Positions 1 to 64,000 of a DNA stretch of 64,000 nucleotides are shown piece by piece. The position numbers were made by a program, and so were the translations under genes. Source of the DNA: Argopecten irradians. Its lineage: Eukaryota > Mollusca > Bivalvia > Pectinida > Pectinidae. The DNA lies in NCBI RefSeq assembly GCF_041381155.1, contig NC_091138.1:20337255-20401254 (forward strand), written 5' to 3'. The notes under the pieces are model-generated. The model was not told where the DNA came from, made no database searches, and saw only the letters and a list, made by a program, of their open reading frames with translations. How positions within the stretch are numbered: position 1 is the first letter of the stretch; every line of letters begins with the position of its first letter.

Positions 1-600
1 AAGGGTCATATAATTCACAACTTTTGTAAAGGACCTTAAGACCTTTCAATCTATGAAGAATAATTGTTTCTACTATTTCTGGAATTTCATAGGAAATTTT
101 CTGAAATTTTACCCTATTTGACCTCTTTTGACCCCGCCCCTGGGGACCAGTCATGGAAAATCTGTTAATAGGATTCAATGGCCATCTCATGCTGATTAAT
201 CTGACAAAATTTGACTCATTTCCTATTACAAATGACTGAATAATGCTCAAAAATGTGTTTTCTCAATATAACTACAGTAAACTTAACCCCTCCCCAGGGG
301 GAAGCGAAAAACCCCAAGGTAATATAATTCCCAATTTTTGTAAAGGACCTTAAAACCTTTCTATCTATGAAGAGTATTTGATTCCACCACATCTGCGAGT
401 AGAGAAGAAGATTTTTGAAATTTTAGTCAATTTTACCCATTTTGGCCCCTCCCACAGCCCCCTGTCGGGCAGGGACCATATAATACACAATTTTGATTGG
501 TCTTATGCCTTAGAAGGTTTGTACATAATTTCATTGAAATTGCTCCAGTGGTTTTGGAGAAAATGTAAAAGGTTTATTGTAGCTCGACGGACAAAAGGCG
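1..600 (+). repeat. Dispersed molluscan repeat, two tandem units
   Basis: Two related units of roughly 320 bases follow each other; the phrase 'gtaaaggaccttaa' occurs near 25 and again near 341. Each unit also has a 'ctatgaagagtatttg'-like phrase and a short GC-rich 'ccccgcccct'-like block. The same family reappears at 31640-32290, and a diverged relative lies at 9895-10200. The short reading frames here have no protein character. It is a noncoding interspersed repeat of unknown class. Confidence 0.6.
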
Positions 601-640
601 ATTTAAAAACGCTTAAGCTAGAACTAATTAACTTTAAATT

Positions 641-3600
641 AAATAATTCAAAGTTTACTTGAATACATGTATATATGTACCTGTACATGTGTGTTGAAGG
701 CCTGAAACAACAAATAGCTTATGACTTAAAAAAAGTTTGAGTTAACAAGGTTCAAGTGTATAAAACAATTCTAGGATTTGCCTAACAAATTATAAGAAAG
801 ACTTTAGTAGAAAATATCTGATGTAAAAACACAATAATAATATTAAATCAATAAGGAAATACTGAGATTGTGGATGCTGTATTTTGTTGACAGAAAAGGA
901 AAGATACTGATGGATAACGTTACAGCATCATTATAAGGACTATTAAAACACAATTTTGGATTTACAGAGCTCATTTCAGCATAAAAACAAACAAATTGGG
1001 ATCAACATGATGATTTTCATAACATTTCCCTTCTTATGTAAGAAACTTTTGTGTCGAAATGTAATTGAGGATTTCATCACCATTTTTTCTCTCAAAACCA
1101 CAAACACTGAAAAGATATGTCCATAAAAAATTTGTTAAGAACATGTGTATACGTCCTATAGATATATTTTGTTCGTAACTACCTGGTAGAAGTTAGACCA
1201 CTTCTTCTATTTACTGATTTACATTTAGAAGGAAAATGCATTAGGGAAAATAGAATTTGATGTTCCCAAATATCTGGTGAATTTCACATATATATATGTA
1301 CACAATGTAAATTAGAATAAACAAAAGAAACCATAAATTCTTAAGTGAAAGAGATGCATTCAAAAACATTCTTCTAAAAAAAATTTAACGGGTATATATA
1401 TACATAAACAACTAGCAAAATAATGAGAAGTAGGGAATTTCATTTCAAAATGTAACAACTGTAAAATGACTTATGATATATTTCAACAAGAAACAAAAGG
1501 AATGTCTATAAATTTATCAAAAAAGGGAGAAAAAATGAGAGAAGAAAAACAATTATGAGGACTAATATTTGATACTTTGGGTGAATTATGGCTTCCATCT
1601 TGTACGTGTACACATTTTATAATAGAAATACCGGTAGATCTCTTTCTGCTCTGGTTAACTTTGAAACTTATGACATATTTATTATGGAATCCTACATAAC
1701 TTGACCAGCATGAGTTATATATATGTTGAAAAATATAATATTGTATTAAACCTAGCTAGATTACCTTTTATGAAGATATTTATAGATACAGATTACTGGT
1801 ATGTCTACTACATCATTAGTCCAGTACTGATGGAAGGGAAGTAACTCTGATAAAGTGTATCTAAATATTTCTTTATAAAATTCTTTTTTAATTATCCTAA
1901 ACTGGTAAATCAAAGTATAACCAAGTACTTGTGGCAACATTTTTCGCACTGTTGTTCATTCTCCAGAAAACAAGGCTATGTAGTCTCTCATATATAGATT
2001 TACATGACATGTGTCCATTGCATGAAAATAATTTTTTTCCTTAAGTAAACAAAAGAAATGAGAAAGGATCTGCAACTGTAGGACGAGGTTGAACTTCTCA
2101 AAAATTAATTTCTTTGCAGAGGAATTACTTATAAGTCTTCTGGGGTCTTCATATTTCTGAATTAAAGTAGCTCTAATATCAACAAAGTTATGCGTGTATG
2201 CAAACTGTATTCATTAAACAACTATACAATGTATATACATATTTTTTTGGCCAATCTTTCACAAAAAGAATGATCTTAAACACAGTATACAATATAAATA
2301 AAAGTCATACCAGGTATTGAATTACAATACATAAATTAGCGTCCATCTATGATATAAATGTATTGTATTACCACTATAATGTGTAGTACATTGTACTCTA
2401 TTGTGTAGTAAATTATTTTATGAATTTTTATGCTTGTTATCGTTTGTAGGGTTATTATAATAAATAAGAGGGAATTTATCAGTATAATTTGTGGTTAAAA
2501 CATGAACATGATAATCATGTTTAAGTTTTTTTCTACAAAATTATTACTAGACTAGTTAAAGTTAAATCATTCTAGTACGACCATATCTGCTTATAATTAC
2601 TTTGATCTGTCCTCATTTGGTCACACTCTAAAATCACAGTCATTCTGAAATATAGGAAGATAACTTGAATAATCAAAGTACTTTTTATTTAGGTTTTTTT
2701 TTTATGTTTTAAGTTTTATGTGCCCATAAATAAGGCAAAATCCAAGAATTCAAGGGTACATGTATGTATAGTAAAATTGAGGCCGCAAAAAGATGAGAGT
2801 GGTTGTTGGGTCAAATAAAGTAACTGAAAAATAATGATGATTACTTTTACTTTCATACTAACAGGAAAATATCAAAAATTATGCACAAAAATTACTTCAC
2901 ACAATGCTACTGCAGATTTTTTTTTTGTATAGCAGGAGTTATAGTTTATTGAACGGTTTTGTAATTATATTTAATTTTACAATAGTTGGACGGACTCACA
3001 GTTGCACACATATGGAGCATGTGGACGCCTACATGTACACATGGAGCCCAAATTTATGCCATTCAAAAACACATTTTACAAGAGATGGACAAATTTACAA
3101 ATTTATCTCTTAGACTATTACAAGAACTAGCTCATCCAAACTTAATTCACATATGATATATTCATCATTCAATAATCACATATTCTCAATGTTTAACTGA
3201 CATCATGCATATTAAAAATTCCATCTTGGTTCTTTTCCTTAAGTTACATAGCCATACAATGAAACAGCTATGGTACTTGATTTATAATACCTGTTTCATA
3301 AGACATTCAACAACAACATACCAATTCTTTCTTTCAAAATTAGCTTGCATCCATTTTTAAACAGTAAATAATTTACAGCATCATAACGATTTCAACAGTA
3401 CCTACAGCAACAACACAGGGGCTAGACTCATTAACAATGATACAATTAATATCTAGTAACCCATGGTTAGTCATCCAGATCATTTTGGGTTCAATTACAC
3501 GATGTTAAAAATTTGGGGTGATTATCAGTCTATTTGGACATGCAGGGATCGCCGATCGAACATTTTGATGTCTGTATCTAACAACTACAAAACATTTTAC

Positions 3601-4540
3601 AAATTTTTCATCTCAAATTATATATTTCATTTTGATTTCATGAAAACAAACATAAAGCCAAGTATCTACTGGTGTGTGACAATGTAAAAATTACATACTG
3701 TCTCAGAGAAGACATATTATAATTATTTAATCATTCTATCTGTCTAATTAGTAGAGGACAATCAAACTATTCTGAAAGAAATGTAACAGTGAAATAAATA
3801 AAATCCATATCTAAGATGACCGGGTACAAACATAACTTACCCTAAAAAGCAATTTATTTTGATTATCAAACATTTTTTTACTAAGAAAAGTATTGCTCTC
3901 CATAGTGTTAGCATTTCTCCAAGGAACAGAGAAGATTTCAGAAAAACCCTGAAATACCATCTTCTACCATAAGAGCCTTACTCTTACTATTGTAGGTATA
4001 TACATACTGGGTACCAGCAGTATAATGCCTTTCTTCTAATATTTTGATCAGAGATTATTCCTTACAAATTTGCTATTCACCAAAAGACACAATGAATGTC
4101 TACAAAAAAATCACCAGAAATCTTTCACTACAGTACATGGCTGATTCATTGTACAATTCCCTACAGTAAAAGCACCATGACCTAAAGTTGTGTTACAGAA
4201 AGGACCATCACAGTCTCTCAATTACACAGTCGACATTTTCACCTGGACACTATAACAGTTACTATAGAATATAAATCATATTCAATTAATATTAGAACTT
4301 ACAAAAAATTGCTAATTATAAAAAAAAAATTGTTAGACATTTTTCAAAATTCAAAATATATCATTTTAAGCTCTGTGAGCAATTGTAAGAGAGTTATAAA
4401 AATTTAGATAAATAATTGGATTACATAGCAGCTATTCTTAATCTACTTAAAAAACACTGAAAATTGGATCGTTTAAGTTTTCATTATACATACATGTAAA
4501 CAAATGTGTAGACTATCCTAACCACCTACTTCCACAGGGA
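641..4540. other. AT-rich 3' flank of the MARCH-like gene
   Basis: I see no gene here. The stretch is AT-rich with homopolymer runs. Since the stop codon of the minus-strand MARCH-like gene is at 4541, the part nearest 4540 probably holds its 3' untranslated region, but I could not fix the polyadenylation site. Confidence 0.4.
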
Positions 4541-4930
4541 TTACACAAGTTCCATATCACCTGCAGCTATCACATTATTGTCCTCAACAGCTTTCTTTTC
4601 TTGTTGTTGCTGAGATATTGTTTTGATACGTTCACTATCTGTGACGTTAGCAATAGAAATCACACGATTATATGCCTTCCACTTCTGGCATAGTCGTCCG
4701 TACATTTTACACTGTACATACATAAATACGAGGCCTCCTGTAAACCCAATGGCCACCACAATAAGTTTGGTCCAGAATGGCCAGTCCAGTGCTCCGGCCT
4801 CCACCTCTTCTGTTGTCCGATCAATGAGCACATATAAGGACCATATCACACATGTAATGGCCACCACATGGAATGTAACAGAACAAGTGATCTTTCGTCT
4901 CTCTACTGTCGACATTTGTAGTCTCTCCCA
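4541..4930 (-). CDS. MARCHF1/8-like E3 ubiquitin ligase, last exon (two membrane segments)
   Basis: This exon encodes the C-terminal half of a membrane RING-CH ubiquitin ligase of the MARCHF1/MARCHF8 type, which in animals ubiquitinates membrane receptors in endosomes and at the plasma membrane. The acceptor TTAACAG lies just before 4930. The protein starts [13 protein letters not shown], runs through a first hydrophobic segment ([19 protein letters not shown]), a short loop containing DWPFWTKL, and a second hydrophobic segment ([17 protein letters not shown]), and ends in a polar tail of about 50 residues. The WEKLQ-ERRK junction, 'SVTFH' and 'GFTGG' match what I know of vertebrate MARCHF1/8. 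The exon is 390 nt in phase 0 and joins the RING exon at 5655-5936 in frame. MARCHF11 or MARCHF4/9 relatives are less likely from the loop sequence. Confidence 0.9.
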
Positions 4931-5046
4931 CTGTTAAAACAAAACAAATCAATCCAAATTATAGTTCTTCTATCTGGTGAACAAACGTACATACAAATGA
5001 TGAATTTTTATATTACTTTATTAATAATATATAACATGTACAGTAT

Positions 5047-5228
5047 TCGACCCAATAAGCGCCCAGGGCACTTACAAAATTGAAAAAATGAAAAGGTGCT
5101 TAACAAGACAAAATTATTGCAAACCTATACAGTTTTGATAGTCTTGGTCTTATGCCCAGGCAATTGAAATGAGACCTCAAAAAGGGAGGGGCGCTTATAG
5201 GGACATGGGTGCGTATTGGGTAAATAAA
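5047..5228. mobile_element. Short MITE-like element
   Basis: A piece of about 180 bases in the intron between the last two MARCH exons has inverted ends: 'gacccaataagcgccc' on the left and 'gggtgcgtattgggt' on the right. There is no coding content. It is probably a nonautonomous DNA transposon; the superfamily is unknown. Confidence 0.55.
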
Positions 5229-5654
5229 TTACAAATTGCTCATATTCTTTTATCTGGTCTTAGTAACAACAAATTACCAGTAATTTGGTTTGGTGTCATT
5301 TTTTCATAGCCTTTAACCTTTAAAGGACACATCAGCTAGGCCAACCTTCCCTGTATAATATCCTGTCAACATTTGAGGTTATATATGGAAGGCTCTACCT
5401 GCACAACATCCTACGAACAGCTAAGGTCTTTAAGAAAGTCTATTTCCATATCACGTTTACACATAAAGCCATACATGGAAAGCCTCCACTATATCAGTAC
5501 ATGGCTAACTTTATATAATCAAATTTGCTTTAAAGCACTAACTTAAAATTATGAACATACCTATATTTAAATATCAATATTTCCTAAACCCCCTACTCCC
5601 TAGATATCTTTTCTTACATCTTACATACTCCTTAGACTGAAATAGAATACTCAC

Positions 5655-5936
5655 TTGTATAAATGGTTTGACCTTTGATGTCATTTTGTATTCGTATTTG
5701 CAGAGTTCGCAGGACGTTTTGTCGGAGCTCTTTATCCACTTTTGTAGACAAGCCTGATGGACATACTTCATACTTCCTGAACAGAGACATGGTGCCACAA
5801 GTGGGGAATCTTCTTCCTGGTCCAAAATGTCACACTGACATATCCGACACAAGTCTCCGCCTGATGACATCATCGACAGTTGGGTTTCACATCGCTCCGA
5901 CAACTTCGGTGTCGGAGATTCTAAGTGGTGGGTTTC
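5655..5936 (-). CDS. MARCHF1/8-like E3 ubiquitin ligase, RING-CH exon
   Basis: This exon encodes the RING-CH (RINGv, C4HC3) zinc finger that recruits the ubiquitin-conjugating enzyme. Visible zinc ligands are CRIC, then CLC after a 'SPLVAP' loop, HQAC, and CELC. The WIKSSD and CELCKYEY phrases match MARCHF1/8. The acceptor ATATTTCAG precedes 5936 and the donor is CAA|GTGAGT after 5655. The exon is 282 nt, phase 0 at both ends, and fuses as KPFIQ-WERLQ with the last exon. About 25 polar residues (HHLESPTPKLSERCE) precede the finger. Reading upstream of 5936 continues open for some codons, but the acceptor and family length argue that this is intron. Confidence 0.9.
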
Positions 5937-6229
5937 CTGAAATATGTATCGCGAAGAAATTAAGAAAAGGATCGGTGCAGAAATTATCGCAGACATCAGC
6001 AAGAGGTGGTCACACCATCAAGGAGAATTTCAGTTTAACAGGAGAACAAATTAGTACACTTTACATTAATGGCTAGGATGAACAATTACAGAAGCAACAG
6101 TAATGTCATCCACAGAGTTTATTGTGTAGTATAATTTTGGAAACATGTATTGTAGGCTGTGGTACCAGGTAATTGTCTCCTTGTAATGAAGTAAAAACTA
6201 CAGGATACTTTAGGTAACAAGGCTATTGT

Positions 6230-6395
6230 ATCAGCTATATGGTGAAACCTGTCTAACAACCACCTCTGTAGAATGACCACCTGTTTATTAGGGCCACTTT
6301 TTCAGGTCCCTTATGGTAATTTGTAATACAATTTGTGTATAAAGGAAACCACTTGTCGATTGGGTGGTCTTTATAGACAGGTTTGACTGTATCTC
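6230..6395. mobile_element. MITE with 'cctgtctataaagacc' ends
   Basis: The left end reads 'aaacctgtctaacaacca' and the right end 'ggtctttatagacaggttt', giving an inverted pair around about 130 bases. A second copy of this family lies at 16848-17402, where another element interrupts it. No coding content. Confidence 0.6.
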
Positions 6396-6950
6396 ACACA
6401 GACATAGAACTGATGGTAACGGCTAGTATACCAACCACATATAATCAAAATGAATATGCTTTGATCCAAAAGGTGAGTCTTTCAAACAATATCATAAAAG
6501 GAATACCATATTTATTTGAATGTTTATAGGAAAACTGCTGATAATCAGCAATCTATGCTATTTAATCAATATTCATGAACAATATAAAATGACAACGTTT
6601 TTTAAAAAAAACATTTAATTAACACAATAAATAGGCCAAGCACTTTAATTAAATCTTGTTTATATAAAAAACTCCATCTCGCATCAGAATTTTAATCAAT
6701 ATACACGCTAATCTTGTTCATGTATCATGTTTACTGGGATGTCAAGTATCAAACAACATCTATTGAGTTCTTAATGGAAGTAATATCTAAATGAAAATAA
6801 AACGAAATACCTTATACAGATCATAATGATAATTACTATGTTTATTAACAGACAACAAATAACCAACCAACCAACTATAACCACATGTCCAAAATTAAGC
6901 CCTAATATAGACACGTAAACCCCTGTCTACCAACAAATCTTTGAACAATA
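6396..6950. other. MARCH-like gene intron, no feature seen
   Basis: AT-rich sequence without a supported gene, repeat boundary or RNA gene. Confidence 0.4.
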
Positions 6951-7690
6951 ATAGGCCTTTGTGGACCAATGACCCCACAAACTTCCAAGGAATTCACCTT
7001 AAAGAGAGACATTTTCTTTGTTTCCATGATGTCCACCAATAAGCCCCTAATTTCCACTAAAAAGCTCATAACAAATAAATAAGCCCCTTTTCTTCAATCA
7101 GTAAGTCCTGGTCCACTAATGAACCTATTGATAACCCCTAATATACAAATCAGCACCCTGCCCTCCACTTAACCCATGCCCACTATTAGATCTTTGTCCA
7201 ATGATAAGCTCTTTGTCCATCAATCAGTTTTCTGTCCATCAATAAGTCTCCTGTCCATCAATGAGCCCCTATCCACCTATAAGCCTCCTTGTCTACCTAA
7301 AAGCCCGCTGTCCACATATAAGCCCCCCTGTCCACCTATAAGCCCCTTGTCTACCTAAAAGCAACATGCCCCCACTAAATCCATGTCCACTAGTAAACCT
7401 TTGTCCATTAAACTCTCTGTTAATAATTAAGCCTCCTGCTCACCACTGAACTTTTGTCCAATAATAAGCCTTTGTTCACCAATAAACCCCTAGGCCTATA
7501 TAACTACTGGTATCCATCAATTACTTTCTTTCTACCAATAAGCCCATGTATCCGAATAAGCATTTGTCAACTGATTAACCTCCCCTTATCCATTACTGAG
7601 CCCCTGTCTAACAATAAATCCCTGTACACAAATAAATTTGTCTACAAATAAACCTCAGTCAACACAAATAAACCCTGTGAGGTCATGTAT
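6950..7690. repeat. Degenerate short tandem repeat
   Basis: A phrase like 'ctgtccaccaataagcccc' recurs many times with drift in sequence and length (about 17-20 bases). Open frames at 7176-7358 and 7454-7651 are products of the repeat (for example the repeated STYKPPCPP) and not genes. Confidence 0.7.
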
Positions 7691-9890
7691 GGACAGTATG
7701 GTACCTAGTAACATTGCTCAGAGATTTTTTTCAGTCAACACAAATAAAACAAAATCCTAAACATTTATCAAACAACTTCCTGTTTCACATTGACTAACAG
7801 TATTTTAAAAGTATAAAAACCAAATTACAGTGCATTCACATGTACTTTTAATTGTTAATTTTCAATCAAATTATACAATTTTGATATAGAGATTAACTGA
7901 AAAAATTATGATGTTTCGAATGTTTGATATCAAAAATACTTATTCTTGTACACTTATCATCACCAAGATAAATAATAATCCAATCTTGGATGCAAAGATG
8001 CAAAGTTGGTGAATTCAGAAATGCCATAAGCTTATGAATACGATTGTTGACATATCTTTTATAAGTACACATACTTGCACAGGTTGCACGGCGTTTTGTT
8101 GAGACTGCTCCGGGTAAAATAAAGCATGTGTAACCGGTTCATTCCAAAACATAGTATACTTAAACATCCTTCTATTTTAGCAGAAATGAAGATCTTGATT
8201 TAAAATATGTTGTATATAACCTAAAAATCTCACAGCTTATATCACGTCCGAAAATGTTCTTGAAATATGCACGTTCTGTCGACAAAACCTTCCCACTATT
8301 GGTTTCATCTCCCATCAAAATCAAGGTTTGGTAGGAAAACTTCAAATTGAATGTTTACAAACAAAAAAATCGACAAGCATTAACATAATTGTTGAATTAG
8401 AATTCAGCGTTAATAACCTACTGACTAGAGACCTATACCTATATACACTGACAATCTAGTCTACAGGTAGATTAACCTACAAGTTGATAACCCTCTGCCT
8501 CAATAAAGTTTTATCTTACTATGATACATAGGGATGTCTCTTATACTAGAAAAATCTAATGCTGGACATGTGCCAGTGTCATAAAATGGTTTTTTTTAAC
8601 CATATCTTCACAAAATATACAACTCCTTTTTGATTTCCTTTGTGACCTAGGTCAAGTTTATGGACAAACTGCTGATTACAATTTACAGACAGCAGATAAA
8701 AACACTGGTCAGTCTTGACCAGTATTTCATACAAATAACTTAGGGATAAATTGTCAGTAGGTTATGACTGATCTGTGACTTACAACACTGATAAAAAGTT
8801 TTTTTATCAATTTGATATTGCCCCTCTTAATCTTAATTTATTTTTACAGTTCAATCTCAACAAATTTATATCTAAGACCCTGCCCTCAAGGCATAAATCT
8901 TTTGTAAGGTCATGACAGACAATAGCTGATACAGGCTTTTCAACATTTTATCTTCATATGTGCCATCAGGTTAAAAATTAAAACAAACAAGAGCTATCCA
9001 AAAGGCCTAGATTCCATCCTCAGAGTTATGCATATTTCATTTTTTATTTCAAGAAAGTATAGATGGCAAGGTTCTCTTTACCGTAGATATCTTGCTTACA
9101 TGTGTTAGTCAGGGCTGCATGTTTCCTGATTTGACCAACTTTCAATGAATAATAATGGTAAGGGAATGTAATACCTAAATAATCTAACATTACCCAGCTG
9201 TGGTTACTACTGTAATAACCCTAAAATGATAAAATGAAAGTGTTGCCAGGCGTCAGAATATTACCAGTGAAGTTTGGTGACAGAAGATGTAAATTGTTCC
9301 ATTGATGGTATGTGGCAAGGTTCCCCCCTACCTCCATAAGGTTTCCCTTAACATCCAAACACCATTTATCTATATGAACCATATGACAAACACTGCGAAA
9401 CTAGTGTTGTTTGTTGACCATGTAAACAACATTGAACAGAGGTTATTTTACCTAAATTACAATAAATGAGAAAAAGAATTGCTTCATTAAACACTTTTTG
9501 ACAAATAAACGTTGACACTCGGTGCATATATGTAATACTAACCAACATGACATTGCTTATGTTAACAATCAAAGGTACAATACAGGATATATATAGCGGG
9601 TGTGGTCTCTTACTGAATAAAGCCCCCTCTGTACTGTAGTTAAAACGCTCCATCATGACATCCTTTAATTTCACACCCAAATAATCATTTTGTGTATAAA
9701 TGTATTGGTACAGTTTAATTCCATCAGGATACTGTTCCCCCTCCCCCCAAAAAAATCTTACTAAACCAAAAACAGGATATTGTGTGCTCTATCCAATCTC
9801 TTTCGTTGCAGATGTCATAGTGCAGCACCACCTCAAGTACAATCCCAAAATACTAAGGGTAAAATAAATCAGCAAAAAAGAGTTACACAA
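7691..9890. other. MARCH-like gene intron, no feature seen
   Basis: AT-rich intronic sequence. The 104-codon frame at 9366-9680 (minus) lacks recognisable motifs or flanking splice logic and I do not support it as a gene. Confidence 0.4.
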
Positions 9891-9894
9891 TCAT

Positions 9895-10200
9895 TGAAAC
9901 AAGAGGAACCCGAGTTGGTGTTCAGTCAAGGCTGATCAACATGCCAAATATCAAACTGCTATCCCATACTGATAATTCCAATGGTATAGTTTTAAAACAA
10001 TGCTTAAAAATATGTTTTCTTCGCTATACACAACAATAGTAAACTTGACCCCCTTCTCCAGGGAAAAGGTGAGAAAAGGACGTTATAAGATCCATCCAGT
10101 GTTGATTCAACAATATCTAGAAGATTTTTTTAAAGTTCTGTGAATTTGACTCCTTTGACGATGGACGGCGGCAGACACAAAATCATCTGATACTTCATAT
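9895..10200 (+). repeat. Dispersed molluscan repeat, diverged copy
   Basis: The phrases 'gtaaacttgaccccctt' and 'tctagaagatttttttaaag' and the closing 'gatggacggcgg' relate this block to the repeats at 1-600 and 31640-32290. Noncoding. Confidence 0.5.
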
Positions 10201-10744
10201 TTACCTTGGAGTTGGCCAATTTAGGATCTTCTAAAAACCCATGATTCTGCTCCTTAATATATGGCATTGTAAGACTTAATATTAATTCAATTGATAATAA
10301 AGTGCAGCAGAGTAAGCAGATCAGTCTCCATTGATCTTACTGGTATAGGAGACAGACTGGACAAGCTCTTTCTTTGATAAAGGTCTGAGGTACGTCAATC
10401 TGTAGATCACTACAACCTACTTCTAGTATAAATAATAACTGACACAACCTTGCCTTAATTCAAACCTGTGATATGTTTTAGCCCAGTTGTACAAAGGGAT
10501 GGACAGACTTCAAACAAAATTATAAACCCATTCCCCTAACCAGGTTCTTATGGGGATTAATCTGTATAGGGAAGGGGTCAATAATAACAAGTACTCATTG
10601 TAATGGACACCATTACATAGTCCCCCAAACGCATCCCCAATTGCAACAAATCTGGAAAAAAAGTGTGCACTATACGTGCAAAAATACGGCAATACAAGGC
10701 TATTTTCAGAGAAATTGATTTGGCAGTAATCATGACTGTATGGC

Positions 10745-12410
10745 ATCCCTTAAAATTTTAAGTTAAAACCCCCATCTACCAATTTTCAATCAATTGCTGA
10801 CAAAAATTAGAAAACCGGAAGTTTGCCCAGCGACAATCTTTTAAAATTTTTATCATATTGATCATCATCCCTTAATACCCCTATATGCTAATTTTTATTG
10901 AAATCAGAGACCAAAATATAAAAACAGGAAGTTAGCCCAGCGGCCATCTTGGAATACCAAATACCTTAAAACCCCCTGTAGACCAATTTTCATTGAGATC
11001 GGAGATCGAAACCTGAAGAACAGGAAATGAGCCAGCAGCCATCTTGGAATAGCAAAATCTTTACGAAAACCTTTGCATGTTGTTCGCCATCCCTTAAAAC
11101 CCCTATATACCAATTTTCATTGAGATAGAAGACCGAAACCTGAAAACAGGAAGTGGGCCAGCAGCCATCTTGGAATACTAAAATCTTTACGAAAATATTT
11201 GCCAGTTGTTTGCCATCCCTTAAAACCCCTACAAACCAATTTTCTTTGAGATCGGAGACCAAAACCTGAAAACAGGAAGTGGGCCAGCAGCCATCTTGGA
11301 ATACCAAAAATCTTCACGAAAATGTTTTCATGATGTTCGCCATCACTTAAAACCCCCATAGACCAATTTTCAGCGAGATCGGAGATCGAAACCTGAAGAA
11401 CAGGAAATGAGCCAGCAGCCATCTTGGAATAGCAAAATCTTTACGAAAACCTTTGCATGTTGTTCGCCATCCCTTAAAACCCCTATATACCAATTTTCAT
11501 TGAGATAGAAGACCGAAACCTGAAAACAGGAAGTGGGCCAGCAGCCATCTTGGAATACTAAAATCTTTACGAAAATATTTGCCAGTTGTTTGCCATCCCT
11601 TAAAACCCCTACAAACCAATTTTCTTTGAGATCGGAGACTAAAACCTGAAAACAGGAAGTGGGCCAGCAGCCATCTTGGAATACCAAAAATCTTCACGAA
11701 AATGTTTTCATGATGTTCGCCATCACTTAAAACCCCCATAGACCAATTTTCAGTGAGATCGGAGATCGAAACCTGAAAACAGGAAGTGGGCCAGCGGCCA
11801 TCTTGGAATACCAAAATCTTAACGAAAACCTTTGCATGTTGTTCGCCATCCCTTATAACCCCTATATACCAATTTTCATTGAGATAGAAGACCGAAACCT
11901 GAAAACAGGAAGTGGGCCAGCGGCCATCTTGGAATACTAAAATCTTTACGAAAACCTTTGCATGTTGTTCGCCATCCCTTAAAACCCCTAAAGACCAATT
12001 TTCATTGAGATCGGAGACTGAAGCCTGAAAACAGGAAGTGGGCCAGCAGCCATCTTGGAATACCAAAAATCTTCACGAAAATGTTTTCATGATGTTCGCC
12101 ATCCCTTAAAACCCCCATAGACCAATTTTCATCGAGATCGGAGACCGAAAACTGAAAACAGGAAATGGGCCCTGGCGGCCATCTTGGACTTCCGGTTGGG
12201 AAAAAAAAAACTTTATGCACAATCCCATACCCTAATGAATATGTATGTGAAGTTTCGTGATAATCGGCCCAGTAGTTTCTGAGAAAAGCTGCGGAAACCC
12301 ACGCGGCGGAAGAAACCAGAAGAAATAAGAATAAAAATAATAATAATAATAATAATAAGAAACGGAGCAAAAACAATATGTCCCCCCACTTCGTTTGGGG
12401 GACATAATGA
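10745..12410 (-). mobile_element. Nonautonomous element with internal satellite array
   Basis: The core is a tandem array with a unit of about 127 bases, each containing 'ccaattttca', 'gaaaacaggaagtgggcc' and 'gccatcttggaatacc'. A higher-order period of 380 bases (three units) is visible: the segment from 10990 is repeated almost exactly from 11370. The array ends in a unique tail at about 12165-12410 with an (ata)n stretch and a terminal hairpin, 'gtccccccacttcgtttg' followed by 'ggggac'. Read on the minus strand, that hairpin is the 5' end. Long open frames inside the array are by-products of its period. It lies in a MARCH-like gene intron. Confidence 0.65.
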
Positions 12411-15105
12411 GAAGGCAATGAGACAAAATGAACTTTAATCAGATCCTAAATCAGAAAAATCCAAAGTACATGTATATAATTCCATTAAGCGTTTGGTTTT
12501 GATTGAATAATTTAAAATTCTGTTACCTGGGTCATTAAAGGAAGTGCCAGGTTTAGGAGGTTTAGGAAAGCCTGAGTGCCCAGAGAAAAAAACACCAACC
12601 TGCCCTAACACACACTATTGGGAATCTTCAATCACCTTTTTTTTTTTTTTTTTTTTTAAATATCACCTGATCTTTCCATGATCATGACTGAAGGATAATT
12701 AATCATATACTCAATTAATGAGCTAACCAGGTAGTAGCATAAATGCGTGCTAATGTAGATGTCCTTGGAGTTTGATATACAATGTATCAGTTTTGTGTGA
12801 TTCTGTCACACTACAGTATAAATCAAACTCAATCTACCACCTTAATGGTCCTCTGATGGCTACAAAAAACACCTAATCATACTTTTGATGTAAATTTCAT
12901 CACTCCATAAAATCCCTGTGAATATTTTCCTTTTAATTGCTTAGAAATGATATATAAAGATTACATACCTGTGATATTCTCATTAGAAATATGAGATTAT
13001 CACCTGGTATAAAGTCCAACCTAGCCCTAATAAGCCATGGAAACCATAGCAACTGGGGATATATTAATATACCTACACGAAAATCCATAATTTACGTAGA
13101 GTACATATTTTCATCCAATTAATCTTTGCCTGTACTAGCAACGTATCATGTCTATCGGTAATAGGAACCAACCATTGATGATGGATTCCTCTTTGTATCA
13201 TCAGTATCTAGGCTTCCTTTTATCTACTCATTGATATATACCTCTTACTAAAGTCCAGTTTTGTCTGTAAATGCTCTAGCAAAACCTTTTAATGCATTTC
13301 AATAAAAGTTACATATTGGTCAAGTATATAAGATAGATCTAAACAATGCCAAGGTATTACTGGGTCTTAACTGTATCAGGAATAAAATTGTCAGTTCTCA
13401 AGCAAATTATATGCCGGTAATATCTGAACAGATTTCATCCAGTTTATATTTTTTTTTCTCTATTAAGTTTCCCAATGTTCAATATTTTTTTGTACTCTCC
13501 ATCTTGGAGGCAATAAAGAAAATAATACTGGAGTGAATTGTTCACGCTAATGACATAATCACAGTGACAGCTTCATTCTTTGGCTTTCAGAGCAGCACAT
13601 TTTATATTGTGAGTAAATCTCAACACTCACCATAATCTTATCACTCAAAACTACTGCCATATACAAATGCAACAGTAGGAATCAAAGACGTTTGTTGAGG
13701 TCTCTATCGTATTATATTACCCTGGTTGAATAAAATAATGACTGAGGGTGTATATATGAAAATACATGTATGTAAAAGATATCTTTTGTATTAAGACATT
13801 TTGTATTTCTTACACTTAAAGTGAATAGTCGGGCAAAGAAAACCAGTCTAAATGCGTTTATTGGCCTTCCAAAAGTTCTCATATATTAATACGACGGTCA
13901 AGGTCTGCTTACGTTTCCCAGTTCTGACCATTGAAATAAAGAAAAGGTGAAAGCATTGAAAGTGAGGCTGCGTGGAAATGTAACCACGGGCATAGTCAGC
14001 CAGGAGGACGTTTTAGGATTCCTATACTTTAAATTAATTTCTACGTGCGCAGACAGATTTTGACGAGAAAGTTTATTTTTCTATTCCATAAGAAATCATT
14101 CTGGATACATTCACACCATTTTTACCGACTTTAGCCATCCTTGCCCGACTGTTCACTTTAAAGCAATCTTAAATGAAATGAAAATATTTTCACATGTTTC
14201 ATGTGAAGTAGAAACAAATTTCATAATATACAATCAAACCAAAACCATACAGAATGTAAAATCTATATATAGTAACAGTGTATTAAACAAAAGAAATCAA
14301 AACCAGCAAAATAATTGAAAATGTGAGATAAGAGCACAGCAATATTGATAAGTATTAGAGTAACAAGGAAGAAATGGAGACAGAATCTTTTCAATGATGC
14401 CCTACATAAAGATACCACACACGTACAGGTAACCATGGTTATATTTCACACTTCATATAAGGCTATTACCAATTTATAGGTCTGAATAGAATTCTATACT
14501 AGGATAATTTGCATGTTAATGCCAAATTCACAATATCGGAACATGAGGAAGAGTGAAACGAACAAGAGGAAGAGTGAAACTGAAAGATGAAACTACACTG
14601 TATTTATTTATCCTTATACTTCAGTCCTAAAAACTTTATTGACATTAAGAGGTAAAAGTTTCATTCTTGTTTGTAAGTAAGAAGAAATGTAGGTGCAAAA
14701 GTTACCATGATATTTTCTGTTCAACTAAACAAAAACTGTCAAATATAAGTTTAAAGTAAGGTTTGCACACTGCAATGACAAAGAGAGTAAAGGAATGTAT
14801 GTTCATTCTCAATAAGATATATTTGATAGAGAGGGTGCTTAATGATACATTTCACTATTTTTCTATATAACAAGATATCAAATATCAGAAAGAAAAAGAA
14901 TTTTTATTTCTAATATTTACAAGTTTGGCAGATTCTTATGCCAAAAGTTTTCTCCCCTTGTCCCTAGTTATCTCCCTTATTACATGGGTTATGTTCTCTT
15001 GGAAAAGGTGATGGTAGTATATGTAAGCAGTCAGTGAGGATAAGAACTAAAGAGATGGTGAAACTCTGGGTTGTGTTAGCACAGACTATGTAAAAGCTTG
15101 TTTAC
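12411..15105. other. MARCH-like gene intron, no gene seen
   Basis: AT-rich sequence with a poly-T run near 12636. Nothing else could be supported. Confidence 0.4.
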
Positions 15106-15203
15106 CACCAGTTCCAGCCCCGTCAGGCTAGGCTCATCTTGAATGCTCTCAAACTTTTGAATGTCTGAATCAGATGCCATAGTTATAGTTGTTTGTTTTA
15201 TTC
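15106..15203 (-). CDS. MARCH-like gene, N-terminal linker exon
   Basis: The acceptor GTCTTTTAG precedes 15203 and a donor GTAAAC follows 15106. The exon encodes a short polar stretch including KQTTITMASDSDIQ and FESIQDEPSLTGLEL, with no domain. It ends in phase 0, which fits the phase-0 start of the RING exon at 5936, so the reading GLELV-ETHHLES is continuous. It begins one base into a codon, so the preceding exon must end with a single spare base. Its internal Met could also serve as an alternative start. Assignment to this gene rests on phase, order and strand, not on recognised homology. Confidence 0.55.
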
Positions 15204-16840
15204 CTAAAAGACACAAAACACCATCAATTGAATGCTTGATATATATTTCTATGTTCAATAAACAGCACACACATGTCATTCCATATATGATATATGGTAA
15301 ATCATGAAATCTGTCCCTTTACTTATAAACACTACTATACCCAAATTAGCCTCACTATCATTAATCTAGAAGATATCAACATTGAATACAATATAAGGTT
15401 TACAAGCTTTGAGAAAAAATTTCTTAAAAAATCATGATGAATTTATCTAAATTCATCTATGAATTAATATTCCACACACATATATATATATAAGGAAGCT
15501 CTTTTAAAGGCATCCACATTAAATTCACGGATAACTCATATTAGTATCCGGGAACCTGAAACAAATAACTAGTTCGCTTGGCCTATGATTTTCCTGTTTT
15601 AAATATTTCAAGTCATACAACACACCTGCAGGTACTTATATTGCAATATTACAAAGTAGTCTTCCTGATCAATATTTCAATGAATATCATCTGTACCCTG
15701 GAAAAGATAACTAAACAATACTGACTGTTTCAAATCATTGATTTTGCATAAATAAGCAAACAAAGGTAATCTATTATACCACATACTCTTTTAGCAAAGT
15801 GTCTTACTTTGCCAGTGTCAAGTCCAATACAGTAAAGCTAACAAAAAGATAAAAAATGAGGACAACAATATTGTTCGGGAAGTGGACCCCAAGGCACCTC
15901 AACCCTGGCAACTCCATCAAAGTACAGATGTATATATTTGTTGCTTTGCCACAACTACATACGTGCACTTTTATACACTTTTATTATGAACAAAAAGGTT
16001 AAGAATTTAAAAAAAAAATCACACAAACCTAAAAACATGATTTTTTTGTGGGTTTTAAATATAAGTAAAGTTATGTAGCACATTTCCATGTAAACAAAAA
16101 TGATGTAAATTCAATTATTTATCACCTGTATATTAAATGGGGAAGAAATGCCCATATCCTAGAAAACGAAATAAGACTCGTAGTTTTAAGGAAACATGTT
16201 GTTTAACCAACTTGACCTGTTGAGCACTGGGCAGAATTAATGATGTACAATGTACATTTATAGATTAGCTAGGTCTGAGCACTATCTAGCACAGGTAAGG
16301 TTATTCCAACATGGCAGGTGTAAGTATATATATGTAGTGACCAGGTGTCAGATTTCATGCTTTGTTATAGTATTGTCACTATTCTTACTGTCAACTGTAC
16401 AGCTGATACACAACTAACATTTCGTACATGTACTGCACAATATTTTTTCTCTCGACCTTTAGTACAAACACGTGAATGTTTGTCATACAGGTATGATCTG
16501 AATGATCATCTCTAATTAATAACATATGCAGCATCATCAATATTGTAACAAAGAAATGGAGTTCAAGGCTGTGGTATAAAATAGGGAGAAAATCTGTATC
16601 ATAAAGATAACTTGTCTTGAGACACTAGTAATATCTGTTAGACATAAATGTCCCAGCCTTCATAGTGGGCCAGGATAGGATAGCACAAGAATATTGATGT
16701 TACTGTATAAGTTCTCCCCTCTCTCCCCATCATGTCAGTTGGCATTCAATATTATACCAGATTGTTTGTCTCATTCTTAAATTGCTGATATCCTAGTGTT
16801 ATATATATGGAAGCAAAATGGATCACATTATATTTCACTA
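15204..16840. other. MARCH-like gene intron, no feature seen
   Basis: AT-rich with a short (ta)n run near 15480. No supported gene. Confidence 0.4.
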
Positions 16841-16847
16841 CTTGCCT

Positions 16848-17402
16848 TATTGACCATCTCTGTAAAAAGACCACCTGCTTAATATGACCACTTTCTTCCA
16901 CAGGGAACTGAGAATTAGTTACAGTTTATATAATTATGGACCCACCAGAGTGCCCACAGACCATTTTTAGATGTTTTAGGGGTCTAAATAAAAAATTGGT
17001 AATAATCATACTCTACATAGCACTATATACGTAAAGGATGGAAAGCTCCCTGACACTAAATGTATACCCATCCTAGTTTTAGCGGCTTAAAAGTCCCATT
17101 TCTAGCACATATTCACAAAAACGGTTACTACCATTGGAAAGAGCGATAATTTTCCTTTCAAAATCATCCTACACAGGATTGTACCGCGATAAGTATCATT
17201 TTCAAACTGAACCTGGATATATCAGTATACTGATGATACCGCGCACAACTAATATAAACTGTAACTAATTATCAGATCCCTATGCTTTCTTAGGGTCTCA
17301 AATGACCATTTATAACACAAGTTGACCTGTGTATAAGACATCTGGACTATAGAGACCACTTTTCCTTTGTCCTTAGGTGGCCTTTATAGAAAGGTTTGAC
17401 TG
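16848..17402. mobile_element. MITE of the 6230 family, interrupted by a second MITE
   Basis: The outer element has 'gaccatctctgtaaaaagac' at its left and 'ggcctttatagaaaggttt' at its right, the same layout as 6230-6395. It is split by the inner element at 16911-17272, so the outer one is the older insertion. Confidence 0.55.
16911..17272. mobile_element. Inner MITE with 18-base inverted ends
   Basis: The left end 'aattagttacagtttata' is matched by 'tataaactgtaactaatt' at the right end. It is about 360 bases with no coding content, inserted inside another MITE. Confidence 0.6.
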
Positions 17403-18955
17403 CAGTCTTAGTTAGCTTTGATTCACTTGCCTTTGGTTCATATGCATGGTTATGATACAAAACCCTTTTCAAACGATAGATGTAATACAGCATTGCAGAA
17501 GTACATACAGAAGTTTTTTGTCCGATACAGAGAAGCTAATGGCTGTTCTAGGCTCAGTTCTCATCACAAATGATACATCCTAATGCTTCCCCTCACTAAA
17601 GTTTGGACAGGTAAAGGTCACAAGGTCAATAGTTTACAGGTATTACATGTCTATTAAGCATGTTTATAACCTTCTAATGTCTGCAACAAACACAACATTA
17701 TTTGTGTGTATAATGGGTTCTGTACAGACTGTCTCTTACATTAACACAGACAACCATCTTGTCACGCTTAACATCATCATTCATGTATGAATTACAAATT
17801 CATCATTTCTGCTAATGTAATGAAAAGAAGTTAAAACAAATGCATTTTCGTACCTGACTTTATAATTACATGGGGAATACATTGAATCTTGCAAAAGTTC
17901 AAAAGTTCAATAGATAGCCTTTTTACTCAAACCTACAACATTAAAGTGTACAAATTGTATGCAAGTCTATCCAAATTCCAGTACTGAGTAGACATAAATG
18001 AAGAATTATCTGTAAAATTTCAACAACGCCCATTGCCATCTGTGAATAATCAATGATTGTGGATACATAGTATTCTTTTTAATTAAATATCAACTTTCTG
18101 TTAATACTACCAAGCTTATAAATTAACATAAAATACAATTACAATTGGATTACATATATACTACATACATTGTTTCTATATTACTCTGAGAAATAATGTC
18201 TATCCAAAATAAATACATATTACCTACATAGCATACTTTCTACTTTGTGTGTCATCTAACTATAATGCTTTCTCATCATTTAACAAGATGATAGACCTAG
18301 TAATACTTATCAGCTAGATTGTCACCGGTGTCAAAACAGAAACCCTACTGGTGAAGCTTTTTCTACATCAGGTAAAAATCATCAAGAATGTCAATTCAAA
18401 TGAATGATTGATCATTAAATTGACATCTGTTAAGTAAATTAACAACCAGCATTTTAAATTTACCAAAAGCTCTGTGTTTTGTAAGTTATACTAAAAACAA
18501 TGTTACTGCTTGTGGATACATATATGAATGTACACCTAATAATGCTATAGCATTAATTTAAACAGGTAAAAAACAAAAGTTCATTAACTCATGCAAGTCT
18601 TGCACATGCCAAATGTTATAGGGCTAAACCTGTTGTGTCTTTTTGAATATTACAAACATATCTATTCTTGCTGCCAGATATTAATTGTAACATCATGACT
18701 ACTGTGTAAACAGCATTTTTTTCTCTTGAGAAAACAATACACATTTTTGCACACAAGCTTTAAATATGACATAACATTCAACGTAGCAATCAATACCGCC
18801 ATATATATCGATACCTATTCTGTTATGATTCGCATACATTACAGATTCATCTGCCCTTACGGGTAAGTATGATTGTGATGTCATATGATTGTGAGCGTAA
18901 CATTATACATTTTAAAGAAAACATGAATTTCATTCACAAAATAATCTTGTCACAA
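17403..18955. other. MARCH-like gene intron, no feature seen
   Basis: AT-rich sequence; no gene, RNA gene or clear repeat could be supported. Confidence 0.4.
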
Positions 18956-18959
18956 TCAA

Positions 18960-19130
18960 TACCTACCTACAAGGGAGTTAACTCTGTAACAGGCAATGAC
19001 AGAATACTCATAAGGGTAGATTACTCTGTAACATGCAATGACAGAATACTACAAGTACAAGGGTAGATAACTGTGTAACATGCACTTACAAGGGTAGATA
19101 ACTGTGTAACATGCAAATACAAGGTAGGGT
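18960..19130. repeat. Short tandem repeat, about 40-base unit
   Basis: Four or so copies of a unit containing 'agggtagataactgtgtaac' and 'atgca' occur with internal length variation. Confidence 0.6.
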
Positions 19131-21162
19131 ATAAAAAATCCAGTAAACTTCAATTGTGTTTCTCTTGTTTCTGTTGTTTTTGAAAATTTATCAAGACAGT
19201 TTCAGATTGACATGCAGTTCTACTGTATTTTAATGGCCATCACAACTGCACTAGCTTATTTTGAAGGCAGATTTATGGGGAAATAAAATGGATGTGTTAG
19301 TCTGGAACAGTAGGAGCAAATTGATCTAAAATTATGTAACAACAGCACACATGCTTTTTTATTGTGAGATATAATTTTGCTTCCATACCAAGGTGTATCC
19401 TCATCACCATGCCAATAAGGCTAGGTATTGCATAATTACAGCTTTGTTCCATAATGTAATGTTGATAATACAAAAAACAGCCATTCTTGGGCATTCTATG
19501 ACAGTTGCCTTATCCTTGATGACAATAATTGTGTCCATTTGTAATTTAGTGTCTTTGCAAACACTTTTTTTTGTTAAACATAAAAGCCAAGTAGCCCAAG
19601 TTTAATTAAATTAACATTTTTTTGGAAGTCTAAAGCAACAAATTTATTGTTTTGGTATAACCCATCCATTACAGAAATACACTGGTTTAGCTACTGGTAC
19701 TATGTTTATAAGCCTGTTTTACAATTCATTAAGTATGACCTCTCTAGATTGTGTGACCTTTCTGATCAGTTGTGGCTAGTATAGATTGTGCATGTGCATT
19801 ATTATTTCAATATGCAATTCTATTAAATCTAATACAAATCCAAGAAAATGTTTAATGTTTATTGGAAACTAGAAATATGTCTGTTAGACATTAAGTGCCC
19901 CCTAAATACATCCTAACCTTAATTTCTGGTATGAAACAGGTGTACGTAGCACCCTTGGTGCATTGTAATATATACTTTCCTTTACTTTATCAGAACTTTA
20001 AATATGAAATTACTTTATAGTTCTTTGTTACATAAAAGTGTGTTTATTATCATATTGATATTGATACGGTACACTTGTATCGCTGTTCAAAAAAGTCGTC
20101 CGCTAGAGTACAGTCCAGTCTCTGTGCACCTGGTGACTTACATGTGTCATGCTTGAAAGCCTTTCCAGGGTACATTAGATCTAGAGCTCAGACACTCAAG
20201 ACTGATATTTTATAATGTGTTTTTTTTTTATTCTGTTTCTCTTCAAAAAGCTGTGTTATTTTATAAATTTTAATTAGTCCTGCAGCAAATGCGGTTTATG
20301 GTCACAGGGTTTAGTAAGCAATAGTGCAACATACACCTAGGACCTAGGATGATGTGAAATAAATTAAATATGTGGCCGGTACTAAAAGTTATCCATTTCG
20401 TCAGTTTCTTTTATTGACTATATAACCCTGAATTGCATTGTATTGTTCCGGAAGTTTCCAAAGTCAATCAGATGCTTAGAATATCGTGACCGATGCAAGA
20501 GTTTGTATGATACGCAGCTTGAAGTTTACACAAAACAAATGCATTTAGCACTGTGTAATGTTACTGTTATTAATTAATAGTAGATTATCGCTGACAAGTA
20601 TATCTTAATATATGTTTTTTAAAGTTTGGTGTCACAAAATAATGGCGAAATCTATTAAACGCTATAAGACACTGACTTCCAGTTTCGCGTGCGCAGTTGG
20701 AATCTGCACATAGGGGATGTACACAGACTCTTCACCCGACAAGGAAAATAATAGTGCGAGTATGCTCGTACTAAAAATGTGTTAATGAATCCTAAAGGAT
20801 AATTGAAAATGTAGGAACTTAAAACAATGATTCATGGTTTTATAACAATGAACATTCAATATTGGAAAACATTTTTAACTCTTAATCAAATCCTTCTTTG
20901 TCAATCTTTAAACTTGTATACTTTTTGTCTTTCAAATTATATGCGCAATGTTTCATCTCTGACATTCTTCTCGCCCTTAATAAAAGTACATGTCCGTGGA
21001 TTTTGTAATTATCATATATAGAGAAGAAAACTCCAACAGATGACGGTCCATTCAAAATGTCATCACAACGAAATGCACGTACTACACTGCACAGAGCACA
21101 AAGAAGGAAGAACTATAAGACAAGAACATATATTTACAATCTATCAGGGAAATATTGCAAAC
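19131..21162. other. MARCH-like gene intron, no feature seen
   Basis: No supported gene. A missing N-terminal MARCH exon could in principle lie between 15.2 and 21.2 kb, because the neighbouring exon phases do not join directly with the strongest donor. Confidence 0.35.
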
Positions 21163-21296
21163 CTTTGTGCTGTCCTTTTTCTTGAATGGGGAGGGTTGTG
21201 TTTTCTGGTCCTTTTTAACATTTTTACTTGAGCCATTTCCTAATGGATGGACAAGGACCTGCTGTAGAGGCATGTCAGCCACAAGTCCCTCTACAT
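21163..21296 (-). CDS. MARCH-like gene, probable start-codon exon
   Basis: The acceptor TGTGTTACAG precedes 21296 and the donor AAAG|GTTTGC follows 21163. An in-frame ATG at 21273 starts MPLQQVLVHPLGNGSS, then a Lys-rich stretch. Human MARCHF8 begins close to MSMPLHQISAIP, which supports this Met as the start. With the donor at 21163 the exon is phase 0 and would hit a stop when joined to the exon at 15203. An earlier donor after TCA-A (CAA|GTAAAA) leaves the single base that the next exon needs. Either that donor is used or an exon is missing. Confidence 0.5.
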
Positions 21297-21814
21297 CTGT
21301 AACACACAAGTAAGAAGTGTTATTGTAACAGTAATACTCATGGTAGACATTTATATGGAACACAATACATGTGAGGTCCGATACATATTGTGATACAATA
21401 CATGTGAAATTCAATTATCATTGATCTTACATCTACATACAGTGCTAAAGACACAAAATATGTCATTACACATTACTTCAGATAATCTATACAAATGTTT
21501 CAAACCATGCAACTTTCACTTAATAATTCAATATAAAATACAAAATCAATGATAAAGTTTCCTTGATATTGTGTTTTTTTGTTTCTGTTTATTTGGCATA
21601 TGCTTGAATTGTTTAAATGTATATATCATTGTATTACAATTAAGTCAAAAAAAGGCTTTAATTAATACCATTAAAATGTATCAAAGTAAAATAACTGTTT
21701 AGAAGGTATGCATCAAAGTATTGTATTAATCATCAAATCAGTCAACTCTATTTGTATGAAAATGTATTATTATTCCAGTACACATTCTTATATCTATTCT
21801 GTCCAAATAAGAAC
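21297..21814. other. Intron of the MARCH-like gene, no feature seen
   Basis: AT-rich sequence with nothing supported. Confidence 0.35.
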
Positions 21815-22500
21815 AAAAGGCCCATGGGCCTTAACGGTCACCTGATATTTGATACAAATTAGTTATGTTATTTACTAGCCAACGGATGTCTTTTTTTCAT
21901 AAAATAGGAACATAGATCTAATTGCTCTACATACAAAGTTCCATTAAGCTTGGTGCATATTAACTAACATTATCATGGTTATAAGGTTCAATAAATATTA
22001 ATGCAAAGGGCAATAACGCCGTAATTAATTAGAGTCATATCAAGCTGATTTCAAACTAAGCAGTCATCTTTCCAATGTTAGTTTACTTACAAACTTTAAA
22101 TTAAGTTGGGTGCATATTTACTCAAGTTATCAATATCATGTTGACAAGGTCCAATCATAATTATTCGTGCAAAGGACAATAACTCCATCAATTACAGTAA
22201 AACCAAGCTGATTTTCAAATTTGTTTGAGATATTTTCAATGTAAGTCTATATGCAAAGTTTCATTACGCTCGGTGCACATTTAGTAAAGTTATCATGTTC
22301 ATAAGGTCCAATAATTATTAGTGCAAAGGGCAATAATTCTGTAAGTTACGATAAAATCAAGCTGATTTTCGATTTTGTCTGAGATCTTTCCAATGTTAGT
22401 CTACAATCTACATGTATGCAAATTTTCATTCAGCTCAGTTCATATTTACTGAAGTTTTGACCTATGGTCAGGTGACCTAGCCTTAAACTGAATAGAAACT
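21815..22500 (+). repeat. Dispersed repeat with about four tandem units of about 160 bases
   Basis: It opens with 'aaaggcccatgggcctta' and 'cggtcacctga' and closes with 'ggtcaggtgacctag', which are inverted relative to each other. Inside, units carry 'ttatcatgttcataaggtcc', 'gtgcaaagggcaataa' and 'caagctgattttc'. This is a common type of molluscan interspersed repeat; noncoding. Confidence 0.6.
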
Positions 22501-22919
22501 GAAGACGCATGTGTGGCATACAAGGCATGGTTATAGAAATATGATCAAAGTACAGATCTAGACCTTATCATCTTAATGAAACCAAAGGACATATTTGATG
22601 GCAGAGATGAATACTTTGTAACATTTAATATCACAACTTATTTAGATACTAACTATAATATATAGGATTAGATGTGTAGCTATGTAACATATTACACATC
22701 TACTATGATATATATATACGATATACTGGTTATATTAATGAACTGAATTGAATCTATCTTGTATAATAATAATAAATTTTGGAAGTGAAATAAGTTCAGG
22801 TGTATGTCCATTTTTTTATTGTCGCTCACTCTACAGTAACCCTGAAAACATAAGACCATATTTAGTGGTGTGCATTTGATTGGTTCCGACCGCCATTGGT
22901 TGAGGTGGTAATCTTAACG

Positions 22920-23010
22920 ATTGTCATACAATTGTAAAGAAAATATAACAATTCCATAATGATTTCATACAATTGTAAAGAAAATATAACAATTCCATAA
23001 TGATTTGTAC
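22920..23010. repeat. Tandem duplication of about 43 bases
   Basis: The block containing 'catacaattgtaaagaaaat' and 'aacaattccataatgatt' occurs twice in direct succession. Confidence 0.8.
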
Positions 23011-23481
23011 TATAACTGGTCTGTTGAACACCAAAACACTGTAGGACTCAACAATATTTAATTTTTGTTAACACTATCATTATTTAATTAGGGTCTACTG
23101 GTAGAAACTGATCTCGAGATCTATTCTGTTTATCAAAGGGAATATTTCATACCACACAAGATACCCATTTGTTCTAAGAATTACACAGTTGACAGAACGT
23201 TATTGAATGCAATGGTTAGTTAAACAATGCCAATAGTGTTATTCCTGTCATTGTTATAGTATGGAAACAGATACAATATATAGTATACAGTACCAAATTA
23301 TTTCACCACCGATTTATATAGGCTAGGTCGGTTATACAAATCATGTTCACAATATATTGCAGTTGTACTTTGCTGCATATATATCGACGTATATTATAAA
23401 GTATACAGAGTAGGAACTGATTTAATATACAGAACGTTTGCAGATCTCGACTGAAATATTAGGACAAAACAATATCCTTAC

Positions 23482-23650
23482 ATTTCCTGTTTCCGTTAAA
23501 ATGTCCACTCCTTGTCACTAGTCAACGTCCATTTCCGCTGTGTTATTTTCAGCAGTCGACTCTGATGTTCGTCGCCATAGACAGATACACCTGTATCAGC
23601 CTACCTGTGTTTGGTTGGTGTCAAGGACGTTCTAACCACGTCATTTAGCA
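23482..23650 (-). promoter_or_regulatory. Possible 5' noncoding exon and promoter of the MARCH-like gene
   Basis: This is a less AT-rich patch upstream of the start-codon exon. On the minus strand it ends in a good donor, GGAAAT|GTAAGG, at 23482, and contains no long open frame. That fits a 5' untranslated first exon, but no transcript evidence exists here. Confidence 0.3.
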
Positions 23651-23934
23651 GGGTGCCCTCTGTCAGTCAGTATTAGAGATAAAGGGGAATAACTCCTATT
23701 CACCAAGCCTATTTCGCGGACAGGTGCTCTAGTGTAAAATCAAAGACGTATATGAGACTTATAAATCCTTGTGTAAAATATATCTTTTCGATAACTATAA
23801 AGAATAAATAAATTGCTTATATTTTACTGTAATATAAGTTAGGCCTATCTATCTTTTATATCAATAAAAATATTCTTTATGCCATATAAAAACACTAAAT
23901 ACGACTTAGAAAACCGTTTTTCAACAGTTAGAAA

Positions 23935-24185
23935 TAATTAACCCGACGTTATCGTGACGTCACAATAGCGTTGCGTATCGATTTGGAAAAAATAATCCCT
24001 TGGAAAAAATCAATGGAATCGTACGTGTAAACGTATTTCACTAAAAGTAGCATGGAAAATTAATTATAAGCAAACTTTTGAGAGAATCCGCTACGCGAAT
24101 TGACACAGTTTGCAAACAAAATTTCTTTTATACCCCGATGAAATAAAAAAATAGTGACTTCAATACTTAAATGACAAATGCAATT
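23935..24185 (+). repeat. Dispersed repeat shared with 39975-40300
   Basis: It contains 'tatcgtgacgtcacaatag', 'gcaaacttttgagaga', 'atccgctacgcg' and 'ataccccgatgaaataaa'. The same modules recur, partly inverted, at 39975-40300 inside a LINE. Probably a nonautonomous DNA element. Confidence 0.55.
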
Positions 24186-24439
24186 ATAATTTCATACCAA
24201 TAACTTCTGTAGTGTACTTTTCATTATACTGATGTATTCTTTTAAAATAGCAAAGATGCTACACAATGTAAAACACGATGGGAAATAATGCGTTGTTGAG
24301 AAAACTAATCTGATTAAAATATCACATTTTAATGACAGCTGATGAACAATATCTATGACGAAATATTATACAATCAACACCTGGAATAATTATAAAGGAT
24401 ACAGATCACCCGATGAATTCACCAACAGTACCAAATTAT

Positions 24440-24503
24440 TTCAGTGCAAAATTCTTGAGGATGATAACAACAACCTTCTTGAGGATGATAACAACAACCT
24501 TGG
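24440..24503. repeat. Tandem duplication of 26 bases
   Basis: The unit 'cttgaggatgataacaacaa' plus 'ccttct' occurs twice. Confidence 0.7.
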
Positions 24504-24627
24504 TATGCACATGTCTCATTCTTTATAATGTGATATTACTAAATCAATGAAGATCAATAAAAGTCATGCATACAGCAAAGTGCATAAACTTTGCTAAAGA
24601 GCGTTCGGCGGTGTCCACCTTGGAGAC

Positions 24628-24955
24628 TTGCTGTTTGTTTAATTAACGTCCTATAAACAGCCAGGGTCATGTAAGGATGGCCCCCATGTATGCGTTGTGT
24701 TGCATGTATGAAGTGCGGATGTGTGTTTTGGGAGACTGTGGTATATTCGTGATGTGTCTTCTTGTATGGCGGAACTCTTGCCCTTCCCACTCCTTTTGTT
24801 AAGCAGGAGCAGAAACTACCACTTTTATAGACTTTGGCGGGTCTCGACCAGGGGACAGAACCCAGAGCTTGTCTCACAAGGGCAGCGCTCAACAGAGGGC
24901 CAAAAGTGTCAAGGGAGGTGCAATGCTAACATCCTACCTGCAGGGCAATTCAATC
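24628..24955 (-). mobile_element. SINE copy, internally deleted
   Basis: On the minus strand it runs from 'gccctgcaggtagg' at its head to 'aacgtcctataaacagcc' (plus-strand reading) at its tail. Relative to the full copy at 26307-26852 it lacks about 130 internal bases between the 'tgccctt' and 'cccactcc' modules. The frames here are not genes. Confidence 0.7.
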
Positions 24956-25639
24956 TCTAACTAAACGGGTTACAGCTGCATGATTTCTCCACTAAAAGAC
25001 AATAACCAAGACCTATATAATTCTATTGCGCTTGGAGTAGATGCAGAAGCTTGAAAAGGGAAGACTAAAATGTAAGCAACGGAGTTCGGATGAAAAAAAA
25101 CGTGGAGCAAATACACAATCTCTAATCTCTTGTCAAGCACGTGGGCAATACAAATACCTTCTATATTTGTTTTTGCCCTTGGATATTACTAAATGGGAAA
25201 GTTACTTTCATGTGAATTAAGTTTAAAAGGATTTTGTTTGATTTTAGTATCAATCTTTTGAAAATCTAATAAGAATGATACCAGAGATTTTAGATATGTC
25301 ATGGAAATCTTGACAGTTCTTGAAATAAAATCATCATGAATTTAGTTTAATTTCATTCTTAGATTCTATGTAATCAAATTAAAGTATGATAATCAAGATA
25401 CATGTAGATATAAGTAGAAGTCAATGGGACTTTCGAGTACCTTTAATTGTATGGCTTGTAACAGAACTCAACCACCCTTGAACGGAATAAAAACGACTTA
25501 AAATACACGAAATCTAATGATGAAAGAATTGAATTTCGGCATTAAAAGTTTAAAGTCTCAGATCTAGAAATAAACACCAAATCAATCGTACAAGAGGTGG
25601 TTTTTCATATTAAAGAAAAGTGTGTAAAGAGTATGAGAG
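24956..25639. other. Intergenic, no feature seen
   Basis: AT-rich sequence without supported genes. Confidence 0.4.
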
Positions 25640-25950
25640 TTAGTAATCAACAATATTGAGGATGGCAGGAATATGTGCGGATCGTTTTGTGGGAGGTAAT
25701 GGATAAGGGGAGCATTTGCTCCCTTACAAAATTCCGTCTTGGGGAAAATACCGTTGATGCGGTAAGACCTTTCGTAGTAGTTTTAGGACACAAGAAGCAA
25801 AAGAAACATCTACCACAGAAAGCCAGATACATTAAATCAACGGCGCGATTTGTAGCTATCACTAAGAATCTTACATCCTGCTATCTGTTTTGTATTTTCA
25901 ACAAAGTCATATTGGAATTAACTCTGACGTTCAACAAGGCGATGTTTTGA
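25640..25950 (+). pseudogene. Possible LINE ORF1 remnant
   Basis: A 91-codon frame (25675-25950) reads FRLGENTVDAVRPFVVVL, then a Lys-rich stretch and FVAITKNLT. The order 'RLG...RPFVV...Lys-rich...I..nLT' resembles the C-terminal part of LINE ORF1 RNA-binding proteins. The match is weak and from memory. It could also be chance or a remnant of another gene. Confidence 0.25.
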
Positions 25951-26159
25951 GCCGTACTTATTTGTAGAATTGAGAATATTAATGCATAAAGCATAGCTTA
26001 ATTTTTGAGGGGTCTTACTGTTTTAATCGCGTTATATTCATTTCGTTTGAATCAAAATAACCAGTTTGCCGACACAACACGTCCAACAAAGCATTCATTT
26101 AACTTACTGCGATCATTGGTAACAGAAAAGCGTTAAAATAGTACCTTATTGAAAGAACG

Positions 26160-26300
26160 AAAAGGTGATTACATTTAGGATCTCATCTTATTTTCTGCTT
26201 GCTTACTGCCTTTCTTCTCCCTAATGCCTCCCTTGACACCGTCTAACTTTTGGCCTGTAGTTGCGTGCTCGCCTCTGTGTTCTGCCCTCTAACCAATAAG
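26160..26300 (+). mobile_element. SINE fragment
   Basis: It carries the SINE module 'acatttaggatctcatctta' through 'ccctaatgcctcccttgaca', then breaks off just before a full copy. Confidence 0.6.
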
Positions 26301-26306
26301 CCCTGC

Positions 26307-26852
26307 AGGTAGGGCGTTAGAATAGTACCTGCTGCCCCTATTGCATGATCGTAAAAGGCGACTAAATTTAGGATCTTACTCTTCTCTTCTTCCTAACTGA
26401 CTTTATCTTTCCTAATGCCTACCTTGGCACCGCCTCACATTTGGCCTTGGGTTGAGCGTTCGCCCCTGTGAGGAAGGCTTTGGGTTCTGTCCCCTGGCCG
26501 AGACGCACCAAAGTCTATAAAAGTGGTAGTTTCTACTCCTGCTTAGCGCTCAGGTGAGCAAACAGGGAGTGGGACGACTGGTTCGCCCGTTGTCAGTATA
26601 ATGTGACCGGGTGGGATGTGTTGCTTGGTGTCTTCGACGGCATGCTTCAGTGATATAGCACTATAAAAAGGGCAACAGTTCCACTATACAAGAAGACACA
26701 ACAAGAACATACTGCAGTCTCCAAAAACACGCACCACGCACTTCACACACGCTACACACTGCATACATGGGAGGCCGTCCTTACATGTCCCTAGCTGTTA
26801 ATAGGACGTTAAACTAAACAAACAAACAAACTAACTAACCAATAAACTAATC
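26307..26852 (+). mobile_element. Full-length SINE copy (reference copy in this window)
   Basis: The copy is about 545 bases. Its head 'gccctgcaggtagggcgtta' is followed by 'ctattgcatgatcgtaaaag', a 'ggttctgtcccctggcc' segment, 'gtctataaaagtggtag', 'aatgtgaccgggtggg' and the tail 'gttaataggacgttaaac', ending in (aaac)n. The order and A-rich tail fit a long SINE. A tRNA-type head is likely, but I could not prove an A/B box pair. At least eight other copies or fragments of this family lie in the window, some forming inverted pairs. Confidence 0.7.
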
Positions 26853-26892
26853 TGTAAAAGTAGAAGTTCTGCTCCTACTTAGCGCTCAGGCA

Positions 26893-27236
26893 TTGCAGGT
26901 AGGGCGTTAGAATTGTACCTACTGCCCCTATTGCATGATCGTAAAAGGCTACTAAATTTAGGATATTTTATTTTCATTTTTCCTTTATTACTTTATTCTT
27001 CCTTATGTCTCCATTGACACAACCTCACTTTTGGCCTTTTGTTGAGCGTTCGTCCCCTGGCCAAGACACACCAAAGTCTATAAAAGTGGTAGTTTCTGCT
27101 CCTGCTTAGCGCTCAGCATAACGGGACGTAAGTAGGACGACTGGTGCGCCCGTTATCCGTATTATGTGACCGGGTGGGGTGTGGTGCTTGGTTTCTTCGA
27201 CGACATGCTTCAGTAAGATAGCACTATAAAAATGAG
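26893..27236 (+). mobile_element. SINE copy, 3' truncated
   Basis: It starts at 'attgcaggtagggcgttaga' and ends at the 'gcactataaaaa' module, so the tail is missing. Confidence 0.65.
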
Positions 27237-27289
27237 CACTAAAGAGTTTCACTATCAATATACGACAGCCTTCCAATATATTTTGGTTT

Positions 27290-27476
27290 GTTTATTATAT
27301 TCACGTCCTATTAACAGCCAGGGACTGGGTCGTATAAGGACGCATCCCGTGTATGTGGTTTGTTGTGTGTATGAAGTACGCAGTGCGTATCTTGGGAGAC
27401 TACGGTATATTAGTATTGTGTCTTCTTGTATAGTGGAACTATTGCCCTTTTTATAGTGCAATATCACTGAAGCATG
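27290..27476 (-). mobile_element. SINE 3' fragment
   Basis: In plus-strand reading it runs from 'cacgtcctattaacagcc' to 'atatcactgaagcatgc', the tail half of the SINE in reverse orientation. Confidence 0.65.
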
Positions 27477-28008
27477 CTTTTTGTTTGTTTGATTGATTGA
27501 TTAACGTCCTATTAACAGCTATGGTCATGTAAGGACGGCCTCCCATGTATGCGGTGTGTTGCGTGTATGTTGTGCGAGGTGCGTGTTTCTGGAGACTGCG
27601 GTATATTCATGTTGTGTCTTCTGTAAAGTGTATAGTGGAACTTTTGCCCTTTTTATAGTGCTATATCACTGGAGCATGCTGCCGAAGACACCAAGCAACA
27701 CACCCCACCCGGTCACATTATACTGACAACGGGCGAACCAGTCGTCCCATTCCCTTTTTGCTGAGCGCTAAGCAGGAGCAGAAACTACCTCTTTTATAGA
27801 CTTTGGTGTGTCTCGGCCAGGGGACAGAACCCAGAGCCTTCCTCACAGGGGCGAACGCTCAACTCAAGGCCAAATGTGAGGCGGTGCCAAGGGAGGCATT
27901 AGGAAGGATAAAGTCAGTTAGGAAGAATAGAAAAGATAAGATCCTAAATTTAGTCGCCTCATGCAATAGGGGCAGCAGGTACAATTCTAACGCCCTACTT
28001 GCAGGGCA
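27477..28008 (-). mobile_element. Full-length SINE copy, reverse orientation
   Basis: The poly(T)-like start 'tttgtttgtttgattgattg' is followed by all the modules of the 26307 copy in reverse, down to 'cctacttgcagggc'. Together with 26307-26852 it forms a large inverted pair. The 102-codon plus frame at 27803-28111 is a by-product. Confidence 0.7.
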
Positions 28009-28240
28009 GCTGAAGCATGCCGCCGAAGACATCAAGCAATACATCCCACCCGGTCACATTATACCGATAACGGACGAACCTGTTGTCCCACTCCCGGTAT
28101 GCTTACGCTAAGCAAGAGCAGAAACTACCACTTTTATAGACGTTGGTATGTCCCGTCCAGAAGACAGAACCCAGAGCCTACATTATACTGACAACGGGCG
28201 AACCTGTCGTCACACTCCCGGTATACTGAGCGCTAAGTAG
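28009..28240 (-). mobile_element. SINE fragments
   Basis: It repeats the modules 'gaagcatgccgccgaagaca', 'tcacattataccgataacgg' and 'gcagaaactaccacttttat', with the 'tgacaacgggcgaacctgt' module appearing a second time. A rearranged or double insertion. Confidence 0.55.
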
Positions 28241-28575
28241 GATCTGTTTTCGAGAAGTTGATTGGTTCTTTTTCTTTGGCGATAAAATTGGTCTTGGTAA
28301 GGGCTAGAACTTCGGAAAAATCTCCTCTGGCTATGATTTGAGAGATGTAGACACCTTGAACGCCAGCGTTGTAAAAGTCGTCTAACAGATGGATAATACT
28401 GTTCTAATGTCTGTCGGGGATGACGTTGGGGAGATGTCATTGATGTATCAAGATTATTTCGATTCCTTTATAAAAAGAAACATCAAATAGCAAGCTTGTT
28501 AAGGCTTCAAACCTTTAATAATTATTGTCGGTGTGGTTGGTCTTAAACGTCTTAAGAAAGCGGTCTCTTTTCCTT
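28240..28575 (-). pseudogene. LINE fragment in reverse orientation
   Basis: Read on the minus strand this encodes short pieces such as GVQGVYISQIIARGDFSEVL that look like LINE open-reading-frame sequence, broken by stops. Its outer end (28517-28573) is an inverted, near-identical copy of 28628-28684 at the start of the plus-strand LINE. It may be the 5'-inverted part of that insertion or a separate relative. Confidence 0.4.
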
Positions 28576-28684
28576 AAGTCTTTTCCTTACAAGTCGCGGT
28601 TTAGTACAGACTTACGACGTGAAATACGGAAAAGAGACCGCTTTCTTAAGACATTTAAGACAAACCGCACCGACAATAATTATA
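28517..28684. repeat. Inverted repeat, arms of about 57 bases
   Basis: The left arm contains 'cttaagaaagcggtctcttt' and the right arm 'aaagagaccgctttcttaag', with the match continuing to 'ccgacaataatt' on the outside. The spacer is about 54 bases. The inner 23 bases are identical in both arms. Confidence 0.85.
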
Positions 28685-30845
28685 ACAGATTTAGACGCCA
28701 ACAAAATCAGGCAAATAATTTAAAGAAACGGACTAAAGGCCTATATTATGCGAATTTTAACGGTTTATTAGACACTTTCACTGATTCGAACAAAAAAAAT
28801 CTGGAAAACTGTTCGTAACCTAATAAAGACATCTGACAAGACAAACTCATTACTACCACTTGCGAATCCGACGACAGGTGACATAGAAACGTCTGACGAT
28901 AGGAAATCTAACTTATTAAACGATTATTTTGTATCCATTTCAACAATTGACGACACTAACGTAGACGTACCAACTGCTGACCCAAGGACGAACTCCTCGT
29001 TAACAGACATTCATTTCACAACTGACGACATAACTGATATAAAAACTCTTAATATTAATAAAGCAATAGGGCCTGATACTATTAGTAACAACATGTTAAA
29101 AAACACTAGTGAGTCGGTCGCTATCCCTTTATCTCTCATTTTTCGGTCATCGTTAGACAATGGAATTTTCCCACGAGCTTGGAAACATGCCCTGGTAATG
29201 CCCTGTTATAAAAATGGTGATAAATCTAAACCTTCTAATTATCGCCCTATATCTCTACTCAGCACAGTTGGGAAAGTTTTTGAGGTTTTTTTTAACCAAA
29301 GTTAGTAACCAAATTTTTAAATAACTATTTAATTGAAAATTTTCTAATCTATAGATATCAATCAGGTTTTCAGCCAGGCCACTCCAGTGTACATCAACTC
29401 ATAGAAATTTTTAACCGTATTTGTGAAAATCTAGAAAAAAAAACCATCCAACATGTCTGATTTTTTGTGATATATCAAAGGCCTTCGATAGAGTATGGCA
29501 TAAGGGGCTGGATGTGAAACTAATGAGTTATGGTATTTTTGGTATGTTTTTAGACTGGTTAGTTGACTATATTACTGACAGACGACAACAGGTTCGTAGG
29601 AAACAGCAGATCTTCTGTAAAGAAAACTAATGCAAGAGTGACACAAGGCTCAGTCCTCGGTCCCCTACTATTTATATTGTATTTTAATGATATAACCGAT
29701 AATCTTGATTGTATTTAAAAACCATTTGCTGATGATACTTCACTACTATGTTCAGACGAATCTCTTTTAGTCATCGAAAATAAAATTAATAACGATCTTT
29801 CTTCTATCCAAACTTGGGCGAATAAATGGTTAGTTAAATTTAATCCATCCAAAACAGAAGCTCTGCTGACTTCTAATATTGAATTAGGCTGTTATTGACA
29901 TCAACTTCAATAACGTAAGTGTAGACTTTGTTGACCAACATAAACACCTAGGTGTATTTATTGATTCAAACTGTAAATGGAGCTACTACATTAACCATAT
30001 ATCTAAATAAGCTTCAAAACTAGTTGGCATCTTAAGAAAATTAAAGTATATTTTAAATCGTAATACACTGAACAAGATCTATAGAACATATATACTACCA
30101 ACTTTATAGTATTGCTGTGAATTATGGGATGGGTGTAGTGTTGCTAATGCTGACAAATTAGAGAAAATTCAACTAGAAGCTGCTAGGGTAGTTACAGGAC
30201 TACCTTCATATACATTTGTACTAGTAGGCAATCTCTTAACTCTGAAGCGGGATGGGAAACCTTATCTGACCGCTAACAGACCGCTGATCTAGACGTAAAA
30301 TTAACTTATTTTTCAAAATACATAATGGACTAACACCCTCTTATCTCTCTACTCTACTCCCTCCTTAAATTCTGAAAACACTCGATTCTGACTAAGAGAC
30401 TCTGAAAATTACACTACCCAATAACCGTCTGGAAACAACTTATATATCATTCTTTCCATCAACTATAAGGCTCTGAAATAGTTTAGATACTAATATTAGA
30501 CAGACAAACAGATTTAGCACTTAAAAAACATAATTCATATCCATCCTATTTATTTCTCCTTGGTGATCGGAAAATTAACATTTTGCACTGCAGACTAAGA
30601 AATAAATCCAGTATCCTAAAATATGACCTGTTCAGAGTAAATCATTCTGACGACCAAAGCTGTGCATGTGATTTTGAATGTGAAGACGCATATCATTATT
30701 TTTCTAATTGTAACGTATATGCTCGGCAACGTATAGAGCTTTACAAACCTTGTTGTTCGGTGATTCTTACTTAACACAAAACGATAATGAATTTATTATT
30801 AATGAAACTCAAAAATATATTCTTGATACAAAACGATTTTAATCT
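28600..30845 (+). pseudogene. Decayed LINE (CR1/Jockey-like) reverse transcriptase
   Basis: This is a 5'-truncated non-LTR retrotransposon. The reverse transcriptase motifs appear in order: IGPDTISNNMLKN near 29070, NYRPISLLSTVGK near 29240, YQSGFQPGHSS near 29355, FCDISKAFDRVWHK near 29465, VTQGSVLGPLLF near 29640 and FADDTSLLC near 29725. Near 30650 is a C-terminal Cys/His cluster (CACDFECEDAYHYFSNC). Several stops and frameshifts interrupt it, including one just before FADDTS and one in the NYRPIS-YQSGF interval. The FADD box and the C-terminal zinc-knuckle-like cluster favour the CR1/Jockey group; the exact clade is open. A (tc)n run follows the ORF at about 30843. Confidence 0.85.
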
Positions 30846-31639
30846 CTCTCTCTCTCAAGGAGTATTTAAGAATATGTAAATATAGATTGTATGTTTGAAA
30901 CTACTACGTTTATTCTATGTTTATTTTGATTTCGAGTATGCATTTCGTTTCTGAATAACATTTTAAGTCTGCCATCTTCAATTGTTGATTTTGTATATTT
31001 GTAATATTGCTAGACAGGGCTTGATATAAGTTGAAATAACTTGTGCCAAATCCTTTTGTTTCAATAAAATATGTTTAAATCAAGGCTTAAACGGTTGACT
31101 TCGTCTGTCAAAACCTAAAAAAATCTTGCGACAAAAAAGCCAGTACAAATCCTCATTTTATATAGTATTTCCAGTTATTTTAGAGTTATTCTTGTACTCG
31201 GACTCGTCTCCATTGCTGGAGTAACTTGTAAAATTTAAGAACTGATGTACAGAATAATCAGAGTAACTTGTATATTTTGTATAGTGTACTTTTTTGAATA
31301 TTTAACTATTTTTTTTTATTTTTGTACTCAGACTCGTCTCGATTGCTGGATTAACTTGTAAAAGGTTAAGCACGCGTACTTCAGATCAAATGCATTTTCT
31401 ACACCTTGCTCCGCTATTTCGTCCCAGTAAATTTATGCAATTAGCTTTGTTGTGCTCTTTGCGCGAGATGACTACGTAGACGAAAATTATTCAGGCATTT
31501 TTTTTTCAAAACTGCTTCGTACCCCGAAATTCACTTTCAAGATTATGCATCAATGTGATTGGCCATTTCCTCCTTGACACGACCCCTAATGGGATTTTTT
31601 TATATCAAGGGAAAATCTGAGATCCCAAGGCCATGAAAT
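30846..31639. other. LINE 3' region and a two-unit tandem repeat
   Basis: An 'aataaaat' motif near 31066 may end the LINE 3' UTR. A block of about 130 bases containing 'actcgtctccattgctgga' and 'taacttgtaaaa' occurs twice (about 31195 and 31325). No gene is supported. Confidence 0.45.
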
Positions 31640-32290
31640 TCACACGTTTTGTAACACAGGGACCTGGCACGATTTTTTTAAACTAACATTATAGGTATAT
31701 ATATTATAGTATGTATACTATTGGTTAAACATTTTCGTGTCAGGTCCCTGTGTTTTGTAAAGGGCCTTAAGATCTTTCAAGCTATGAAGCGTATTTGGTT
31801 CCATCGAATCTGTGAATGCAGAAGAAAGATTTTTGAAAAGTTAGCCAATTTGACCCATTTTGGCCCCGCCCCTCTGGCCCCTGGGGGTCGGCCAGGACCA
31901 TTGTAGATATGATGTTAGAATGCTATCATAGGCTAATAATTCTAACCCAGTTTGACTTATTTCCTATTAAAACAATGCAAATAATGTTCATAAATGTGTA
32001 TTTGTTATATAAACTATAGTAAATTTGACCCCCTCCCCAGGTGAAAATCTGAGATCCCAGGGCCATGAAATTCACAATTTTGTAAAGAACCTTAAGACCT
32101 TCCAATCTATGAAGAATATCGGGTTCCATCGAATCTGTGAATTCAGAAGAAGATTTTTGAAGTTTTAGCCTATTTGACCCCATTTGGCCCCGCCCCTCTT
32201 GCCTCTGGGGGTCGGCCAGGGCCAATATAGATATGACGATAAAATGCCATCTCAGGCTAATAATTCTAACCCAGTTTGACTATTTTTATC
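31640..32290 (+). repeat. Dispersed molluscan repeat, two to three units
   Basis: Units share 'ctatgaagaatatcgggttc', 'catcgaatctgtgaa', 'agaagatttttgaagtttta' and 'tctgggggtcggccaggg'. Same family as 1-600. Confidence 0.7.
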
Positions 32291-33990
32291 AGGTGGTGTG
32301 GCGGTGCATAAAACGTCCCTCACAGACACATTCAGCTAAATACCACCTTACAAGCTGTTGCTATAAGCGCAACTCTTCACCGAAAAATAACAGTCTGTTC
32401 TATATATTTACCTCCAAATACTCCATTTAGTTGTGATGAACTGAGTAACATCGTATCACAACTACCAGTGCCATATATTATCATGGGTGACTTTAACGGT
32501 CATAATAGCCTCTGGGGCTCCCCAGGCACTGACGATAGAGGTAGATGTATCGAAGAGTTTATTAATAAAAACAGCTTATATCTTTATAACACCAATGCCC
32601 CAACATATTTATACCCTGCCTCTGGCTCGCTTACCCACATTGATCTATCGTTGTGCCATCCATCAATTCTTCTGGATTATGATTGGATGGTCAACGATGA
32701 TCTTTGTGGGAGCGATCACTTTCCAATTATACTTTAAAACATAGGGTCACCAAAACTTCAGGAGCCTATTCCTCGTTGGAATCTACACAAGGCGGACTGG
32801 GTTCAATTTAAAAATTTGTGCGCAGAGGAGCTCATCGAGGATAAATTTTTGAACCTCGATGACCCCATTAAAATTTTCACAGAAGCGCTCAATTCTATCG
32901 CTACAAAAAACATACCAAAATCCGTGCCAAAACCTACAAAGTTTCGTCTCTCAAATGATTCATTTATCAATAGATCTGGTAGAAATTCCGCTCTGAGGCG
33001 TTACTTGGCTTCGCCAACCGTCTCAAACTATAACAATTTTAAAATTTGGAGAGCAAAAGCTCGAAGGTCTATCAAATCCGACAAGAAAAGTACTTGGAAA
33101 GAGTATGTCTCAAAAATTAATTCCAATACATCTTCGAAGAAAGTTTGGGAAATGATTGATAAAATCAGCGGGAAAAGAAAAGCAACACCATCCTCCCACC
33201 TCATTTACAAAAATAAAATATTTTCTTCCAAATCCGAAATAGCTGACGCCTTTGCCAAAAATTTTGCTAAAAATTCATCCGTCAAAAATCATTCCAAAAA
33301 ATTTCAAAAATTTAAAAAAGAAAATGAAAAGAGACGTCTTAATTTTAAATAGTGAAAGTTACAATAGGCCTTTCGAGATACCAGAATTGCTCGAGTCCCT
33401 TGAGAAATCAAAGGACTCGGCAGCTGGACCAGACGAAATTCCATATATGTTTTTAAAACAATTACCAGACTCTTCACTAAAATGTCTTTTAACTATATTT
33501 AATCAAGTTTACTCTTCTGGCAAAATTCCCGAGTCTTGGAAGGAATCTACTATTATACCCCTTCCGAAGCCCGGGAAAGATGCTACTGATGCCAATAACT
33601 ATCGTCCTATTTCATTGAGAGTTGTATTTGTAAAACTCTAGAACGTATGATAAATACTAGATTAGTTTGGTTCCTGGAATCAAATAATATTTTAAGTCCT
33701 TTGCAAAGTTTGTTTGTTTGTTTGGTTGGTTAATTAACGTCCTATTAACAGCCATGGTCATGTAAGGACGGCCTCCCATGTATGCGGTGTGTTGCGTGTA
33801 TGTTGTGCGAGGTGCGTGTTTTGGGAGACTGCGGTATATTCATGTAGTGTCTTCTTGTATATTTATATACGAGAAGCATTTGCCAAGAAAAGACATCTTG
33901 AGGCCGTATTCTTTGACCTTGAAAAGGCATACGACACAACTTGGCAATCTGGAATCATGAACGATCTCCATGATATCGGTATACGTGGTA
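32291..33990 (+). pseudogene. Decayed LINE with endonuclease and reverse transcriptase
   Basis: An APE-type endonuclease opens with GGVAVHKTSLTDTF and continues to the catalytic phrase IIMGDFNGHNSLWG (32475-32520) and then GSDHFPI (near 32712). A linker frame (32816-33352) is followed by the reverse transcriptase region: AAGPDEIPYMFLKQ, SWKESTIIPLPKPGK, NNYRPIS and, after an inserted SINE fragment, AVFFDLEKAYDTTW (33906-33950). The element is cut off at about 33990 by a foldback transposon and is not seen again beyond it. Frameshifts and stops are present. It differs from the 28.6-kb LINE and resembles I/Jockey-like families. Confidence 0.85.
33708..33866 (-). mobile_element. SINE fragment inserted in LINE
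   Basis: It runs from 'tttgtttgtttgtttggttg' to 'tagtgtcttcttgtata' (plus-strand reading), the tail part of the SINE. It splits the LINE reverse transcriptase just before the FDLEKAYD motif, so it is younger than that LINE copy. Confidence 0.8.
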
Positions 33991-36985
33991 AGGACCTCTT
34001 TCACGAACAATGGAAATTTGCCCACGAACCAATTTTATTGAAATTAAATGTTACATGTAGCAACATAAATGCAAACCCTTGAAATACGTTTAAAAAATTC
34101 AAAAGGTCCCAGGGGCCTGTGCTATGGCCAAATTAATGTTGCCCAGTAGAGGTGTATGACAGGGTTCCCTTTTTGATCCAAAATGGTATCAAAATAATGT
34201 TTTATGTCATAAAACTGTATTATTTTCTGAAGAGTATAAATAATTACATATTATGATCACAAATATGTGGGCAAAATGTGACAAATAAAATTTTGGCTAC
34301 ATTTTAAAGACAGAAAATATGGAAATTTTGGGTGTTATTTTCGGCCATGTCAATTATTAACAAGGGTGGTTCACCCACTTCCAGTTTGAGTGCACCAAAA
34401 ATATTTTCTAAAAAGTTGGCCCATTACCTGAAGTAAATATTGTGAAAATTTCAGAAAAATTGTGGACCGGTAAATTTGTCGTTTAAAAGTTATAATATAG
34501 CAAGGTCTATTTTTAGTAACGTTACATAATGCTATGAATATGCTTATTTTGAATCATTAATCACGAATCTAACGGTGTCAACATTAATGTATAATCCAAT
34601 ACTCATCTGTAACGCTTGATATGATTTCAAATTGATTTATTTAGTGATACTTTGTAGAAAAATTAAGTTTTACATAACCAAAATTACAAAACATTTGGGT
34701 GTTTTATGACCACAATAAGCTGTTTAGCATTTGAAGTAGCTTCACTAATATGTCCTGTTCTAATGATTTATTTTGTAATTATAGAGCATATTTACAGTGA
34801 AGAGAGTGATTAAAATGGGATTCTGTAGCTGTGTTGTTTGAGAGGGAAGAGTTACCAGGTTACATGGGTCATGTTACAAACCTACAGTAGTTCAATTATT
34901 TGCAGGGCTAACACTTCTGATTAACATTTATGTTGATTCATGCTAACAAATGTAAATCTCATCACTTTTACATATTATATTGTTTTAGATTTTAAGTTTA
35001 ATTTGGTCGGGAAACTCATTTATGTATCATTTCAGATTTAGATACATTAATGGCAAATACTTCTTTAATCTTGCAAAATAACTAACTGAATGTAGCAGTT
35101 TTAATAATGAAAATAGACGTTATCTGTAAGTAGATCATCAAAACTTGATTGTATCTTTATTGTCAATAATCATATTTGAATTCCATGTTAGTATTATTAT
35201 ATAATTAGAAAATTAAACAGCTTTACTGAGTATTAGACACAAAAGAAAGGCTTCGATCACAGTACATGTACATGGTGTATATCCCCGTGGTAAAGAGTGT
35301 GTGGCGATGAAACCGTTTTATTCCATACTATATAAACTGACTTTGAGTTTAGAATTATATGAGTTTTATAAGTAATTCTGAAGTAATCCTTATGGACAAA
35401 AAGATCTCTAAAAATGTTAGTTGGTGGATATGGTATTAATCGTACAGAGATAATGGAGAAACAGTCAAACAGGAAATGAGAGTGTCTGATCAAACTGGAA
35501 ATCATTTAAATGCAGTTTATTACATTATACTGTATGTTACTTAGCTTTGTGTCACGTATAAATTAATTTATTTGGATCCCCCTGACATGTTTAATTCATG
35601 TTGTGATAACCAAATTTCTTATAAAAGCAAAATTTATTACCTGAAATGATAAACCTTATGCCATTTTGATTGATAGTATGATGTGTTTATGATACACAAA
35701 GCTAATTATGAAAAATAAAACTGTGGACCTCAAAAACTTTTGACTGTTTCATTAACCATAAAAGATGCTGTTATTTTTTTAACTGAAAAAAATCTTAGTT
35801 AACCTTTATGGAATTCATGAAAATTCTGAAGAAAATTCAAAAACTCAAAATCAAACTTCAGTTGATTGATCACAAATATTCTGACCAATCTAAATATTAA
35901 ACTGATAAGAAATACTTATATAGTAAAATTAATACAATTTTGAACGAAAAAAAATCATATATCAATTTGTCTATGTTTTTTTTTAAACAACAACTTGTAA
36001 TGGTGTGATTTGATGCCATTGCCAACACTTTGAAAGCACAATATTTTGAAAAACAACAACATTATACATAAATGTACTAATATACTGGATGTATGAAAAT
36101 TGGTAAAAACTTGATTCTCTTACATAATAATCTACTCCCAACCATTTGATTTCTAGATTTTGTTATTATTTTAATATGCCTTTAAGCTGTAAATAAAAAG
36201 AATATTTCTGAGAATGCAGTTGTAATCATCCTCTAGCTTGAAAAGTGAACGATAATGCCCTAAAAATTCCGAAATACTTTGTTATTGTGATTCAATATTT
36301 TGATTATTCTACAATATGTAGGTTATAAAATCATATATTACTTTACATTTAATGTAACTAATGAGTATTAAATAAGATTAAGAAATCAGTTTCTTTGTTT
36401 ACTCAATTTTATGAATGAAAAGGGCCTTGGTGCGATCACGGTGTAATACTGCTAAAAATATACCTTGTCTCACTAAGACCTTTAAACGACAAATTAACCG
36501 GTCCACAAGTTTTCTGAAATTTTCAAAATATTAACTTCAGGTAATGAGCCAACTTTTTAGAAAATATTTTTGGTGCACTCAAACTGGAAGTGGGTAAATC
36601 ACCATTGTTAATAATTGACATGGCCGAAAATAACACCCAAAATTTCCATATTTTCTGTCTTTAAAATGTAGCCAAAATTTTATTTGTCACATTTTGCCTA
36701 CATATTTGTGATCATAATATGTAATTATTTATACTCTTCAGAAAATAATACAGTTTTATGACATAAAACATTATTTTGATACCATTTTGGATCAAAAATG
36801 GAACCCTGTCATATACCTCTACTAGGCAACATTAATTTGGCCATCGCACAGGCCCCTGGGACCTTTTGATTTTTTTACACGTATTTCAAGGGTTTGCATT
36901 TATGTTGCTACATATAACATTTAATTTCAATGAAATTGGTTCGTGGGCAAATTTCCATTGTTCGTGAAAGAGGTCCTTTCAACTT
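33990..36985. mobile_element. 3-kb foldback DNA transposon, nonautonomous
   Basis: The left end begins 'aaggacctctttcacgaaca' and the right end closes with 'tgttcgtgaaagaggtcctt'. The inverted match continues for roughly 500 bases (33990 to about 34520 and about 36450 to 36985), with scattered differences and shared landmarks such as 'caaaaggtcccaggggcc'. The 1.9-kb middle is AT-rich and has no supported gene. I could not find a convincing target duplication. It truncates the LINE at its left. Confidence 0.8.
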
Positions 36986-37599
36986 ATCAGTATCTGGTTA
37001 TACAGTATCCGCTTTTTAACTATAAACAAAAACATAGGTATGCATATATACATGTATATATATACTTAACATGCTTTTTATACCTGCTCATTTTTGGAGT
37101 GTTATCATAGTATTTCTTACAAGTGTATCCTAAATACATATTTAATTTCAATATTGTCTGTAAAATTACATATATCATATATATGATTTTGAGATGTACA
37201 TGTATGTATCCACAGGGAGGGGCTTATATAGGCATAGCCTGCTGCCCAATCCCTATTAAATCAAATGATTTAATAAAAATATTGTGAAATGAAATCAGCC
37301 TGTAATGAGCTTGATGTCTCCTCACAATGTCAAAGACGGTGTAGAGGTAGGTATACTGAAGTGGCTTCTATTGATGGGCGCCATACACGGGAAAACTGGG
37401 AGAAAGTTAGATGATTTTAACACGTGTAGTAGTAAAAACACTAAGTACATACAGAACTAGATATTTGAACTGTCTATAAATACAAAAATAATGTGTTGTG
37501 TAAATTTAAAAAAACAAACTTACAATTGGTCCTTTTTACCTGGCACATTATACTATAAAAACAGAAAGTTGACTTACTTTCAGTGGCGTAGGAAGATGA
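36986..37599. other. Intergenic, no feature seen
   Basis: AT-rich with (ta)-rich stretches; no supported gene. Confidence 0.4.
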
Positions 37600-38455
37600 A
37601 ACGTAATGGGGGGGGGGGGGGGGCAAAGGTCCTCAATATTTCGTAACCCCACCCCCCCTCGCGCACCCCGCACCCACAGGAGATACTTGATATACTTTTT
37701 TCATATATCATTACATATAATCCTTATACACATCTATAGACAGTGGCGTCGCTAACAGGAAATTAATGAATACGCAAATAAGCGTGCGATTTTTGGGGGT
37801 TCCGGGGTGTCCACTGGAAAAAATATTAAGATTTAGAATGATCGTGATGAGTTTAACGATGCATTTCGATGATTTTGCGAGCGCCGAAGGCGCGAGATTT
37901 TGGTGTTCGGGGGACGGGAGGTCTCCCCCGGGAAAAATATGTACGATTTAGAATGGCAGAGATCAATTTTACGATGCATTTTGTTGATTTTGAGAGATTC
38001 GCTGGCGCGAGATTTTGGTGTTTGGGGGGTCTGGGGGGTCTCCCCCGGGAAAAAAATTACGCTTTAGAATGGCTGAGATGAATTTTACGATGCATTTTGT
38101 TGAATTTGCGAGCGCCGAAGGCGCGAGATTTTGGTGTTGGGGGGGGGGAGATTTAAGATTTAGAATGGCTGAGATGAGTTTTTTTGATGAATTTTGAAGG
38201 TGTGAGATTTTGTTGCTTGGGGGGTCTTGTGTTCTCCCCCGGAAAAAAAATTTCGATTTAGAATTGCTCAGATGAGTTTTACGATGTATTTTGATGAATT
38301 TGCAAGCGCCGAAGGCGCGAGAATTTGTTTGGGGGGGGGGGGGGGGGGGGGTCCGGGGGTCTCCCTCGAGAAAAAAATTACGATTTGGAATGGCTGAGAT
38401 GAGTTTTACAATGTATTATGATGATTTTAAAGCTTTTTACGGTAATTTTTCGATT
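37600..38455 (+). repeat. G-rich tandem repeat, unit of about 100-130 bases
   Basis: About six units carry the palindrome-like 'gcgagcgccgaaggcgcgag', 'attttggtgt', a G run, 'ggtctcccccggg', a short A run and 'gatttagaatggctgagatg'. Runs of 12 or more G occur at about 37608 and 38332. The short frames here come from the repeat. Confidence 0.8.
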
Positions 38456-38665
38456 TAAAGTTACCCGCATTAAGAAATGTTACTTGTGAGTTTCGTCATA
38501 CCATTTTGTAACCCAGCTCGATCTGAACATACCGGATTCACACCATCGGCACATTGTTGTGTAACTCAAAATAATAATGAATTGAAGATATATAAACAAA
38601 TTAATCTTTTTTTTAAGAAACATTTTTTTAAATAGTATAATCTATTGGTGGACATTTTTTCATTA

Positions 38666-39581
38666 TTAAAGGTAGGTTTCGCCCAACCAAATAAATATTT
38701 TTTTGTGAAATGCGATAAGCAGAAGAAAAGATGTAAAAACATAATAAAATATCTCAATTTAATTTCTTTATGTGTTTGAGATTGAACAAATGTGTCTTGA
38801 ATACAAAATTGAAGGAAATCCTTGATTTATTACGGTGTCCGTCAGACAAAATAATATGCAAATGAAGCTGCGATGGATTGCGTTGTCGAAGTTTGGCGCA
38901 TGCGCATTGTCACGCACTAAAAGTAAACAAAATGGCTGAACGAAAGTGTGTGAGATGAAAAAAATATATCTGAATCGGCAACAAAGTGGAGGAAATTATA
39001 ATGGATTCGGTAGCACCCTAGGATATCTATAGGGATTTAAATTCAGAGATGGCATGTAGCAATAGAAGAAACAGAAGCCACATCTCAAGCGGAACTTGCC
39101 GGAATCTGTTGGGACTCGTGTAACGGCATTGCACGTGGTGAGTTAAATTTCAACACATATGCCAGCGCACAAACAGCCGCAGACTTACTACATGTATATT
39201 TGGTGTACAAAGTTAGCGAGAGTATGTAAGTAACATGAAGTGTTTTAGATTATATGATATGTATAAACAGTCCCTCGCACTTCGATTTGTTGTTGTTGTT
39301 TTTAACTAAACATGCCGTGGCAAGACTGTCACTTCTATCTGACATTTTGTTGCACGCTTCCGTTTGTTGCTGCGGCCTCGTTTTGGAAAAAATACGTCAT
39401 GTTCTATGTAAAGCTTGACTTCGCTCTATTTTTAGAGGAGTATTTTCCTGGTCAAGCTAGGCAACTGACCACCCATATTGTTTGTTGTATGCATTGAAAA
39501 TGATCTGAAGATTATATCTATGTATAGGATAAATTTCAATTTCGTAGTCTTTATATTTCATTGGGCGAAACCTACCTTTAA
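38666..39581. mobile_element. TTAA-flanked DNA transposon, nonautonomous
   Basis: TTAA at 38666-38669 and at 39578-39581 flanks perfect 17-base inverted ends, AGGTAGGTTTCGCCCAA. TTAA target duplications are typical of the piggyBac and Kolobok groups. The 0.9-kb inside holds no transposase. It does contain a GCGCATGCGC motif (38896-38905), a following 'aaaatggctgaacg' and an exon-like stretch ending in GTG|GTGAGT near 39140, which looks like captured promoter and first-exon sequence. It sits within the minus-strand LINE. Confidence 0.75.
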
Positions 39582-39974
39582 CACATTTATTTTTTGTTGG
39601 TATTTTCAAATATAAAATTTATATGGTTAGACCATGTCCCATGACTATTCAAAATAACTCCAAGGTGTTTATGTTTATTTACATTGGTTACAATATTATT
39701 CATGAAAATAAGGTCAGGATGAAGTATATCGGCATTATGTTTATTTGAAATTAAAAGTACTTATGTTTTATTTGGGTTAAAAAGATTTCCCTATAGATAT
39801 TCTATTCAAATCATTATTTAGTATTTCAGCTGCAGCTGCCTGATCGTTATCTATAAGTACAAAAAGGGAAGTATCATTTATATCATTTATATAGATGAGA
39901 AATAAATATGGCCCAAGTGCTGAGCCTTGAGGTACTCCGGCTGTTGCAGCTTTCCGCATTGATTTATATGAAAA

Positions 39975-40300
39975 AATTGTTTGCAAACTGTGTGAACCCG
40001 CGTAGCGGATCCTCACAAAAGTTTGCAAACAATTTTTTTTTAATACCCCGACAAAATTAAAAAATAGTGAAATCAATACTTATAATTAATTTTATACTCT
40101 ATTTCATAAAATGATGTATGTTAAAATGTAACATTATAGTGGTTTTTCAAGGATTTTTTTTCCGAATCAATACGCAACGTCAATGTCTCTATTGTGACGT
40201 CACGATAATGTCGGGGTTTTTTTCATAGTGGTATGCAAAAAAAATATTGGCCAATCAGAAAGCCAGATTTGGTATGAAAACAAAGAAAAATTAATTATAG
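39975..40300. repeat. Dispersed repeat inside the LINE
   Basis: A 'gtttgcaaac' palindrome appears twice around 'ccgcgtagcggatcctc', followed by 'ataccccgacaaaatta' and 'ttgtgacgtcacgata'. It is related to 23935-24185. Confidence 0.55.
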
Positions 40301-41650
40301 AGTTATTAAAAATAATATGGAAAGGTTTGATAAGGGAATCAGATACACCTTTGATAAATCTAGGGTGAATTGAGTCAGGGCCTGGCGGTTCTTTGAGATT
40401 GATACTGTGGAGCTGGTCACATACATCTTGCTCAGTTATAGTTATATTAGAAAATTGGTGTGAGAAAGGAGGAGTATCAGTTGGAACATCATCTGTGGTT
40501 TTATCAATAGTAGAGATAGAAGAGAAGAAAGAGTTAAAAGAGGAATAGTTTTATCAATAAGAGAATTTTGCAATTTCAATAAATAATCATGTTTAGCATT
40601 TCTAATCATGGTGATTACATTATTTATAAGTTGTCTATATTTTTCCCAGGAAGATGGGGTATGTAATTGTTTAGCCTTAGAATGCTGTCTATTTCTCTGT
40701 CTCATTTTTAATCCGATTTCATTGTTCATCCATATCTTGTCATTGGGTCTTATAATTACAGTTTTATGAGGAACAAATCTCTAAATACAATTCAAAATTT
40801 TGTCAGAAAAAGTTTCATTTAGAAGTTCAATGTTATTAGTTCTATCTAATTCTCATCCCAATCAATTGATGATAGATAATTGTCAGCATTTTCATAATCA
40901 GCATTATTTAGATGTAATAGAGTTTTTTAAAACATTGTTTATGAAGAGTTTTGTATGAAATTGATGCACTTACAGCACAGTGGTCACTACAAGATGGAGG
41001 ATGAACAATTACGTTAGAAGTTTTACTTGTATCATTTGTCAAAATTTAGTCAAGGCATGTTGAAAATGTGGAGGTTATCCTAGTAGGTTCATTAACAATA
41101 TTTTGCAAACCATATTTTATCATAATTCTCATAAGATGTGAATTAGGGGTTAATTTCAGCATGTCATGATAAATATCACCGAAAATAAATAAATCTTTAT
41201 TCAAACTGTTTGCTTTTTCAATTGCTTCAACTTATTTGTCCCAGTATTTTGCTAGGGAGTTAAGCGGCCTGTATAAGCAACCAATAAGTACAATTCTATT
41301 GTTAAATTTGACTTCTATCCATACAAGTTCAATATCGTTAGATTCTATATCGCGTCTTTTTGCTACAATATTGTTTTTTACATATATAAGAACACCTCCG
41401 CCTTGTCTATTCTGTCTATCTCTTCTGAAGACTTGAGGAAATTGTTCAATGCAAATATCTGCATCTTTAATTGAGGGGTTTAAATGAGACTCACTGACAC
41501 AAACAATATCAAATTCACCAAATTCAGTATCGATAATATCTAGTTTGTTTCTTATTGAACAGGCATTTACATGACAGATAGAGATATCATTGTGTATATA
41601 TTGATTGTCTCCAACATTGGGTCCTGGGTTTGGATGAACATCTAGACATT

Positions 41651-42179
41651 GTAGAAGAAGTAAACTTTTTTTGTTTTAAACTTGAGATTTTTATTAACCA
41701 GGTTCAAAGACAGGAGGAGACCATAAAACTTGTATGTATCTGACATCAGTTGTAACACTACATCTGGGATAGAACCCACAGCCTGGATAAGCTTAGGGAA
41801 ATTCATATTTATATGTAATGAAAAATAAAGATCGACCGTAGATCGATCCAGGTCATGAGTTTCTCAGGATGTAGTGACAACGTAGAATATCGACATATTG
41901 TCCTAATAATTAAATTGAAGTTTTTCAATACATTGTAATTATTTGAAAAAAAATGATGTTGTTTGAAACTTGTGTACATTACAGGCTGATGAAGTACACG
42001 TCTCACAATGTTGTGTGTGAATGTTACAGAAATGACGAGGATAGTAACAAATATCTAATCCACTGTTGAATTAAATATCCTTCAGGTTGGGAAGGCACTT
42101 TCTTCGCTAGAATCTTTTGAGTTTTAGGTATACTATGTAGATTGTTTAGAGAACAATCTGATGTGGCATTAAGGAATAC
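41651..42179. other. Intergenic, no feature seen
   Basis: No supported gene or repeat. Confidence 0.35.
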
Positions 42180-42480
42180 CTGTATGTATGTATGTATGTA
42201 TGTATGTATGTATGTATGTATGTATGTATGTATGTATGTATGTATGTATGTATGTATGTATGTATGTATGTATGTATGGTATGTATGTATGTAGTGTATG
42301 TATGTATGTATGTATGTATGTATGTATGTATGTATGTATGTATGTATGCATGTATGAGTGTATGTGTATGTTGATGTAGGTGTTGTATGTGTATGTACGT
42401 ATGAATATATGTATGTATGTATGAATTATGTATGTATGTCTGTATGTATGTCTGTATGTATGATGTATGTATATACAGTG
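42180..42480. repeat. (TATG)n microsatellite
   Basis: A nearly pure 4-base repeat for about 170 bases, then an interrupted continuation to about 42480. The long Tyr/Ile/His/Thr and Met/Tyr/Val/Cys frames on both strands are by-products. Confidence 0.98.
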
Positions 42481-43579
42481 TTTATTGCATGTTTGCATGC
42501 GTGTAAACGTATAGTTGATAAGTGTGTACTGTATGCATTTGTTAAAAGTGTATAATGTATATTGTGTAGATGTATGTGTTGAAGTAAAATAGATAAAATT
42601 CAGTTTTAAAAAAAGAAAATTTGCTGTTAGCTGGTGGTTAAGTGATTCTCTGCTGCTCTGAGTGAAAAAAATTAAAAAAAAGGAATACCATCGGCGTGTA
42701 TGAACAGAAGATATCAAGAAAATTACTACATTTCGTATCGATGATATTTTCATAACAGCACAAATAAAGAACCAGTGTGCTATCATGTTTTACTTTTATT
42801 TCAAACCGTATCACACGTGCACAAACACACAAACAAAACTTAATAAAAGAAAGAGAAAGATTGTACATCTATTTACAATTCCCGATAACCACACCCCCCC
42901 CCCCCCCATTTTTTGCAAACGCAATAACAAATACATGAGGCATAAAGACATATGAGAAGACATATGTATTGCATAACGATCACATTCTTGGAAATGAATA
43001 AAACATTGCTGTATTATAGATAATTCAGTCAAAGATGTGCATGTAATTATTATATCAAAGATAGAAGCCAGATTGGAGATTCTGTGCTAGACATATCTTA
43101 GCATGAACATGTTTCACTTAACGTTTTTGTGTTCTATATTTACGTAGTGAACGGTGAGTTTGTAGTGTGATGTGACACCGAGAACAGACAAGGTACACAC
43201 CGAGTGAAGAGAAGAACACACGGAAATGGTACGACGTCTTCGTTCATTAAAAAACTATTGTTTCTAAACCATTGTGGTTCAACCTGCGTAATGCACTGTG
43301 TCACGGCGTGCGCTAAACTCAACTCGGATGAACATAAAGTTGTCCCTTTAAGTTAACAATAGGGTCAAAATAATATCAAATGTCTAGATAAGTAAAACTC
43401 AGATAAACTCAGATGTTAGGAAGCAAGACTGCTATATAATGTTATCTATCTATGTATATTTCCGCAAGATATACACGTTATAATTAGGAACATTATCTGG
43501 AAGTTAAAATGTGTTCATTCACCAATCTTTATCATTACTGGCCGTACAGATAAGAAACACACAATAATATCTTTGCTTT
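42481..43579. other. 3' flank of the receptor-like gene
   Basis: AT-rich sequence with a poly-C run near 42893; the side near 43579 probably holds the 3' UTR. No gene seen. Confidence 0.4.
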
Positions 43580-46500
43580 TTATGCTGAAATCACATGCTC
43601 AGTTACTTGGGTTTTGTGTTTGTGATGGTTTTTCAGATCGAGACTTCCGGTTGTACTGTCATATCCGGTACTATAATGACCACTATCAGAAGTTCCACTG
43701 GTATTGTCAGAGGACAGACTGCTAATTAATCCACTACAGGGTCTATATTGTACTTGTGTAACGCCTTGGGGTGAGATATCTTCCTCGTCTTGGTCGGATT
43801 CTAACTGCTTTATAGTGGTTTCTTCACTGCTGGCGGAATGGCGCTTAGAGCTGGAATTTTTTACATTCACTGAAAAGAAACATGTTGTTCAGGAATATAT
43901 CCATATTAAACATTAATCGGGTAAAAAAGCAGATGAAAAGGTTAACTTATCAACATTCATTTTCTGATGTAACAAAAAAAGAGCTTTCGAGACTGAACTT
44001 CGTGGACATGACTCAGCTTACCAGCACTTGTTCGCATGTTATGGCGGTCAATGAGGATACAGTCAGCGGGGTTGGACGCTCTATGTTCCTCTATGGGATG
44101 GGCGATGATTGGCTTATCTATCTCGATGGGAGGACTTTGTGGAGATTCTTCTGTGTATCTCCCAATATCGTCACTACCATCATCCATCAGTTTAGATGAG
44201 AATTGACTTTCTACGTTACCGGAACGCTCAGTAGGTTGGCACAGGGTTTTTCCTGTAACAGAACAAATATGTAAATGAGATTTAATTAGTTGCATCCATC
44301 TACAAGTAACAACACTGTTATCCCACAACATGACTGAGGACTAAGTCCAGGGTGGTTGAAGCAGTTGTTAACATCACGGATGAGTTCTAGAGGTCGATAC
44401 AGCTTATATTATTGAAGTTAAATATTCCAAGGTTACATGTACATTATTTCTTACCATAGTTTGTTTTCCTTACCTTCAGGTTTTCCGCATTTGTTTCCAT
44501 TCCGAGGTAACAATGGCTCCTCCTCTTCCCGGCAACAACCAACTGTTGCTGCCATGCCATTCGCCCCTGACGCCGACACTACGGATATTGCATGGAGGTC
44601 ATCGTTCACGCCTGGATCTGGACCTGTCTGCTGTTGTGGTGTATGCTGCTGTGGTCCTGATGTCTGATCTGGTCCCTGTCCTGCTGACATTAGTTTCGTT
44701 TCCTCTTGTCCAGCTTTAATATGTTGAACTAATGTTCGGCGTGTCTTCAACGCTGTGATTAGGATGACAACAAGCAGTATGATCGCGACGACAATTACCA
44801 CAACCAGGATGGTAATCACAATCCATTGGCTTTTATTCTCATCTGAAAAATAATAATGCGCCATCTATATAGTAGTTTAATTGTCCTCCTATCTCCTCAG
44901 ATAACAATATTGAATCAATTTATAGAATTAGAACCACAAAATATTTATTTAACTTTGCCTCTTTTTGAGAAAAAAACATACCGCATACTGATATCAAACT
45001 GCATTAAAATTTTGTGCATATTTGTCATTATAATGTGACCGGGTGGGGTGTGCTTGTTCGGAGTCTTCTGCGGCATGCATAAGTGAAATAGCAATAGAAG
45101 CGCAATAGTTCCACTATACAAGAGGATACAGCACGAAAAATCGCAGCCTCTCAATACAGACATTTACTCACTGCAGCTAATTGCACAATGCACACGTGGG
45201 AGATCGTTATCAATTGACCCTGGCTGTAAATAGGACAATAGTACGTTAAACCTCTGATACAGCAAACAATAAGTGTGCGATCATTATGTAATGAAAGAGA
45301 TATAAATGTCCTGTTGTGACAGGAATGGAATCAAATGTTCTTTGTGAAGAAAACTTTGTGTGTGGTTAGATCTAATGCTTCATACCATGTGACGTCATTT
45401 CAATTATTAAAATAACTATCACACAAAGATTCTACATTCAACGTTTAATACTTCTGGTAGTATTTAATATTTAGTACAAACCTGTTAGTGACGAGAGTCT
45501 GTCAATCGTAGATTCTCCTTCCACACTATTCCCTAACATAGCACCTGGAAGTTAAAACATTTTTAAAATAAACATGCGCCATCAAGTTTAATAGTAATCT
45601 GATTTTTATTTGGAAATTGAGAAAACTTCGATTTAACCTAGAGTCGTTTCGTCAATGAAACAGAGTCTTTAGAAACACGATTCCGTGCAGATAAACCTAT
45701 GATATCTTTAGGTCAAATATCGTCTTGTAAACATACTTGCCATCTTGAAACACCAAAGTGTTTCGTATAGGACTACACATTTCAGTTTTCCCCGTGTGAA
45801 GTCGATCGGGTCACTTGATATGTTCCGGAAATCGAGACTTTCTATGAACTGCTTCGTATCGTTTGGGTTTGTACTTATTATTGGCCATGTTATTTTTTTA
45901 AACATCAGATGAGAATGCTGCATTCTGATTGGTCGAGAGATATTTGGCATTTCACACTATCACACGGCAAATAGCATTAGAACAATAGGAGACAATAGAC
46001 ACGTTCGCAGCAACCTCCCCTAGCAACGGGTGTATATTTGACAATATATAAATACTACCTGCAGGTAGTATTTGTTTTATTATACCAAGAGAAACAAAAC
46101 TAGTTTTCAAGTATTTGCAATATATTGAAACATTTTAACTTATTTCAGCAAAAGTCGAAAGCTCACCGTCGGAAGTAAAATAGCATATCAGCTTTTACTC
46201 AAAAGCGCTTATTATCATTGCATTATAAAAAAGAATACTCACCATAAACATTCAGTGAAATATTTATTTTACTTCCGACAGTGATTTTTCGACTTTTGCT
46301 AAAATAGGTAAAATGTTTCAATAGATTTTAAATACTTGAAAACTAGTTTTGTTCTTAGACTTTCGGAATAAAAATAAATACTCTGCATTAGAGGATGACA
46401 GTGCCTAGTACCTAGAGGATGACAGTGCCTAGTACCTAGAGGATGACAGTGCCTAGTACCTAGAGGATGACAGTGCCTAGTACCTAGAGGATGACAGTGC

Positions 46501-49245
46501 CTAGTAAGTGTCTAGTACCTAGAGGATGACAGTGCCTAGTACCTAGAGGATGACATTGCATCATGCCTAGAGGATGACAGTGCCTAGTACCTAGAGGATG
46601 ACAGTGCCTAGTACCTACAAATGTAGAGGATGACACTGCCTAGTGCCTAGAGGATGACAGTGCCTAGTACCTAGAGGATGACAGTGCCTAGTACCTAGAG
46701 GATGACAGTGCCTAGTACCTAGAGGATGACAGTGCATCATGCCTAGAGGATGACAGTGCCTAGTACCTAGAGGATGACATTGCATCATGCCTAGAGGATG
46801 ACAGTGCCTAGTACCTACAAATGTAGAGGATGACACTGCCTAGTGCCTAGAGGATGACAGTGCCTAGTACCTAGAGGATGACAGTGCCTAGTACCTAGAG
46901 GATGACAGTGCCTAGTACCTAGAGGATGACAGTGCCTAGTACCTAGTAGAGGAGATGACATTGCATCATGCCTAGAGGATGACAGCTGCTAGTGCCTAGT
47001 ACCTAGAGGATGACAGTGCCTAGTACCTACACATGTAGAGGATGACACTGCCTAGTGCCTAGAGGATGACAGTGCCTAGTACCTAGAGGATGACAGTGCC
47101 TAGTACCTAGAGGATGACAGTGCCTAGTACCTAGAGGATGACAGTGCCTAGTACCTAGAGGATGACAGTGCCTAGTACCTAGAGGATGACAGTGCCTAGT
47201 ACCTAGAGATGACAGTCTAGTACCTAGACAGTGCTGTACAGTGCCTAGTAGATAAGTGTCTAGTACCTAGAGGATGACAGTGCCTAGTACCTAGAGGATG
47301 ACAGTGCCTAGTACCTAGAGGATGACAGTGCCTAGTACCTAGAGGATGACAGTGCCTAGTACCTAGAGGATGACAGTGCCTAGTACCTAGAGGATGACAG
47401 TGCCTAGTACCTAGAGGATGACAGTGTCTAGTACCTAGAGGATGACAGTGCCTAGTACCTAGAGGATGACAGTGCCTAGTACCTAGAGGATGACAGTGCC
47501 TAGTACCTAGAGGATGACAGTGCCTAGTACCTAGAGGATGACAGTGCCTAGTACCTAGAGGATGACAGTGCCTAGTACCTAGAGGATGACAGTGCCTAGT
47601 ACCTAGAGGATGACAGTGCCTAGTGCCGCGAGGACATCACTGTCACCCTCGGCGAAACTTTCAAAGTTGGTCTCAGTAACAACCCAGACTTTAGTCAACA
47701 TTTATGCAGAGAGATTGTGGTAATTTTATTGTAAATGATTGTGATTACAAAAATTTAAACCCTGAAAAGTTAGGTATATTAGGAAATTTTATGATATTTC
47801 TTCACGACTTACCTTTCATTGTGTTGGTAGAAGTATCATCATGCCCGCCACGTTCAAGTTCTGAACAAGAGAATAATTAGTTTCTGATTAGATCTTCACG
47901 ATAGTTAAATACATGTATGTTCTACTTTTCCAACTGCGTTGATCTTAAGGCAATGCAACGAAACAAATGACAGAACGATTAAATCTTTAGTATATTTAGA
48001 TGAACTACAGGACAGTACTGGCTTATTATTGTTATTTATGAGACCTATGAAGTTGGTGCATTAGTGATATTAAGATTGGAGGTTCGGGATAAAATTTAAC
48101 TTCACATGCATAATTTAAGTTGTAAATGTTTACTGATGCACAGAAAATACTTCCACTATCACCCCCTCCGCAAGCTTTTCATCTTATATAAATGTATAAA
48201 ACTGTGTACTTGATTGCACGTATCCAGTTATAATATTGCGGCATGACTTAAGATAGACGTTAAGCTATGTACATATTCACACATATTGAGTATTTCCGCT
48301 GTTACATATCTTCTATAATTAGAGTGTAAATTTTCACACCAGAGAGTCGAGCAATACCTATCGTGATCGGCCGGGGGTCAATCATAGCTTACTCCTCTAC
48401 TTCACATTGTGTGTATCGCAGTTCAATACTTGACGTTGTTAAATGTATCAATTTATATATATTAAATACGGAGTAAACGAATATAATACATGTTTAATAT
48501 TTTATTATGTCGTCTTCATTATCAAGGTGATAAGTTTTTAGTGAGTCTGTCGACATTCTTTATATTTTTCATTTATACTACCATAACATGTATATCTTGT
48601 ATTTTAAATTATAACAAATTCAATTATTTTCCAATTGTATCATTTTCAAATGCTTAAATTATTTCTGATGTACTGAATACATTTAGTTGTTTCTGATGTA
48701 CTGAATACATTTAGTTGTTTCTGATGTACTGAATACATTTAGTTATTTCTGATGTACTGAATACATTTATTTATTTCTGATGTACTGAATACATTTAGCA
48801 ATTTCTGATGTACTGAATACATTTATTTATTTCTGATGTACTGAATACATTTAGTTGTTTATTATGTACTGAATACATTTAGTTATTTCTGATATACTGT
48901 TTCTAATGCATTTTCATGATTTAAAAAAATCATTATCTTGATTTCGTTAAAAGCTAATGTTATGTAACTTTATGTATACTTATTATTATTTAAAGTATTT
49001 ATTTCTCGTATTGACTCACCTTTACAGCGCGTGTAACACTGAGATGGCGTATCTAACGAGTAACACTCGGACTGAGTACACGCGTGACAGGACGGTCTCT
49101 GACCTTCTAACACCCGACAGTATTCGACAGGAAACTCACAGAAGTCCACTCCACAGTTGAACCAGAAGCCATCCGGGGGTAATTCCAAAGAAGAACACAG
49201 TGAAATTGTACTACATAATAATGAAACAAGTCTTATTCTATCCAT
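43580..49245 (-). CDS. Type I membrane receptor-like protein, six exons, 408 aa (possible TNFR relative)
   Basis: Exons in transcript order are 49245-49020, 47860-47813, 45544-45482, 44842-44474, 44252-44022 and 43869-43580. All five introns have GT-AG ends and all are phase 1; the total is 1227 nt including the stop. Residues 1-19 are a likely signal peptide (MDRIRLVSLLCSTISLCSS). Residues 20-75 carry eight Cys in a compact ectodomain (NCGVDFC, CRVLEG, CHACTQSEC, QCYTRC). A polar stalk comes from two tiny exons. A membrane segment (WIVITILVVVIVVAIILLVV) follows at about 120-145. The cytoplasmic tail of about 260 residues is Ser/Thr/Asp-rich with no death domain. The Cys spacing recalls a single TNF-receptor cysteine-rich module, and AGQEE fits the general TRAF-binding pattern. 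Both are inferences. No family is firmly recognised. Confidence 0.8.
44474..44842 (-). CDS. Receptor-like gene, transmembrane exon
   Basis: The acceptor TATTTTTCAG precedes 44842 and the donor CTGAAG|GTAAGG follows 44474. It is 369 nt. After DENKSQ it encodes the single membrane segment, a basic stop-transfer (KTRRTLVQHIK), AGQEET, a Gln/Pro-rich run, a CC pair and an acidic di-leucine-like EEEEPLLP that could act in endocytic sorting. Confidence 0.8.
45025..45255 (+). mobile_element. SINE 3' fragment in receptor-gene intron
   Basis: It runs from 'taatgtgaccgggtggggtg' to 'aatagtacgttaaac', the diverged tail half of the SINE family. Confidence 0.65.
46092..46354. mobile_element. Palindromic MITE, about 95-base arms
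   Basis: The left arm, containing 'aaaactagttttcaagtatt', 'tattgaaacattttaa', 'gcaaaagtcgaaa' and 'gtcggaagtaaaata', is repeated inverted on the right. The loop is about 80 bases. It lies in the receptor-gene intron, next to the minisatellite. Confidence 0.75.
46381..47630. repeat. Minisatellite, 24-base unit, about fifty copies
   Basis: The unit 'agaggatgacagtgcctagt' plus 'acct' repeats over 1.25 kb with few differences. Variant units carry 'cattgcatcatgc' or 'acctacaaatgt', and these variants recur in the same order, which shows duplication of multi-unit blocks. It is in the intron between receptor exons 2 and 3. The small frames on either strand are by-products. Confidence 0.97.
47861..48654. 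other. Receptor-gene intron, no feature seen
   Basis: AT-rich sequence without supported features. Confidence 0.4.
48655..48895. repeat. Minisatellite, 28-base unit
   Basis: About eight copies of 'tttctgatgtactgaataca' plus 'tttagtta' lie in the first intron of the receptor-like gene. Confidence 0.92.
49020..49245 (-). CDS. Receptor-like gene, exon 1 (signal peptide and Cys-rich ectodomain)
   Basis: The start codon is at 49245 and the donor is TGTAAAG|GTGAGT after 49020, phase 1. It encodes the signal peptide and all eight ectodomain cysteines. A TATA-like stretch (tataaatag) on the plus strand near 49301-49309 lies just upstream. Confidence 0.8.
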
Positions 49246-49618
49246 CTTGGTTGTCTGAATGTGTCAAGGATCTATATTTAGACTAGGTAAATTCTCCTGT
49301 CTATAAATAGCGCCGTGGTAAGGTGTGTTACTTATATGACGTAAATAGCATTGTGCAATATTGAATCTGAATGTCTGAATAGGTTCAGACAGCAAAATAT
49401 GTATGTGGATGATTGAATTGCCGTCTTTATCAATATTTAGTAAAAGAAATATATTAACGATTTTAAGTTAATAGATATGGTGATAAATTACGCGATGACA
49501 TATAGATCCAAACAATGTTGATCTAGGATTTAAATGTGGATGGATTTGTTTTACATATGTTAGATAATTTAATACAAAAATGAAGTTGGCTATTCTCGAT
49601 CTTTTTGGTTTTGTGTAT
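49246..49618. promoter_or_regulatory. Upstream region of the receptor-like gene
   Basis: Its position just upstream of the start codon at 49245 implies a promoter. Read on the minus strand, 'ctatttata' lies about 60 bases upstream of the ATG and could act as a TATA box. No other site is clear. Confidence 0.35.
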
Positions 49619-49678
49619 CAGACGATTTAACGTCCTATTAACAGTCCGATTGGGCCATTTAAGGACGGCATTGTTAAT
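49619..49678 (-). mobile_element. SINE tail fragment
   Basis: 'ttaacgtcctattaacag' followed by 'ccatttaaggacggc' is the SINE tail in reverse. Confidence 0.6.
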
Positions 49679-51275
49679 CAAAGTACTGAAAGTACTAAAT
49701 GGCTCGGTCTCGATATTAGGAGGAATATATTTCTAAGGTCAATACAACTGTAGTTTTGTACAATAAGAAATAAATTTGGCTGGTGTTCCTTCCAGTTTGG
49801 ACTTTTGAGGATTCCTTGGACACCAAGGTGTAAAATAAGAGACACATACTAAAATCTTGGAAGCCCATTCTAATATTTCCTATGATGTTATATGTCAAAT
49901 GATTTTATGACACCTTTAGCGTTTTCCTTGTTAATTTGATGTTAATGAAAATATTCATTCTTAATGACTATTGTCATCAAGTTCCTGGGACCACAGTATC
50001 AGTTAACAAGTATTGTTTTGCAGCAGAGAAAGACAAGGGGCATACTTTTCTATGCCAAAATGTCTTAAATATATAATATATCTGTCCTCTAGAAGACTTA
50101 TCAATATCACCATGTGATTTTTGAATAAATTGGTCAATTGGTATACTTTTAACAAGTTTTGTAATTATTCTTTTGTAAAACAGCAAGTTGATTGATATAC
50201 ATTGTATCCGAACTTCAATTCAAACCGGATAACTTGTTAGCTCACCATAGACCATGAAATTGTTTGTACACTTTCTTAACTTCATGATCGTTTCCCATAC
50301 CTCTGATGAGTATAATAAAACTGTCATTACAAGTGAATCAAATATTTTCAGTTTAAGATGAACAGGAAGAGATACATTCCTTAATTTCTTATAAACAGCA
50401 AAACCGATTTAATTGTTTGTTCAGCAGGTTTTTTCCCTTTCTTTAAAAACGCTACCATTAACATTATTTTCTGTACCTAGATATGTAAACAATTCTTATA
50501 AATCTAATTCTGTATTCCATAACATCAACTGGTGTTGTTGTACCGATTTACGTCTTGAGAAGATCACAATTTTTATCTTTCTGATATTAAGTTCTAATTT
50601 CCATGTTATGCAATATTGTTAAAATTCATGTAACACTTGTTGTAGACCATCAGATATTTCTGATATCATAACAGTGTTATTGGCAAATAATATGATAAAA
50701 AGTTTGGGATACATTCCAATATCATATACCGTAAAAACTGGTATAATTTTGCGCAGGTAATTTTTAGGGCTGAAAATGCTTAAAAAATCTACAATCAGTA
50801 TATTTTGCGCATCAACAAAATGGGGAAAACAATGTCCAGGGAGTCCCAAAACCGATGTATGAAGGTGACAATTTCAATGCAAAATATTCCCCATAAATGC
50901 TTGACAACTTGCACAAAAAGTGTTGTATTTAGAAGAAATAACATATGAAAACCGCATTGCGTTTGTTTTCTTTTATTGGCCACCGTACTCCGTGCACATG
51001 TCAATGTTTTGAGATATTACACATGAATAGTAATCAGGAATATTTGAAAAGAGTAGAATATATTTACTTAACTTGGCACAATAAGTAATTAGTGTGTTTG
51101 AGATCATTAGCAATCAACAGCAATCAGCTAGCGGATACGTAGTTTAGCTTGCAACAATCACAGTGTGCATAATTTGTCAAGATTTGTAAGACAAAATATT
51201 CTTTTCCACCAGGTAAGATTCTAAGTCATAAAGGTAGATTGAAAATAGGAAGGGAGATAAAATAACCAGATAAAT
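49679..51275. other. Intergenic, no gene seen
   Basis: Several short frames on the minus strand have no motifs. I see nothing I can support. Confidence 0.4.
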
Positions 51276-51277
51276 AT

Positions 51278-51361
51278 CTGTAGCGGGATCAGACTGGATT
51301 GATTGTCGGCGATCAGGTAGCTCAGTCGGAAGAGCTACATTTTCTTCTCTCCTGTTACAGA
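51278..51361. repeat. Truncated tRNA-like repeat
   Basis: It shares 'gtagcgggatcagactgg', 'caggtagctcagtcgg' and 'ctctcctgttaca' with the fuller copy at 51437-51565 but lacks the region from the anticodon arm to the T arm. Confidence 0.6.
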
Positions 51362-51436
51362 ATTGGCACCCAACTAAATAACCAACGGTTGTGGTGTTTG
51401 AAAGGGTCTCGTATTTATTCAAAAAAGGAGGGAGGA

Positions 51437-51565
51437 GTGTAGCGGGACTGGACTGGGTCGATTATCGATGACCAGGTAGTTCAGTCGGTAGAGCACTCAG
51501 CTAGTGTTCGGAGAGTCCCGGGATCGAATCCCGGTCTTGCCGCTACATTTTCTCCTCTCCTGTTA
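51437..51565 (+). repeat. tRNA-derived repeat with intact-looking A and B boxes
   Basis: A 73-base core (51469-51541) has a box A-like 'tagttcagtcggtagagc' and a box B-like 'ggatcgaatccc'. The T arm ccggg/cccgg pairs perfectly and the D arm pairs. The anticodon loop would read AGT with one extra base, and the acceptor stem has two or so mismatches. 'gtagcgg' and 'ccgctac' flank it as inverted ends. This suits a tRNA-derived SINE head or tRNA pseudogene better than a working tRNA. Confidence 0.6.
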
Positions 51566-53980
51566 CATATGGTACCATACTGTGCATGTAGATATTCAAG
51601 GTAAATACAATGTTCGCTGATCTTGCAGAATTGCCTTACAGTGTTGTAATGAATGCAGTAAATGTATGTCTCATTGGTGTGATTGATTTAAAGGCAGTTC
51701 ATGTGGTGACCGAAAAAAAAAGGTAAAATCAATACTTTCAGAGTGATCAGGGAACATTGATAGTCAAGGCGGGGAAAACATAAGACGACCTGTGTTATAC
51801 AAATAATGTTTAATTGATTTTCATTAAATTGTCTCGAAGGTGATGATTAGTGTGTTATGAACGATAAGCTTAATATGTTTTTGACAAAAAATATAAACAG
51901 CTAATGTCATATTGTGTTTTAAATTTAAATAATCTTTTATTTATTCATTTCATTTCAAGCATGTACATGTCATAGAATATAAACAAATATCAGGTATATG
52001 CTTAAATCATATTACAGTTAAATTCACAATAAGGAATTTGAAGATGATGATAGTAATTATTTTCGGATTGAAAATCATTACAATATTAAGCTTCCACAGT
52101 TGAAAATTACTTCTTTTTGTTCACACAATTCTTCTCCTAGACTGTTTCCAGTTGAAATGATACATGCATGCTGACATTCTGTAAAACATAAGGAAACAAT
52201 AAATGTATTAACAGAGTAATTACTGAAAAGGCTAATATCATATAATTAAACATTTTTCATAAATAGCAATACCAGCATAGAGGAAATATTATTGAATTTT
52301 AATTTCCGCTGTTCTTCAGTCCTCCTGTTCTTACATGTAAGAGTTTTGTCCTTCATAAATTGATTGTAATATACAGTCTATAGCAGTTGTTATATAATGT
52401 GCACAAAGAAGTATAAATACACACGTATGCATGGGTACAGTGGTAAATTAATAAGTTATACAGAAAATGATGGTACTTATCATGAAAAGCGTAAAGTCTA
52501 TTTTGTTGAGTAAAAAGTTAAAAAACTAACATTGTTCACACCCTAAGATGTAATCGCACTCAAAACAGTGATCATGTGGGCTTTTGTGCGATTGCATTTG
52601 TAAGACTGTGCCAGGTGGTAGAGATTAGTTCCGCTCGAGTGATCACACAATGCAAGTGAGAGTCGGGAATATGTTTATGTAAGTTTTAATTGCTAATCTC
52701 TGATGCTTGTTGGTAAAATATAACTCAGGATAATTGCTAAACAATTAACAGTTTTCTCTACATTTGTTACAGATTGAAACAGCTTTTTAAGTGCCGTTTA
52801 ACGAAAGAATTATGAAGAAGAAATCGGCATTTTCGTCGATCTAGTAGTCCAAAAAATATCACTTCGAGTTATATGAACATTCCATATATGATTTATGTCA
52901 TTCGGCCAAAAATGTATACTTCGTATTACCTAGTTTAATGCATATGCTGTATGTATATGATCAGAACGTCAAGCTCCTGTGGTGAAAATAACTAAAATGT
53001 TTTAAAAGTACATGTATGGTTTAGTGGTAATCTCTGAACGTGCTTTAGTATATAGATATAATCTGATATTTATACTTGTGCTTATACAATTATCGATAAT
53101 AATGGATGTGGTAAATATCCATACCTTATTAACTGCCGTTAGTTTTAAGATTACGCCACCTTGGACATTTACAAAATGTTCACCGTCTGTCACGTGCTAT
53201 TTTATCAGTAGTCCAAGTTTGTCCAAAATTTTGTTAGAGTTGTCTTTCTTCCATTGTGGATTTACACGTACATGTGGCATAACGCAGCCGTGATAAACAA
53301 ATCTCCATATCGTCCTGAAATATATTTGCTCCCGAACTAATATGATTCAAAGTGCAAAAATCATTATTGTAACAATTTTAATGTTTGAGGTGAAATATAG
53401 ATTTCTTTTTTTCCGTTGCGGGATAATTGTCACTAGTAGGGACTAAACGCGTGGGGCGAAGCGAAGCATTTTCGGGACGAAACGTCTTCATGTATTGAAA
53501 ACAACATTTTCGAGACGAAAAGACTAGATACATTGTACACAATTCAAGTGAAAATTTTCCAACCTAAGATCATTTGGATGATGTATATGGTAAGGATATG
53601 AAAGTAGTAATCTACTATTCCTATTTCAACATTACAGATACGCTTATTTCAGTAACTTTCATATTCAAAATTTGCTATTTAAAATTCCCGGTAAAATCAA
53701 AGTTGTTGAATACACTGCCGCTAGGAGCGCTAGTATCTGCGAGCAAGTTCTTAGCCAATCATATTGAGGATATTGACTGAAAGAGAATTTTGCAACCACG
53801 ATCACAATGGCGAGGTAACCCTCGCCAAAAAGGATTATAATACGAGTTCGTGCTATGGAATTATACATGTGAATAACGTAAATGACTTGTTAAGCATTAT
53901 TTTGGGAGAATACACCGAGAACGACATATATGACTTTAATTGTGTAAGCTGCTTATGCATGTTTTTTCTGTTACTGTAAA
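51566..53980. other. Intergenic, no gene seen
   Basis: AT-rich sequence with scattered small frames on both strands and no recognisable domain, RNA gene or repeat boundary. Confidence 0.4.
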
Positions 53981-53981
53981 T

Positions 53982-54130
53982 TAACAGCCAGGGCCATGTA
54001 GGGACAGTCTCCCATGTATGCGGTGTGTTGCGTGTATAAAGTGCGGGTGTGTGTTTTGAGAGACTGCAGTATACCTGTGTTGTGTCTTCTGGTATGGTGG
54101 AACTGTTGTACATTTTACAGTGCTATATCA
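53982..54130 (-). mobile_element. SINE tail fragment
   Basis: Runs from 'aattaacagccagggccatg' to 'acagtgctatatcaaga', reverse orientation. Confidence 0.65.
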
Positions 54131-54332
54131 AGATTTTATGCTTAAGCAATAAGATATTATTAAAGGGCGACTATTTTTGGCGAACTGAATGTTTGCAGAC
54201 AAAAAAAGATCATTCCGTTAAATCTTAACTGGGTGAATGTATAATTTAAAATAATTTGTGATCAGACTTTTTTTCCTTATACCAACATTGTAAAAGTATG
54301 CATACCTCCTTTGTGTTTAAAGGACCTTTGTT

Positions 54333-54395
54333 CGTTTGATTTATTTAACGTCCTATTAATAGCCAATGTAAGGACGGCTGACCCTGCGGTTAGAG
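54333..54395. mobile_element. SINE pieces at the left flank of the P-type element
   Basis: A reverse tail piece ('tttaacgtcctattaatagc') meets a forward head piece ('accctgcggttagagc'). The head piece continues on the far side of the 9.1-kb element at 63501, so this is the pre-insertion SINE. Confidence 0.6.
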
Positions 54396-54764
54396 CACAG
54401 GGGCCCGTAACTACTGTTTATATTATAATATATATTTTCAGTCACTGGGTACGTTATATCCCAATACAAGGGAAGACACTCGTCGAAAGAGTCACTTTTT
54501 TCAAATAAAGATTTCTCACGTAATATTCCATCAATTTTCATACGGTTTTCGCCTAGTTGCTCAAAAATGTTTTAAATTGATATATACACACCGATAATTC
54601 CCAGACACCTTTTTACACTCGAAATACGTCCTTTATAATCCAAATTCGTGTCGTCCCGCCCATACACATAACTAGTCGGACCGGAAGTGGAGGCGCAGCG
54701 AGTATCGTTTCGGAACTCTTCTACTGGGCCTTTGGGGAGTCTCGGATCTTTACCATGGTAAGTG
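54396..54764 (+). repeat. Left terminal inverted repeat with promoter and first exon
   Basis: It matches the right end in inverted order through 'actgtttatattataata', 'attccatcaattttca', 'ccaaattcgtgtcgtc' and 'gcgagtatcgtttcggaac'. It contains an ETS-type ACCGGAAGTG (54680-54689) and ends in a splice donor, ACCATG|GTAAGTG (54757/54758). It has two insertions relative to the right arm. The Pif1 start codon lies about 90 bases downstream, so this arm is the likely helicase promoter. Confidence 0.8.
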
Positions 54765-54847
54765 TTTCTGTCAAATTTGTTGTTGATTTTTTTTCCCGCG
54801 AAGATCGTCTGCTAATGTAATCTTATTTCTGAACATTTCATGAAATC

Positions 54848-55455
54848 ATGGATGAATCTCAAACAAATGCCATTAGAATAGCTCACAGTGGACATAATTG
54901 TTTGATAACTGGGTTTCCTGGGACTGGAAAAACTTTTGTTTTGGGCCAAATTGTGGAATGTCTTCTGCTCGACAAGCGTGTTGTGCAAGTGACAGTATCA
55001 ACAGGGAAAGCTGCGCTTTTGTTGAAGTCTAGGTTGACATCACAGCTAAAGGCTTGCACGATACATAGCTTTCTTGGGTTAATGGATGGAAGGTTTTCCA
55101 ATTCTGAGTTATTAAGCCATTATCAGAAAGAGGACTTTGAACATCGCCTGAAGAGAGTATGGGAACTCGAAGTGTTAATCATCGATGAAATCAGTATGCT
55201 GAGCGCACGTTTATTTGAACAAATCGAATTCATTTTGAGAAATGTCAGACAATCTGAAAGACCATTTGGAGGCGTTCAAGTAATTCTTTCAGGGGATTTT
55301 TATCAACTACCACCAGTTCCTTCACCAGAGTATGGTGATGATGGGAGCTACATAATGCAGCATCCTTCTATTGCTCATTTCCACCATATCAACTTGACAA
55401 CTATCCATCGCCAGGAGGAACCTGATCTACTCTTAGCAGTGCAAGAGATTGCCTG
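54848..55455 (+). CDS. Pif1-type helicase, exon 1 (motifs I-III)
   Basis: It starts MDESQTNAIRIAHSG, a usual Pif1-type Q-motif context, and ends in the middle of a Cys codon. It carries the whole first RecA-like fold with Walker A, Walker B and motif III. Confidence 0.9.
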
Positions 55456-58400
55456 GTAAAAAAATACACTCCACCTCCCCAAAAGAACAACAAAAATATT
55501 TAAATAGTAATTCCATTCATGTTTGTAATTAATTCATATTTTTTTTATAATTGCTATATTTCTTTAACATTACATACATATATCAAATAATTCCGAATCA
55601 CAAATCCACCATCATCATCATGACATCATCAGCAGTCTCGCCATATAGCATTTTAACACTGTATCAAATTTGAAATTAATCATGATATTCATCCAGATGC
55701 ATAATCACCTTAATATATATTATCACATAGTAATTATTTACCAATAAATCAGCAATCCATGTCTATTACCTCATCATAAAACATTCATCATAATCATCAT
55801 ATCAATACATTAAGACATTAATGGAAAATCATTCAAGTGTTCGGTTCATTTCAAGTTAACACAATGACACGGCTACTGTAAGTATATGTCATATGGTAAA
55901 TTTAGGCCATGTGTATTTAGAGTTATTAAATGAGAATAGAATTAAAAATGCATGGAATTTTTCTTAGAAAATATTAAGTATTAATTGTTTCTATTCAGTA
56001 ACCCTATTTTATTTGTTTTACAGTGGGAAAGTATGCCTTGACAGTAGAAATTTGCTAGCAAGGATGGGAAGGAGCCTTCCACCAGAGCCAGCCAGTAGCA
56101 GACCTACACTTCATTTGTTTGCAACTAATTTTGAGAAGGACTTACATAATGCTAAGTGCCTCCAAAACTTAGATGGTAATTACAATTGTTATTTGTTTGT
56201 AATATCCGACAAGCACTTTCTTTTTCGTTTTAATGAGGCTCCAACACACAGGGCATTGTCATAGTTATATGGATCCGCACTCAATTCCCCAGCATTTGAA
56301 TTCCTTCCTTTTGAGCGTGCACTCTGGTTCAGTATGATGCTATTCATGGATGACGCATATGACCTGTAAGTTGGATGGGATGAGTTTCCATTACATATTC
56401 CCCTCACCTGACAGAAATTATTTTCTATTATATCAGAGTTGAATCTGTAAGGATATACACCTTCCCCTGGGAACTCCTTAGTATGTTGTTTACAGATACC
56501 TATAAAAGTGTAGAGAAGACTCAGCTGGTCATCTAGACACTTCTTGCTTGGCAGCATTTTCTCTTTTTCTTTTGGGGTAATGCTGAGTCCCTCAACCTCG
56601 TCTTTCCACTCAGTGAAGAATGCAATAACATCAAATAGATCTTTCAGTCTTTGGTCATGACAGGACTTGATAGGCCTTTTGTCCCTGTAATGTATTCAGT
56701 TGTGAATAGTGAATAATATTAACAATTTTAAAGTGTAAAATTTATGAAATAAAATTTAATATGTTTGAAATACATGTAAAAAAACACCCATTACTTGAAA
56801 ATATATATAAAAAAAGGAAAAATTCTGGTATTGTTTTTCACAATTTATGTAAAAAGAACTTAATTACATCAAATTGGGTATGTATGATGTCAATAAAACA
56901 CTATTTTTAAACAGAATTTAGTGGTATTGTTACTAAACATATTAATTTCAGATAAATTATTATCAAAACAGACTTGGATCAAAAACATGGGTAATTTTTT
57001 TTCCAAAAATCAGTTTAATTTAACATAAACACTTTCTGCTTACATACATACTAAATTGAAGTATTCACCAAATAATTACCTGAAAATTGTTATAACTGTG
57101 CTAGTTGTCCTCAAAAATTCAACGGCTCCATCTAATGCTGATTTGTTTAGAAGTGTGCTTCTGTAGGCTTCCATTAAATGAAGCATGTCTGTAGATAGCA
57201 TTTCCTCTGCAAGATGATTGCGCATTTTTTCAGAACTGTCTGGATACATATGTGATACATTTATCTTGCTATGTACTCGTCTCGAATTCACCTTTTCATC
57301 CCACTGTACTGCATCTAACCATTGTTGCCAGGTTATGGGGTTGCCATGCTTCATGAGATTTTTGGTGTGATGACTCTCATTACCACTACTCATCACTGCA
57401 TTTCGTAGTTTTTTCATGTTGTGGGAGTAATCCTGAGAATGTGCCATCTTTCTAAAGGGATTGCAAATATTCTGAGACATGAAGTGTTTCTTTACGGAAT
57501 CCTCATCCGAATCAAAGTTCAACTTCATAAATTGGCGATTTTGGTCACCGCCACCCTTAAAAACAAATAAAAAATATCTGATTATTTGCTTGTTAGGTTA
57601 ATTCATAGTTAATAGCCAATTCATTTATACAATTATTGTTATATATACATACAATAGATATTGGGCTGGTGAATCAGGAAGGGGTTGGGGTTGGATGTGT
57701 TGTTGAGTGTGTATGTGAGAGAGAGAGGGGGGGGTTATCATGTATCAAAAGTAGGTGACTCTGACCTATATATTAAACTTTGACCTACATCAAAGAATGT
57801 CTTTTTGTGGGATAGATCTATTATACTGTCACTTGCTTCATTATCTACAAATACAAATACATCATGTTTTATCAACTTATATATTTGACACAGGGACCTG
57901 AGATTTCAGTATTTTATAGATGTATAAAGGTTTTCATTTACCTGCAAAATAAAGTCAACTGTAAATCCCCAGGAACTGAGCTGGGACACTATGTTCCAAA
58001 GGAGGATGTAAAGTTCTGCACCAGTCACTCCAACAGAGGGGTAGTGGGCTACAGGGAAACGGAATCCAGTGTAACCTACAAACGTCACTTGCAGGACTTC
58101 ACTGGCTAGATGTTGTTTAACCTGTAAAAGTCAGAATTTAACATAAGTTATCAATCTATCGCTATACCCATAATTCAGTGTGGTTGAGTTTCAGGCTGTG
58201 CTTGGTCGATGTGTCTGTGGATTTATATTTTATCGGTGATCTGTCAATTTCAGAGAGGCCCAAAGGTTCTGCTAAAAACAGTGAATTTATACGTAACCAC
58301 AAAAAAACAGTGAATTTATACGTAACCACTTTTAACGTAAAACATGTAGTTTGAATTTACTCTAAAGTTATCAAGTTAATACCTCTACTTGCACTATAAT

Positions 58401-60904
58401 TCTTAGAGGCACGCACATTTTTAGGCGCTTAAACTTTAAAGCTACACAAAATAATCCAAGATAAGTCTTTATATCTGTTACCATACTTACTTCGCCTTCC
58501 TTAAGAATTCGAAGAAGCTTTCCTTCAGCTCCTGTGTCAACAAATCCCACCAAAGTATTTTCTTTTCCCTTGAGATTCAGTACAAGGCCTTCTTGTATTT
58601 TCATCTCATCGTGCACAAGTCCTCCATAATAACCAGAAGGGGGGATGTTTAATTTCCTGGCAGTTGCAGACATCCATCGTAGTATGTCTGTAGACAAACC
58701 AGGATCCTGTGGTGTTATGTTTTTGTACCTGAAATATTGAAAGATGAAAGTATATTGAAATTATGTAAACTAGGTTCATAACAAATCCAGAAATGCAGAT
58801 CAATGAAAGTCAAACTTTGATAACTTATGATTAAAATGTCTCGACATATTATCACAAGCCCTCCACCTCTAGGACGAGAGTTCAAATCCCATGTGGGGCA
58901 GTTGCCAGGTACTGATCGCCAATCAGTAGTTTTTCTCTGGGTACTTTGGCTTTCCACCATCAATTAACCTGGCATGTCATTACATGGCACTGGCTGTTAA
59001 TATGACATTAAAGTAATAAAACCTGTGATCAATTATGAAAGCCAGAAGCTTGACAGTTTGGTCAGTCACCTCTCATAAAAAAAAACATACCTTTGTAACT
59101 GTCGTCCAGATGGAAGTGCAAATATGTTTGCAGCCTTGAGGTCTTCATAAGCACGGGGACTTCTGCACCAAAGTTGGAGGCATGTTTTAATTATGGATTT
59201 GTCCCACTTCACCTGACCTTCTTGTCCCTCATTGGCCTTCAAAACATCATGCTGGTTTTTAAGGAACACTTTCATGGTGTCACTTGCTGTGGGGAACACA
59301 TTCTGGAGTATTGATGAAATGTCATCATCATCATTTTTGGCTAATGAAATATCTGTCTTACAAGTGTTCGTAAATTCGTTAAGGAGTTGTATGCATTTCC
59401 AGCAGGTGTTTCCAGTACTAAACCAATCTAATGCATGCATGCATGAGGGTGTTCTTACTTTTAATTGTCTTTCCTTGGCTGATTTTGACACAGTGCTATG
59501 CTCGGCAATGATGTGTCCTGGCACACTCTGCTTGTTGTCTATTTCCAGACCTGTACATATCTTGATTTTTTCTACTATCTTTACCACTGCCTTATATGGA
59601 GATTTTGTGTTGTCAAAATTTGAAGAAACACATAAGCGATCAAGAACTATTGGGCTTTCTCTAATCTTCAGAGACCATATTCGGGATTGTAAATCAAGTG
59701 TGACCTCCTTCATTATTTCATTTCCACTTGACACTACTCCAGACTTCATCACGAATGTACAAAAGTTTTTCAGTCTTCTCAAATACTGCCCCCTTTCCAT
59801 TTAGAAGTTCCTCTATAGTCTCTTCAAATTCAGTATCAGGACTTCTGTATTTTATACCTTGCAGCACACGTATTCGACCTGAACCACACCCTTACCATCT
59901 CTAACTTTAGAGTCTTTTACATTGAATAATCTAAATACATATCTACACAAAGTTTGTTTTGACACACTTGAACATTGATTCTGTTCTTGAAACAAATGAA
60001 ACAATTCATCTTTTATAACAGAAGAACGTGCATTTTCCTCAAGCACTGCACACAACCTGAAAATAGAAGTAACAGTGATTTAGTAAAATATTTGAATTTA
60101 CAAAATTTGTGTAAATAACTTTCAACCACTGTCAGGGCACAGGGGCCTGTTAGTACTGTTTACATTATAATGTATTATAACTGGGTACATCATATAACTT
60201 ACCCAGTGACCGAAACATTTATTATAATACATTATTATGTATTTAGTTACGGGCCCTGTGCTTAAGGTAACAAGGGCCAAGCTGTTAAAATGTGTTCACA
60301 ACTTTTTCTAAGTATAGACATACAGCCTAAGGCCATGATACTTGACAAACATGTATAAAGGTGATGTGATTGGTTATCAAGTTTGTTTCATTTCTCTCTA
60401 TATAATTATCCATATTCCTGCAAGTTTAGCATGTTTATAAATGATATTGTTCACAATTTCCTTTTTCATATGTTTCTAGGTGAGGAGGTCATATACAAAT
60501 GTCAAGATTCTGGTGAGGTCAAAGGCATCAGGGGTGAAAAGGAAATTCACATCAAAGTGAACTGCACAGTGGTGTTGATAGTGAATTTGTCAGATGACTT
60601 GGTCAACGGTCTATCAGGGACAGTCACAGAAACAGGAAAGGAGAGTGTTGTTGTGTATTTTCCTGACCTGAACCGGACTGAATGCATACCCTTCTACAAT
60701 TTCACAAAGTATGACCCTATCCTTAAAGTGGATATTGGATCTAGGAAGCAGTTGCCATTGACACTGGGGTATGCGTTGACCGTTCATAAGGCCCAAGGTG
60801 TTACAGTGGACAGGGTAGTCATAGAGTGTAAAAACATGTTTCAGTATGGTCAGCTGACTGTTGCTGTAAGCCGTGTGACTAAGAAAAAAAAGGGCTTCAA
60901 TTGA
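54848..60904 (+). CDS. Pif1-type SF1B DNA helicase, three exons, 394 aa
   Basis: Exons are 54848-55455, 56024-56175 and 60480-60904; joins at GCCTG|GTAAAA...TTTTACAG|T and AGATG|GTAATT...TTTCTAG|G keep the frame (IACGKVC and LDGEEVIY). Pif1 helicases unwind DNA 5' to 3' using ATP. Visible motifs are GFPGTGKTF (Walker A, residues ~22-30), STGKAA (Ia), IIDEISML (II), LSGDFYQLPP (III), TTIHRQ near 190, NLSDDLVNG (a Pif1-like insert), LTVHKAQG (V) and LTVAVSRV (VI). This is a compact but motif-complete core without extra N-terminal domains. Intron 2 is 4.3 kb and contains the antisense transposase. The frame ends KKKKGFN-stop after a run of eight A. In the next frame, homology-like sequence (IEEFLGKFTEDN) runs on to 60976, so a one-base slip is possible. 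ATG at 54848 is chosen because Walker A follows at normal distance. Confidence 0.88.
56189..56684 (-). CDS. P-type transposase, last exon
   Basis: The acceptor CATTACAG precedes 56684. It encodes the catalytic Glu region: KCLDDQLSLLYTFIGIC, then SDIIENNFCQVRG and SSHPTYRSYASSMNSIIL, matching the 'lEnfFg.iR...G....PTa.qF...l' block of P-type transposases. The stop codon at 56189 is only 13 bases from the helicase exon-2 donor on the other strand. Confidence 0.85.
56189..60058 (-). CDS. P-element/THAP9-type DDE transposase, at least six exons
   Basis: Exons in transcript order are 60058-59858, about 59837-59092, 58728-58491, 58121-57942, 57555-57080 and 56684-56189. From 59092 onward all joins have GT-AG ends and keep frame. 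Motifs are KWDKSIIKTCLQLWCRSP with ALPSGRQLQR (exon 2, like the 'W.d..i..al.L....p.aY..L' block before the catalytic core), GGLVHDEMKIQEG (first Asp), VGFVDTG, GYTGFRFPVAHY, GGGDQNRQF (second Asp), NPFRKMAHSQDYSHNMKKLRN, PITWQQWLDAVQWD, and IIENNFCQVRG (Glu) followed by HPTYRSYA. This order is that of the P element catalytic core. The estimated total is about 780 residues. The 55 nt around 59855-59800 are out of frame between two apparent single-base indels, so this copy's N-terminal part is damaged. No THAP zinc finger was found. The gene lies wholly within helicase intron 2. Confidence 0.82.
57080..57555 (-). CDS. P-type transposase, exon with second catalytic Asp
   Basis: The acceptor TTTTTAAG and donor TTTTCAG|GTAATT bound it. 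It begins GGGDQNRQF and includes the ITWQQWLDA and HMYPDSSEKMRNHLA blocks seen in P-type and THAP9 proteins. Confidence 0.8.
58491..58728 (-). CDS. P-type transposase, exon with first catalytic Asp
   Basis: The acceptor AATATTTCAG and donor GGCGAA|GTAAGT bound it. It encodes ILRWMSATARKLNIPPSG and then GGLVHDEMKIQEG with the first catalytic Asp, followed by the usual 'vGF.d.G' strand. Confidence 0.85.
58858..59020 (+). mobile_element. tRNA-derived SINE fragment in transposase intron
   Basis: A box B-like 'gagttcaaatccc' is followed by 'ggcagttgccaggtactgat', 'tctgggtactttggctttcc' and the tail 'ggctgttaatatgacattaa'. This differs from the main SINE of the window except in its tail. Confidence 0.6.
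60138..60260. mobile_element. 123-base palindrome with the big element's own ends
   Basis: It starts CACAGGGGCC and ends GGGCCCTGTG. Its left half resembles the first 60 bases of the left arm ('gtactgtttacattataa', 'actgggtac'), and its right half mirrors it. It is a minimal MITE of the same family, lying inside the full element between the transposase and helicase exon 3. No target duplication was found. Confidence 0.7.
60480..60904 (+). CDS. Pif1-type helicase, exon 3 (motifs V-VI)
   Basis: It carries the second RecA-like fold. 'LPLTLGYALTVHKAQGVT' and 'QYGQLTVAVSRV' are the diagnostic C-terminal Pif1/RecD-like motifs. A reading frame open upstream of 60480 is intronic; the acceptor TTTCTAG fixes the exon start. 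Confidence 0.9.
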
Positions 60905-61089
60905 AGAATTTCTCGGAAAGTTTACTGAAGATAACCACCAAAGGAACTCACTGACTTTTATCAAAGAACACCACTAACTGTTATGGATGATAAGTCATGC
61001 TGTTCCAACATGCATGTTTTTAAATGTAAACATTCAACAAGTGGAAATATCACCTGCTTCTGAAATTTCTGAAGACCCCTAAAATGACA

Positions 61090-62905
61090 GCTCAGAGGAT
61101 GTAAGACTACTCCATTAGAACAATTTTCGAGCACATTGAAAAACATTTGGACCCAGGAGTTGTCACACATCATCTATCTTAGGATATCAAACATCAATAG
61201 TGACATTTCTCGCTACACAGATACAATACGTAGTGACCACCCAGGAATTACCGGAACAGGTACAGGAAAAGGAAGTTCTAAGTATCCTCACACCAACAGA
61301 CAGAGCTTTCATTAATTGAGTATAATTCCTCTGGGACAAAATCTTACTCTATGAAGGCAAATACACCTAAATGGGAGAAAAGAGCAGTCTAACAAGAAAG
61401 TCAATGATTTGGACAAGGATGTTAATAAGCTTACTTTCCTCAATTTTTTTGTTAGATTTATTAACGTCCTAAGTAACAGCTATGGTCATGCAAGGACGGA
61501 CCTCCTATGCGGTGAATGGAAAGATTACAATGCAAGGGTTACATGTATGTGTACAAAGCAGGAACTTTCTGTGAGCTTCTTCAATGGTTACTTTTAAAAT
61601 AAGTCAGCGACTCCGAGAACTTGTTCTGAAAGAAACTGTGAAACCTATCATAGAAAAGACAACCCAAATGAGTGAAGAAAGCACAGATGAATTTACAGAC
61701 TCCCCAGATGGTGTAGGGAAGATAAAATATATATCAGGATGGTGTGTAAATTCTGTACGCAAAAAGAAGAAGAAAATTATTCAGGCAAACATGTATAAAA
61801 AAACAGAGTGAAAGAAATTGAGAAATTGATCAAGGAGAAGAACCTACTAGATCACATAGAGGACAGATACAATTCCAAAAACAATTAAATGATTGACTCA
61901 AAAACAAAAACTTAGGAAAGGGCTGTGTGTTGTGTCGGAGGAAACGCTCACATTTTTCTTGGCACTTGACAAGAAAATTCGTCAGTTGCAGTCACAGAAA
62001 AATGTAGAGATACATGGAAGTCATGTTTGGCAATTCCTAAAAACCAATTTGCTACATGATGAAAAGCTAACACAAATGTTTGAAGGGCTGTTCCTTCAAG
62101 CTGAAGCTTGCGATAAAGAATGTGAGCTCAAACAGATTTATGATGAAATTATTTCAAAATACAGCTCCATGAGTGTGGCTCAGCTTCGGAAAGAATTTTT
62201 GATGAAATGTAGTGCCAAGAAAAAGGAAGCTACACGTAAACAAATCAAGGTCAGGACAGAAAAGGTGAAGACATCCAAACTGACATTCAGGACCTTTTTA
62301 AGTGACAAATCATCAACAAAATTAGCATCCCATAGGAAGTTACAATCTGAACTCATCCTGGACAAATCATACTTGGAAAAAAACTTCACAAAACTCCAGC
62401 TACATACACTTTCACGAGCATATCAGATTAGTTTACCCAAAACGGCTAATACAAAGAAGGCAATGACAGATTTGATTGTGGACACTGTCTTAAGTGCTGA
62501 CAACATAGTTGAGCCTAATGCTTTTTGGGATGATATGCCGGGTCCCTGTGCTCCGATTCCTGCAACATCAGGCCCATCAAAGTCGACCAAGGATATACAA
62601 TCAGCCCCGTCAACATCGACTCAGGAAACACAATCACCCCCATAAGCATCATCCAAGGATAAAACATTAACTCTCTCAAAACAGCCTTTAAAACGGAACA
62701 GTAGATGTAAAGGAAAGGGAAAAAAGAAAAAGGGTTCAGTAAAATGGCCATGTGGTGTGTGTAATAATTATGCTTCTCATGATTCAGTTGCATGTGATGT
62801 CTGTGATACTTGGTATCATGCTGATTGTTTGCAGATAAAAGATTAAAATGAATTACCAGATGAGTAGTATTGTAACATGTGTTATGACAAATTGTAGGCG
62901 GCTAT
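61090..62905 (+). pseudogene. Decayed third gene with C-terminal PHD finger
   Basis: Broken coding pieces lie in order: IEKHLDPGVVTHHLS (near 61130), YVVTTQELPEQVQEKEVLSI (near 61228), ISQRLRELVLKETVKPIIEK with GKIKYISGWCVNSV (61584-61811), then a 250-codon frame (61893-62645; Lys-rich, with KKLAL-type coiled-coil potential). After a stop come a basic KGKGKKKKG stretch and a PHD-like Cys/His pattern: CGVC, CDVC, WYHADC, CNMC (62744-62900). PHD fingers usually read histone tail marks. At least six stops or frameshifts are visible, and a SINE tail sits inside. I do not recognise the upstream part. Both the start and the promoter are unknown. Confidence 0.6.
61441..61516 (-). mobile_element. SINE tail fragment within the third gene
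   Basis: 'attaacgtcctaagtaacag' followed by 'ctatggtcatgcaaggacgg' and 'cctatgcggtg' is the reverse SINE tail, inserted into the decayed gene. Confidence 0.6.
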
Positions 62906-63175
62906 TTAGGCCTATATTTATAATCTGTATGACAATCGTGCTACGTTACGTTGTCGACATGCAAGATTTTCAAAGTGTGCAAAAACATTTAATTTATTTA
63001 ATTTCTTAAAATATCAGAAAACCCCTTTTTATTGAAAAGCTTACTTACCAAGAAACTGTCAAAGGATTGTTTGTTGCAAAACGATCAGACTCTCTGATTT
63101 AAAATGTGTCCGCCATTCGAACTTTTAGGTATACATGTATTTATATATTCGAAAAAAATGCACCATTTCTACTAG
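62906..63175. other. Subterminal region of the P-type element
   Basis: AT-rich stretch between the decayed third gene and the right inverted repeat. No feature seen. Confidence 0.4.
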
Positions 63176-63500
63176 CACTTACCAGTGTAAGGATTCGAGT
63201 CTCCTCGAAGGTCCAGGAGAAGAGTTCCGAAACGATACTCGCTGTGCATCCACTTCCGGTCCGACTAGTTACGTTTATGAGCATGACGACACGAATTTGG
63301 ATTAGATAGGACGTATTTCCAGTGTTAAATGGTGTGGGAATTTTTGAGCAACTTGGTGAAAATTGATGGAATATTACCTGAGAAATCTTTGTCTGAAAAA
63401 AGTGACTCTTTAAGCGAGTGTTTCTCTTGTATTGGGATATAAGATACCCAGTTACTGAAAAAATATATTATAATATAAACAGTAGTTACGGGCCCCTGTG
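63176..63500 (-). repeat. Right terminal inverted repeat with mirrored promoter and first exon
   Basis: Read on the minus strand it repeats the left arm: the CACAGGGGCCC end, 'ccaaattcgtgtcgtc', ACCGGAAGTG (63251-63260), 'gcgagtatcgtttcggaac' and the donor CACTG|GTAAGTG (63183/63182). Transcription from here would run leftward toward the transposase exons, the first of which has an acceptor at 60058. Confidence 0.8.
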
Positions 63501-64000
63501 GTTAGAGCGTTAGCATTGTACCTGCTGCCCCTATTGCATGATCATAAACGGCGACTAAATTTAGGATCTTATCTTTTCTCTTCCTCCTAACTGACTTTAT
63601 GTTTCCTAATGCCTCCCTTAGCACCGCCTTACTTTTGGTCTTGGGTTGAGCGTTTGCCCCTGTGAGGAAGGCTCTGGGTTCTGTCTCCTGGCAGAGACCA
63701 CCAAAGTCTATAAAAATGGCAGTTTCTGCTCCTGATTAGCACTCAGCATACAGGGAGTGGGACGACTGGTTCGCCCGTTGTCAGTATAATGTGACCGGAT
63801 GGGGTGTGTTGCTTGGTGTCTTCGACGGCATGCTTCAGTGATATAACAATAAAAAAGGGCAAACGTTCCACTATACAAGAAGACACAACACGAACATACT
63901 GCAGTCTCCCAAAACACGCACATCGCACATCACACAAACTACAAACTGCATACATGGGATGCCGTTCTTACATGACCATGGCTGTTAATAGAAAGTTAAG
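63501..64000 (+). mobile_element. SINE copy split by the P-type element
   Basis: It begins 'gttagagcgttagcattgta' directly after the element, then follows the 26307 copy module by module to 'ggctgttaatagaaagttaa' at the window edge. Its head is repeated at the left flank (54381-54396), which gives the target duplication. Confidence 0.8.

Follow-up and report, generated by a model that had tools for sequence, protein, structure and literature searches.

Results and Discussion

Organization of the element

The analysed window, a stretch of 64,000 nucleotides, contains at positions 54396–63500 a DNA transposon with terminal inverted repeats (TIRs) of 369 bp on the left and 325 bp on the right, which we assign to family A. 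A Pif1 helicase gene lies on the plus strand, and a P-superfamily transposase gene on the minus strand is nested in an intron of the helicase gene. The features are given below, where C1193 denotes a second copy of family A, and B to I denote further families of the same genome.

54389–54395, no strand: left target site duplication GTTAGAG (the site is single, apart from small differences, in repeat paralogues that lack the insertion)
54396–54764, plus: left TIR, beginning CACAGGGGCCCGTAACTAC (inverted-repeat alignment)
54848–55455, plus: helicase exon 1 (PF05970 PIF1, E=8.3e-30; donor GTAAAA)
56024–56175, plus: helicase exon 2 (46-aa matches of 46–48% to families B and C; CAG and GT borders)
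56192–56684, minus: C-terminal transposase exon, which provides the third acidic residue of the catalytic site (NSDIIENNFCQVRG; weak PF21789 match, 0.018; 55% to family B; aligned with the P transposase)
57080–57555, minus: transposase exon covering the second catalytic position, where the window copy has G, and C1193 and families B, D, E, G and I have D
57942–58121, minus: transposase exon (VLQVTFVGYTGFRFPVAHYP...; 60-aa open frame; acceptor; likeness to family B by eye)
58491 to about 58730, minus: transposase exon that supplies the first residue of the catalytic site (GGLVHDEMKIQ; AG and GT borders; PF21787)
59066–60060 (right border approximate), minus: N-terminal transposase exon or exons (comparison with C1193)
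60138–60260, no strand: short internal derivative with the same termini, also present in C1193 (L031:3822-3946)
60480–60904, plus: helicase exon 3 with motifs V and VI (weak UvrD_C_2 and Pif1_2B matches; acceptor TTTCTAG)
61893–62645, plus: C-terminal extension of the helicase gene (reading frame continuous with that of the helicase in families B and D)
62740–62897, plus: degenerate PHD finger, recognized by eye in the window (open in families B, D and E)
63176–63500, minus: right TIR, terminating ...GGGCCCCTGTG (inverted-repeat alignment)
63501–63507, no strand: right target site duplication GTTAGAG (flank comparison)

The first-pass annotation of this DNA had described a unit bounded by long inverted repeats, and this is borne out by three pairs of TIR arms: an outer pair (54396–54474/63422–63500) with 94% identity, a middle pair (54476–54540/63357–63421) with 91% and an inner pair (54605–54764/63176–63335) with 87%. 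The sequence ACCATG|GTAAGTG close to the inner end of the left TIR is a possible first exon with its splice donor. As ATG|GTAAGT is present in both TIRs of C1193, both genes may start within the TIRs.

The window copy of family A is defective. Its transposase carries G at the second catalytic position and has a frame break near 59800 compared to C1193, and the helicase frame is lost past motif VI, where the frame of C1193 continues. This decay, the antisense nesting of the transposase in the helicase intron and the PHD-finger extension had not been part of the earlier description.

Helicase and transposase

The three helicase exons (54848–55455, 56024–56175 and 60480–60904) have GT/AG borders and can be joined in frame, as judged by eye. 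Inspection by eye of the window and the second copy revealed the motifs GFPGTGKT, STGKAA, IIDEIS, SGDFYQLPP, HRQ, TVHKAQGVT and VAVSR. The PF05970 domain is found in family A (8.3e-30), family B (5.3e-29) and family D (1.7e-30). Among known structures PIF1 is nearest to the element helicase (1.4e-59 and down), and Helraiser is far (8.3e-11). By the domain and motifs present, the predicted protein is a member of the PIF1 family (SF1B), and the motif-complete Pif1-type SF1B helicase of the earlier annotation was thereby confirmed. The C-terminal extension shares an open frame with the last helicase motifs in family B, and in family D its start does so with the helicase. It contains a PHD finger (PF00628) in families B (1.3e-8), E (5.9e-6) and D (9.8e-6), and the extension profile matches the PHD fingers of, for example, SPP1, TAF3 and BPTF.

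The transposase exon of the window reaches 24.5 bits against PF21787, just below the cut-off of 24.6, and families B, D, E, G and I lie above this cut-off. A profile of element transposases retrieved the Drosophila P transposase (6p5a) with 4.8e-18, and by eye the three acidic positions were aligned. This first profile included a solo protein from C15; repeated without it, the match is weaker and still stands at 4.4e-10, the next match being at 0.9. A single-protein search with the family E transposase yielded nothing relevant and did not find the P transposase. Judged by its sequence, the protein is a P-type RNase H transposase with D, D and E residues, which places the element in the P superfamily.

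The claim of a P-element/THAP9-type DDE transposase therefore holds for the catalytic core only (PF21787, 6p5a), which is shared with the Drosophila P element and THAP9. No THAP match (PF05485) was found in the N-terminal parts of families A, B, D and E, where a small separate exon could escape, and none of the 147 THAP matches in the genome (best 150 of 238 candidates) was seen by eye inside these elements. We count THAP as typical rather than defining, since membership of the superfamily is decided by the core of the transposase. The N terminus is instead weakly RFX-like (Pfam 0.0025; RFX5 0.021 and 0.019). A possible further difference to the P/THAP9 type concerns the GTP-binding domain PF21788, which exceeds the cut-off of 24.8 bits in family I only (25.0 bits, 2.8e-5). 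The match in family D is weak (0.016), families B, E and G have none among the matches listed, and the solo C15 protein reaches 4.9e-20.

Ends and duplications in other copies

C1193 has other flanks and is also damaged; it is 97% identical to the window over the longest aligned block. Its TIR is one continuous stretch of 375 bp with 98.9% identity, and it has its own 7-bp duplication, CTTCAAT, the unoccupied site of which is seen in a repeat copy (L069:9857-9863). Unoccupied sites were thus identified for both family A insertions. Twelve short family A derivatives, delimited by pattern among L004–L037, lack both genes. Eight of them have an exact 7-bp duplication and four have none; no other length from 5 to 10 bp occurred. 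The duplication of up to 9 bp given in the first-pass annotation is the ambiguous maximum of the window copy (GGTTAGAGC), and was rejected on the exact 7 bp of the second copy and the short derivatives; the length is 7 bp in families A and B, including the window copy, and 8 bp in family D.

Family B is represented by two delimited copies at two places (C1 and C2), with main blocks 99.5% and 99.1% identical and TIRs of 310 bp that are 100% identical. Its ends, not visible in the first stretches, were solved by comparing the two copies and by longer flanking sequence. The C1 copy has the 7-bp duplication ATCAAGG; comparison of the flanks of the C2 copy gave no matching duplication. The one copy of family D has TIRs of 505 bp with one mismatch and CTTGCAGT; its duplication is 8 bp long. 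In all three families the ends start with CACAGG and enclose both genes. TIRs were also sought in families C and E and none were found (F, G and I were outside this search).

In total, five delimited long copies from three families, chosen by their helicase, have the two genes enclosed by ends of one kind. Copies with the same termini that lack the helicase, which had been named beforehand as speaking against the pairing, do exist in the form of the short derivatives and of a decayed copy at C1:38.58M (L034), in which exon 1 of the helicase and the greater part of the transposase are missing. A copy with these ends and an intact transposase that lacks the helicase was not seen among the five helicase-chosen long copies.

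Pairing of the two genes across the genome

All genome-wide searches cover one animal genome, and the counts of transposases and helicases are lower bounds, since the best candidates were scored. All 16 and 32 transposase matches listed entered the count, and those lying on one strand within 13 kb were combined; the 37 helicase places in the proximity count were chosen from 115 and 127 listed matches. Among the matches listed, 13 of the 27 transposase loci have a Pif1-like match within 10 kb, and in all 13 it is on the opposite strand, with a chance of about 0.3% per locus. As these loci include two copies of family A and three of family B, they represent about ten families. The first-pass expectation that both genes pair repeatedly within the same inverted ends is in agreement with this recurrence and with the five delimited copies.

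The other 14 transposase loci have no Pif1-like match within 10 kb among the matches listed, and a check of the full helicase lists by eye gave no nearer match in that range. C15, C14:4.57M and C494 match PF21787 only; a helicase-extension match lies 14 kb from C494, and a helicase match 18 kb from C2:70.70M. C5:44.16M has a longer, broken transposase match and no helicase match, and the remaining nine are short matches. Conversely, 10 of the 22 helicase loci with E<=1e-10 have no transposase match within 10 kb, again among the matches listed. Three of them are fragments of element families (two of B, one of G), two fall with the outgroup helicases or count among these, and five have in-frame stops. 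This tally bears on the second objection named beforehand, a helicase orthologue at a conserved host locus. One protein was also searched for relatives in viral contigs, giving three pattern matches and no relative.

Co-divergence of helicase and transposase

In the tree the 11 element helicases form one group against three outgroup helicases, and the Helentron-like helicase of the same genome falls outside this clade. The helicase tree leaves the A+B+C group of the transposases unresolved, and places family I on a long branch. Helicase and transposase co-diverge (r=0.78; 47 of 40320 relabellings). Within families too few differences occur for an informative pN/pS (one helicase pair has pS 0.01 and pN 0.01), and the comparison was therefore made between families. 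Here eight comparisons gave pS of 0.78–0.87 and pN of 0.26–0.42, values that indicate purifying selection on both genes.

We regard the anatomy as practically certain, comprising matched ends, duplications of 7 or 8 bp, two genes on opposite strands, co-mobilisation, co-divergence and purifying selection. It is rather probable that a P-superfamily lineage acquired a Pif1-type SF1B helicase and kept it through its splits into families; most simply, this happened once and long ago. The idea of a P-lineage subfamily that gained a helicase, put forward in the annotation, is supported as far as one genome allows.

Relation to known transposons

Helitrons and Helentrons are of the HUH/Rep type and are not known to have TIRs or target duplications. 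They also carry a Pif1-family helicase, but no Rep/HUH family is among the matches listed for the element, which has both TIRs and duplications. Academ elements are DNA transposons of which some members are said to carry a helicase, like the present element, but their transposase belongs to another superfamily. Kolobok elements target TTAA. KolobokH and Kolobok-1_CCri are DDD/E transposons that likewise have an accessory helicase, which Kolobok-1_CCri encodes on the complementary strand (PMC9587614); they differ by superfamily, by a RecQ instead of a Pif1 helicase, and by their occurrence in fungi and a red alga. The P-type transposase and the 7–8-bp duplications of varied sequence separate our element from both Kolobok and Academ.

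Compared to the P/THAP9 type, the element has an extra helicase gene and TIRs of 310–505 bp. P-superfamily members other than Galileo are described with TIRs of 30–50 bp (PMC3688188). Galileo from Drosophila resembles our element in its long TIRs (0.5–1.2 kb) and its 7-bp, rarely 8-bp, duplications; it carries a THAP domain, and no helicase is mentioned in the consulted sections of both sources (PMC3688188, PMC4168063). The short ends and 8-bp duplications that the first reading gave for classical P elements thus do not apply to the whole superfamily. Long TIRs (Galileo) and accessory helicases (Kolobok) are each already known. Our literature search for a P-type transposon with a helicase found no such element; an entry in Repbase or Dfam only is possible.

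Potential function of the helicase

P elements are the textbook example of a cut-and-paste transposon, and their multiplication depends on repair of the donor gap. We tentatively propose, as its likeliest role, that the helicase serves the repair synthesis that restores the donor copy after excision, because host PIF1 acts in this way in other systems. Host PIF1 is named among the factors of donor-gap repair. Yeast requires it for break-induced replication (BIR), which it also promotes in Drosophila, and when POL32 is absent, efficient repair of a P-element excision gap (14 kb in the assay) depends on it (PMC8951532). The transposase would excise and insert the element by P-type cut-and-paste, leaving a gap at the donor site. 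The Pif1 of the element could then drive repair synthesis by a migrating D-loop (SDSA- or BIR-like) across 9–12 kb, with the sister chromatid as template. Restoring the donor copy in this way would turn cut-and-paste into a net gain. Recruitment of the helicase, or of a complex, to active chromatin may be the task of the PHD finger. With still more reserve, the whole might be seen as a two-gene cut-out and copy-back system with its own excision-gap motor, guided to active chromatin by the PHD finger and with its genes held together by nesting. Were a P lineage to bring its own Pif1, selection for donor repair would act on the transposon itself, and the donor-repair idea could be put to a natural test.

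Rather unlikely, as we see it, is a role in the transposition reaction, where the helicase would open or remodel the long TIR ends, the synaptic complex or the target instead of repairing the donor gap. The length of the TIRs, their near identity within the copies of families B and D, and the co-divergence of both proteins would be consistent with this. However, the reaction of the Drosophila P element is not known to need a helicase from the transposon, and Galileo has long TIRs without mention of a helicase in the sections consulted.

We are more doubtful about a regulatory or counter-silencing factor which, together with the PHD finger, acts on chromatin or RNA:DNA hybrids at the element promoters, outside the transposition cycle. 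While the PHD finger in families B, D and E with its profile matches and the potential gene starts in the TIRs point in this direction, selection on the helicase domain between families suggests that motor activity is needed. Slightly less probable again is a replicative element with Helitron-like peeling or copy-out, the P transposase providing only the end chemistry. The combination of a DNA-cutting transposase with a helicase of the Pif1 family is reminiscent of Helitrons, and the family B copies are near-identical, but the clean 7- or 8-bp duplications and the P-type core fit double-strand cut-and-paste, and the Pfam matches listed include no HUH/Rep family.

A chance composite, formed by insertion of a Helentron or of a host PIF1 gene into a P element or by insertion of a P element into a Helentron, was rejected as highly improbable despite the frequency of Pif1-like helicases in the genome (at least 127 matches, at least one of them Helentron-like), given the recurrent opposite-strand pairing at 13 loci, helicases outside family A only 35–57% identical to that of the window, the same kind of ends in three families and the separate helicase clade. 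A P lineage with its own helicase also implies that, among the numerous Pif1-like genes of such genomes, some are genes of P-type transposons instead of Helitron or host genes.

The family A element and its mobility

The element spans 54396-63500 (9105 bp) and belongs to family A of the related element families A to G and I. GTTAGAG stands outside both ends (GTTAGAG|CACAGGGG left, CCCCTGTG|GTTAGAG right). The Pif1 helicase gene has three exons on the + strand with GT-AG borders, the first of which matches PF05970 (PIF1 helicase) at 8.3e-30, while the transposase gene is situated on the - strand between helicase exons 2 and 3; its exon at 58491-58730 reaches 24.5 bits against PF21787, the P-type transposase core (cut-off 24.6). 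The helicase core is followed by a C-terminal part, here called the extension.

Features of the window element
54396-54474 / 63422-63500, inverted arm pair 1, 94%
54476-54540 / 63357-63421, inverted arm pair 2, 91%
54605-54764 / 63176-63335, inverted arm pair 3, 87%
61893-62645, + strand, extension of the helicase gene, then a decayed PHD finger

The window copy is dead, since the helicase frame is lost 3' of motif VI, the transposase frame is lost near 59800, the PHD region is interrupted by stops, and the transposase carries G in place of the D that fills its second catalytic position in the other family A copy and in families B, D, E, G and I.

Comparison with its relatives shows that the window element is a mobile unit. 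The search covered a single genome, that of the host (846 Mb), in which the left terminal inverted repeat (TIR) has at least 77 matches, counted over the best 40 of 76 candidates. Two of these matches bound the second family A copy, on contig C1193 (L031:264-9660, 9397 bp), which agrees with the window copy at 97.1% in the longest block (7070 columns) and has TIRs of 375 bp (98.9%) and the target duplication CTTCAAT. This copy was inserted into a dispersed repeat, and the repeat copy L069 represents the unoccupied site with a single CTTCAAT. The unoccupied site of the window copy is visible in five repeat paralogues with a slightly different 7-mer. Twelve short derivatives were delimited (L004-L037), eight with an exact 7-bp duplication and four with none, and a decayed, internally deleted relative at C1:38.58M (L034) retains the left end. 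In the C1193 copy the helicase frame is broken within exon 1, the transposase frame ends prematurely near L031:4847, and the extension is split by a repeat.

Many short derivatives (L006-L030 and other left-end matches) also carry the ends of family A; those delimited measure 85-161 bp and in one case 1112 bp. A derivative of about 123 bp with the element's own termini lies inside both family A copies (60138-60260 in the window, L031:3822-3946 in C1193), where a matching duplication is absent; as both copies share it, it was probably present in their common ancestor. The left TIR of the window copy (54755-54764) and both TIRs of C1193 carry ACCATG|GTAAGTG, and the right TIR of the window copy has CTG. 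Because the motif is found in both C1193 TIRs, each gene may begin in a TIR, with a common first exon.

Relatives with both genes inside their ends

The first-pass annotation had proposed to check whether both genes are repeatedly found inside matched ends; within the one genome searched this was borne out by five copies from three families (A, B and D), the ends having been delimited for three of about ten families. The family B copies (C1:25.93M and C2:24.56M; main-block identity 99.5% and 99.1%) have ends CACAGGCGTTTGTAATAT and TIRs of 310 bp that are 100% identical inside each copy, and their homology ceases at the outer TIR ends. The C1 copy (10017 bp, duplication ATCAAGG) encodes its transposase as a single open frame of 809 aa and its last helicase exon as one of 784 aa with a C-terminal PHD finger (1.3e-8). 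The C2 copy (L070, 11834 bp) contains its transposase part twice in tandem, and no target duplication was found at its ends. The family D copy (C14:24490600-24499674, 9075 bp) has TIRs of 505 bp with one mismatch (CACAGGGGGCCAACTC), an 8-bp duplication CTTGCAGT, a helicase frame of 1429 aa and a PHD finger (9.8e-6).

The gene order varies. Families A and B have the transposase in an intron of the helicase gene, an arrangement with which the exon order of C is compatible. In families E, F and G the transposase is flanked by the helicase core and the extension, the two genes of D are arranged tail to tail, and in family I the extension comes first, then the helicase and then the transposase.

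Pairing of the two genes in the host genome

We counted at least 16 genome matches for PF21787, 32 for the family B transposase, 115 for helicase exon 1 and 127 for PF05970. Merging the PF21787 and family B searches gave at least 27 transposase loci. At 13 of these 27 a Pif1-like match occurs within 10 kb, always on the opposite strand (13/13), where by chance this would be expected near approximately 0.3% of transposase loci; the helicase places for this count were picked from the longer match lists, and a comparison of the unpaired loci with the full lists by eye showed no further match within 10 kb. As the 13 loci include two of family A and three of family B, they represent about ten families. 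These data argue that the Pif1-paired P-type elements form a lineage. The extension has 31 genome matches, 23 of them at loci also matching the transposase.

The remaining 14 transposase loci have no Pif1-like match within 10 kb. They include C15, C14:4.57M and C494, which match PF21787 only; C494 has an extension match 14 kb off, and C2:70.70M a helicase match 18 kb off. Conversely, 10 of 22 helicase loci (exon 1 search, E<=1e-10) are without a nearby transposase match: two are family B pieces, one is a family G piece, two group with, or are among, the outgroup helicases of the tree described below, and five have stops.

The solo locus G000:C15:10260200-10261900 (L080) encodes a classical P transposase (PF21787 1.6e-22; GTP-binding domain PF21788 4.9e-20) with no Pif1 match near it. 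Judged by its sequence, it represents a second P lineage in the host genome, different from the element transposases.

Co-divergence and selection

The helicases of 11 elements form one group (100/100) in a tree with three other helicases, one of which is Helentron-like with an endonuclease domain. Helicase and transposase distances of eight families are correlated (r=0.78, reached in 47 of 40320 relabellings). E, F and G group together in both trees, A, B and C are supported in the transposase tree only, and the family I helicase has a long branch and an uncertain placement. For both genes, eight between-family comparisons gave pS of 0.78-0.87, which is near saturation, and pN of 0.26-0.42, which is not; the sole within-family pair in this comparison gave 0.01 and 0.01, difference counts within families being too small for pN/pS elsewhere. 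This pattern indicates that helicase and transposase have been kept together and kept working.

Protein identity

The Drosophila P transposase structure (6p5a) is matched at 4.4e-10 by a profile built from five element transposases together with three exons of the window copy, the next match being at 0.9. When the solo C15 protein is included the value is 4.8e-18, with the three acidic positions aligned by eye; a search with the family E transposase alone found nothing relevant. The transposases of B, D, E, G and I score above the PF21787 cut-off. A THAP domain was not detected in the N-terminal parts of A, B, D and E, and by eye none of the 147 THAP matches listed for the genome (best 150 of 238 candidates scored) falls within these elements. 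The transposase N terminus weakly resembles an RFX winged helix (Pfam 0.0025; RFX5 0.021 and 0.019), which we treat as a lead only. This stretch is located at L068:4051-4314, with counterparts in L031, L071 and L081.

The family D helicase matches two PIF1 structures, which we take to be those of yeast and human, at 1.4e-59 and 6.9e-51, vs 8.3e-11 for Helraiser. Between the helicase and PHD parts, nothing in Pfam or PDB clearly matches the extension. At L068:832-2400 an R-Y-I/V-x-G-W/F/Y stretch recurs within it, and the region up to the PHD finger contains no known domain.

Known systems and a possible role of the helicase

These elements share long TIRs and 7-8-bp duplications with Galileo, and in Kolobok lineages the accessory helicase is RecQ, once on the complementary strand. 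The papers listed in searches for P combined with a helicase included no such element. In the accessible text of one bivalve paper (PMC10294476) the terms "helicase" and "P element" are absent, although P is among its search profiles; a second (PMC9646362), as far as its text was available, names the PIF1-like helicase just as a transposon-related domain.

Duplications of the cut-and-paste type and a P-type transposase core were observed. Excision would leave a donor gap that is then copied from the sister, and the most likely role of the element's Pif1 helicase would be to drive the D-loop forward during this repair. According to PMC8951532, PIF1 is required for break-induced replication (BIR) in yeast and promotes it in flies, and without POL32 efficient repair of a P-element gap needs PIF1. 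Elements of 9-12 kb would benefit from long repair synthesis. Template slippage would fit the repeated transposase part of the family B C2 copy, a single case.

Surroundings of the element

A dispersed repeat surrounds the window element, and its left and right sides form inverted repeats of one another (53973-54116 / 63852-63996); 63503-63999 also matches 27501-27997 in inverted orientation (87.5%). Two large tandem arrays are present, at 10964-12188 (126-bp unit, about 10 copies, 380-bp higher order) and at 46389-47624 (24-bp unit, about 50 copies). Two long inverted repeats, 33990-34516 / 36452-36978 (95% over 528 columns) and 26300-26834 / 27480-28007 (90% over 542 columns), are candidate TIR elements.
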